A stretch of DNA of 64,000 nucleotides from assembly GCA_914767715.1 (NCBI GenBank), contig OU612065.1:8430001-8494000 (forward strand), written 5' to 3'. Positions 1 through 64,000 of this stretch are shown here, one piece after another. Below the pieces are notes generated by a model. The model was not told the origin of the DNA. It searched no databases and worked only from the letters and a program-made list of their open reading frames with translations. Both the position numbers and the translations under genes were made by a program. The DNA is from Membranipora membranacea. Its lineage: Eukaryota > Bryozoa > Gymnolaemata > Cheilostomatida > Membraniporidae. The stretch's first letter is position 1. The number at the start of each line of letters is the position of its first letter.

Positions 1-3000
1 GCTCTGTTTACAAAAAGGAAGCTTTTCATTATAAATGTCCCCATAGTATGCTCATTTAGCCTGAGGAGGATGTGTCCTCCTTCACCCATCCACCACCGAC
101 AGCCTGCCCAGGCTAATGCTCATAGGTGTAGTGTAGGCTAAACTAGTCATATATATATATATATATATGTCTAGCTAGGTGTTGGTATCTCAAGCTGATG
201 TATATAACATTCAACATCAGTTCAGAAAGAAGTTTATTTCGATCTTACTCAAGTTCATGTGGAACGTTTCTACTACTGATGTTTAGGTTTGTCAATACAC
301 AGTTGGAGAGAACAAAAGGTGATCATGTCACATAGCTAACTGCATGCTGCAACTAAGTTTTTATATTGCTGCTGCATAGTCACACGATATTATCATATCA
401 AGCCTCTGTCGTATAACACAAGTATGTAAATACGAATTCAATAATACGCTTTCCGATTTAAAACTATACATTTTCTAAGGTTCTTGTTTTCAATTATCTA
501 AATACCTGTAGTTTGTTAGCTAGCTGTTGCCTATCATTAGGTGGTGTTAGAGTAATAATCTCATTACTATCGTAACTGAGCATGTAAACATGCTCTCAGC
601 TGACCGGTGGATAATATGTCAGTCAATAATTAAATAATTTTTTATTAATATAATATTTATATTCCAACTGTCTATTGAAGACTCGCTCTGTAACCCCGGG
701 TGACAGGGCAGGTGACAGCACTGGCGAGCACGGCTGGAATGAATAATATGAGCATTTCCAGGGCCAGGATGGTTTCTCACTGTGCTAGTGTAAATAATGA
801 TAACCTTTTTAGTTGCAACTTGAAACTAAACATTCAAAAATCAATGAATTTCTCTTGCCTCCATCCTCTTACACTTTAATTTAAATCAATAATGCTACCT
901 TGACATGTTGATATGGCTAGCTGTTTTTATCCTCTCTCACACATGAAACGAAGATGTGTAATGTATTTTAAAATACTACCTTGATCCTATATTCTATCTG
1001 CCCCATGAGAACAAAGGGAGTAGCAGAAATGAAAGCCAATAGGCATCATTATTTTCTTGCCGGGAGAAATTATCTGGAAAATAAGATAAAAGGGTCAGGC
1101 CAACTTGCCAATCTAAAATAGACAAAATTTTAGTCTAATTTACAGCAGAAAATTTTATTGTAGCAAAATAGAGGGAATTTATACATATATTTGCGTGGAT
1201 AGCAGATGAGTTAAAATTTTATACCCAAAAATACTCGTATGTCTCGTATACATATTTGTATCTACTTTATAGTAAAATAAGTGTAAACTTTAAATTGGAT
1301 GAAAAAATAAGCTTATCAGCTATTTGATGTCTGATAGAAGTAATTAGCCAAGTTCAATTACTTGTCAATGATTATGATCATTTTGATAGATCTGCGATAA
1401 AAAACCTCCGACAATTTCTACCTAGCAATACCATGAATTATATTTAGAAACATATAAACGCCATAGCTGCAACATAGCTCTGATTGCATGAAAACTCTTG
1501 CAGCTGGCTCACTTTACGATCATTTTCCTCACTTTACCGAAAAATCAAATGTTAAACTCAAATCACCCCAAGGACAAGGGTGCATATATCATTTCTGCAT
1601 TACAATAGTTTGACAGATGCTAATGTTGGAGGGATGCGGTGAGTCAGCCCTGTCCAGAGAAACACTTATTATATTAGAAATTGGTAAATTTACCTGCTGT
1701 CCTGCCATCTTTAGCATTAAACCGTTATTTTTCCATATCATCTACAAATGCCTAGAAGGAAGGCGGGAATATCTGGTTTTATTTTTTTATACATAACAGC
1801 AAGGGTTAACTAGGCGCAACAGATCATGAGGACAGTTGGGTACACCTGATCCCTTCTTTCTCTTTGTATGTTGTGAGACATTCAGCAAAGCAACAATTAA
1901 GCCATCCCAGAGCAGCTGTTACTTTACATTAATTGAAATCAATGTTTGAACAGGCACCTTTGGAAAGCCCCATTGATTTTAATTTGCATCATGCGGCACA
2001 CTTTCATTGTCATCCTTTGTTTTTGAGAGGCTAAATTGAGCAATAATATGTTAGCTGTCAATGTGAGAACACAAAGATGAGACATTCCTGTATCGATATG
2101 AATAAATGATGCTCAGTAACATGTCTATAGTGATATAGATTATTCCAAAGAAAAGTAAAAAGGCAAGAACCAAGAGCCACGCTTTTGTATTGTCTTCTTA
2201 TTTGTATACACAACTGATAATTGAAACGAACAAAGTTTAGATGGTGAGAGTGGCATTGAAAGTTTAGCTTGGCTTGAACACCTAGGCATCCATTGTTTTA
2301 ATATTGATATTTTCGCTATTATGATGTATACATAATGGTATAATTACATGCGAGCTGTTTGCCTAGGTTTCATTCTCTGTATAGATATTGAGTACCTCAC
2401 TCTCTCCATCGCAGATATCAGCATAACTTTATTGGACTCGCGTGAAGCACACAAGTTTTTTATTCACTATCACTGTAGGAGAGATACTCGTGTGACGTTT
2501 TCATCAAGCCAAGGGAATCTCATGGGATTAAACATGTCGCATTCAACAGCGATGGTAAAGTCAAGCATCTAATATTAATAGAGTTAGTGTGTATTGTTTT
2601 AAAAACCGGATACAGTTTCATACAGCTGTTCGATAGTATACTATCTATGGTTTTGAGAGGTATTAATGTATTTGTTACTGGAGAATGAGTGGGCTTGAGG
2701 GAGTAGTAGTGTTATTGATTTGTGGATTTGATGAATAGATGGTTATATTCATTAGCTGGCTAGATTAGCTACTATTTAGTTCATCACCTCTAATCAGCCC
2801 GGCTTTTTTCTCCGTGATTTTTACTTGACTATTGCTTCTGTATTGATTTGATGTGTTAGTAACCTATATTTTAAACTTTTACCTTGTACGACTTATTTCA
2901 GTAAGGCAGCTGACTCGATGATAGATGAGCGACCTCAGTACCAGGTTTTGTCTCATCGTTATATCATGTACAACCTTACAAGTGAGTAATACTGAGCTTC

Positions 3001-6000
3001 CGAGCAAATTCACATTTTCCATTCTTTTTTTTAGAATATAGTAGAAATAAAATGCTTTAGAAAGTATGCTACACACTGATTTTATGTGGCGAGGTCTTCG
3101 TTAAGGACTTCAAATCTCTTTTCTTGTTCTCTATAGTTTAAGGTCACATTAAATTTCATACTTTCTGGGGGCTATTACTATATTCATAGTCCCTTTTCAG
3201 AATAATTATATTTCATAAAGCTGTTTTATAAGCTTTATTTTTAACGCTTATGATGGTGGCTTAATTTCTGGTCTGGTGAGTGATCACCAAAGTTTATAAC
3301 ACATTAATAGCTTTGAAACATGTTGTGAGTGAGGTGTGAGTGATGCTGTGTAATGGATTTTTTGGCTGGGATTTTAGTGGCAGCTCAAATCTTTTAGCAT
3401 AACCAGCTTAACAAAGTTGTCAGCTGTCACATCAACAGAGAGAGCTTTTGACTCATGCATGTGGATACCAGATGTTTCACAACTGTTTGCTAGTACACCC
3501 TGGAAGACTAGTGATTTTGTTGTTCTTAGCTCAGTAACGCGAAATCCCTATCTTCCCCGATGTCCAAGCCTAATAACAACCAGTGTCTGCCCTCTAAAGA
3601 CGTAAATGTTGGGAAAGCATTTCATTAATAATTCAAGCCAACATCATAAACTAACAATACTGCATGCTGTCTTAACTACTAGCTAAGATTGTTTCCATGT
3701 CTGACTAGCTAGTTACGTTCGGCAATGTGAAGCTAATGATGTTGAGTGAGAGTTATATTGAGCTACACTCCTCGTAAGTTTAGTGTGATCTGTATGACCC
3801 TGTGGATGCTCGGGTTGCTCAACAATGTGTGAGGGACCTGACAGCTATGCATATATCTAGCTGTCACAACCCCTAGCTGCCTGATGACAGAATAAACCGT
3901 TTAATTTAGAATCAATAAATCCGTGTCAGCTTGGTAGATATATTGAGCGTTTTGAGGCTATATGTATTGCATATTTATTTATTTCATCGAGTTATATCTC
4001 TAAGCTGACAGAAAGTAAAAATATATTACATCTATTTTCGTGTGCTTTCTTTAGTTTTATTTTCCAGATACTCGATTAAGTAATCTCAATACACAGCTAC
4101 AATATTCACCAGCGAGTTCATTATTTTTACTGCATGCACCATCAGGTGATTGTCATAGGATATATGTCATGATTTACGGAACGAATCCAAGACAGGGCCA
4201 GAGAACCCATGGTGTATATAACTAGCCTCAGTACATACCATCATGGTATAAGCAGCACAAGCGTAACTTAATGTGATATTCTGGTCGCATGATACATAAG
4301 TGATATATTTATTAATTATGGATGCAGTAATGCTGATAAAACGCAGGTAAAAATGTCTCCTGTGTATTGATTGTTAGCTCCGAAGCTTTGCTATTGATTG
4401 CGTTGTGTATGAACACCTGATGTCAGTGTATTGATTTCAAGCTTACCGTTGTTTGGTTATAATGTTTTCTTTCATCTAAATCTACATTCAATGATGCCCC
4501 CTTGTGAGTTTCTCCTTTCATTGTCAAGGCTGTGAAACTTTCCATTTTTGCCATCTATATTATTCTAACCACTTATTGATTAAGATCAAAGCATCTCCTA
4601 GCGAGCTCTTTCAAACTTTTGACAGTCTCAACTTTTTTAGCTTTTTTGATCAGATTCATCTATCAGTAGATAATATATACAAGAAATCAGAGAGTCGTTC
4701 TATTTTTGATCTACCGCTATGGCTATTTATTTACCAGGATGTGTCTTCATGATAATGCAAAATTTTATTGCCCAAAATTGGAATGGAATAAAACCTGGCA
4801 CTTCGAGCTAATCAATATGATCAGCTGCATACTATATGCATGTTAAATTTTTGAGTAAGTTAGATTTAGCTTTTTCCTGTATGTCATTTTTCTTGCAAAA
4901 AAATGTGTTGGACAATGGTGATACCAAGGAGAGTACTGATCTCTTGGGTGGAATGTTTTTAACATTAAAATATTTGATAAATTAGAGCGTTACATCAATG
5001 TTTTGCAATCGCTATCTCCTCCATAGATTTATCCCTTTTTATTTAATTTCTGCGACCTAGTTAATGTCCTCTTTGAGCCAATCATGGCGGTTGAACATAT
5101 TCAATACTTATCAGTTACGTAGTACATGGAACCAGGGAGATGGAACGTACCTTCATATGCTAAGTTTTGAGAATCTGAGCTTTCTCCAAACTTGTAATTT
5201 GAATGCTTTAGCTTTATTGCACATTTTTCCAATGGCTTCTAGATTATAGTGTACTAGAAATGTAAGGATAAAAGAGGGTGGTTGATGTTCCTGTACAATC
5301 AATGAGTACGTCCTGACACGGCTGAATGAAAATTAGTATATAATGGAACGCTGGTTGCTGCGAAGAGATCTTTCTTTGGCAGGGCAGAAATCCTTGAAAA
5401 TGAGATAATGATCTTCATACTTCATTAAAATCTTGAATTCTGATTTTTGTGTTCAGTCGCAAACAAAAGTCTAATGCGTTGTTCAGTTCAGTAGCAGTCA
5501 AAGAAATGTTTTAGGTTGACATGACATTAAGCCTAATCTTGAATCTTCGCTGAAATCAGAGGGATTGAATTCAAGTAGTTTGGAAACTCTTAGCTGAATC
5601 CACCGAACTCAAAATAATCGACAATTCAATGAAAGCATCCTATAATAATGAAGAGTTGTCCCCCTACGTTGTAGGTAAAGACAATAACCCATTGTAAGGT
5701 TAACCTTGAGGAGTTGTGTTGGCACACAAATATAACAGCATTATGATTGGCTAATTACAGCAGTATTTGATTGGGCTATTGAGATTTAGCTGGGATTCCA
5801 CCCTCTGTAATGGATACGCCCCTCAATAAAACAAGGTGGCACTCATGCAATTTCATTTCCTGTGAAACAATCTTTCAAGCAAAGATTGGACCAAGAAGTA
5901 ATCTCTTGATTGGACTAATAATGCAGTAACATTTTTAACTATTGCTCTTTGACATGTGACAAGGGAAATTAGGCTACTCAACACTCCATCTAGGACTGTT

Positions 6001-6012
6001 AAGTATTTGATC
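1..6012. other. Left intergenic region, no gene recognised
   Basis: I see no convincing coding exon here. Open frames (for example 2348-2572 and 3417-3605) are short, lack splice or domain support, and resemble no family I know. The stretch is AT-rich, with an (AT)n run near 150-168 and frequent GCTAGCTAG-type words. The last part upstream of 6013 should contain the promoter and 5' UTR of the EXOC5 gene, but I cannot place a transcription start. Confidence 0.5.
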
Positions 6013-9000
6013 ATGTCATTGGAGGAGCTATCACAAGATCCCTTCAATGTGGATGAATTTGTGGAAAGATTAGCATGGAGGTCTAGCCAAGTTGTAGCTT
6101 CTTCTGACTCTGAACAAAAGTTTGACCCAATGGTTCTGCATGGTGCTTTCTGCCAAACTATTCAGCAGTTAACTGAACATGGGAGGAAACTGGAAAAGAA
6201 GGCAAATGTTCTGGAGAATCAGTGTATGGATGAAGAGTCTAGGCAGAGGAAGAAAGTTGATAATTTACTGAAAGACAACCAGGTATGGCACTGACGCAGC
6301 AGCTGTAAACTGCAGCATTGTAGTATCTTGATTTATGTTTGAGTTTGGGGGGAAGGTGCTTTGTTGGTGTTCACCACAGATGGGCATTTCATGTAGTTAC
6401 AATTATATATGCTGCTCTGAAAGGGCACTATAAACAGGCGCATGCGAGCTGTGTGGTAAGATGTGGCAAAGACAGCTGTACTGCGGTCTTGTGATGTAAG
6501 GTCTTGTATGATGTCATAGCGATCCAAACAAAACAGTGTCTCACAACACCACATAAAAGTGGCAGGTGTTGTGTGGGACCGCTGTCTTACATCACTCAAG
6601 GTCTATACAGCAGTGTTGTTGGTGCTGTAGGGCTCGAATGAGTGTGTTCATTGCTGTCTGTGTTGTGGGGTACCTCGAGATGTTATATAAGCTTTGAATT
6701 GGACTGAGTACCTAATATATGTCTTGGCACACAACACAAACCTTCTACTATGAGTTTTCCATAAAAGTGGCTACTGCTCATACATAACTTGACTTTTTCT
6801 GGAATGCAAAGTCGTCATGTTGACTAAGTAATGGGATAATTCTACCATATTCAAAATCACGGTGAACACTGACGAGTTCAACTCTGCCAGAATTCATTTG
6901 TCTCTAAAACTGAGATGACAAAACTCACCTAATCCAATCGAATTGTCTAATATGATATCCATATTATTTCTTCTACAGTATGCCTTCCAAAATTTCCAAG
7001 AACTAGACGGCAGAATTAATTTTGTGGCAACTAAAGTAGTCCATCTTGGAGATCAACTGGAGAGTGTCAATGTGCCACGAGCTAGAAATGCCGAAGCACT
7101 GCACATGATGAGATATCTCAATCTATATTTTTCAGAGGTAGGAATCATATTTCCATTATCTGAAATTCATAACTCAGTTGAAACTACTATGACGACACGG
7201 AAATGGCTTTAAATTCTGAGCACAGATGACTTCAAATTCAAGATGTTGCTAATCAGTCTTCTTAACCCTCATTAGGTTTGCGTACTAAATGTTTGCGAAC
7301 TAATTGTATACAACGCAACTGGAAAGAAAATTTATATTTACTATTCATCTGGGTTTATAGGAAGATCCCCAAGTGGACGACTTGATGAATGATCCATTCA
7401 GGCTTGAGGAGGCAGCTGAGCTGGTCCAGAAGCTGCATCTCATAGCACAAGAGCTACCGACAGCAGACCAAAAATATCAGAGGGCTAAGACAAGGGTGGA
7501 GGAGGCGTACAACCAAGTTGAAGGCAAACTTATAGAGGAGTTTCTGGCAGCCTATAAGAATGGAGAGGTAAATTGAAAATGAAAGATTGCTGATCAAAAA
7601 CAAACAAACCTTTGGCCTACAATATCTACTAATTGGAGGAGGTACAACATAAAAAGCGTGAAAATGGATTATAAATATTGGAGGAAATACCCCTAAATAA
7701 CTGGATTAGTCACCATTAGGAGGGCATGGTGGAAACATGAGGCAGTGAATATTTTCATCTAACTTCTTTTAACCACTAAGTGATGTTTGTTTTCAGATAG
7801 AGGGAATGAAGAAAATGTGTGATCTTCTGAGAAACTTCAGATCTTATAATGCACTGATAGACAAATTCATTGAAGAGAGCCAAAAGCAACAGTTCAATGA
7901 GAAAAACAAGATCATAGAAATCGAGAAAATGTGCTTGATGACATCTGATATTGTCCTACAGGTTTGTTTTGCATATATCAGGCCGAATATTTGACTAAAG
8001 AATCTAAGGTTACTCTACCTAGCTCTTTGTCCCAAGTTACTAGAAGTCTCTCAGGGACAAAGGCATTAAGTTGATCCCAGAATGCTGCACTTGAGAGTAA
8101 ATTTGAAGACAAGCTTGTAGCGGATATTTCAATCTATATGTTTGTCCTATCAGCTTGGGCAGTGATCAAAGAAACAATGCTGTGACACATGGCTCATTCA
8201 GCAATCGAATAGTAAACTTGTGTAAATTTAGTTCTTTATTGACATTATTATATTTGTTGATTTCACTGTAGGTGTTTTTCAATGCTGAAAATGTGATGAC
8301 ACGATTTGTGACAAGTGTTTATACGGGTATGCTCCGCGATCATGTAGATAGTCATCTGGAGACTGCAAAGCCTAACACTGAGGCATATTTAAATATGCTC
8401 AGTCACCTCTACAAAGACATTAAAGAGCTGTCTCACACACTGGCTGACAAACTCAAACTCGGCACGGATACAACATTTCTCATGAAACTGACAAACATCA
8501 ACCTGTTTAAAAGATATCTCGAAGGTTACATTGAGTAAGTCTGGTTGTGTTTTAGAAGTACATGTGAGAGGTAATTCCGGTACATTAATACAGGAAATTC
8601 ATCATGAACTCGAAAAGATGAATGACAAGAATATGACAGTAATGTCTTGAACCTAGAAAGTTGTTGTAATTTTTGGAAACAGAGTGGAAAGGTGTAGTCC
8701 AAAAAAGAACCATTTGATAATTAAGACTATTTAGAAATTGTAGTATAATTGCAATATTCTTGTAGTAAGGAGTACACATATCTGCGAGAGAAAACAGCAG
8801 CCACTTTAGCCAAGTACTATGAAAGTAGAAAACATCTAAAGAAGAATTTACAAGCTGGGGGCTTCAGTGATTTACGGAGAGAGATACAGACAAAGACTCA
8901 CATCAACATTGGACCTGATCTGGATGGTTATAAAGGAGAGGTCAGTGCTTGCTGCTTATATAGGGTTGTTTTGATGACAAAATTACACATGCTCATCTGT

Positions 9001-10738
9001 AACATTCAGTGTGCAAGGCAGCGTATACATGATGGAGACGTAAAAGTTAACGAGACATGTTTGGCCTTGACTGATTTGTCTTCAGATGATGCTTTCGTCA
9101 AAACGCTTGAAAGCATTTGGAATATTGTTTCATCGATGTGAAGTTGTCGTGTTGAAGAGTATTTGCATTGGTATGCTTGTATCCCAATTCCCTGTCCTAT
9201 TTCAGGCTCAATAATTCTTATACCTAATAATTCCAGGTATTCTTGTCCCAAGAGGTAGCAATCAGCATACTGCAGGACTTTAAGCTCGCTTATAGTCGAT
9301 GTAAGAATCTAGTCAGTAGTAAAGATGTTCCTAAACACGCCACAGATATCTACAACATACTTGTGCAGTATCTCTGTACGGAGTTTATAGACTACGCTAT
9401 AGGTAAGCATTTGTTGAATAAATCCAAACATTTTTATAGCAATATTAAGCTGTCTTTAGTTTGAGCCCAGGCATCAGATAAATGCTTAGATTTTCGGGGA
9501 TTTGAACTGGTTATTCATACAGCAGGGAAATCCTAACCCCAGCCTGCCAAATCCAGAAAACTGATTATAATATTAGCTTGGTGAATCAATGATACACTAG
9601 TTCTAGATTGTTCTGTACATGGACCGTGAACTATAACAGGAGATGATATCTTTTCTGTTGTAGAGCTGGCATTGTTTTACTGTCCACTACCTGAGGGTAA
9701 GACTGCTCCAAATCTTCACTTTTTCTCTGCTGTGTCGGATACTAGTGCTATTGTCCATTTATTTGAGAAACAGTTTGCTGATAGCCTTTGGCCCATAGTC
9801 GCAAGGTCACCTCAACAAGAAGAATGCTCTATGACTAAAACTGGCTGGATCGAAAAGGTATTACAATCTTTTTCTGGTTGCACATAGATAGTGGCAATCA
9901 GAGGTTAAGATCCAAAAATTTAATGATCCTGTGTATCGCAGCTTTCGATGAAATAGAGTAAATTAAATAAAAGCACTGTAAGAATCTGTATGACTTGTTA
10001 AGACCAACAAAGAAATCTAACTTCAGCTGTCTTCACATTGAGAAAAAAGAGGACAACTCCCATTACTTGAACTAACTTTTTTTTCAACATACATTTTGAG
10101 ACATCATTACTAGGACTCGTTCATGTTAAGTGTCTCCAAGTATCATCGTGCCTAAATTACTAGATCATTACCGTACACATTTCTGTTTGTAGTACGAGAT
10201 GAAACTTGACTTAGGACTGGAGCGAACACTTATGGCTATCTGCAGTTATATCAAGCACATGTTATACACGGAACAAAAGCGTTCCGACTTTAAGCCAGAA
10301 TCTGCAGAAATAAAGATGATGCATTCTCCTGCATGCGCTACTGTAGTTGCATATATCACTTCAACGATAAACACAATGAAAACCCAGCTAGATGGCAATA
10401 ATCTTTCATCCATGCTGCTAGAATACGGGATTCGACTACACAAGCTTTTATATGAGCATTTGTTGCAATATCAGTATGATTCTATTGGTGCTATGTTAGC
10501 TATTTGTGATGTAAATGAATACAGGACTTGCATAAAGGAGTTAGGATGTGAGCAGGTAGTTCAGTTATTCGATGTTCTTCATTCCCTTTGTAACCTTCTT
10601 GTTGTGCCTCCGGATAATCTTAGACAGATATGCACTGGAGAACCACTGAGTCTCTTAGATAAAACAACATTGCTGTCTTTCATACAGCTTAGGCATGACT
10701 ATAAAACAGCTAAGCTGGCACAAGTGCTGGGAAAATGA
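6013..10738 (+). CDS. EXOC5: Exocyst complex component 5 (Sec10)
   Basis: Sec10 is a core subunit of the octameric exocyst, which tethers secretory vesicles to the plasma membrane before SNARE fusion. Nine coding exons join in frame: 6013-6282, 6979-7137, 7361-7567, 7797-7961, 8272-8534, 8766-8940, 9237-9402, 9664-9857, 10193-10738. They give 714 residues, close to the roughly 708 of vertebrate EXOC5. Recognised blocks are FQELDGRINFVATKVVHLGD in exon 2, KLHLIAQELP in exon 3, a helical middle, IYEHLLQYQ-like and LLAICDVNEYR-like blocks in the last exon, and the terminal SFIQLRHDYKTAKLA segment. The N terminus is predicted coiled coil, as expected for the bundle that joins exocyst subunits. 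The ATG at 6013 is preferred because it gives the family N terminus (SLEEL..PFNVDEF); an in-frame ATG at 5956 would add 19 residues with no family match. All introns are GT-AG. The gene looks intact. Confidence 0.95.
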
Positions 10739-13053
10739 GGAGTGTGGCAAGAATTTGCTCTGATGCTCATCAAGTGTATTTTTAAACTGCATGGGGCTGT
10801 TATCCTGCCATTTTGGACATTGTTGACTTCTATAGCATCCATGTGAATGGTAAAGGTAAAAATGATTTGGTTAAGAAGTATTCAAACATTTTATTACTAT
10901 TCAAAGTATTATTTTTGCATACTTTCTTGTCCATAGTATATGCATTTATATCATACAAGGTCAACTAAATATGTGATAATTAGGATTTTATGGTAATGAA
11001 TGTTATATGTTTATTGCAATGTTATGAATAGCAGACAGGAGGTATATTGGAATGTGGAGAAGTCGTTACATAGTCAAAGCAGTATAACTCTTAACATGGT
11101 TACACTGCTTTCAGTTCTGTATGACTTGCATTTGACTCATGTGACTTATACCTCAGTAAGAAGCCTGCAAAAAAAAACAATATCAATGATTCTGAAAAGG
11201 CTTTGATAATATTGGATGATCTGCTCAGAATTCGCCACTATTCGCAGTGCTTTTTATAACTCGCCATTGAAAAAGTACCTCATATCAGTTTCCAGTTGAA
11301 GACTCAATATCGGTATATCGAAAAATTTGCTTCTCGGACAGTTTTGTTAAGTATAAAACGGTAAGGTGCTCCCATATTTTCAATACAGCGGGCGTGGTTC
11401 AAAATGGTGGAAAACTTTTGGCAATTGAAAAACTATTTCAAACAATACTTTTTCTGATATCTACACATCATTGGCGCCTGGAACCCATTCTCAGACTTTG
11501 CAAGCTTCCCTACCTTCCACAGATTTCGGTAATTTTCAATATTAAACTGTTCTACCCACAAAAACCACTGCTGTATATTAATTATTCAAAACATTTAGAT
11601 AGACCTAGCAATATCACTTGTTAATCAATTAGTACGGAGTTGTCTTTACATATTAATAGAGGACACAACTTGAAAAATTAAAAACAGCTAACTGATTTTT
11701 CTCAGGAAATTTGCTCTTTCACTTGCCAATGTAACGTGTGATGACATTAATAGAATAACCTACACGTGAAACCTTGATGGTCATATCGGAGTAGGACTGC
11801 AAGGTCTCCTAGATTTATTTCCCCGGATTACCAATTTCATCCTTACAATTCAACCTTGCCAAACAAGAAAGGATCAACAGCTGGTAATAAGTTACCCACC
11901 AGTCCTGGAAAACAAATTTCAGCTGTGACCCTAGTCTACGTGTTCAGATGACTGCAAGTGCAAATTATGTAAACGCTCTATATAACAATACCAGTTTTAA
12001 AAGAATCAGATTATTCGAGACTGCAGCGCACTTCTTTAAAACAGGTTGCTGCGGTTGTTCCACTTTTGAAAGTTACATTTATCCACTATCGCTCAGGACA
12101 ATATGCATCAAGTAAGCTGGAAGTTCTATACCTGGCACTGGCATCATCCATTATATTATGAGGCTAAACAGACTTATTTAGCGTTTCAACAGACATAGAC
12201 TATGTGAACTGGGCATCAGGATATTGAAACATTGATGCATCTAGTATGCTTTATTCTGTGAATGTATAATACAAATAAAACAATAATGATGCTCAAAATA
12301 GAAGGCATCTAGGGATTATTGATCAGGAATCTTTTGATTGAGAAGTCATCAAATAAATCTCAAAACTGATCAGAAAGAGTGGTATAAATATATCTGACTA
12401 CATGATTTTGTTTATATTTCTCACAGAGACTATGCTATAATTGGTGAAAACATATTATGGTATAAAAAGTATCTACAAAGTTGATTCAAGGTCCAGTTAG
12501 CACTCCTAAAACATGAATTTTGCTTTATTTTACATAGAATTTTATGTTGGTCCTATTTTCGCTGTATAAAATGGAATAGAAGTATGTACAAAATACCATT
12601 CACCATAGAGATGAGTAAGTATAAGAATGACTTGATTGTTTAATGAGTTGGTGTAATATAATACTAATACTAAGTATTTTTGGAAGGCATATACTGAGGT
12701 GCGAAAAAAGCCACTGACCATATATATGAGAATAACATTTTAGTTACATCGATTTTAAGTAGGCTCTAATTGATGCCCAAACATTGGAAATTCTCCAACC
12801 ATTGTTACATCTACTGCAGATGGGCAACTTATGAAAACACATTTCCCACTGTAGATTAAAAATTAAGCTGTCATGTAGAAGTAATTGACTGATGATTAAA
12901 AACATAAAAACTAATGAGCTCTACTGTGCCAGAGACTAGAAGTGTGGAACTGAATATGTACATGCAAATAAGCTCTTAGTAGCAGCAGCAAAGCAACAGC
13001 TACACTTTCACAACACCCTTACAAAACAATTATACATCCATTTTAGTTTTGAG
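10739..13053. other. Gap between EXOC5 and the MADF gene
   Basis: This holds the 3' UTRs of two convergent genes (EXOC5 on +, MADF on -) and otherwise AT-rich sequence. No coding exon, RNA gene or intact mobile element is recognisable. Short open frames at 11000-11206 and 11394-11624 have no supporting features. Confidence 0.5.
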
Positions 13054-14660
13054 CTACATTGAATCAAACTCTTTGGCAAGAATTGCAAAGATATTAGCCT
13101 TGAGACGAGCGCGTTTATTCTTAGGGACTTCTTCAAACATTTCTGCGACACACATACCAAAGTGGTACTCTGTGAATTTCTGCTGCATCGAATCAGGAGG
13201 AGTGTGTACTGTGTGGGTAGCAGGTAATGAATCGCTCGAGCTTTGTAATAGATTGCCAGAGCGTCTTGAGGTGCTGGAAGCAGTGTCATCATTATCTGTG
13301 TCATGGTGGCTCTACGTTAGAAAAAAGGGGAAATGATTTAAGGTAAAAAATAATGGTTTGATTTGAGACGCATGGCATAGGATGAATCAGAACTTCATAA
13401 CAACCGCTCTCCCTGATCAAGCTGTGGCCAGCTGTTAACATTAAAATCATAGCAACATCCCTCATAGCTTTATAATACCAAGAGAGAATAACTCCTTTTG
13501 TCACAACATAACCGTAATAAAACATTAAATGGATATTATTAATTTAATGTGTTCGTACAATTCTGCATTAAAACTTTGGGGTTTCAGGGGTGTAACAGGT
13601 TTGTATGTTTTGAATGACACCATATGTAGTGATTAATGGTGGAAAGGTTACCTACCAAATGAGAGGGAAATAGAGAAGCTCCATTATGTCGATAAGTTTC
13701 AGAGCTGATTGATGTAGCTTCACGCTTCATTGTTGTGGAAGGTATAGCAGGGATGTGCTTATTCTGCCTGGATGGGGAAGGAGATACAGACAAACTTTTG
13801 GTTTGACTCGAGCTTGGTTTTGATCCGTTAGAATTCATAAATGACTGCTGATATGGCTTCTGTGTGACCTGCATGGAATCATCAGAGGGCGAATCATCTG
13901 GCTCTGGGCCTCCATTGCTCATTGTGCTGATATCAGCTTTATCAAATACACTCATCATACTGTACAATTCACCATCCAGGCTAAGCTTCCCTTTGCAATA
14001 GCCATAGTAAAGCCGGTACCAGTTCTTTTTTAGAAGTTTCACATTCCCACCCAATTCCAGAGCTATCTCCTCAAATGCTGCATCCCTAACTATATTCTCT
14101 TCTCGAGTGAGAGACCTCGGGTTGCTGAGCAGCCCCCACAGCTGTGGTTTGCTTTTGACTGCCTCAATCAGGTTTTTACTCTCTTGGATTCTACAATCGC
14201 CTTTGTCCTGACTTGTGGAGCCCTGGTGCAATAAGAAGTTTTTGCTACGCTTCACAGCACGCTTGGCAGCAGTTTGTGAAGCCATCTGGGCACTGCTTTT
14301 TGCGACTGCAACTGATGCTGGACTCAACTTGAGGAAAGGGATGAGGAATAGTAGGCTGTCGAAGAACTTCCAGTTGTTGGGATTGAAAGGTTTGTCAGTG
14401 TTTTTGGAGGCTTGGTAGATTTTAAAGTATCGAGCAAAGCCAGATCTTAACTTAACCCAGATCGAGCGAACTTCAACTGCTGGCAATCCAAATATCCAGG
14501 CGATCTCATTCCATGTTTTCTCTCGCTTGTTTGCCAATTCAGGGTTATTTCGGCTTGATGGTGGGACATCATAGAGAAACTCATTCTTCTGAACTTCCTC
14601 AATCAGATTAAACAATGTGCTGTCAGAATAGTCTGATAAATCTACATTGACTCTGTCCAT
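13054..14660 (-). CDS. Tandem MADF-domain DNA-binding protein
   Basis: Probable sequence-specific transcriptional regulator. Two coding exons on the minus strand, 14660-13656 and 13311-13054, join in phase 0 across a GTAGGT...ACGTAG intron to give 420 residues. Residues about 16-100 form a first MADF (Myb/SANT-like) domain, with LFNLIEEVQKNEFLYD, a conserved W in KTWNEIAWIFGLP and VRSIWVKLRSGFARYFK. Residues about 158-225 look like a second, diverged MADF domain (NLIEAVKSKPQLWGLL, AAFEEIALELGGNVKLLKKN). A Ser/Thr/Gln-rich linker follows, and exon 2 ends in a compact helical segment (YHFGMCVAEMFEEVP, then LKANIFAILAKEFDSM) resembling the short C-terminal protein-interaction BESS motif of MADF proteins. 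The start at 14660 lies nine bases after a good acceptor (TTGTTGCAG), so a non-coding 5' exon must lie upstream; I could not locate it. Target and pathway are unknown. Confidence 0.82.
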
Positions 14661-16149
14661 GTTGACAGCCTGCAACAGAGATAAGTTGTGGTTACAAAAA
14701 TTACTCGGCAATAATCACTGAGGTGGCCGAGATAGAGTTAATTTTTTATTATTTGGGTTATCATCGTTGAACATTTACATTCTCACACAGATATACAAGC
14801 CACACCTCATGCTCTACTTGCACACCTGCGGCATTGTTCAGTACATATTGCCAAAATAAGATTTTCACAAACGATATCTGTTGCGGTATGCTTGAACTTG
14901 TGCAGAAACCCCTTCAACAATTCATATCATGCTATTATATTTGTAACAACTTTTTTTTTGGGGGAAGGCGGAGTACCATAATATTTAAAAGAGATAAGTT
15001 TTCAACGTGCTAAGACATTATAATTATAGATATATCACCAATGACTAATTGTTACTAAATTTTGGCCTTTTTATTGAAACATAATACAACTTGAAAATAG
15101 CATAATCACTGTGTACATATATAAGTTGTAGGCAAACCAGCCTGGAAAATCTCCAATTTATATACTCAAACCAATTGGCCTGACAGCTGGCATGACGATA
15201 TATCTTTGGTGACATCATCAATATCATCTAATATCAGACAAACCTCTGATCTGAAGGGCCATTAAGTTTGGTAATGACAACACTGCCCTCCATGAACTTA
15301 CAGAGTGTGCTCAAACTATCACCAAACAAATCCACAAAATATTGTCACATTAATAAATATTAATGTATTATTTCATAATATGTCTATGTTCACAACCAGA
15401 TCAGCAGAGTAAAGAAATGAACGAGAAGGCTTCAAATAGTGATGGAGAGCACTCATGTGATCTGCTAGCAGCTGTTTATATCAGCATGCTGACACATCCC
15501 TGTACGAGTCCTGCAAAACCAATGCATTCGATTTTGGAACTCAATTTCCATAAATATTGAGATGCATTTTGACAATAATACACAGTGCATCGTGGTTGCT
15601 GCATGAAAATGGTGTTTTAAAAATACCGATACCAAACACCAAAAATTGTGAGGAACTGAACATTTTGCGCCTATTGACTGTGGTTAGTCCAACATAAGTG
15701 ATTTGATACTGGACTTGCGGATCTGCTTGAAAGTCAAGAGGACATATCTACACATGTGGAGGTGCTGCCTTCAAGTAAAAGAGTCAACTACCACATAGCA
15801 AGGTTATAGCTTGCAAAGACAGCGTGCTCAAAATTGATTGTTTGGTGCAACATATCATGAATTTGGGTGATATGTTAAGGATATGTCGCAGTCCTATGGT
15901 CACTTTTTCTCTCTGCTATTCCTGATGGTGAAAGGAACTCTGCTTTAAATTGTGTCCAGCTTATCCCGCTTCACATCAGGCCGTAGACACCTGCAGTTAA
16001 ACAATTTATTTGTACCAACAGCTAAGCAATGGAACGACTTGCCAAACAACAGCTAGCCTCTACAACCCAAATCCACCTACACGTCTAAAAGCTGCTCAAC
16101 TTTCAAATATGTTGCGCCTGGAAATCAAAAGGCAACCAGGGTTTCAAAC
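14661..16149. other. Gap upstream of the MADF gene
   Basis: This should contain the untranslated first exon and promoter of the minus-strand MADF gene. I cannot identify them. The remainder is AT-rich with no supported coding sequence. Confidence 0.45.
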
Positions 16150-17060
16150 AACTTCTCATTGATTAATAGGGACTGCCATAATATTTATTATCTTTTGTAT
16201 ATTCTTTTTTAACTGATAGGCAGCAATTTGTCCGTGTTAATAATAGTCAATCTAATACTTTTAACTGTGATATCGGATGTCCTCAGGGTTGTGTGATCTC
16301 ACCCATTTTATTTTCAATATACACCAATTTTATTCAATCAGAACACAAAGACATTAGAATTTTTAAATATGCTGATGATATGGCAATAGTAGGAATTTTA
16401 GATTTTAAAGCTGATGCTTCATTTTATTTTGATGCTGTAGAAGAAGTTTTAGACAAATGCCGATCGGTCAACCTTTTGATTAATGCCAAAAAGACCAAAG
16501 AGATGGTTCTGAGTTTCAGTAGAACTTTTACTGTTTGTGATATTTTTTACATTAATGGTAGTGTAATCGATAAAGTTAATCATTTTAAATACCTTGGTAC
16601 TACTTTTAGTAATAGCCTTAAATGGCATGAGAACTCTTTATGTATTAATAGCAAGTTACGCTCAAGATTCTATGCTTTTTCCAAATTTAAACATTTTAAG
16701 CCTAGTGTCTCTCAGAAAGATCATTTTATCAACACGCTTATTTTTCCAATTCTTACTTATAATATCGAGTTGTGGTATATTTCATCAACTGTTCAAGAAC
16801 GAACGCGACTTTTTAAACATTTTATCCGTAACAATTTTTCTGTAGATATAACTAGCTACGTAGTCGAGAGGATTCATATTTTAGCCACAAACTATGCTAA
16901 CTGGGATGAACATACTTTAAATAACTGCTATTCATGCCCAAGATCCCAATACCTTTTGCCAAAAGTAAGGACCAGCAGATTTCTAAATAGTTTTATACCT
17001 GTTAGTATTGAGATTTTAAATAACAGAGACATTCCAACACTTTCATTGTAATATGTCATT
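16150..17060 (+). mobile_element. 5'-truncated non-LTR retrotransposon (RT fragment)
   Basis: An open frame from about 16150 to 17051 encodes the C-terminal half of a LINE reverse transcriptase. In order it has a finger/palm junction (LTDRQQFVRVN), the PQG box (GCPQGCVISPILFSIYTNF), the catalytic Y-A-D-D box (FKYADDMAIVG), the thumb region (NLLINAKKTKEMV, HFKYLGTTFSN), and a terminal stretch with spaced cysteines (NNCYSCPRSQYLLP) followed by RFLNSFIPVSIEILN, as in CR1/L2/Rex-like elements. The endonuclease and 5' RT part are absent, which fits 5' truncation on insertion. The catalytic box is intact and the frame is open over about 900 bp, so the copy may be fairly young. The 3' tail is A-rich with ATCTAAAAAATCTAAAT near 17080. 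The clade is inferred from motif style only. Confidence 0.85.
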
Positions 17061-18590
17061 GACAATATTACCAAATAAATCTAAAAAATCTAAATAGCAG
17101 ATTGCACCTTCTGCATAGGGAAAAAGACAACATCTAATTCGGATGATTATTCAGCCAGAATTCTTGTGGAACATTTCATCCATCAGGTACTCAAATACTA
17201 AAATAGAATACCACAGAGCAGTCTCCTGTTCCTGTCATTATCTAGCCTGTGCTCTATCATCATTACAGCAATGTCTTGGAACCTCCCCTAAACTGAAGTG
17301 TTACCCAGCTTAGAGTCAGCAACTACATTGAGTTTTGCATCGCGTATTGCACATACCCTAGCACATTATTTACTATCCGTTAATGCATTGCTGCGAAACC
17401 TTGGTTGCCTTTTAAGCTACTGTCGACTTACGATAACACAGATGTAGAGGCTGGTGCTGGGGACTTTAGTAGTATAAGTATGACATAAATATATACATTA
17501 AGATTAATTATGTATGTGTTGTTTGTAGCCTATGGATGTATTGGTACTGATAAAAACAGTTCAGTTAGTTAGCACAATCTATTCTGTTACACACCACTAA
17601 AAATGGCACTTTCTTCGATGCACATATACATAGATGTACACAATCATCATCATTTCACCCTATCTTATCTGTCTGGAATTTATTTTGATGATTTTTTAAA
17701 TAAATGATAATAATAACATAATAATAATTTAACATAAATAATGATTAACCCTCCCAATGAAGTATATTATTGTAATGATATGTCTATTGCAACCCATGTT
17801 GGAGTATATGTTAGACAACTTAGGTTCTTTCTCACTTAGTAATGAGGCTTGATGACTTTACTTCAGTGTTATATTTTGTGTGTGCATGACAAATTTCTTT
17901 TCAATAATATAATAAAAATCCAGGACCTTGCCGGAAACCAAAGGTACGTGCTTTCCTTCTAATGAGAAGCATTTCGACACTTTCTAACCAATTAGAAACG
18001 AGCGTATCAGCTACTCCAACAAATTACTTTATGATGTCAAAGGTCAGCTGTTTCAAGGACATTGTATATCAATCCAGTGATTCCAAAGTAATCCGACTAC
18101 ATCTGTAACAAATGTACACATATCTATGATTTGGTTGGACTACCTTAGAACACAATCAGGATATTTAAAAAAAAGTTGACAGTTGAACTAGTTTGTTAGC
18201 TGGCCGATACCAGAAAAAGAAGAAGATCATCAGTTTCAGCCACCACCATAGCCTTAGGGATTGATTTGTTGTCTTGCGACACTAACTAAAGTTGGGTAAA
18301 TAAATGTCTTATATAGATAGAGGCAAGGCACAAATAATGTTACATTACTGTAGCATAACTGACTTATACTGAGCTTTCACAGTCATTGTTTACACACACT
18401 GCTTGCCACATGTCTGTTGCGATAGTAGTAAGTAGTAGTAGTAGTATGCCATTATTGTGCATCACTCGGGTGAGTATTTCGCACAGTTTAAAAGGTGCAG
18501 GTGCAATAAATATAATATGTTGTGGTGCGTTTGGTGCAGTGTGTTTCTAAAATATAATTCTGGAACTAATAACTTGTTGACATTTGAGAC
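17061..18590. other. Gap between retrotransposon fragments
   Basis: No gene seen. There is an AT-rich microsatellite-like stretch near 17695-17750 (repeated ATAATAATAA) and a (GTA)n run near 18425-18446. Confidence 0.5.
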
Positions 18591-19330
18591 TTAAAAGAGT
18601 TGAGCTCTTCTCTGCACTGCCTCGATCTTGTTGATATTGCGTGTGGTGTGGGGATTCCACACAGCAGCACAATACTCCAGTTGGGGGCGTACAATGGCCT
18701 TGTAGCTCATTTCTTTCAGCTCAGGAGGGCAGTGAGAGAGGTTACGTTGGAGCATGTTTATCGATCTGTTGGCTCTGGTGGTAATAATATCAACATGACT
18801 GTTCCAACACAACTTGGATGTGATAGTAACACCAAGATATTTTACATTATTCTTTAGATTTAGCTGATGGTCTCTTATTTTATACGATGCCTGCGCTTGC
18901 TTTCTTTTTAAACTTGTTCTTAGTACTTCACATTTCTTAGGGTGGAATTCCATTGACCAATCTTGTTCCCAGTCGAGCAAGCTATTCAGGTCCTCCTGTA
19001 GAAGTTGACAATCAACCGGAGATTTAATTTCACGATATATTGTGCAATCATCAGCAAAGAGTCGTATTTGAGAACCATTTTTAACATAAGAAAATAAATC
19101 GTTAATATACAACAAAAACAAGAGCGGATTAAGGACGCTTCCCTGGGGAACGCCAGATGTGACCTTGGATGGAGATGATGACTTGTTATCAACAACTACC
19201 TCTTGGGTTCTACCATTCAAAAATCCCTTAATCCAGCTCATTGAGAAGTTGTCAATGCCGTAAAAACCTAACTTATACAGAAGTTTCTAGTGGGACACCT
19301 TGTCAAAGGCCTTTGAAAAATCTAAAAGAA
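18591..19330 (-). mobile_element. Non-LTR retrotransposon RT fragment, broken
   Basis: On the minus strand a second, different LINE reverse transcriptase fragment runs from LLDFSKAFDKVSH near 19325 down to 18591. It shows WIKGFLNGRTQEVVV, the GVPQGSVLNPLLFLLYINDL box, the F-A-D-D box (IRLFADDCTIYREI), EDLNSLLDWEQDW, and the KAIVRPQLEYCAAVWNPHT region. An in-frame TAG at 19287-19289 interrupts the frame just after the KVSH block, and the 5' part of the element is missing beyond about 19330, so this is a dead fragment. The motif style is Jockey/RTE/CR1-like and clearly different from the fragment at 16-17 kb. Confidence 0.88.
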
Positions 19331-20394
19331 TAAGATACCAGGGTCCCTGTGGCAATGTTTAACTGGCCCTCTACCAAACAACTCCAGAGAGTAATGTAGT
19401 GTGCAATGCTTTTCTAATGTAGTGTGCAATGCTTTTCTAATCTATAAATATCAAAACATTGGTCCTTTAGATAATGATTTCAGTTGTAAAGTCCTGACCA
19501 TCATCATAATATTAGAGCTGGTAGGAGAAATGTCAGACATGGGCGAACGGACGGCCGCACCGGTCGCTTCTCGTCCGACTGCTCCAGAGCGTCCGTTGGT
19601 TGCGCATAACCGCGGCATCGCTGAACATTCACCACAAGGAAGTTAAACCACTTCTACCGACCTCCAACGTAAAGACCGAATTTAATATCCTTTATGCCTG
19701 CTCCTCAGGCTAGGCGGTTAGGATCAATAAATATGTGTTGGATGTAAAGGACAGCTTGTACAGTCTAGACAATAATGGTGCATCCTACAAATCTGCCTGT
19801 GTCTTGGTATGTATGTCCAGCATCAACCATTCAAAAGCCTTTGGTGGATTTCAAATGGTTGATATTGGCCATTGGCCATATATAGGCATGCAAGTCTGCG
19901 GTTCCTATTGAACCAGACCCTGTGATAGAAAGGCCTGGTCACTTTTAGCTTCTACTATCTATGTTTAAGATTGGTTTTGTACTAAGCTAAACTCTACAGA
20001 TAAATGGTATGAAGTGTGGGCTAACCACAATTGTTGAGTTCTCCATTTAGGTCCTACTCCTTTATCACATTCTCAAATTTCAACATCTGATGTTATCACT
20101 CTTATGATTTCTCCGCTGGCGTTATCAGGCATGTAGTTTTGTTCACCTGCTGGTGTGGCGAAAAATGTTGAAATAACAGTAGCCACAGAACCTCAACCTG
20201 TTATAACCTCCTCTGCACTTTTGTGCCAAGAAGAGTGAGGTGCTGGCTGATCAGGCAAACATACTCAGCTAACATCTGACTACACATACCTTGTATCTAG
20301 GATCCGAGAGTGGTGTCATGACATTGACATAGCCGCTAAAATATGTTTAAGTTGTTGTGCAAAGCAAACACTTTATTATTAAAAATATACATGT
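19331..20394. other. Upstream region of MEST
   Basis: This should hold the MEST promoter and perhaps a 5' untranslated exon; I cannot place either. It contains a 23-bp perfect tandem duplication at 19392-19437 and a locally GC-rich block at about 19540-19625 whose short open frame (MSDMGERTAAPVASRPT...) resembles nothing I know. Confidence 0.45.
19392..19437. repeat. 23-bp tandem duplication
   Basis: The unit starting TAATGTAGTGTGCAATG occurs twice back to back, 19392-19414 and 19415-19437, without a mismatch. It is probably a recent slippage event. Confidence 0.85.
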
Positions 20395-23300
20395 ATGCAT
20401 GTTTTAGTTCTAGCTCTCATGGGTCCCACATTGTGTGGCGTTTTGACTGGAGCAATAACTCTTGCTGCTGTTGGAGTAGGAGTGTATTTAGGATGGCCCT
20501 GCCCTGCTATGTCTGCCAGATTGCAACAATGGAAGACTAAAAATACAGTATATTTCACATACAGAGAAAGAAAGCTTTTCCTGAAAGGTACGTTTCCTCA
20601 TATTTGATCTCCTTACAAATAGTTAACATCATCATCAGGGAACAAGCCCGCATTTTGTACTAACACCGGTGCCTATTAAATGTGAATGTTTTGTAATGAA
20701 TTTAAAACTTATTTCAACCTTTTGATTTTAATTTATAGATATAGAAGGCCAGGGATCTGCTGGAACTGTTCTTCTTCTCCATGGATTCCCAACCATGAGT
20801 TATGATTGGATAAAGGTATACAGTTACACTAAAAACAAAATTTATCCGTGAGATCATTTATTTACTGTTGCTTCCTTGAGTCATTCAATTTCATGGAGAT
20901 TTCAACTGTCGATGTTTAATAATACATACAGATACGTAAATGATCACAGCGATAAGCAGTTTACAATTATGGTTCATCTTGTTTGTTATAGGTACTGCCT
21001 GTGTTAAAGGAAAATTTCAACCGCATCGTGGCTGTCGACTTTCTTGGTTTTGGCTTCAGTGAAAAACCTGTGAGTAGATTGTCCTGTTCCATGATGTCGT
21101 ACCATGATGAGGTGATGAATAATACAACTCTTGATTGATTGGTTATTTATTTGTCACACAATTTTTAACAAAACATTGGCGAGATATAACTTAGATTGCC
21201 ACTCTGTGAATAAATAGTAAAAAATAAGAGGATGGTACTAAAAAAATAAAGTCTACGATAAAATCAGTTTGCTACTCAAGATCTACTCTCAGGAACCAGC
21301 TATCACAGTATTGATAAAGTTGATATAGTGTCTAATAAAACTGTTATTACCACATACACATCTTGATTTATATGCACAGAGTCTACCAGACGGAAGTTTA
21401 GAAATAAAATCATGAAAAGGGTGGTCATCATCATGTAATAAAAGCATTCAGTATCTTTTAAAACGCTCTGATATTCGGTTGTCTAGAGTCCCTACTGATG
21501 CACCATAAGAGTTTGCTATAGGATAAATCTTTCTGAGCGCCTTCTTATCATAGTCAAATAAATTGTTAAAATACACAGGTAGACAGTATAAAAGGCATGA
21601 CTCGATGAATGAACGGAAAAGCTGGCAAAGTAATTGCTCAGAGGCACCATAGAAAGCAAAACGTTTTAAAATATACATGCGTTGTCTGCATTCTGACTCA
21701 ACTGATGTGGCTTGTTTAGAAAATCGTAGTTTGGAATCAATGTGTACTCCTAGGTATAAAACATCATCTGTTGTTTCAATAGCACAGTTATCAATATATA
21801 CTTCAGGAAAAACAGGTGGATCACGGCTTGTGGTAAAATCATTTCATGTTTCTTGGTTGGATTCAGTAAAAGATCGCTATTATTACAAAGTATGCAAATT
21901 CTATTTACTTCTTCTTGGTATAACATAAAATCACTATCAGACTGAATATTTCCTATAATAACCGTGACATTTGAGGTAGCAGAAGTGATAAAATCAGTAT
22001 ATATCGAGAAAAGCAGTGGTGGTGACAAAACTGTACCCTGAGGAGTACAAGTACCTATTAGTGGTCATGCGGCTAGATCTAGAACAATCTGAGTCGAATT
22101 TAGTATATTGAGTGCGGTCAGTTAAAAGACTTGAAATCCATGAGGTGACATTAGGGTCTAAGTGTGTCAGTTTTTCAACTAACTTAGCTACACATATCGT
22201 ATTAAAGGCAGACGAAAAATCCAAAAACAAGCACCTACTGTAATTGCCAGCCCTAGCATCAATGAACTTAGTTACATATGAAGCAATTGTTGCAAAACAG
22301 CATCTTGAGTAGATCTATGAGATTTGTATGCAAATTGTAATGCATCTGAAACAGTATTAGTAGTAATGTATGACTTGATCAAACGCTCTAAGGATTTACA
22401 TAAACAACTAGTTAAAGCTATTGGCCTAGTCTTTGAGCTGCTTCGGTTTGCTTACTTTTGGCAGTGGTCTGATCTCTGCAGTTTTCCATATACTGGGTAC
22501 CTCTCCTTACTGTATGCTGCAGTTGAAGATGCCAGTAAGAACAGGTGCTAGTTGGTAAGCACACAACTTGATCATCTTAGGCAGGATACCATCTGGACCA
22601 GGGCCCTTTCTGGGGTTCAGTCGACGAAGCTGCATCAGTACATCAGTTTCTCGTATATCAGATAAGGGTGTATGGGGGTTGGTGTGATTAGGTTTTGGTT
22701 TGGTGGGATCTGTTTTCTCATATCTGCAGAAGAATTTGTTCAGGTTTTCCGCTGGGTAGAGGACAGAGGCAACAAATTTCACTCTTGGTTTATTCAGATT
22801 TTGACAACAAAAGTTTTGTTTTTATAGCCGAAGACTTTTATTCGTATTTTGCTATGTATTGTCACAATCAAAATAATGATAGGGCAGCCATGATCTTGGT
22901 TAGCACACAATATGGAACTCTTGATTCTGCTGAAACTGGAAGAATAACTGCGGATAATACTTTGTTGAAAAAATTGAGTGTAGGGCTGACTTGATATCTG
23001 CACTTAACTCGAGTCTCGTGCATCTTGAAACTCAGCAAACTTGATTAACCAAATCAAGCCCAGTTGTCTATTTTGGTGACAAGACATTCTGCATGACTAT
23101 CTTTGCTGCCAGAGGGCATTGTGCCTTGTATTTTGATGAAGCAGCTTGTCTTGAGGGCATTCAATGTGCAGCCTAAGTATGCTGAACTTGTTGAATGCAC
23201 GTAGAGTACTAAGTAATTATGCCGTGCAGCACAGTTGAAATTGCAAACTTTCTAATTTTATTTCAGCTGGGCTATGAGTACACAATTATGGAACAGGCCG

Positions 23301-26143
23301 ATCTTATGGCTGCTATGATGCAGACTTTCAGAATGAAGGATGTTCACCTGTTATCTCATGACTATGGAGATTCTGTAGCTCAAGAGCTCCTCGCTAGGCA
23401 TGTATTTTAAAACAATTAGAATGGGGAGCACAACTCAAATAGATTGAAATTGAAAATGGTTGTGATAAGTGCTGCATTGTAACACTCTTAAATTTCCACC
23501 AAATTAAGCGCTCATTTGTCTGAAATATATATTTATCGGTGGATCACATCTGCTTTTGGTAATCACATTGCCAGATGTTACCTAAATTTTGGGTCCTCCT
23601 GATCGAAACAAAAATATATGATCGTTTCAATCTAGTACAAAAATTGGTTGCACAGCCCTTATCTAGAAGGGATTTTATAGTTTTATTGAACCTCAGAAAA
23701 ATTTGATATGGATTAGAAGAAAGTTTTATATTTTTCCATATGATGGCTCTACCAACAACGGACGAAGGTTTATTTATGTTCTTGTCACTCATTTTAGGCA
23801 GAATGAGGGAAAATCTAACTACAGTATCAAGTCCGCGTGTTTACTCAATGGAGGTAAAGTATTTCACTCATTATTGTTTCACTGACCTGAAGATAACATA
23901 AAAATCAGTTCAATTACTGTTTGAAAAGAGATACAGAACCCAACTAACCAAATTTATATCAGTAGTGTCAGATTTTTTTAAAAATTTTCAGGTCTCTGGT
24001 ACAATTGCCTGTAGTACATCCTTCAGAAAAGCCATAGTTTATCAGTAATGAGCCGTGTATTCTATGTTAATCAGCCTACGTCATGCAAGATTTAACTAAG
24101 AAATCTAGGCAGGGCAGGCGAGATAAAGGGCAGGGAATGGGACAAGAGATAAAGGGCAGGGAATGGGACTGAGTGAGAATTATTACGAGAAGAATGAGAT
24201 ATATCATAGAGGTTGAAATAAAACTAGTCTCATTATTATTTATCCACTTTATTCACTGATCAAGCATGTGCTTATAAGACCATGTGGTTCATTAATAAGT
24301 CAGGCCTCTGTATACACTTTAGAGGAAAAACTATCATTTCACAGTTAAATTTATGACAACAAAAATATTTTGTGCCTTTATCTTATGGTGCATTCTTTAA
24401 ACATTGATGTTTATTATCATAGCATGACAATTGAGTTCATCGAAAAGTTGAATTAAAAAATGTTTCATCAATTGACAGCAGCTGTCAGTTGAGATTGAGA
24501 ATCAGATTTCTTGAGTCGTCAAAAAAGTTAATAGTTTTCAGAAATGATACCATTTGCTCTGCCTAACATGAATGCACATTGTATTGACATCAAAATAGAG
24601 ATTCCTACTCAGTAGTTTTCAAATTTCTTTGCATTTTTAGGTATGTTCAAGGAGACAAACTTTCCTCGGCCTATCCAGAATCTGGCGATATACTCACCTA
24701 CACTCACAAATATTCTAGTTAGATTTAGCAACTGCTTCATCTTTACCCGAGGGTAACCTATCACTATACATATAAAAATATCACAGATAACAACACGTCA
24801 TTACACTGCGTTTCCTTGCTTTTGGGAATTGACAAAACTCTTCTACACTACTTGACAACATAAATGGTCTTTTCGGTTTCGGTCAATGTTTAGTAAATTA
24901 ACTGAGCTGCAGATGTTTATATCAGGACTTTTTGATAGTGTATTGTTTTAACAACAATGATATAATGAAAGCTATTAGGTTTAATACGATTGGTTTAAAA
25001 CTTTATAATAACAATGTGAATACGAGATGAATTAGATATGATATGTCCCTCATTTCTGTTTCAGGTTATCTGATGTGTTTGGAAATGATACCAAACCCTC
25101 AGAGGAAGACTTAGATGACTTTTGGTATGGATATTGTCGAAAACAGGGTTATTTGAATTCTGGGGATATTCTGCAATATATCAATGAGAGGGCCACACAT
25201 AATATACGATGGAGGACTGCCCTCCAGAACAGCGTTATACCTGTCCATGTCATATACGGACCAGCTGACCCCGTCAACCCCAGGCCTTTTATTGACTTCT
25301 ACAAGTGAGTTTTTGTATTTGTACGATTGTCTCGGGGCAAGCACTTTTTGGTAACGGGCTTGTCAGTAATTCTTGATGTGTTGTGGCAGAGATTTTGGAA
25401 TCAACAGCATCAACCAAGTGTTGTTTGGATTTGATTGTGTACACACTAGATCATGGGTGCCCAACCTATGGCTCATGAGCCACCTCGGCTCATTTTGGCT
25501 TTTTGGGTGGCTCATTTTAATATTTGCAAATTTCACGCGCTTTTTGGCGCGAATTTCATGCATTCAATTCATGCATGTACAATGTACATTAAATGTATGT
25601 ATAGTGTATACAAGTTCATTGTAATGGGTGTATATATGTGTGTAGAGTTGTCTTCTTGCAGACTTGCCAACCTAAATTTTCCAAAATGCTTATAAAAATT
25701 TGCAAAATGCTTAAAATGCTTACAAAACTCCAGGGCGCCTCATATGACAAGAAATTGCCTCAAAAAATTTTCGCGCTACGCGTATTATCTCACACAATGA
25801 TTTTGCTTTGGTAATTTTGCCAGCACTTATACATGAATGAATATGATACATATATATCACTGACTGTTTCCATGTTGTCTACACGTGACGCGGCGTGGTC
25901 AGCTCATTTGGTGTGATTGATTTTTTAAATGGCTCATGTGAGAGAAAAGGTTGGGCACCCCTGCACTAGATGCTAGCCTCTTCTCATTTTCCTTTTTTCT
26001 TCACCTTTCTTTCCAGGAAAACAGTGCCTAAAGGAACCATTGATGTGTTAGCCGATCATATTGGACATTATCCACAGTGGGAAGATAGCGAAAATGTTGG
26101 CAAACTCTATATCAAGTTTGTATCAGGTACATGGAAAGCCTAA
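20395..26143 (+). CDS. MEST: MEST-like alpha/beta hydrolase
   Basis: Ortholog of mesoderm-specific transcript protein, a membrane-anchored alpha/beta-fold hydrolase of the endoplasmic reticulum. The natural substrate is not firmly known; an acyl-lipid role has been proposed for vertebrate MEST. Eight coding exons: 20395-20587, 20739-20815, 20992-21069, 23267-23401, 23802-23853, 24641-24752, 25065-25304, 26017-26143. They give 337 residues (vertebrate MEST 335). A hydrophobic anchor lies at about residues 12-34. The oxyanion motif HGFP is at 79-82, VAVDFLGFGFSEKP at about 103-116, the nucleophile elbow SHDYGD at 146-151 (Asp148, as in the epoxide hydrolase and haloalkane dehalogenase branch), the acid loop YGPADPVNP at 280-288 and the catalytic-His region DHIGHYP at 309-315. 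The ATG at 20419 is an alternative start (329 residues). The exon 4/5 junction has two solutions (see findings). Intron 3 carries an antisense LINE and intron 7 a hAT-like element, yet the coding frame is intact. Confidence 0.93.
21130..22800 (-). mobile_element. Degenerate antisense LINE in MEST intron 3
   Basis: On the minus strand, pieces of a non-LTR reverse transcriptase lie in order but in shifted frames. From 22782 downward comes LRRLNPRKGPGPDGILPKM (the RT fingers motif), then FLDFSSAFNTI near 22225, SPPLLFSIYTDFI near 22020, NNSDLLLNPTKKHEMI near 21900, and FIESCLLYCLPVYFNNL near 21600. The 3' end appears to lie near 21130, where the minus strand ends in an AAATAAATAACC-type tail. 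Several frameshifts, and the catalytic DD box is not intact, so it is inactive. The style matches the CR1/L2-like fragment at 16-17 kb. Confidence 0.82.
25452..25963. mobile_element. Non-autonomous hAT-like element (MITE) in MEST intron 7
   Basis: The element starts CATGGGTGCCCAACCT and ends AGGTTGGGCACCCCTG, a 16-bp terminal inverted repeat with one mismatch. It is flanked by a perfect 8-bp direct repeat CACTAGAT at 25444-25451 and 25964-25971, the target-site length typical of hAT transposons. Subterminal GGCTCAT/ATGAGCC words recur inside both ends. At 512 bp with no transposase frame it must have been moved in trans by an autonomous hAT. The perfect target duplication suggests a fairly recent insertion. 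It sits inside an intron and does not touch the MEST splice sites. Confidence 0.9.
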
Positions 26144-27338
26144 GGAAAAGGTCGGACGGACGCAAAAACGTCAAATAACAATCATCTATATTACCATCGA
26201 CCAGCAATAACGTGTGGCATAATATGAGTCTATAGGTCCAAATTTCAAATTGTTGTGTTTACTTAATTCGAGAATTAGCATCAAATCTTATTTTGAAGTG
26301 ATATTGATATATGATAAGTGTACCAGTTTTAATATGCATTTATTTACTTGTTTGTGCCAAATTCTTAACACTGCCAAAGACGTTAGACATTTTAATCATT
26401 TTCAATGTTTTTTTGTAATTTGGTTAGGTGAAGTAGATGTCGATGTGATTTTGTAGACATTGTCAAATTGCATACTTAGAGAAATTTATATCCGATTCCC
26501 CTTTAATCATAATAAATCTGATTAGTATATTGGAAAGTTACTGTTCGACATTATTTCCATTTCTGTTATGAATGTAGATATGTCAAAATTTTAAACTAGG
26601 AGCTAGGAGACAATTTTATTATTCACGTAAATTCCATTCATCCAATCCTAAAAAAACTTGTAAAATCTGACTTGCGACGAATAATATTCGCACCACGTTC
26701 TATTTAAATAGGTATTGAGTGAAAAAAATAAATCAAATATAAACCTATGGGTTATTGTATTTCTCTGGTAGTGATACAAGGATTTTTGTTCACATCCTCT
26801 GCATCTGTACCCAAATCTACACAGAGGTACACATTTGATTGTTATGTTACGTGAGTTAAGCCTGTCAATCGAGGCTCGAGGAAGTGGATTCACCAATGTG
26901 CTCAATGCCCAAAAGCAAGCCAGGGCAGGCTACTCAAAAGCCCTGACATGAAAATAATTAACCTAGTGATAACATTGAAAACATTGTATCAAACACAGGT
27001 GCTTGTGTCATAAAACTTTATACAGCTCCACGAGCTACTTGTCATAATAAAAAGCCCGAGCTTGCTACAAAAACATTTGTTGCATAACTAGCACCATAAA
27101 TAATCCTGATTGCAAAAATTTACTCCAAATCGATGCAAAAATATCATATCATCATTATGTCGCAATAATACAAAAAAGTAACGTTAGTGTCATCGCAGGA
27201 ACAACTCACAAGTAATGTCATGAGTGAACAACTCTGATGAAACTGAGCCCATTTTCAATGAGCCTGTGTTAGCTGAGTTTAAAATCACAAAGTTTGTGAT
27301 ATCATAAATAAAGATCCTTATCTGCCAGTGTAACTGTG
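26144..27338. other. Gap between convergent MEST and ORP genes
   Basis: This holds the 3' UTRs of two genes that point at each other. No further gene or element is recognisable. The minus-strand frame at 26648-26905 has no domain or splice support. Confidence 0.5.
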
Positions 27339-30300
27339 TCACGTTTTATTTGATGGGCTGTGACTACCACCTTTATAATTCCAGCTGCTTATATCTCCAG
27401 TCCTTGTGAAGTACTGTGGAAATATAAATTAATAGTTTTATAAGCCAACAAGTGCTTGCTGAAAGGCATTATAGCGCCACACCAAATCTGCTTGACTTGT
27501 AAAAACAAGAGGCACTTCATCTGAATTTAAAGAGTGTCCTGTATTGAAAAAACGACCATTTGTTTAATTTCAAATTTTTTTATTTTCACCATCCTATTTG
27601 TGGAAATGGAAAATATGCAGTTTCCCAAGCTATTAATCAGTAAAGGCCTTTCGTGACCTTATTTATTCTCATGTCTAGATGTGAACTCACCCTTGTTGGA
27701 AAGCTTAATCCTTTCTCTTTTCTGTGTTTTTCCTCTTGCCTCTGTTTGGCTTCCAACTGTAATGGAGCCAAGAAATAGTTTATGATGGCAACATTTTTTT
27801 CAGTTGAAATTCACAGTGCAGTGATGATGACATTGAATGTCAACACAACGCTGACAAGACTCTTCAAGGACCGACATCTGTCAGATGAATTTCATAGAAC
27901 ATTATTATGATTCGTCTAGCATTTATAACTGATCAGTCCTAAGAATCAAATGATGAAATCAACTGTATTTTGTGGGGAGATAAATGGTTAAGGCATTTAG
28001 GATCTTTGAGATCGGTATACTTACAAGTGATTTGTGCTCTGTAGCAGTATTGATGTCATTATGACGTAACGCATTGGTAACATGCTGCCATTGACGCCTA
28101 GATTCATGCTCCCCTTGTTGTAATAATGGTCTGACTCTCTTTTTATGTACATGTAGTGATTGAGTATCAACAGTTCGCTTTCCAGCCTGTATTGTCAAAT
28201 ATAATAGAGACATGATATGAGTATGAGCTAGCAAAACCTACCCTTCCTGAAGTCACAATCTTACAAAGAGTTCCTAGCAGAAAGCCTGGGTTGAATGCAT
28301 ATGCATTTTTTTTCTTAAAAATGATTATGATGCCAATAGAAGTATTAAAAAAACTGCATTTGTTTGAAGAATAAGCAAATTTCAACTTATAAGCAATCCT
28401 CGATAAATTATTGTACAACCAGGTCTTTGCGTTGAGTTCGGAGTCATCTTTTCATTTACTCCTTGATAATTACAGTCTATGGTAATCTTCGCTTACCGGG
28501 CTAGTAATCTCAATTTCACCGTTCCAAGTTCCAGATATTTTAGTAGAGATGGATCCATCTGGACTTTTAACCTCACCACTAATTCTGTGTAACTTGCCGC
28601 CGTAAAATGGCTGAAATTCAAAGTTACATTAATGTTAACAATCTAGGACAGTTTATCAAGTAGTAGCAGAGCGTCATTGGTGTCTATACAGGCACTGATG
28701 TTGCAAGGTAGCTAAATTAAATATTGCGGAATAAGAATATATAGCAATACGAGGACGAGAAGTCAATCACTTGCTATAAACAAGGATTCACAAGAATTTG
28801 AATAATACGAGTAAAACTGTACCTCATGTAAAGCAACAGGCAAAGGAAAGAAAACTCTCTAGTGTGAAAGAAAATAGTTTTATTCAGAGAAGTAAGACTT
28901 GTCTCTTAATTATGCGGGTTCTGTCATTGGTGTAGGCTACCACACAACTTGTGTAATCAAACGGTTGCTATTCAAGGAATAATAGATGGATTTGATATCA
29001 GCAGATATTTAGCAACGGCTGACTCGATGCATTAAGTTTTGGTGCAAAGAAGTGTTGCTAGGATTAACTGCCAAAGTTTGAGAGAATCAATCTAATGTGC
29101 CTGGCTTTTTGTTATGACAAGCCATAGGGAAGTCGATAAGATCATGTGTTGATCGGTACACCCACACTTATCACTTACTGTGTCTTATTAGTGTGGGGTG
29201 ACTTGCACTGTGAAAAAGGTTTTATTGAGCACTATGACTCACTTATAATTCATTGGCTACTTAAAAACAAGGAATTGCAGTATATGCAGATATATGCTCA
29301 CTCTGAGATACAAATTCCTTACACTGAGAAATGTGTGCTCAATGTGCTTAATCTTTGCTGGTGTATAAATGGCGCTCAACTATCATCCACTGAGTAATAT
29401 ACCGGTATGTTTTATCCGGATGCTGACTTAAATTCAGTCATTCAGACAGCAGCAGCTTACTTCTATCTAGGCTTACCTAACTATGCACAACGGCTGGGAT
29501 ACTAGAGATTAATAATTAATCAACTATACCTTTGTATGAAACACTATAGACGCAGAATATCCAGACTTTTTACAGATGATTGTACATTTATCTCCCATCT
29601 CCACCCACGGATATGTGAGAATAGAGCGTGCATAGGCGCTAGGTAGTGTCATCACATAGTCCTGGAACATGAATTAATGATTATCATCAAAGTTTTCGTA
29701 CAATAACAATTGTTAAGGCAGGGATTTCGTTGATTAAAATTTAAAAAAATGTTTATGTTCGGGCCACGTATATGCACATTATGACATATACAGAATAAAA
29801 AGCGACATGAGTAAAATGGTAGTGACGAAAATCTTAATAATACCTCATTGTGTTCAGGAAGAGATAGAGTTAGACCTCCTATCATTGTCACTCCTATAGA
29901 CATGCCCATAAACTTAGACTTAGTCCAAACAGAGCCTGTCAGGCTAATCTGCTTTTGTGGACAGGATACATAAAACGCGGACACTAAAAAAAAGAAGCAA
30001 TTTTGGTAATCCAGAACAGCTCGATTTCTTAATTACCAAGGAAGTGATTCAATAAAGCATATTCCTTTGCAGTTAGATGAAGCTCTGATACAGCGCAAAA
30101 CTTCATGACATTTATTGGTACTAGGGTCTGATTTATTTCAAACTTCTGCAAATTCTAGTTAATTCATGTACAACATAATTCCATCGGCTATTCAATCCCT
30201 CGAACAAGGAATATCCAATACAAACACCCACAGATTTACAAATCTTTAGTTTTATCCACAAAAATCTACCAGATGTCATTTTTATTGATAAGCGAGATGT

Positions 30301-33300
30301 GACAATGAAGTGTGTTGTATAGTGGAGCAGCTTGCAGCCATAGGCCTCATCAATAATTCATACTCCCATCAATACAATGTGCAATCAAATTTACCAAGAA
30401 TTAAAGGTGTCAGCAAATGTTCTGGTATTCCATAATCAATAGTTTTGCATAAAAACAGTAAACCTCCGTGACTGCCCATATTTTATTGTGCCAGTCAGCA
30501 ATATATAGCAAAAATCCCAGCCCAGGGACTCGAGTATTGATATCCCAAAATGTGATTTATAATGGGTGTGACAGTTTCAGCAATTGCACCAGCATTATGC
30601 TAACAGCTATCTTTTCACTGTGAAATATTGTTCAGTATATTGATGTCACACTTCTCATATCTCGCTCATTATCATATTTCATCAGTGATAAATGCATCAA
30701 TGCACCAGAAAAGAAATCCATTAAAACTTCCTATCCAGTAAGAGAGCAAAAATTTCACTTTTGTTGGTGAGAATATATCTGCGTTGATCTAAAAAATTGA
30801 CAGCTGTAATCAGGCCGTATTATAACATAGTGTCAGTATATCTGACACTTACCAGGTGGGTGATGTGACACCTGTTCAGCTGTGTAGACCAATTGGTTGG
30901 TTTGTGATGTGTTCTGTTCATCAGGTACATGCCACGAGCAATGGAATGTCTCTCCAATGATAGGATTATATGGTTTTTTGGCTAAACTACCCTGAAACAA
31001 AAATGGACATATATATGACCGACACTGCATTGTATTGATTTGTGTATAAACTGAATCATAGACAGGCCTGGAAAAAAGGGACAGTATTATTATATATTGG
31101 GATCTTTGCTTACAGAGATTATCCCAGTAATGTTAGATGATTACAGTAATGGTACGCCTACGCACACTAAGGTAGCTGATAATATCTTATATCTACATAC
31201 GACATCGATATACTTAGCAGTAATCTCTATATGGTATAATGAGGAGGTCAGCGACAGCAGTATCAATGAATGAGCCGACATCTAATATGCAAGATGTCAA
31301 TGTCAGCATTGTCAGCATTTATGTCAACCTAATTGAGAGTCGGGATGATGACAGCTGAACTCTAACAAGAGCTACCCAAGAGATGCTCAAAATAGAGCCT
31401 TCCATTCATATCGTTCAGAGGCAGCCGCCCACTAACCTAATTATCATTTTATGCTATACTTATGCTATAATTTACATGTTTCACCTATCAATGTAATTCA
31501 CCGGAGCTTGTTAATTGTGATTGCTGTCGTTTGATAGTTGCCAGCTAACGGTTTAAAGGACATTTGATTGTAGTAAATACCTTTCTGCCTTCATGGAATG
31601 ATGTAAGATACCATTCAACAACGTTCAGCATTCGTTCTTCTGCTGTCGACTGATTGGTGATCCTGAAAAGACATTTAGTTTTGGTTGAAACCATTGAAAA
31701 GACTCACAAAATAAAATCTTGGCGTTGTTACTTCAGTACTTTGTGGCTTAGACGGCACCCAAGTTATATAGCACCAAAGTTATACGGATATGCATTTTCA
31801 GAAGCTTAAATTTTTGGGAACATTTATAATTTATGGTTTATGATGAGAGTAGGTGCAAAGGTGTTATGATCGTAATGAAATTTATACTGCTGTTTCAGTA
31901 AATGCAATTCCCTCAGGGATTGCTGTTACTTCTAAGAATTGTTTCACTCTTTCACATAAGACAAACAGAAGAAAATTAATGCATAATATTTGTTTTTCTG
32001 GAAATAACAAGTTTAGCAACAAGGTGCCCATGCAATAACGGCATTTCCATTGGGAATTACTTTTTGAGAAGCAGGTGAGTCTGATCATACCTTATAAACT
32101 GGTCAGGGTGTGCCATACAGTCTGCAAACATCTCTAACAAAGACCTTTTCTCCAGAATAAATGTTGGTAAAACCACCTTGGTAATAGTTAGAGACATGTG
32201 AATAACCAGGAAAGAAAACCATGGAGATGGGAGGAATACGTACAAACTACATGCTATAGATCAATTTAGCAGCATGACAAAAAAACTTAGCATGCAGGTC
32301 AATTAACAGAACAACAAGAAATTTCCAAAGACAATTTGTTGAAGTGTTTTTTATAATGTCATCAGTTGTCACCCATTTATTCCCTTGATAGGGATAGTGA
32401 GAGCAAATCTAATGAGAAATGGTTGATTCAATTATCAGAAATAAGACTTACCTTTGTGAGGTCCATACCGAGTTTAAGTTGTGATAGCAGGTGTAATATG
32501 ACACTCTTGTGTTGCTCCATCTCTCCAAGATCTTTCTCTTCAAACGCCTCGGCATCCTGAACCTCTTCTTCCCTATTTATCAGTGGCACTGCAAGTAACA
32601 GCATTGTCTGACTTTAACAATCTCAGCACAGAATAAAAGTCAGCAGGTTATTAAGTCTGCTGGCGGCGTCAGCAGGTCTATCCGTGGACGGATGATTATC
32701 TGCACTTCTGTCCCGCAAAGTGTTTGACGATGACAGACAAGGGAGGATGCAGATCAAGTGAAAGTGTCCTTTTTACTCTGGCTGACTACCGGTATCGATC
32801 ATTTCCACCAACAATAGGAGAGCTTATAAGTATCAAGCAGTAATTGTAGAATATTATCCTAGCGGTAATTTGTAAGCATGCTCACAGTAACACTGTAACA
32901 CTGTATTAGATGATGATATTTCCTGCCCTTCTTATTGGTGCATTAGTCTGAATGCTAATGACACTACCTCTGAACATAAAACCTACCATAAAGCAGATTA
33001 CTCATTATTGTACTCTCAACGTCATGTGATAAAAAATCAATAATCGGAGAAAAACAAATTTTATGCATAAATAGTGGCATTATCAATGTAATACACACAT
33101 ATTATACATCTTGCAATTTTTTGTTTTAATAATTATTTTTTCTACAAATGATTCACACTAAAATAGACTAGGAAGGAAGAATGTCCACAGCAGGATATGT
33201 CATTTAAAAGTCTGCTGCTAAAGCGAGTCCATTGTGTTTCCAACGTCATTGCTATTTTTTAGCCCAAGGGATTAAAGAACCCTTGATTTGTCAGCTGCAT

Positions 33301-36300
33301 AGTAAAGTAAGTGTTTGCATACTGACCAAGCATACAACAACTACTACCCCAGGGAAATGTAAAACAAAAGTTTAGTGCATTACGGCAGCCACATCCGCAT
33401 AGCCCTTGTCAATCAAATCAATCTGCGGTTCGGCTTGTATCTGCAGATAATAAGCTTGAATCAGCAGATAATAAGCTTGAATTGAATCCGCTCCAACATC
33501 CCAGATACTTATGAACCACATAACTGTTCCAAATGTCATTGAATTTTTCAATGTGAATATTTGAAATACATATAATGTACATCCTACCTGGGTATGGCTG
33601 GGTATATCCTAATTCACTCTGAGCTGCTAATATCTTGGTTGATTCTTCCAAAGGTGTAAGAAGAGCTGGACACTCAGAATCTGGTCGAGTTCTACAATAA
33701 AAGCAGCAATAAAGGAGTGGGAGGCTAATTGACTGCAGTCATATTATCCTGCATTGTCCCTCTGGCATGGCTTTAGGTCAAAATGAGTATGCAGCATTCA
33801 GTGCAGGCAAGCAGTTAGAGACAACACTAACTCCTTGGTGCGGGTGAGTGATGAAATGCAAGTGCATTGTGCCAATTTCATCCATCCAATTTTCATCAAA
33901 AAAGCATGTTTGAAAGATATTATTGTGTCATTTATTCATTCATTTCATAAGACATTTAACTTAATTGGGCACAACCAGCTTGGCCATATAAAAAAAAAAC
34001 TGTTAGGTATAGAAATAATTAGATAAAACTTACTTGACATCAGATATCCATTCCACTTTAGCACCAGATGGTAAATGATGATTTTCATAAGACGCCCTCG
34101 CCAATGCATTCTAAAAAATCAGAGCAGAGTACTCATATCAATAGTTAGCAATAATATCTATACAGATAATAGTGTTATCAAGATTAGATGACCAAAACAG
34201 GTAACAGTGTTCACATGTTCTTTGACTACAAAACACAAATAGTGTATTTTCAGGGAATCTTTGGGCAAAAAGAAAGGAACACCAGAGACCGATTTTGGAA
34301 CACAACCAATAAAAAATTTGTTCTACATAATATGATCATTCGATTCATACTTGAGTGAGCGGAATACATGTAATTATCAATACTAAGTATCATAGATGAT
34401 GTATAACAATGTATGTAAGCTGCCCTCTGATGAAGACGGATAGACTTACGTGTTGTCTCTCTAGTATAGATAGACAATTCTCTAAGCACCCTAGAGTGGC
34501 TCTTGAGCAAGCTTTCAATAATAAAACATCCTGTAATCAAACAAGCACAAGTAGACTATCATTACCCATGATCAATACAGTGAAAATACCACTTGTAACA
34601 TAACAATGTTGACACAATATATATTGGCAGCTATTTTTAACCAAGGAGAAATATATCTCCTATCACATAAGGTATGTATGTGTGAATATGACGAAGCCAA
34701 CAACTTTGATAAGATCTGCTCAAAATACATATAGCCAATCAAAATGGAGAGTCAATGCACCTTCCTTGAGTATCCTGGTAATTTCATGATAATATTAGAG
34801 ACTATAGACTAATAATGGATGATAATATCATAAAATATTTGTAAACATTTTTTATAAACTTGACTAAAATAATATAGGGATATGACAATTTACCAAATCA
34901 ACCAAATAACCATAAATATATCTTTAGTATATAACAAAATAATGAGAGTATATATAACCTGATCGAGAGCGTTTATATGAGCGCCTTGTGCTGGTAATGT
35001 ATCTATCTTATCAACTAGCTGCTCCTCTAGAGTGTACATCTCATGTATATACTCCTTCACCTCTACAAGGGCTGGATTATCATCTATACTATTCAGTGAG
35101 CGCTGACTAGATCTATCAAGTACAGGTAAAAGAATCTTACCAGTCAAAAAACCATATGCCACACATAAATCACATGCTTGGATCAAGGAAGTTCTGTTTT
35201 AGAACACTGTGCCAAGTTTTATAATGATGTATTTTTTTAGATGCTTATACATTTTATTTTATAACAGTTTTTTAGAAACCATCTTTTATTTGTAAATCTA
35301 CTGAGCACATTTTTACAACATGTATTTTATCTGCAAAGATACATTAAACGCTATACATACAGGAGTTAGAGACACTAACTCCTCGCTTGGATACTTCACA
35401 AGAATTAACCACAAATTTTTATTGCACTAAAACAGTGGGTGATGTGCTCTAGGATGGAGTGTTGTATACGGAACGACTGTTAACGCTACAAGCTTGGGTG
35501 TGCAACACACAGACAAGATTAAAGTATGTTTTGACAGAACCACAAACTCTTTTGACAAGGGAGTGTGATTGGACCATAAACATATAAATACTTTTATATT
35601 TATATATATATATATATTTATATGTTTATGGATTGGACAGAGAATGTACTTCATGTTTTGGGAGTTGTCTACCATGGAAAAAAAAAACTTTCCATAGAAG
35701 ACAACTTCTTTAGGCAAAGGCATAAGCCTATTACTATTACTTATTATTATCTATTATAAACTCTAATTTATAGTATATATAGGTCTACGGCAGTACCACT
35801 GGTCGGATGCAATCCCCAGGGTTGAAAGGACATCATACAATGATGATGAAAAGGGAAATGTGAATTGCATTAGCAAAGAAAACTGAAAACTGTTAAGATT
35901 GTTGATATTCAAGAACACAGATTCACCAAACGGATGGACTGAAAAGACTACATTGAGAAACTTGGACAACAGCAACACCATAACACGTCATAATATCTAT
36001 CTACAATATTCAGTTTGACCACCATACCGTATACTGTAGCGGTCATATCTAAAAAATGACTTAATCATTGAAATGCAAATTCCGACACGTAATCATGACA
36101 AAAGACCAAATTGTGACACCTCAGAACGTTCGGTGAAAAGGGCAGCATGAATGGCTCGGAAGCTATATGACTGGCTAACAAAGCTGTGTCACAGTGTAAC
36201 ATGGTCTGCTTATATTTAAAGACATATGATGATGGAGACGTGAGACTGATCTATTTGTCAAGCTGTGTGACCAACCGCCTGCGTGTGAGAATAAATAATC

Positions 36301-39300
36301 ATAACATACTTTTGACGAGGTTGCTGGTCGTACCATACACTGTTTGAGCTCTGTGACTTTCCATCATAGTCAAGAGTAGTGCTTGTTTTGCTACTGTTAG
36401 ACTGTGCAACATACATGAGCCTGGAGACCCACTGCTGACGCATCTTCGTGTTGTCAGCTAGCAAAATAATCACTTGTTATTGTTAGAAGGTGAACAAACA
36501 TATAAACATGAATATTATTTCACATGCATCCTGAGTTCTCAGTGACGAACTTTTGAGAAGTAGGGATTTCAGAATCTAACGTAATTCTAAACTATACTGA
36601 CACAACCAATATGAACCGGTGTGGAGGTGAGTGTATACAAGAATAATTGACATTTTTATAGTCCAGCCACATTTTGGCACAGTCTATTTATATCACTCTG
36701 TTCTCATATGATACTCACGCCTTCATCAGCAGAACACAGTGACCTACCTCTAAGTCTGTACACCTCCCCGTTAGCAGCATGTATAGTAAATGTAACAGAA
36801 TCTTCATCTGAAGGAGCTACTACAGCTCCCTGCAGAGTGATACCTCCTCTAGGCTTCTGATTTTTGCTGTATTCTTCACGCTGATAATGATAAACAGATT
36901 TATATATATATAATGTAGAAGTGTGATTTGAACAAGCACGTGTAAGTTTACAGCCCCTACAGCAAACAAATAACCATTTCCCGCCCACGTTTTTACTTTC
37001 ACTTTCTCTCTTGTTATACGTTCGGAATGTGACCATAGATTACAGTGTAACGCTTACTAGTGAGAATTAGAAATCTTGTTTAAACAACATTACCTACATA
37101 CCTCGTAATATTCTACAGTTGAGTTGGAAGGACTCAGTACAAACCATCTGTATTGCCAACCCTTCATCACGTTAGTATATTTTGACAGTTGCCCACACAT
37201 CGGCTTGCTGAAAGGATAGGATAAACTACGCCTAAAACTACTTGAAAAAATTCTCCACATGCCATGCAGATTATGCAGTATAATAAAACACTAAACAACT
37301 GTTGGAAAGAATGAATAATGCAAATTGATGCAAAACAATATAACATATACTTGGAATTACTTCCATGATCTTGATGATATACCTCCATTTCAATTTCCCA
37401 TACAAATAAAACATGAAGCTAGCTGCAGCTTTCTTGGTAAATAAGAAAGAAAAATTTCATTTATAAGAACATCAAAGACTCTTTTTGGTGAAACTAAAGA
37501 CCTAACCCCCCCCCCCCCATCTGCATGAGGGAATTAATTTGGAAGGCACAGGAATTTCAAAGCACCTTTTATGGTTATGTTAACATAATGTCAATGACCG
37601 TCCTTAACATCAACATATTATACACCGTTGGAAAGCTGCCAAGCTGTTGAATATTAATAGCCGAACTTAAACCTATTTTGATGATGTTGCGCCATTTTAG
37701 GGAAGAAAAGGGGTAAAAATGTTGTTTTTATCAATGCATACGGTATAGTGAGGATTGTTGCAAGAAATCTTGAAACAGGTGAAATAAATTCTTAGAGTTT
37801 GTCAAACATTTTGGTATATGAAAAGCCTATCGTGTCTTTTTACATCACGTCATACAATGAATGATATTTTGAGAAAATATGCACATTTTCTTCCATGGTC
37901 TTTTTGACAGCGAGTTGACATTATGGTGCCTTCGATGGTCTATATGGTCATAGTTATATACGTTTCATTGTTGAAAATCAACCTTTAATCAAACCTTAAT
38001 CAACCTTTTAATCAGTTCCTAATCATTTTTTAGAATTTTGCATATTTTACCAACTCGAAACAATCATTCATTTTATCTTTAATATTTTATATTTATTATT
38101 CAAAACCCAAATAATATGATGAACTCAATCTCTATAACCACATTTCACTTGTTTTGAATCTTAGCTCGACAGCTTTCCAGTGGTATATAATGAATTGATA
38201 TTCGGAACGGTCATTAGTAATACCGTAATTTGGGCTGTGATTTGAATGATACTTAATCGAGATTTGACAGGCTACTGAGTCATTCTATTAATAACTTACC
38301 TAAGCCCTTCATCTTCTGTGAACTCAGCCATCCCTTTTGGTAATTGCTGCGCCTACAGACAAAATCATCACTGTTTATATTTTTGCCTGATATCACCATT
38401 AAACAAACATGTCTTCTTCATCATTCGTGAAAAAATCTCTTAATCTGAACAAAGCTATTTACCATGATAGTTGAAAATTTACAGCAATGAAAGCATTGGT
38501 ACTAGACAGCCCTGATATGCGGTGGTTTAAATCGGTGGGTTTCCAATATCCAGCACTGCCACTAATTTGGTCACTAGTGCGCTCCAGGTGTGCAAAATAT
38601 CAAAATGTTTGCAGCAGTTCATGAATTATAACGCCTACCTTATACACGTCTCTACTAGAACCCAACATAAATATAGGTACAATTAAAGGACAATGTAACT
38701 TACTGGGATTACCAATCAAACTAACATTAAAAATTTCAATGTTATCTTATATCATTACACATATGTTTGAGTATTTGATCAATAAACCTCTACTTGCATT
38801 TGGTGGTTCTCCTGTCCCCACCTCAAGGAAAGTGGTCAGGAGTCAAGGGGGGTTGTCAGGTGCTAACTGGCAACTGTGTAACGTAATAAACTGTCCCTCA
38901 TCAACTTGCACCATCACAAAAAGGGATCAACCCTAATACCTGCTGGAGTACTGGAGTAACTAAGCCAACATTAACTCAATGCAGACAGACATGACACTAT
39001 ACAAGTCTTGTCAAGCACACTAGGCTCCTGCTTACATGCTAGGCAGAGTGGGTCACCAGACATAGAGTTGAGAGAGAGAATGAATGAGGAGGATTATCAA
39101 ACAACCTGACCTTGGACTGGTGAATCTGAACCAATCTGAACCAATTACTAGACTTATGTAGGCTACTAAATAATTTGGAATAGGGAAACTCTTGTACCAG
39201 CAGAAGCCTCGAGTTTTAAGTTGTGATGGTAAAGAGGTATGATAGGATGATCTCAACTTACAGTAGGCAGAGAATCTTGCTCAAAAGCGAATGTAGCAGT

Positions 39301-39345
39301 TGAAAATCTAGGTGAGAAATCTTGTCCATGAAACAAACTTCCCAT
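27339..39345 (-). CDS. OSBPL10/OSBPL11: Oxysterol-binding-protein-related protein, ORP10/ORP11 type
   Basis: Lipid-transfer protein that works at membrane contact sites; ORP10/11 proteins bind phosphoinositides and phosphatidylserine and pair with ORP9. Nineteen exons on the minus strand (high to low): 39345-39262, 38352-38300, 37207-37102, 36880-36748, 36457-36310, 35112-34959, 34530-34450, 34110-34034, 33691-33588, 32588-32452, 32176-32091, 31662-31581, 30991-30853, 29983-29844, 29661-29530, 28610-28497, 28186-28025, 27756-27691, 27413-27339. They join in frame to 690 residues. A PH domain lies at about 47-145 ([32 protein letters not shown]). A helical linker ([19 protein letters not shown]) is diagnostic of the ORP10/11 branch. 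The ligand-binding domain follows from about 360, with [36 protein letters not shown], the OSBP signature EQVSHHPP at 454-461 and [13 protein letters not shown]. No FFAT motif was seen. Intron 2 carries an inverted-repeat element. Confidence 0.93.
35574..35705. repeat. Two adjacent hairpins in ORP intron 5
   Basis: Between ORP exons 5 and 6, CCATAAACATATAAATA at 35574-35590 pairs perfectly with 35615-35631 around a (TA)n loop. Directly after it, GTTGTCTaccATGGAAA (35664-35680) pairs with TTTCCATagaAGACAAC (to 35705) around a poly-A loop. Together they look like the remains of a small fold-back element. No target duplication was identified. Confidence 0.65.
37593..38215. mobile_element. Inverted-repeat (MITE-like) element in ORP intron 2
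   Basis: The 53-bp arm at 37593-37645 (AATGACCGTCC ... TGGAAAGCTGCCAAGCT) is matched in reverse complement by 38163-38215 (AATGACCGTTCC ... TGGAAAGCTGTCGAGCT), with roughly three quarters identity. The arms flank about 520 bp of AT-rich non-coding DNA. It lies wholly within the intron 37208-38299. A (C)n run at about 37508-37519 lies just outside. Length and lack of coding capacity suit a non-autonomous DNA transposon. Exact ends and target duplication are not resolved. Confidence 0.7.
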
Positions 39346-39680
39346 TTTTGAAAGTCTGAAATTTACAGCACGTAAGTTGTTATCACTGAATTTCGATTTA
39401 ATATCACATGACTAGCCACTTTTAAGACTATATTTTCAACCGGAAATTATACATTTCTGTGTTGTAGTATTTTGATATTTCTGGGAATTCCCAGTCTGCA
39501 AGCACCAATGCCTGTATATTAAACATATTTTCAACTTCCTTCAAATGTCGGTAGAAAGAAAAATATATCTTTGCAACATTCCAAAATATTAATTGTTCAA
39601 TGCTCATGTTTTACTTCATTTAGATAAATTTTCAAGCACTCTACTAAGATAAAGCTGCAAATTTTTATTTAAAAAGCAAA
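39346..39680. promoter_or_regulatory. Shared divergent promoter region, ORP / CHCHD4
   Basis: The start codons of the minus-strand ORP gene (39345) and the plus-strand CHCHD4 gene (39681) are only 335 bp apart and point away from each other, so this segment must contain both 5' UTRs and both promoters. It is AT-rich, with no TATA box that I would defend and no CpG-rich core. A bidirectional promoter is an inference from spacing alone. Confidence 0.6.
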
Positions 39681-41650
39681 ATGGCCTCACACTGTGAACA
39701 ATCTGGTGACAATGGTAGGTGTTCATCCTATTCTATTATTATTGGCCATTTATTTATTTATTTGGATATTATTTCATACAACATAAAATATGATGTAATA
39801 TAATATATATGTATATGATACCATAACCTCACCATACATACACAACATACATGATGCATGTCACCAATTGAAGCCATTGGACTTGTACATCACTGCATGC
39901 TCTAGTCACAGACACATGATGACCATGGTCTGGACAGGTGATACTTGGCTACATGGTTTGTCCACCATAGATGATAGTTAGTTAGTAATAGTTATGTTAC
40001 AATTCCATGGTGGTGGTTTAATTAATTTGTTTAAAGTTTACAGTAGTTGAGACAAAATATCTCTGCTAATTCATTTTAATACTGTCACCGCTTAAAACTC
40101 ATACATTATGCTGAATGGAATTTGACAATTCTTGATTGGTCGTGTGAAGCAGCGAACGGCGATAAAAACAATTTTGTACCCTGGGAATTTCATCGACAAA
40201 AAATTATTGCTCCTTGGTTGGGGATCGGAGCGACATAGTGCTTGGCTCCAGTCTCCTACCTAGGACTAAAATATCACACTGAGAAAACACCCTCTGTTAT
40301 TCTCCTGGCAATCACCCCACATACAATCACCGTAAACAATTAATATTTTTCAACTCGGTTCAATTTGTTTTCAATATTTAAATATTACAAATGGTAGGCT
40401 ATATTTGAAGGTTTTCAGTAAAATAGAAAATCTCCTCCCAGGAATGTTATTTGGTCAATGAGCTCCCTCTCCTGAGGAAGATCATTGGTTTCATTGAAGA
40501 TGCGATCGCCTTCATCACAAGATAGCCGATACCGGCGGTTCAACAGCAAAACAAATCGAATCCCATCATTACTCATAACTGTTCTTATTTAAGGAAAAGA
40601 TAAAGTGATTTTCCTCAACAAAGATGACTACATGAAGCCGATTGAAAGTGAAATTGCTAAAGTGGAAGAAGAAGAGGAAGAAGGTCAGTATTATCATTTA
40701 AAAAAAAACATTGTTACACAAAACCAGTGTGTTTATTCAGTTACCCCTGATCACTAACAATATGATTAACCGGATCAGTTGTGTTCTGACTCCTATTGAT
40801 GTACAGAACAAAGCATGTTTTGGTCTGGCAGCTAGTTTTGCTGATCTTATTATTAGTTTTACAGTAAAAAAACTGAAGCTCTCCTGTGCAAAAATGCTGG
40901 ACTGCATAAGGAATTACCCCTCCCCTGAAGTGTGATATCTTTCCTTAATTTTAAAATAGTCTTACATAGTTTGATTGATCATATTTTGATCTCTGTAATA
41001 GGAATGAAATGATCCAGTTTATTGTAAAATCCTTGCAGGTCTTATCAAAGAGAATGGAGACATTAATTGGGGCTGCCCTTGTCTCGGTGGAATGGCTACA
41101 GGTCCTTGTGGTCAAGAATTTAGAGAGGCCTTCTCATGTTTTCACTACAGTGAATCTGAAATGAAGGGTGAGTCAACAAATACCCGCTTGACATCAGTTG
41201 CTCGAAATTGGCTGCAATAATTACTATTGTATGTATTGAGCTTGCAGTAGTCTGATCACCTTTTTCCTGGTGCAGACTGAAAATAAGCTTGATCTGTAAA
41301 TCCATTTTATTGCTTGTCGTTTGAGCTAGGATAATCTCGAAAGGAATGCTCTGAATTAGATACTGACACCGCACCGGCTATCTTTTCATTAGTGGTTGAT
41401 GTCAGTGCAGCACTCGCTTCCACAGATAATTGAGACTGCTAATGACGAATAATATATCTTTATTATAATTGTAGGAAGTGAATGTGTTGAGCTCTTTCAG
41501 AAAATGTCAGAATGTATGTCAAAGTATCCAGATCTCTACCCCTCAGCTAGCGATGATGAAGAGGATGACAGAATTGAAGACACTTTAGAACAAGTATCTG
41601 AAAGTAAAACAAGTGACAAATCTACGCAAAATGCTGCTTCAACAAGCTGA
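39681..41650 (+). CDS. CHCHD4: Mitochondrial intermembrane-space import oxidoreductase MIA40
   Basis: Mia40/CHCHD4 catalyses oxidative folding and trapping of small cysteine-rich proteins in the mitochondrial intermembrane space, and is re-oxidised by ALR/Erv1. Four exons (39681-39714, 40594-40683, 41039-41167, 41475-41650) give 142 residues, the same length as the human protein. The redox-active CPC is at residues 54-56 ([15 protein letters not shown]). The structural twin CX9C pairs are Cys65-Cys75 and Cys88-Cys98. An FHYS block and a YPDLYP block follow, then an acidic C-terminal tail. No N-terminal presequence or membrane anchor is present, as in animal (unlike fungal) Mia40. All introns are GT-AG and in phase 1, with the exon 2 acceptor AAG rather than CAG/TAG. 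The gene appears intact. Confidence 0.96.
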
Positions 41651-44600
41651 GACTGCTTATAATGAAAGACAAATAGGCAATGACATTAGAAGCTAGCGTG
41701 GACTCGGCAAAGTGTAAGATTTCATCGAGAGATAGATCTTATTTTATGAAAAGAGTAACCAATCACTCCAATCTAACTCATTATGTGCCAATTTTTTACC
41801 TCCGACAAGTACATCAAAGTGCTCCTCTCTGAATATGGGCTGTGTAGAGGAGATAATGAAGGTGTGGTGTGCTATCTGTATGATATACTAATCTTCGAGT
41901 GTTAAAAAATGTAAAATATATTGTTTGTTAGACATTCAATGAATTGTTGTTTTCAGACTTGAAGAATACAAATAGTTTTAGCTCCCTGCGTTTCAACTAT
42001 TAGTCATAGATACAGAGGCGGAAAGGGGCCAGTACAGATCTATGGTCTTGCCTGCCTACTCTCAGACCTGGTGGGAAAGCGTATTACATTTGAGTTGCCC
42101 CGTCTTACACTAAGTGAGAGCAACTCCTGTTTTCATGCTTTAAAACGAAACTGAGGTATAAAAGTATTAAGAAAAACTACCAAAAAAGCACTTGACGGCA
42201 CAATAAGGCTACCACTTTGAAATGTGCTGTGTACCCAATTTGTCTTTTCTAGCCAAACTGCAAGATTAATGCAAAACTACTCTCATAAATAGATACTTTA
42301 CTAGTACTATCGCACCTGTAGAGTACAATCATTGTAAAGTACAAAACACTGTAGAGTACACTTGCTGTATAATACAATTAGTTTATGGTACAATCGCATT
42401 GCTGTAACTAGGGTCATGGATTGGGCATCATAAGAATGTTATATTAAATTCATAGTCTGAGTATGTTATGTCTATAGTTATATTATTATTAGAGAGTTAT
42501 AAGAGGATAACTCCAACCATCTTAGGTAAGCGCTTATATTGTCCTGCTGCATATATGTGCCCATATTGTGCCACAGTAATACGCACAACATCGATGTTGG
42601 TCTCGTGTTATTTTCATGCCAGTAGCTCCTTAACCAGACCTTACCACCCTGTTGTCTGTCGCTAAGTAAGTTGCTGTGGAAAATTATGAGACAACACCAT
42701 AGACTTGATATGCTAGTATATTAGGTCTATGGACAACACTGATTTGAGCTGATGGTAATTTTAGGCGTACAGTCTTTCCCCTGGGATTGATGGTCCAAGC
42801 ACATCAGTTTAGCCTAGGACAATGGATGATGATTGCAGACACAATGATCAGGCGAAAATCTTGGGTATGGGGGGGGGGGGGTGCGGGAAGAGTGCTGTAG
42901 CGCCCTCCTGCAAAGAGAAAATCTTTTGTGTTTGCTTGTGAAATGAGAGGCAATCTAAAACATTTCGCCAAAAATGCTGGAGCACCATACTTGCCAAGTC
43001 TCCATATTTAGGTGGGACCCTACAGATTTCCACTTCTGCCCAAATCCCACTTTTTGTAAATCTCACTATTTCCTCCAGATTTGATATAAATCAGCCTTTT
43101 CACAATTTTTTAGTAACTATCCAAACACTTGTTGATGAGTCCCATGGGCCTATGTGTTGGTGGTAAATGTTTCAAGTGTATTTCACCTCAGTTTGATATT
43201 TTAGTACTAGTACAAAGTACAAACATGTAATTATTTGGGATCAAATATGAGTTTTTAGATCTTCCTAGTGGCAAGAAACGTTCTCAGCGCATCAGCGGCC
43301 GTGGCTCTATCCCGGTCCCCATTGGGACTCACACCGCCCCAAACCAGGTAGATCGCTTGGGTGCTTTGCACCCTCGAAGCACCGCGATGCCGCGCAGTAT
43401 CGCTGTAAATTGAAATCTTCCCCACTTATGAATTTAGATCACTTTGCATTACATGCATGACAAGTTGGCTGGGCTCCATATCTGGTGGTGCATGACCATG
43501 CGGGCTTGGTTGGTCTGGGGTACCCTGAAAATCTTCCGGCGGCACAGGGTAGAACCCGAGACGCTAAATGTTCGTGTTTTTTGCTGTTTTATTTTGAGAA
43601 AACCATAATTTGCCCAATTCTAGCAAGTTTTACACCGAGTTCTATTATGGAAAAAGTTTAATCTAAATGCAATTGGTTATAATAGGTTGAAAACTAGACC
43701 TCATGACTGCGGGCTCAGCAAATAAAACAGCACTAAGCTCTCAGGTGCAAAAGTGGGGTGGTTTTGGGTCGTCTGATCTCATAGGGTAATCAGTCAAAAT
43801 ATCTGGTGTTACCCTACGATATAGGGTAACTTGTCATGTGCTCCACATACTTGCAAAGTTTGCAAGTATTGGAGCAATTGTAACAAATAACTTGTTCATA
43901 CAAGTCTGCCTTTCTTGTTCAAAATTGCAGGTATTCAAAAAATAATAACTACTATATTATAATAGAGCATCGAAATTTCAACGTCCAAATGTCAGGAAAA
44001 GATATGATCAAATAATTGTTTTGTTTTCACTGTTCTGAATATTTTTCAAAATTAAGCTGTTGTATAAGTAGACTGCACGATTACAGATATGGGGCAGTTA
44101 TGATGTTTTTGTAGAATAGTGTCTTGGGGATTCCTAGCCTGTCTTGACAAGCTTTGTTGTCCCAAAACAAAGCTTGTCAAGACTGCTAGGGGCTTCCCTG
44201 ATAGGTGAACATGTATATAGCGTAGCTACATGCATGATATAGAACAGCCTCTGTTTTGAAATCCTAACAATGATTGTTCTTACATATAGGGCTCTGCGTA
44301 CTTGAACATCCACCAAACGAGAGAACGTGTTATAATTTTTACGGGCATAAAGCCACCATCAGGCCTCAAAGTATTACCCATTACCATTAGGCCACCGTGG
44401 CGTGGCAATAGGGCCGCAGGTTGCCCACAGCTGTTTAAGATAATAATAGTTTTCTCCTCTTTATTTGATGAGAGGACAATCCTCTTCTTGATGGTTCGAT
44501 GGCAAGAGTTGATTTCCTTGATCTCTACAACTTGTTTCAAATATAGTCCAAATTTGTAAAACGCACACAAATACTTAGAATAGTATCGTTCATTCCGTCC

Positions 44601-44886
44601 TTCCACAGCATGTGCATGCATATAGTGAAGTTTTTATGCTCAAGCATGGAATTAGAAAATTAAAACTCAAATACTTGTTATCTGGTCCAACAATAGTGTA
44701 TGAGTTACCACAGATCAGACTTGGTCACTAAATAGTGAGACCACTACTCTTTGGAGTAATAACAGTTACTAAAAGTGGTGCTCTTGCTTATGTGGATTAG
44801 TGTTGAGCTTCTCGTCAGTCAAGATCTGATTTTGATGAGTGAGTAGTAGTTGATTACTCTCTCTCTACTCTACTCTCTCTAGCATT
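41651..44886. other. Gap between CHCHD4 and NOP14
   Basis: No gene recognised. It contains quasi-tandem GTAGAGTACAATC-like words at about 42310-42400, a poly-G run at 42870-42881, a locally GC-rich segment near 43270-43420, a GTTACCCTA/TAGGGTAAC palindrome at 43808-43830 and a strong hairpin at 44134-44189. The CT-rich stretch at about 44860-44882 (CTCTCTCTACTCTACTCTCTC) just upstream of the NOP14 start is a likely part of its promoter or 5' UTR. Confidence 0.5.
44134..44189. repeat. Near-perfect hairpin
   Basis: GTCTTGACAAGCTTTGTT at 44141-44158 pairs perfectly with 44166-44183 across a 7-nt loop, and outer CTAG ends at 44134-44137 and 44186-44189 extend the symmetry. The 17-mer TAGCCTGTCTTGACAAG (44135-44151) recurs at 54984-55000, so this is probably the end of a dispersed repeat family. 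Confidence 0.8.
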
Positions 44887-47800
44887 ATGGGGAAAGCTAA
44901 ACAGAATGTCAATGGAAAAGGATCCTTCTCAGACCATGTCAGAAGTAGAAAGATGGCAAAGAAATCTGGTGCTGCCCAGTCTGTGAGAACAAATCCTTTT
45001 GAGATAAAAATCAACAAGCAAAAGCACAAGATTATTGGGAAAAACTTGACTAAATTTGACAAGGGAGTTCCTGGTGTGTCGAGGTCCAGAGCCATTAAAA
45101 AGGTGAGTCTCCTCTAAAATTTGAATTTATAATATATAAAAGGCTTGTCTATCACTCATTCACAAACTGCTTGTCACTCTTGTTTCCTCTCTTCTAGCTC
45201 CCATTCATTGTCTAACTTACATACTAACTAACAAGCTCTAGCCATAGGCATCTGGAGTTACAAGCATGCAAAATTTGCCCATGTTCAGTATCAACCACCC
45301 CCCCCCCCCCAATGGGTGGGGGATGGTTGATACTGGACATGGGCTCTAGCCTGCACTTGAGCTTTATGGGCTGTGACCAGCGTGGGCTTCATGTGACAAG
45401 GGGACTTTCAACCGTTCAATTTGGGAAAAAGCTACTGGTGATAAGGTTATGTTTGTGTCATGTATATGTTTGCTAAGGTGGAACTGCGTACATGGTAAAT
45501 CCTAGATCATAGAAAGCTGGGTCTATGGAAAATCATTACACTACAAAACATCCCCTCATCCAATAGTGTGTATATAAGAGGATGCCAATTTGTCCTTCCT
45601 GAATAAGCCGCTGTAAAATTTCAGGTTTTCATTCAATTAATTTTATTACTCAAGTTACAAGTTCTGAGTTTTATTAACGGTCCAAGCTAAGCCGAATGAA
45701 ATAGCAATTTGAAATAATACATCATTACATTTTTTGTATGCTGTCATTGATGTTGCCCTTTCGACTTGACAGCGACAAGAAACCCTTTTAGTGGAGTTTA
45801 AAAACAAGAAAAAATCCAACCGACTAATCGATCACCGAATAGGGGAGAATGATCCAAGTTCAACCCTAGAGGAGAAGATGATGGGCAGGTTCGCTGCTGA
45901 GGGGAAAAAGCGACACGGAAGGGGCTCTGTATTCAATATAGATGATGACGAGGATGGAGAGTTTGATCAGCTGACACACAGAGGGCACTCTCTGCTGGAG
46001 ATAGAAAAGTTCGACAAACCGTTAGAAAGTGATGAAGAGGAAGAAGGCAACGAGGCAGGAAATCTCAAAGGTGTGTTGCGGCATCTTGTTAGTGGTTTCA
46101 GTTTCCAAGTTGTATGATATTTGATATTTGGACAAGTTCAAACTATTTTGCCCGTAGAACTGGCTGATATAGAGTGTGAACAGAATGACACCTATATTTT
46201 GGTTTGGTATAGGTGACATAGTAACAGAGGGACATTTTGGTGGAGGGATGCTGCAAAAGAAGTCTGGTTCAGAAGCAGAGCAAGAAAAGTCATGGAAAGA
46301 TAGGATGGAGGAAATGATTGCCAAATCAAAGCTTGCAAAGGTATTTAATCAGCTGGTTATCCATAAGTTGTGTTTGACAGGATGTTATTACGCAAATATT
46401 GATGTTCACCAGTAGTAAGGCTTTTGTTGTGCCATGGTCGCAATCTGGCAAGCCAAAGTAACTGTTGGCTGCGCCAAACTTGTCATTTTACTATGAAATG
46501 AAAATGAATTCAAAGAGTTATGAGTATAATCCTTTTTACCAGCACGAGAGGCAGGCAGAAAAAGATGAAGTTGTGCAGATGACTGATAAACTAGATGATC
46601 AATGGAGAGTACTTCACAATGTAGTAGCAGCCAGGAAAGTAAAGGTGCGTCATTGGAAAAATGAATAACATAGAAAGGTTCTTGTGGACAGCATAACCCT
46701 GAAAATTATATGCAATGTGTGTATTTTGCATCGATTGGTCTTACACGAAGGCTACTAATAACTGTATAGTGACTGAGACTCTTCTTTCAGCAGTGAGTGC
46801 TTCTGTAATTATTGAAGCAATGCATTATACTGACATAATAATAATTTTAATTCAAGGAAGCTGAGCACATAGAAGCAGATGATTTTGATATTGCTGTCAA
46901 TGAACTGAAATATGAATCCAGGGGAAATCCCACTGACAGACTCAAAACTGAAGCTGAAGCAGCTAAAATGGAGAAAGATAAACTGGAGAAGCTAGAGGTG
47001 AGTTTTGTATTTGTATTATCCAAGTTTGATAACGCGTTGTGTTGCAGTCAGTGCTCTCTTATGTTTTACCTACAATAACATTTGTGATTTCCTATCTAGA
47101 TTATGATACTTACTTGTTATGATAAAGATGTGATAACTCACCTAAGAGCTGTTGAGGAAGGAATGTATCAGTTTTCAAACTGAAATTTATCTTTCTACCT
47201 TGCTTTAAAGTGACAGTCCTACTAGGCCATGTTTGGTATGGTTTTAAAGATCTCAGGCTGAAAATTCATTAGGGCATATGAAATAAAACAGCCTGTGAAC
47301 CTAATTTCAGTAACACGCTGCAAAGTCTGAAAATTGGGATCATAGTGGATCATAATGATTTACTGCCTCCCCCTGAACACTATGACCTACTATGATCCTT
47401 GCTAAAAAAATTAGATAATAATTAAAAAAAACTTATTGCTAATTTCCACAATTTTTATTTTTTTGAAATTTTTATTTGCCCTATGAACTCACAATATTTG
47501 ATTTACTGGGGTAACTTATCCACTTTTCTAATAGGACTGACCCTTTAATGAAATAGTGTGTCTATCCAGCCTGCAGTTCCTTACATGATTGTTATGGGAT
47601 TATTTCTCAGAGAGCGAGACTGGACAGAATGAGAGGAGAGTCTAAGGGTAGATCACACACATCTGCTGATGATCTCGACGATGGGTATGTTAGTCGTCTG
47701 AGATAAGGAGAATGCTGTCTGAGTGTCTGTGTTAGAATTCTACTAAGCTTTCAAACAAGGGCTAGAGTTTATTGCATTTATTTCAATGATGAGGTGACAA

Positions 47801-50800
47801 CAATTGCCAGAAGTATCCGAGTAATGAAACATGCTGCAGATTAACATGCAATGTTCAGATGGTTGATCATGTTTTTTATCATAACTGGTATTGCTTCTTC
47901 TATAAAGGATGGACTATGGCTCCTTTGGTGAAGAGGAGGAGTTTGAAGTGAAGTATAAGGACGGCAAACTGATATCCGCCGGTAGGAAAGATGAAGATAC
48001 TGACGACTCTGATGACAGTGAAGAAGATGAAGGTAAACTGATAGAATAAATTATCAAGTAGTGATTAAAATCAAACAATGTATTTTACTCAATTAATTAA
48101 TTAATTAATTTAGTGTTTATGATTTGGTCAAAGCGCTCTCCTCATTCACTGCTTTTGAGTTTGAGGTCAGCAGTGCTCACACTTTGTTTACAGAATCTGA
48201 TGAGGAAGAGGAGTCTGGTGCCAGCGGAGATGATGAATCAGCCAGTGGGGAGGATGATGGCAGTGAAGAGGAGGATGAATTCAGGTAAGAGTTTTAGTTG
48301 AAGATTTTTATCACATTTCTCACTTAGCAGAGGGTCTGGACGATTCATATCCAGGTCTCTACTCTTGATATCACAAAAATATGTCACACAAGTGGAATAA
48401 ACCTGTATATAATAGATTTGTATATGCATGTATTTGATGCACCTACTGATTCTCGCACCTGTCTGTGCATGTGCTGTTGGGTTCCTCACTGTTCAGCGCG
48501 ACAAACAATGTTTTCTGGATGCTTATGAGCCATTCTGTCAGCATGCACAGAATCATGGATGTTAGCATGACATATTATGTTCGTCCTATACATAATGTTT
48601 CTATTTTCATATATCAAATTGTTGTTTTCATTTAATTTCCTGGTATACTCAACGTCAAGGTCGCTATCAAACAATATTAGGAACCAATGAGCTCTGATAT
48701 TGTCTTCTCAACAAAGCTGAGAAGGCAACTCCTATTCCTGTGAGTTTTGTCACATAGTAGATACAGATATGTAGGGAGGGTAAATACAATAGTCGTTGTT
48801 GCTTTCCTTTTTGTGTTCTCAAGGTACACAACTAAGTATTGTTACATCAGCATGATCACTTCAACATAAGGTAGAGGGATGCGATGTTGGGAATCGTAAA
48901 TTATAGGTTGCAAATGCCTCTACTTAAAACTGCAGATTGAACCTTTTGAAAGGTGAAAACAGAAACAAGAATTTCACTGTTTCTAGAAAATTCATAGCCT
49001 ATAGCAGTAGGCCAAACAATTAAAAGCAATATTTTATCCAAGTACAGCTCCTTAGTCTAGATTAGGTATCAAGAGAAGGTCGGGATCAGAACAGAGCAAT
49101 GTAGATTTTAGATGCTCATTAGTATGATTGCACAAAATATAACTGGAGATTGTTTGCATTGTAGCTTCTGGATTTATTAATCAAGTAAGATGATGGAAAA
49201 ATTTATGATCATTCTGTATCTTGATATTGTTATCTCATGCTACATAATTCTCTTTCGATTCTTATAACTGCTTTGTACAGCAGACTGGAAGGTCTCTTGG
49301 ACATTGAGGTGAGTGAGGACTGACTGGTCGCTCAGAGCTGTTACAGGTTCTCTGACAGGTACCTCTGCCTTGGCGTCCTCCACATTCTTTCACTGTTAAC
49401 ATCGGACAAATATCGTGAAACAGGAAATGGAAATACAAACAAGTGGTCTGTTTTCTGCTGTCATCAATCTGGCTCAACGCTATTCGTCAAAATATGTTGG
49501 AAAGTCGCACATACTCAAAGAATCATTGTGGGGTGTTTGTCAGTTGGTGAGACATTTTGATCTTGAACTGCAGTCTTATTGTTTGCAATGTAGGGATTTT
49601 ATCTTAAGTGTTAAAGACAAATGAAGACTTACGTATCTGATACTGTTTTGCCGACACTAGAATGTTGGTCACAGCCATCAACACCAATAGCACTGCCAAC
49701 ACATTGCTGAAAAAGACACATAGCATTGCTAAAAACATAACAAGTTAAGAGCTATAAACAGAGTGAGAGACAATATAAACCATTCAGGGAAAAATAGAGG
49801 ATAATAATAATAAGAATACCGGTTTAGTTTTCTCAACAACAGTAATGTCAACAACAGGGAGCAAACAGAATGAGTTTTACACTCACCGCAAATTTAGCAT
49901 GATGAAGCTGGTGATTTACTGAGCGACTGATATGTCCTGAAAGGCTACACAAACTGATATTTACAAAAAAAGGCCCTTAGCTGTTTATATTTGACATTGA
50001 GCTTGTTTTGTCACAGCTTCCTTGAACAACTTGATATTACTTTGACATTGAAATGGATATTGCATATCCCTCTACATGGAGACACATTTCCTTAGTCATT
50101 ATCAGATGAAAAGCATCACAAACCATGATGAACATCCTCCCTGACACGTAGCTCATAATAACTTGACATTATCAACCAAACCATCGACCTCTCAACCTCA
50201 TCACAAGCATGTGTGAACTTAGTCGCCTATTGATGCTTTCATGGGTAACTTAAACATCTCTCAGATTCGGGTTCTTTTGTTCGTTTTGGACAGACTGAAC
50301 AGGTTGTTGGGTCTGGTTTTTTGTGTCAAGTCATGTTTATTTTTCTCAGTTCCATCAGATTAAATTTTTTAGAATGCTTGATTAGTACTCGTGGCTATTA
50401 AAATCTGAAAAAAATGGTTGAATTGCGATAAGAAGTCGTTAGGAATTCGATTTGACGCAGCATCTGTAGGGGAAGATACAGTCATTCTTGTTAGTATATA
50501 TGACTACAGTCTCGGTTCTAAAGCAGTGTCGTCTACAGGCTCCGGTCACTCCTTTTAGAGAGCATGCTGGAATGGGAAAATAGATCATGTGTGTGATAAA
50601 ACTTCTCAAAGCATCACAAACATGCATGGATTCAATATGTAAATCATGGAAGGTCCAGTATTGAACTAATTTAAGTGCTTTGGTGACTTACCTAAGGAGG
50701 GTTTTACTAGTGAGGTCAGAGTAAGTAAGAACACTGGAATCAGAGAGCTGAACCACCGAAAATAAACAATAACATTATATACTAATACTGATACCGCTGG

Positions 50801-53800
50801 CACAGTTTGAAATCTATATGGGAAGTAGATATGTTTAGGAATATCAAACAAGTTAAGATGACCCAAACGATGTTGACGCCTCTGTGTATTTACTTATATA
50901 TATAGCAAGTGTGTAGGTGTGTATGTATGATTGTTAGTATGAACTTGCCTTAGTATCCTCATTTTGATGACTGAATGCACTGTGCTTGTGACCACAGAAA
51001 CACAAAAAGTGTGCGGGCTGTTATGATGGATTTCCTGTCATGTTCAAGTCCACGTTACTGGTGTAAGTGATCACGTGTAGTAGTCAAGGATAGAATATCC
51101 TTGGGATAATAACTGCTCGTACTGTTGGACTCGAAAGTTATGCTCTCGCAGTGATATGTTATACATCTTAGTCAATAAACTTTTTTTCTGGGGAAAGCTG
51201 CATCTTATGCATAATAATTTTTTTTATTTCACAGCTTTATTAAAGTCTGTTGCAGTTCATTCTAAAATGTAAAATGTTTATTATGTTAGTTCTTGCTCTC
51301 CCCCAGAATTGCGCTCTCACTTGACTTTGGTTATTGACGAATGGCTGTAGACTACTAATCATTGAGCTAGCTCAGCAAGTAGCAAATGATTTGATTGGTT
51401 TGGGAATGGGTTATGTGATGATGATGATAACCTTATGATTGTTGGGTATTGCATTGGAGAATACTCCCTCTCACAAGTTACTCTATGTGAGTTTAAATTT
51501 TGGTGCTCTGACCATAATGCTCCTGGTACAGTAAACACAAAAGACTATGTACTTCCAATTGAAATTTATTGTTTCAAATTCAAATAGTTGAGTTTAACAT
51601 TCATAGTTTGGTGAAGTTTCTGTCATCTTCAAGCCTCTCTTTGTTAGACACAGCATTTCTCTGAAGATCCACATTTATGCCCGTGGTAGATCGGTAGCTC
51701 ATCTCCAAAGCAAAATCTTCTGCAGTTTCCTTCCACTAATCCTGCTTTCCCCCTTATATAGCACTCTTAAAAGATAAAATTAATTGAGGACATCACATGA
51801 TTGCCATTATAATGTATAATGCCATGTGATCTCCTGTAAAATATTGCTATAGATATATCTTAATGTGTGAATTGCAGTGGGCTTGGTATATAGCTCAGTA
51901 TTTATAAATCCGGAGTTCACAGAAAACTGTATGGCTCTCAGATTAAGGACAGAACACAAAGTGGTTATAAAATATGAGAGATTGATTTACCTGTTGAGTA
52001 GGTACTTGTTGTTACAGCCAGGACAAGAAGACAAACATCCATCAGATATCTGCAAAAATAATAACAGACATTGAGTTGTAGGACACACTGATAAAATAGA
52101 ATTTTGAAAATGTTACCAGCAAAAAACACCATTATAACTTTTACAAGTAAATGAATTAAACAAGAAGGTAGACTCACTGTAACATATTCATGGTTTGTGT
52201 TGTGTGTGTGTATGTGTGTTCTGAGAAACGTGTAAACAAGAAATGACACTGTAGTATATGATATATATCAGGAACCCTTTTGTTATTGGGGCAGACACAG
52301 GCACTGCCACGCTAGTTATCATCAGCCACTTGTTGTTAACCTTGGCTCAATTGTCCTTTTGTCCTCTACCCTTGATCAACCTGATACTGCTGCAGTGCAG
52401 TACTCCAATCATAGCTGATTTGAATGGGATTGGATACACTCTTTCTATTTTGCGCTCTCTAAAATTGACTTTCACAATTAGTCATTGGAACCCAGTTCCT
52501 CTGTAGAAAAGCAGAAAGTACTCTCGGTTCATTAACTTTAACATTCTAACTTTGTGTGCTTTTAGCATTTGGAGAAGTTTTGTATTTGAAATTTAAACAT
52601 GATTCCCAAACGTGATTAGATCTTTATTCACCATTTATGTTGGTAGTTACTGAAATGGGTTGGTTTATATTGATATCCTAACCAAGTCATTACTAGACAA
52701 AGGCAAATATAAGAACTGCTGCCGTCAAAATGGTTAGCTTCAGTCTCCACACTGTGGACGTCATGGTGCCAAGAAGTTTCACCTAATGTCTGTTAATTCT
52801 GTTCACAGGCTTATGTTTGAAACTTTAATTAGCTTCTGATTTCCTGGTTTCTGGTTTCTCTTTTACCCAAGGACATAATCTCCTAATTAGAATCAAGATA
52901 CAAATATAAATATTGTATCAAATATTAATCAATAAACCACATAATTGATTTGCTCGGAAGATGGATGTTTTATTTCCTGAATTCAACACCATTCATGGAT
53001 AACAAAATATGTCAATCACTCAATAACATTGATCTCTTATTGGTGTGTCATCAGGAAATTTCCAGTGTTTTAATCTTAACCAAAGTTAGGCTTTGGCATG
53101 CAGCACCTTCCGCTATCTTCACAGAAGCCAAACCAGTTCCACCTCTCCTCTGTGTGACAGGATGTTCTGCATGATTCATTACATCTTGCTGTAAAAAAAC
53201 ATGTATACAAATATACATAGCGCTTCTTAGCCAAAAAAATTAATAATGTAGGCCTGTGTGATTTGATAGGGTTTTTTGAAAGGAGCGTAATATGTGGAAG
53301 CATGAAGATCACACTGCAGGTTTAAATCCTGTCAATCTTTCACTGCGAATATGCAAATAATATATGCATGTATGGTCAAAGATAGAGTTTGTCCACCACT
53401 TAGGTCATCAATGTTAAAGACGTACCAAATACTCTTGCTTCTTTTGCTGCTACAAACTGTGCCGCAACAGCCAAAACCAGCATCAGGAAAACAGCTAGTG
53501 CCCTATAATTAAGTACAAGGAGATACCATCAAGTCACCCACATGACAAGGGTAATCAAATTAACTTCTACGAATGAAGATATTGGGAATATTGAAGGTTG
53601 GAAGGTATTTTTGACATCCAAAGTCCCTGCTGGTTTAATATTTGGGTCCTTATATCCCAACAACTCGTTTACAAAGAATCTATAAAAAAACAAACGTTCG
53701 TAAGCTGTAATTGTGATCACAACTGCAAAAAAAACCAAGAACTGCTAGGGAAATTATCACCACTTTAATATGTCAAGTTTCATAGTAGAAAAACGAAATA

Positions 53801-56800
53801 TTATATTTTCTCTGAAGTTTGTACTTCTATAGTGGTAATGATGCTCTCAAATTACCATTGCGCCTACAATTAACTCCCAAGAACTTACTGAGATATCTTC
53901 ATGATTTTATGTCTTCTGCTTGACAGTAAGCAGACCCAAATTCGAATGGCAGATGTTAACAGTTAGGAAAGAAGGAAAATAAACCTCATGACATTTTAGA
54001 ATTTTCAAGGTGGATGATTAGCCTTGAGCTGTGACAATAAAGGTCGCGAAATAGGAACCGCTGGGCTCGATCACAAAACATAAGTAGGATTCTCAATGTC
54101 ATACTTTATTTTGTTTATGCATACAATTTGTTACAGAGAGGATACAAAAGGAAAAATAAATCTTAGGTGGAGAAAAAAATGAGGAACAAATGCCTCTATT
54201 TAGTTACCGAGTAGAAAATTTGTTGTTATAACAATAAACAGAGAGAGAGTTCATTGGTTAAAATGACACAGAATGCACTTGGTAGGTTGTTGAGATCAAA
54301 TATGTCATAGTTATAAGTGATTGATCGGAGTCTAAATGTCTTTGGTGCAGCAGTAGTTATTCCCACACGATTTGTAGCCTGCCACCATCTCACCAATCTG
54401 ACAGCTAGGTCGGCACACTCCTTCATGTACTAATACCTTACCTGCTGCCCATACAGCGCCTTCACATGGTCCATCTGTAAAGGTTTTATTAGGTTATTAA
54501 AGAGGGGGTACGGGTCAGATTCACTTTCTCCCGTCCCTATCCAGGTTGATAGATCACCCAATTCAGATTATGTACACGTGCTCCTCCGATTTTGCGCCAA
54601 ATACATCATAACAATTTGTTAACATTTATAAGCAAGAATATGATGTCATATGTAGGACTCTCATAAACAATGCCCTATCAATCAATAATGACTGATTTAC
54701 ATTTAGCGATTTTTCTCAGTAAATATTTAGTATTTTTGAAAATCATTCCTCAACTATATTTGACTCTGCTGATGTAGTTTTGAAACCTAATTTTCTTTTT
54801 TTAGAAGAAAATTAGATGTAAAAAAGTGTAGTAATAAAATAATTTTCAATTCAGTTTATAGTTAAAATACAGTGTCACAATGTGTGTGAAAGCAGGTGCA
54901 CTGCATGATATTGATTTTCTAATGAATTATAAATCAATATATCATTAATCATCATGCTTTACGCTATTAAATATGGCTCAATGTAGCCTGTCTTGACAAG
55001 ACATGCTATGCTCGTGTAATTACCGTGATCTCATAAGTTTTTAGGATTTAATTTTGAGCATAGCAAATTGGTAAAAGTAAGTCTCATAAAAAAAAAAGTT
55101 GGTCCATATTATTACTCCCCGCACAAGTAAATCCTTGTAGATAGACTACCAAGTGTCTACAATTAATGCTGGATCTGAATTACACTCCATCTTTAATAGG
55201 TATTATAAGCATTACAAGGCAAATATTTCATCTGAAATTTCATCCTCGAGGCTGTATACTGATCGATTTACCTACCATATCTATTGTCAAGCGAGGTTAC
55301 TTGAGCTATGTCCACAGCTCGCTGTCCATAGGTGGAGACCAGCCATCGGTAGACATTAGCTGTCACTGTCACACCATTATAATAATGAGGTAGTTTTATC
55401 ACTGGAGGTTGAGATTCTGTAGAGGTAACAGTTGGAAGTGTCTGTCCCATATTTACTAGTACCAATAATGAAGCACATGTTAATATGAGCCTACAAAAGC
55501 GAGAGGGTATTAGCAGAGGGGAAGATACATTGAAAAAGAATACTCAGGATGCATCGGTCTTATAGTTCTCACCAAATTATCTGGTTCATGAAGAGCAGAC
55601 TTATGTGATAACAGACATTTTACTTACCCACTAGACATGTTGGTAGAATGCTGATATGTTTCTTTAGTAGAATGTTTGTGTATTGCGGTTGAGATTTGTT
55701 GCTTACTTTGATGTACCTGTTTTGATGTGGCTTGAAGTTGAGTTTCTCCCTGGCTTTATATCTATCGCAGGCCATGCTGTTTGTTCTCATGGTTGCTGTT
55801 TTTGTTTGCTCAAACGGTTTTTGTTTGGAGCTCACACTTTTGGGTGACCTCTTAGCAGGGTAAACAGCCAGCACTGACATTGGGACCAGAAGACTCAATA
55901 TTTTCGCAGTGCGATAGAGTCCGTTGAATCGCCTTAAAATTTTTGTTTACCCGGTTTTTACACTGATGGCTATTCAACAACACCACTGATAACTCAGGTT
56001 AAACACACATTTTTATCAGTCAATGCTATTTGAAGCTTCATGTCATAGCCGTATCCTATAACTGTTGTTTTGTAAAGGCGAAGAAGTAGGTATATCTTAT
56101 GGATCACCATACTACATAAGCTAAATATGAACCTGGTACATGATATGTCATTGGAAGTTACATCACTATGTCTTGCTACAATATGCCACATATTTTTTCA
56201 ATACTGTATTGGCATCTATATCTATATATATGGTGTACATATCAACCGCTCACAGTTAAGACATATTGTTCCAATTATTTTCCAGTGATCTGGAGTCAGA
56301 GGAGGAGGATGGTGATGAGAGCGATGGTGGGGAGGAGGATGAGAGTGTAGAAGTTAATGCTCCACCAACTAAGAAGAAAAAAAACAAATCTGACATATCT
56401 AATTCCTCCAGTCAACCTTACGCCCATATTCCCTTCACATTCACAAGTAAGAATTATTTTATGCAAACCGATGATAGCCGTTTTAATTTGGCCAAAAATA
56501 AATTGATAAAATAAATTATACCTGCAGAAGTCTTCTGTTTATACTTCACTCATATTTTCACTCGAGAACATAATGTATTTCCCCTTTATGACATGGTATT
56601 ATTTTGTAACCATGGGGTAAATGGAACCCGTCCTCTCATTCTGACAGTCATATTTACTTTTGACAGTTCCGGAAACATTCAGCGCTCTGGCCGAGCTTCT
56701 GGATAAATATGAGTTAGATGAACAGAACGTGGTCATAGAGCGAATGAGGAAGTGTAACCATGCCAGTCTAGCTGAGGGTAACAATCTACATCTCGTGGTA

Positions 56801-59800
56801 AGTCTACATCTACTCACCAATCCGATCTCTAAGTAAACAGCGTTAAGCTTAACACTTACTTTTTTTGCTGTACAATGTTATTTATGTGTGTATTATTATT
56901 TATTTTATTATCATTATTATTATTGTGTACATTATGTACACTGTTGTGTGATATAATAAATGAATCTTGTTGAGTTATGATGATAACTTCTTATTAACAG
57001 AGGCTGTATGGCTTTCTACTGGAGTATTTTGGCGACTTGGCTCTGCGGAACCCAGTTCCTATAGTCATGTTAGATAGACTGACTGTACACTTATATGACA
57101 TAGCTAAACAGTTTCCTCAGCTGACCTGCAAGCACAGTAAACATATAATCACTGAGAGACAGAAACTTTTCTCTCTCTACTGCCAGAGTAAAGGTGGTAG
57201 AGGGGTGTGGCCTTTTCTTGATTTGGTAAGTAAGATTGCAATGTGAGTGTGACCAAGGAGTTAAAGATTGTCTTTAACTCTTTGGTGTGACACATGCTCT
57301 GTAGTTTTATCAATACTGTCTGTCCTAGTGTAAAGACATCCTTGTCTAATTCTATGTCAGCTTGTGCACAACTTCATTGCTCATCTTTTACAACATTGGT
57401 ATTTCTATTTGCTGTAAATAAATCATGTTACATATTGTTATTTCTCTTGCAGCTGATGTATTTTAAGTTACTGTCATGTATATACCCGACGTCAGATTTC
57501 AGACATGAGGTTACCACTCCCGCCATGTTATTCGCCTCTCAGATATACAGCAGCTGTGCAGTGACTAACCACAGAGATGTGGCTGTGGGCCTTATGCTGA
57601 CCACTGTGATGGCCGAGGTGAGAAATACATAATGTTTGTTAGGTTGATATGGATTCATGTAAACAGAACAGCAATTTGGTGAAAATCCTAGATTGACTTT
57701 TGTCTGGGCAAAAATCAAGTGTAGGCTCTATAAGTGGTAGTTAGTCTCGTGACGACACGACCTGTGTCAGCCTGTGAATTACATCATTGTTATCTGAGAT
57801 TTCAGGAAAAAGGCAAGGCCATACAACATCCTAATAATGTAAACAGTATAAGGTAGCAGGAAGGAACCTTGGCGTCTAGAATGATACGGATCACATCCTT
57901 GTTCCTCAGCCATGATGTGGCATCCTTGTGTAAGCTTGTCACGTTTTTGCCAAACATAAGTCATGTACACTATACTTTCCCCCGTTATACTTGTTCTGGT
58001 TTGTTTCAGTATGTGTCCTTCTCCAAAGCTGTTATGCCGGAGTGTATCAACTTCCTATCAGCATTATTATACACTGCCTCCTCAACTGACTCCAAACCCA
58101 GTAAAGGTAAACTATTGCCCTACTTTACTGTGGTATGATATACGACATGTGAGTGTTCATCTCATAGACTGTGTTTTGTCTATGATGCCAATTAAGATGT
58201 GTACCTGATCATCATCCTCAAACTCTTGGAACAAATCCTATTTCATAAATCTTACTAGTATTGTGAAAGGACTGAGTCATGATATATAAGTGGCTATGAA
58301 TGTGTTTAATACATGGATGTTATCAATGTTTCCTTCTCTCTATTATTGCAGTGAATGTGGCCACGACGACCTGCCGGGCCAACCTACTCAAATGTAAAGC
58401 ATGTGGAATTGATCTGAGGTGGGTAGTAGTTATTAATAAGTACAGCTACAGGCTGAATCTCGAAAGTAATAGGAGTTCTAACCATAGACTTAATAATGAT
58501 AATAAAATAAATAATAAACCTAGACAGGACACCATCCATATACAGCTGAAGTGAGTCACTTAATTGTGGGGCGACGTAACGTCATTGGAAGGTGTAGAAG
58601 CAATGATGCTATCATTGATTTACTGTCCATAATCCAGTTTTTTGTTCAAAACTCAATCAATTTTGATAGGATTTTGCATTTGAATATTGCTTTACGATCA
58701 GCAGCATCTTGTTATCAACTTGATGCTATTTCTTCTTCAAAAAAATTTGTTTGCCTAAAATTAGGATCAAACTGTTCAGGACAAGCTGCAAAATTGATCG
58801 CGTCATCGACAAAAAACCTGGATTTTGGACAGTAAATCAATGATAGCTTCTTTGCTTCCACACCTTCCAATGCCGTTATGTCGTCCACAATTAAATGCCT
58901 CAATGCTAATGCATGCTCGCTCCATATAGTGTCCTGTCTATGTTCTAACAGTTCAAACAATATAGCATCAGTAGTTATGCTCTCTGTACTAAAGAGAGGA
59001 CAACTACAGAAGGCATTCACTGGTTTATATATATTGGGTAGACAGTAAACATCTAGTACTGAGTACAGCACTAAGCTTCACCATCCACCTCCTACCTTTT
59101 TATCAAAACTTTGGATATAACATACAGTGGTGACACAAGTTATGTCTCTCTTCAAACAGGAGAATTACGACTAATAATGCACTCTATCTGGTTATAGGTC
59201 TAAAGATATAAAACCCTTCAACCTGAATCAGGTGATAGCTCGTGGAGTTGGTAACTCCATATATAACACAGATGAGTTTATTCTCACCGCATTACAAACT
59301 GCTGCAGTGCTTCTTAAGAAATTCATAAGCTTCTACACAGACACTCCAGCCGCTGCTGCGCTGTTTAGTCATGCGAGGTCAGCGGTGGATCAAATCAGTA
59401 CTGAAGATTACCCTCAATCTCTGCAGGTAAAACAACTCATTATTTTCTTTTTGCTTGTCTACTCTTGTATATGTAATACCTGATCACTTGGATCTCAAAA
59501 GATGTACTTTTCATCCATGTGTTTTCTGCTACTAAAAACAAAGTCAAGAATGTCATGTTGACATTCTGATGCAGAAGTCTTCAAGTATAGACCATTGTAT
59601 CTTCTATTAACTGCAAAGATGTTATGTGTGAATGATGAGGAACAACACAAGCCATTCTCACAAATCATTTCTCTGTTTGACAGGCACAACTCGATGATCT
59701 GGAAGAGAGCTTAGGAAATGTAGGGCCGACTAACTTGGGATTTGTATGTAGAGAAAAGAAAAAACCCAAAGTACTCCGTCTGTATGAACCTGACATCGAG

Positions 59801-60694
59801 GATGAGTAAGTCCATAAGTCATTTGACCACTTGCAGCAGACCTTGCATCGCTGTGCAGCATAATTTTGGGAAAAATTGCGTTGGATGAAAGTTTCTGAAA
59901 AAAACTGAGCTGATCCGATGGACACATTGATACGTTTATTGTGGTTGGCCAGTTAAGTGCTCACTGGCTAGACAAGGATAGATTTGTTTGTGGAAAAGGA
60001 CTTTGAACTAAGCTTCAAAAACAGAGTTACAATGGGTATGCAAAAATAACACACAACTTTGAATGATAGGTAATTTGGATTTGTCTCTGATACAAACGAT
60101 CACATAGATGGAATGAAGAAGGGAAAATTAAAGAAAGAATATTTCGATAAGGAGCACCAACAATTCTTTTTTCTATGATAATTGAAGTTTCGAGGCAGGG
60201 AAGAAGAAGGTGCCGAAGGACAAAGTAGCTGCTGAGAAACAGAAACTGAAACAGCAGTACAAGAAAGAACTTAAGTCTACTATCAGAGAAGTAAAGAAGG
60301 ACAGAGCATTCATAGCAGAGCAGAAGATTAAAGAGCGCATCAAGAGGTATATCAGCTGAAATTCTGATTGATTGATGACAGAAGTCATTATTTGGCGGTG
60401 TCTGTGATTCCTAGCTGTTTCATCAAATTTGGTTTCCGAGCCTATCCTTTTTTGGTGATGTTGGAAACTCAGTCTATGAGCGATTAGAGTTGGTCTCATG
60501 ATATACCCTGCATTGCCTCTTAACACATTTCATGCTTCCTGCTCTGACCGTATTATAATAATGATTTTAGGGATGCTGAGAGACAGAAAAAGACGAACTT
60601 GATTCTTGCTGACCTGCAGGGTCAGCAACATGACGTCAACATGCATAAGAAAATGACAAATCCTACCCAGCGTCAGCGTAGTCACAAACATTAA
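44887..60694 (+). CDS. NOP14: Nucleolar protein 14, ribosome small-subunit assembly
   Basis: Nop14 is a component of the small-subunit processome, needed for pre-18S rRNA processing and 40S export, acting in the nucleolus with Noc4, Emg1 and Enp1. Eighteen exons: 44887-45102, 45773-46070, 46213-46340, 46543-46644, 46857-46997, 47611-47684, 47908-48032, 48194-48284, 56286-56446, 56667-56797, 57001-57225, 57453-57617, 58010-58106, 58352-58418, 59198-59426, 59684-59805, 60188-60346, 60571-60694. They join in frame to 884 residues (human 857). Landmarks are a basic N terminus (NPFEIKINKQKHKIIGK, KGVPGVSRSRAIKK), the GRFAAEGKKRHGRGSVFNI block, FGGGMLQKK, DLDDGMDYGSFGEEEEF, a very acidic stretch across exons 7-9, a helical-repeat core, and a lysine-rich C-terminal tail. 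Intron 8 (48285-56285) is about 8 kb and hosts five antisense defensin-like genes; intron 14 holds an inverted duplication. An AATAAA at 60693-60698 overlaps the stop codon. Confidence 0.95.
45277..45344. repeat. 68-bp palindrome with poly-C centre in NOP14 intron 1
   Basis: GCCCATGTTCAGTATCAACC at the left is matched in reverse complement at the right by GGTTGATACTGGACATGGGC, and the centre is a run of C followed by GGGTGGGGG. Almost the whole 68 bp can fold back. It resembles a miniature fold-back transposon, or two element ends fused after loss of the middle. Confidence 0.8.
49262..49900 (-). CDS. Beta-defensin-like secreted peptide E
   Basis: Likely antimicrobial peptide precursor, secreted. 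Three exons on the minus strand: 49900-49887 (14 nt, phase 2), 49706-49633 (phase 1) and 49392-49262, giving 72 residues. Residues 1-24 form a clear signal peptide (basic start, then LAVLLVLMAV and a small-residue cleavage site near Ser23-Ala24). The mature part has six cysteines at 33, 42, 46, 60, 67 and 68, i.e. C-x8-C-x3-C-x13-C-x6-CC. That is inside the spacing range of beta-defensins and of the C-terminal domain of big defensins. Net charge of the mature part is about +5. There is no hydrophobic big-defensin N-terminal domain. It is last in transcription order in the five-gene row inside NOP14 intron 8. Splice sites are GTGAGT, GTAAGT and good CAG acceptors. Antimicrobial function is inferred from the family only. 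Confidence 0.82.
50439..50962 (-). CDS. Beta-defensin-like secreted peptide D
   Basis: Three exons on the minus strand: 50962-50949 (14 nt, phase 2), 50747-50692 (phase 1) and 50566-50439, giving 65 residues. A signal peptide covers about residues 1-24 (SLIPVFLLTLTSLV). Cys25 follows almost at once, so the mature peptide begins at or next to the first cysteine. Cysteines are at 25, 34, 38, 53, 59 and 60: C-x8-C-x3-C-x14-C-x5-CC, a beta-defensin-like order. The mature part is strongly basic (about +5, with RRH and FR near cysteines 2-3). Exon 1 needs a GC-AG intron (donor AAG|GCAAGT), otherwise matching donor consensus very well; it was chosen because the resulting 14-nt exon has the same length and phase as in the neighbours. 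Head-to-tail between genes C and E. Confidence 0.8.
51644..52191 (-). CDS. Diverged defensin-like peptide C, five cysteines
   Basis: Three exons on the minus strand: 52191-52178 (14 nt, phase 2), 52049-51991 (phase 1) and 51741-51644, giving only 56 residues. The signal peptide spans about 1-22 (YLMDVCLLVLAV). The mature part has cysteines at 31, 35, 48, 54 and 55: C-x3-C-x12-C-x5-CC. These match cysteines 2 to 6 of the neighbours; the first cysteine is missing, and the signal-peptide Cys11 is not a plausible substitute. Net charge is near neutral plus two histidines. Exon lengths, phases and splice sites (GTGAGT, GTAAAT, GCAG acceptors) are as in the other members and the frame is open to a proper stop, so it may be functional with an altered fold, or an early pseudogene. 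Confidence 0.68.
53076..53902 (-). CDS. Beta-defensin-like secreted peptide B
   Basis: Three exons on the minus strand: 53902-53889 (14 nt, phase 2, donor GTAAGT), 53502-53426 (phase 1, donor GTACGT) and 53188-53076, giving 67 residues. Residues 1-24 are a textbook signal peptide (ALAVFLMLVLAVAA, small residues at the cleavage site). A short linker with KEAR at 25-28 precedes the cysteines at 33, 37, 41, 53, 59 and 60: C-x3-C-x3-C-x11-C-x5-CC. The first spacing is shorter than in usual beta-defensins. The loop before cysteine 4 is aromatic (Trp47, Trp49, Phe50, Phe52). Net charge is only about +1. It is second in transcription order, directly downstream of the big-defensin gene, and shares its exon phases. 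The role as a host-defence peptide is inferred. Confidence 0.78.
54332..55638 (-). CDS. Big defensin A, nested in NOP14 intron 8
   Basis: Big defensins are two-domain antimicrobial peptides with a hydrophobic N-terminal domain and a beta-defensin-like C-terminal domain. Three exons on the minus strand: 55638-55628 (11 nt, phase 2), 55490-55276 (phase 1) and 54474-54332, giving 122 residues. Signal peptide about 1-20 (GLILTCASLLVLV), short propeptide, then residues 37-73 with the family pattern LP.(Y).G.TV.A.V...LV..YG..A (LPHYYNGVTVTANV, WLVSTYGQRAV, ending DN). The C-terminal domain has cysteines 79, 96, 100, 112, 117 and 118; the blocks GVCRPSC and SCGNNYCC closely match mollusc big defensins as I know them. 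Spacing C-x16-C-x3-C-x11-C-x4-CC departs from the usual x6 first loop. The intron between the two domains is phase 1. The C-terminal part is about neutral in charge. First in transcription order in the cluster. Confidence 0.85.
58561..58893. repeat. Inverted duplication in NOP14 intron 14
   Basis: The 77-bp arm 58561-58637 (TAATTGTGGGGCGACGTAAC ... TGTCCATAATCCAG) is matched in reverse complement by 58818-58893 with only about ten differences, around a spacer of about 180 bp. Weaker similarity continues inward (TTTTTTGT, ATCAATTTTG). Open frames run through the structure on both strands (plus 58551-58835, minus 59071-58715) but resemble no known family. It is likely a fold-back of an unknown mobile or retrocopied sequence. 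Confidence 0.75.
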
Positions 60695-63600
60695 TAAATA
60701 TGATATCACAGCACCCGCACCCAATCTGGTTTTACTATGCGCAAATTTTTCTACTGCAATGATTGACTAAGCTGGGCGAAGCATTTAGCAAATTTAATGG
60801 TTGTAAATGACAATGAAGTGCAGAATCTGTGAGGTTGTTATGGCACTGAAGTGAGCTATCAACATTGAAGACATATTGCGAGAAAATTCTTAAAGATGAT
60901 AATACATATTATGACATATTACACTGAGTAATCATGGTTTTTGATAAAAAATAGTAATAAATGTGAAATGCTATAACATAGAGCATTGATGTGATTGGTG
61001 AGCAACAATACTATCTGTGTTAATTTACAGTTTTACTTTTGGTCTCATAGTATCAAAAATAATAAGTGGGTTTCAGGCTAGCTTGTGTGTGTTTTCAGCA
61101 TGCCTTTTAGTTTATAGCTCACCTGTGATCTGTGCAAAGGTTTAGTTATGAAGTTCTATAGTTTGAAACACCTACTCTGATCTAAGTAAACGTCCAGATG
61201 TACTTGATGCTCCACAACACAAAAATCAGGCTATAGACCAAAAAGAAGTTTTTGCAAATTGATAAATTATTATCAGGTAACTCACTCGTAATGACATCAA
61301 TTATTTTGTAGCATAATGATAGATTGTCTTCTAGTAAACCCTAGCATTTGCGTTTTAGCGTTTTTTTTCCCCAATAGGAAGTAGGTTAGTGTTAAACATA
61401 TATGAGGAAAATTAACTCCAGTATTTAAAATACTTACATGGAGGAAGTCATCTATTTTGGATCGCCCACTGCCAATCCCTAAGGTGCCAAAAATATGCCA
61501 ATCTCTCGGGTGCCAAAAATAATAATGGGTTTAATTGGTGAATCAGGAATATATAGTCGTGATTGTGTAGCGAGGTAGTCGTTGTCACTGTGTATGAGCG
61601 TAATTTAATTTTCCCCGGACAATTACCCAATCCTTAGAGTACCCAGAAAAATAGATGAAATAGTACAAATACCTTAGCTTTCAAAAAAAATAAATTAACC
61701 CTTGTGGGCACAACTGTAACCGATCAAAACAGGGTGCCTGATCATTTATCGCTTGGCAGAAGTTGGGTCTTGTTTTTGCGGCAATTGCCTTGATTTTTTG
61801 TATTTTGTCTTGTCAGCCAAAGAATTCCATTCAATTCACTAATTTCCCTGTCTCACCTTCATTACTCGGCCATATGTGCCTAATTATTTTGGGATAATTG
61901 TTCTTTTAAGGTCCCGTGAGGCTGGAAAACCTCTCATTTCTCTTAGAAGAGTTTTGAACGCTAGCCAATTGAAGTTGTTCTCGGCTTGTTTAAGGTAACA
62001 ATTCTTACTCATCAATATTACATACAATTAAATACATCAACGTGACAAGTATTCAAATTTTTAATATTTAAGAGTTATCCTCTCTAGGAGGTTTTTCTCC
62101 TCGCAAAACCAGAGGTTAACACCAAAAGGCATTTTCCTTTATCATAATGATACTGACATAAAATATCATATTACTGTCAGTGCCTTGTCTTGGCATGGCG
62201 ATCCGACGCTCTCATACTCAGTTTTAGAGCATGAATGATCAAATTAATAGATGGATAATGCTATTGAAAAACGATACAGGATTTTAATTAAATATCATGG
62301 GGAAAAAACTTGCATCGGGATCAAAATATGATACATATGCGCGATTGGTAAATGAGCTTGACAGATCAATGTTTTGAATAGCCTATGTTTTGTGTCATAT
62401 CATTGAATACCACAAGAATGAGGAAAATTCAGTCGTCCTTGCCTTGATGTGACAGCAAAGGTCAAACTAATATAATCAGGTATTATTTTCTTTACTTGTT
62501 TTCAAAACCTGGCTATCATCACAACCAGGTTGCCGGTCATTACCTTACTAAGCACTGAGAAGTGGTGACTACCTTTTGGACTTTGCAGTTAGTTCATACA
62601 ACGTAAGCTGTATTACGCTAGCAAATCACCTCAGTCTAGATGAAAATGCTGACAAAATCATCTAGGGGATTGGGGTATTTAAGTTCGTTTTTACTTCATT
62701 CAGTATTTAGAGAGGGAGGACCAATTCATTGGCATTTAGGGAGATGGGGTTGGAGGGATTTTATTCAAGATCTACTTATCAATTTGTTTTTCATTCTTGA
62801 TCGATCTGATATGTTACTTATATGTGATCGATATGTTCATAGGCAGTTTTACTTGTGTTATTTGAGCGTGTAAAAGATGACTTAATGTACATGATTGAAA
62901 AGTAAATTCTCAAGGAAATCTGTCGTTGTTGAAAAGCTCATGCTTATTTTTGGGGATAAACTGCATGGTCAGATTTTACGAACTTGGGCCTAGTCTGTTC
63001 CTAAAACAAACAATGAATGGCTTTGTTTAACAGCTTAAGATTGCTAATCCTGACTTTAATAGGTTTATTATTTCAACTCTCTTGCATTATTCTTATATTT
63101 ATTCTAATTTTCGGCTCTTTTCAGACCTCACCTCATTGAAAAGGCTATTATAACCTATGGTTTAATTTTTGTTCATTTGTATAGGGTTTTAAAAGTAAAT
63201 ACATTTACTGGTAGGGACTAAAGAGGAAGCTGTGACAAGCGCAACAGGTACACTTTGAGCGCTGCTGCTGCTGGATATTGTCAGAGGGATACGACTTTTC
63301 TCTTTCCTGGGTATAATCACTCTTAAAAGGTAAAATGTCTAACCCATAATAATCGATAGATTGATTTGTAATTCTATACATACATTGTCATGGCAAGGAT
63401 GATAGAAATTGTATGCCAGGATAGCTCTCAATTAGGTCCTAGAAATAAAATTACTTTTGTGAAAAACCTATACTGTTAATTGTGACAGTGTCTTGGCCTG
63501 AAGCTAGATGAATGAGCACTGCCAAGGATATCCTTGGATTTGGGTTTAAAATAATACTGCCAAGTAGTTTGTGATGTTGATCAGCTAATTGGTAGCAACT

Positions 63601-64000
63601 AAAAATCATTCAAGTCAGTTGTAATGCTAAACACTGCTCCCCATACTCAAACTCTGGAAGGTTGACCACAACCATAGATATATCTAAGCTCTCAACACTC
63701 ATATTTGTATCTTCTCAAGCCTTGCTCTGTTTTTATCTGAGAGGGAATGTGTAAAAAGCTGGGATGGCAGGCATGGCGTGGTTGTATATAAATGGACTAG
63801 ACCTTTTTTGTTGAGCCTGATAGCTTTCAGCCTACATATGAGAACAATTTGAGTATTGAACTTGGTAGCTATAAAAATTCCCTTGCGTGGTCATTGTTTG
63901 TAATTTCTGAGATGCCATAGAATTGTTGGGGTGTCCTGTAGTTTATAAATAGTACTTTATACTTGTACTTTACACTTGTACTTTATAGAGCTAGGCAGAG
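60695..64000. other. Right intergenic region, no gene recognised
   Basis: It begins with the NOP14 3' UTR. A diverged 26-bp tandem pair (GCCAATCCCTAAGGTGCC / GCCAATCTCTCGGGTGCC) lies at about 61471-61525. A TACTTGTACTTTA tandem lies at about 63948-63985. The open frame 62640-62873 (77 codons) has no domain, signal or splice support. Nothing else is recognisable. Confidence 0.5.

Follow-up and report, generated by a model that had tools for sequence, protein, structure and literature searches.

Big defensins and beta-defensins have been united on the basis of a phase-1 intron placed just before the cysteine domain, and according to published proposals the N-terminal domain may be lost through intronisation of part of an exon, through exon shuffling or through deletion (PMC7203481). 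The closest described systems are those of Ruditapes philippinarum and Dreissena rostriformis, where domain-less paralogues, the non-canonical big defensins, lie beside a two-domain gene; in the Ruditapes genes the phase-1 intron is kept and exon 2 is short, and Dreissena has one canonical and four tandem non-canonical genes (PMC7203481). The locus described here, found in a window of 64 kb (the whole stretch of DNA analysed), appears to have the same composition, with one two-domain gene (A) and four domain-less genes (B-E). Unlike the genes of Ruditapes and Dreissena, however, A-E begin their coding sequence in an exon of 11-14 nt followed by a phase-2 intron, they lie antisense in an intron of the NOP14 gene, and the copies are just 27-43% identical to gene D in the cysteine domain. 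We consider it very probable that the locus is a divergent tandem array of big-defensin and non-canonical big-defensin genes, nested antisense in NOP14 intron 8.

The host gene, NOP14, which acts in ribosome assembly, was modelled exon by exon; it extends from 44887 to 60694 on the plus strand and has 18 exons and a complete open frame of 884 amino acids. Intron 8, which is of phase 2 and falls within the acidic linker of NOP14, is 8001 nt long, the remaining 16 introns measuring 142-779 nt and 15 of the 17 being shorter than 680 nt. It is bounded by exon 8 (48194..48284) and exon 9 (56286..56446), and the limits proposed for it in the sequence-only reading, 48285..56285, are correct to the base. 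Nine NOP14 open reading frames were sent to Pfam, and Nop14 is the best family for six of these (E from 4.4e-31 to 2.2e-05, two scoring under the curated cut-off) and not for the other three, which come from the acidic linker (47906-48046, 48109-48288 and 56260-56511). Furthermore, the spliced protein matches the Nop14 chains in the PDB with a best E of 6e-68. The similarity of NOP14 and EXOC5 to solved chains in the PDB, which we take to be vertebrate, is only moderate, and this, together with the short NOP14 introns, is the basis of the notion that the host lies outside the known big-defensin lineages (possibly a sponge), that big defensins and beta-defensins separated before Bilateria and that bursts of immune peptides from the array lower NOP14 output. 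Neither observation is diagnostic, and we find this notion rather improbable. Both Cnidaria and Porifera are reported to have defensins (PMC11767717), but the one sponge peptide named in the Porifera section of that paper is a CS-alpha-beta defensin and not a big defensin.

The five genes all lie on the minus strand and have three exons each, across which the frames are open. In gene A, exon 1 (55628..55638) contributes 11 coding nt and ends in phase 2, exon 2 (55276..55490) encodes the remainder of the predicted signal peptide and a hydrophobic N-terminal domain of big-defensin type and ends in phase 1, and exon 3 (54332..54474) encodes the six-Cys domain and the stop. In B, C, D and E a coding exon 1 of 14 nt (53889..53902, 52178..52191, 50949..50962 and 49887..49900, respectively) is followed by an exon 2 encoding the predicted signal peptide (53426..53502, 51991..52049, 50692..50747 and 49633..49706) and an exon 3 encoding the six-Cys domain (53076..53188, 51644..51765, 50439..50566 and 49262..49392), the first loop of which is short in B with 3 residues. 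Intron phases are 2 and then 1 in all five genes, all ten acceptors are AG and nine of the ten donors are GT, the tenth being a GC donor after exon 1 of gene D, which gives a GC-AG intron. An AATAAA is found 73-221 nt past the stop of every gene, at 221 nt in A (54105..54110, minus strand), 101 nt in B, 73 nt in C and 97 nt in D, and 3' of the stop at 49173..49178 (minus strand) in E. The hydropathy peaks of the first 34 residues fall within the top 1.2-4.3% of the 415 ATG-started frames of the window. The proposal that five three-exon genes are present at these positions, each with a signal peptide and a six-Cys domain, and that they are tandem antisense paralogues within one NOP14 intron, is borne out by the frames, splice sites and phases, by the hydropathy ranks and a cysteine pattern found in all five, and by the NOP14 exon model. 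TATA-like hexamers occur within 400 nt upstream of A, C and E only, and NF-kB-like sites in none of the five 400-nt upstream regions. An open reading frame at 52764 was considered as a sixth gene and rejected, as it has a signal-like stretch and no cysteine domain. Rfam gave no matches, and a search for tRNAs found none.

A permissive six-Cys pattern, broadened post hoc after viewing the five genes so as to take in A and B, has exactly five matches in the six frames of the 64 kb, all within A-E, and none in any of 60 dinucleotide shuffles of the window. All 30 domain cysteines are intact, and C2-[R/Q]-x-x-C3-x-x-x-E is common to the five genes; the signature C[RQK]xxCxxxE, picked post hoc from A-E themselves, likewise occurs exactly five times in the six frames, once per gene. 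C5 and C6 are adjacent in all five, and an identity as CS-alpha-beta defensins, for which C5-x-C6 is required (PMC5234102), was therefore rejected.

Searched against the PDB with phmmer, gene A gives three matches at E<=10, all of them big defensins (E 0.029, 0.26 and 1.9), residues 40-119 aligning with 6qbl and residues 37-118 with 2rng across both domains, at E-values (0.029 and 0.26) that are weak. A joint profile of A-E has Big defensin 1 as its top match with E=1.5e-4, and eight of its nine matches are defensin-fold proteins, the fifth being helianthamide (E=0.071); when A is left out, the profile of B-E still places Big defensin 1 first (E=0.012), seven of nine matches being defensin-fold proteins and two scorpine. 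One A-E profile shuffled with the cysteines preserved gave two matches and no defensins. In Pfam a defensin family ranks first for each of the five proteins, with single-sequence scores that are weak and below significance, and three of ten Cys-preserving shuffles gave any match, one to Defensin_big (shuffled B) and two to unrelated families with E near 0.003. NCBIfam gave no matches for A, B and D, the three of the five proteins that were sent, and scans of viral and genome contigs with gene A and with a retroelement reverse transcriptase confirmed no relatives. Grouped together, A-E thus show a relationship in sequence to big defensins, the matches of single genes being weak. It could be argued that A-E are unrelated Cys-rich peptides, for example CS-alpha-beta or conotoxin-like, that converged on a six-Cys pattern ending in CC, since the identity between copies is low, the single-sequence scores are weak and scorpine appears among the matches of the B-E profile. 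However, C5 and C6 are adjacent rather than forming CxC, the intron phases and the R/Q and E residues outside the cysteines are common to A-E, and the control profile retrieved no defensin in spite of having the same cysteine framework, all of which makes convergence highly improbable.

The AF2 model of the cysteine domain of gene D has a pLDDT of 80.5, and the 11 proteins that it matches in Foldseek are either helianthamide, which ranks first, or defensins of the alpha, beta or big type. The trans-defensin fold, to which A-E may belong, is a three-stranded sheet with the bonds C1-C5, C2-C4 and C3-C6. The N-terminal domain of gene A, modelled alone and without an alignment, reached a pLDDT of 58.5. 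The defensin relationship put forward in the sequence-only reading is in agreement with both the profile match to Big defensin 1 and the predicted fold, but the description as five defensin genes is too uniform, since the five are not equal, A having two domains and B-E lacking the N-terminal one. The position of helianthamide, an enzyme inhibitor, as first by fold and fifth of nine by profile also raises the question of whether A-E are secreted defensin-fold peptides with a non-immune role in enzyme inhibition, channel modulation or signalling. A, B and C are indeed not strongly cationic (net charges of the cysteine domain are -1 in A, +1 in B and C, +5 in D and +4 in E, or +5 including the preceding residues) and the non-Cys residues diverge freely, but the best profile matches are big defensins and the phase-1 intron is that of big and beta-defensins, and we consider such a role unlikely, if worth keeping in mind.

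Judged from sequence, gene A appears to be of the two-domain big-defensin type and B-E to lack the N-terminal domain, a difference in layout that the sequence-only reading does not mention. The hydrophobic N-terminal domain of A precedes the cysteine domain, from which a phase-1 intron separates it, and is similar in sequence, at weak E, to known big defensins. The cationic C-terminal domain commonly quoted for big defensins is not found in A (net charge -1), which is therefore filed as divergent or big-defensin-like. In B-E the signal peptide is followed by the six-Cys domain with no N-terminal domain, and a phase-1 intron precedes the cysteine domain in all four. In a tblastn search of the window with the N-terminal domain of A, the best of the 20 matches listed, A itself set aside, falls outside the intron at E=0.75; a trace of intronisation, looked for in intron 2 of B-E in three frames and with the same tblastn, was not found, which tells neither for nor against intronisation, the introns being saturated. 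The common phase-2 intron within the signal peptide would favor duplication of whole genes, followed by shortening of exon 2, over shuffling of exon 3 onto leaders of foreign origin. The array would accordingly consist of five independent coding genes that arose by tandem duplication from one big-defensin-type ancestor, and of these A may have retained a signal peptide and N-terminal domain in exon 2 and a beta-defensin-like six-Cys domain in exon 3, while B-E would be domain-less descendants in which the exon for the signal peptide is followed, across the same phase-1 intron, by that for the six-Cys domain, and would have diversified in charge and loops. The products are probably secreted, disulfide-folded and active as antimicrobials or in related host defence, and by analogy with oyster Cg-BigDef1 the N-terminal domain of A may serve in membrane contact or assembly. 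With one two-domain and four domain-less genes of the same intron phases within 6.4 kb, the site offers a natural test of the origin of beta-defensins by loss of the N-terminal domain from big defensins, and relatives could reveal the steps.

In the non-Cys columns of A-E the identity at codon positions 1, 2 and 3 is 37, 33 and 40%, and a signature of purifying selection was not found at these columns, which could be due to diversification or to alignment noise. When regions were compared in pairs (60 comparisons), exon 3 of C and D alone was clearly above background (z=5.2), with exon 2 of A and D (z=3.4) and intron 1 of A and E (z=3.0) being marginal; the introns are saturated and the non-coding parts no longer alignable. 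Part of the array may be decaying or unexpressed, as pseudogenes or copies variable in presence in a tolerant intron, and the GC donor of gene D, the missing purifying signature outside the cysteines, the signal-peptide-like frame at 52764 and the reported variation among mussels and among oysters in the presence of big defensins (PMC7203481) would fit this. Decay is nevertheless quite doubtful, since all five frames are open with every domain cysteine in place and an AATAAA past each stop, and since frames that are intact while the non-coding parts are unalignable imply that intactness was maintained over a long divergence.

The most probable origin of the nesting itself is that the array was inserted, or expanded, within an intron of a gene with constitutive expression. 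Since A-E overlap no NOP14 exon, any RNA pairing would be limited to unspliced NOP14 pre-mRNA. The antisense placement might be functional, with transcription of the defensins, for instance during infection, lowering NOP14 and ribosome output or transcription of NOP14 silencing the array, for all five genes are oriented against the host gene, and interference with transcription, retained introns and cryptic polyadenylation are among the effects that nested genes can have (PMC3192792). Such a function is however not likely, given the absence of exon overlap and the fact that nested antiparallel pairs are common, 152 of the 749 overlapping pairs in human being of this kind (PMC2330155). An intron that houses a diversified array of immune type nonetheless provides a clean case for asking if NOP14 limits the expansion of its guests, and whether array expansion feeds back on NOP14.

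Compared with canonical big defensins (oyster Cg-BigDef1/5, horseshoe crab), gene A is alike in its signal peptide, N-terminal domain, six-Cys domain, adjacent C5-C6 and inter-domain phase-1 intron, but it differs in a C1-C2 loop of 16 residues as opposed to 6 in the aligned oyster BigDef1, in its near-neutral C-terminal domain, in the phase-2 intron after 11 coding nt and in a match of just E=0.029. B-E resemble beta-defensins, which have a six-Cys domain without the N-terminal domain and a phase-1 intron ahead of it (PMC7203481), and whereas vertebrates and crustaceans are reported to be without a two-domain gene, both forms stand side by side here. Among the papers listed on NOP14 and defensins, nested genes and intronic antisense antimicrobial peptides, none appeared to describe such an array. 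In nested antiparallel pairs such as synapsin-Timp the guest gene lies wholly within a host intron on the opposite strand (PMC2330155), as A-E do, but the guest is a single gene there and five tandem paralogues share one intron here. Tandem arrays of big defensins and their non-canonical relatives are thus already known from clams and the zebra mussel, and it is the nested antisense site that is unusual.

The host gene NOP14 extends from 44887 to 60694, and its 18 exons join into a single open frame of 884 aa. Among solved structures, Nop14 chains match the spliced protein at E=6e-68 and 9.7e-67, and six of the nine NOP14 ORFs submitted to Pfam gave a Nop14 match, two of these under the curated cut-off; the three without such a match all come from the acidic linker. 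It is within this linker that intron 8 falls (48285-56285), which at 8001 nt stands apart from the other 16 of the 17 introns, of 142-779 nt. In intron 1 (45278-45343, plus strand) we also noted by eye a near-perfect foldback, CCCATGTTCAGTATCAACCA / TGGTTGATACTGGACATGGG, around a C run and a G run, which looks like a small inverted-repeat element.

On the opposite strand of intron 8, all in the same orientation and without overlap with NOP14 exons, lie five predicted genes read from sequence, A (55638-54332), B (53902-53076), C (52191-51644), D (50962-50439) and E (49900-49262), and the coordinates that a sequence-only reading had assigned to them and to the intron coincide exactly with our re-derived models. 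The coding sequence of each consists of three exons with introns of phase 2 then 1, the first coding exon being 11 nt in A and 14 nt in B-E, neighbours are spaced by 429-884 nt from stop to next ATG, and AATAAA occurs 73-221 nt past every stop codon. A single donor of the ten is non-GT, namely the GC at intron 1 of gene D (AAG/GCAAGT, 50943-50948, minus strand). The hydropathy peaks of the leader peptides rank in the top 1.2-4.3% among 415 ATG-started frames, and a permissive six-Cys pattern, broadened once the five genes had been seen, matches five times in the six frames of the 64 kb, once in each gene, with no match in any of 60 dinucleotide shuffles. Each gene also holds one copy of the motif C[RQK]xxCxxxE, likewise picked after the genes were seen, and these five are its only occurrences. 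Between B and C (52693-52764, minus strand) lies a short ORF, MTSTVWRLKLTILTAAVLIFAFV, that runs into stops; its hydrophobic stretch resembles a leader but no six-Cys domain follows, and it may be what is left of a sixth gene.

The proposal of a defensin cluster appears right in family and tandem array, that is, big-defensin-family genes antisense in a NOP14 intron, with antimicrobial function, and regulation of NOP14 by the array or the reverse, both putative; the weight given to readings of these genes is independent of single Pfam scores. The architecture is refined, since only gene A is two-domain, its exon 2 encoding the signal peptide and a hydrophobic N-terminal domain of big-defensin type (N-domain) and its exon 3, after the phase-1 intron, the beta-defensin-like six-Cys domain. 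Genes B-E are without the N-domain and retain the phase-1 intron.

That all five genes share a phase-2 intron after 11-14 coding nt points to whole-gene duplication with later shortening of exon 2, rather than to shuffling of exon 3. The introns of B-E yielded no N-domain remnant. Among 60 DNA comparisons between copies, the only clear match is C-D exon 3 (z=5.2), A-D exon 2 (z=3.4) and A-E intron 1 (z=3.0) being marginal, and the non-coding parts are no longer alignable, so that either the duplications happened long ago on the scale of neutral change or the locus is fast-evolving. Outside the cysteines, no purifying signature by codon position was seen in A-E.

Nested antiparallel gene pairs are ordinary in animals; they are reported to make up 152 of 749 human overlapping pairs, 79 of the 152 being conserved in mouse (PMC2330155), and nested genes are described as able to disturb host splicing (PMC3192792). 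The unusual feature is the presence of five paralogues within one intron, ten times the next-longest of NOP14.

As family members, the peptides would be secreted via the leader, oxidised into a three-disulfide fold and directed against microbes. The N-domain of oyster BigDef1 is reported to confer salt-stable killing and to drive nanonet assembly (PMC6805989), and by analogy the gene A product may be the member for membrane contact or assembly; two oyster paralogues are described as complementary and synergistic (PMC9786018). The cationic products of D and E (net charge +5) would be the most conventional beta-defensin-like members. With net charges of -1 for the Cys domain of A and +1 for the products of B and C, these three differ from typical cationic peptides, which leaves room for roles other than antimicrobial ones.

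Elsewhere in the window, exons of EXOC5/Sec10, an exocyst subunit, are found at 5953-10735 (plus strand; Pfam Sec10_HB E=2.4e-53 at 10193-10735, Sec10_N only E=0.0095 at 5953-6291). This fragment scores 188 bits to 5h11, a chain named uncharacterized protein, versus 56 bits to another Sec10 chain, 5yfp, and as we take the former to be vertebrate and the latter yeast, the host of the NOP14 array is animal-like. The minus strand carries an open frame of 376 residues that includes a MADF DNA-binding domain (13587-14714, E=6.1e-15) and an oxysterol-binding protein exon (30839-31132, Pfam Oxysterol_BP E=2e-11). Retroelement reverse-transcriptase fragments (Pfam RVT_1) lie at 16182-17048 (plus) and 18594-19286 (minus), and no relatives of the latter, or of gene A, were confirmed in the contig collections scanned.

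The layout of gene A and its phase-1 intron are as given for big defensins by Gerdol and co-workers, whose 2020 review places the family in some lophotrochozoans, horseshoe crabs and amphioxus and describes the same phase-1 intron ahead of the Cys exon in vertebrate beta-defensins (PMC7203481). Paralogues without the N-domain are described there alongside canonical genes, in Manila clam with a short exon 2 and the phase-1 intron kept, and in zebra mussel as four tandem copies that have lost the intron (PMC7203481). Scallops are given an extra phase-2 intron, which divides exon 2 (PMC7203481), and this is like the phase-2 intron of A-E in phase.
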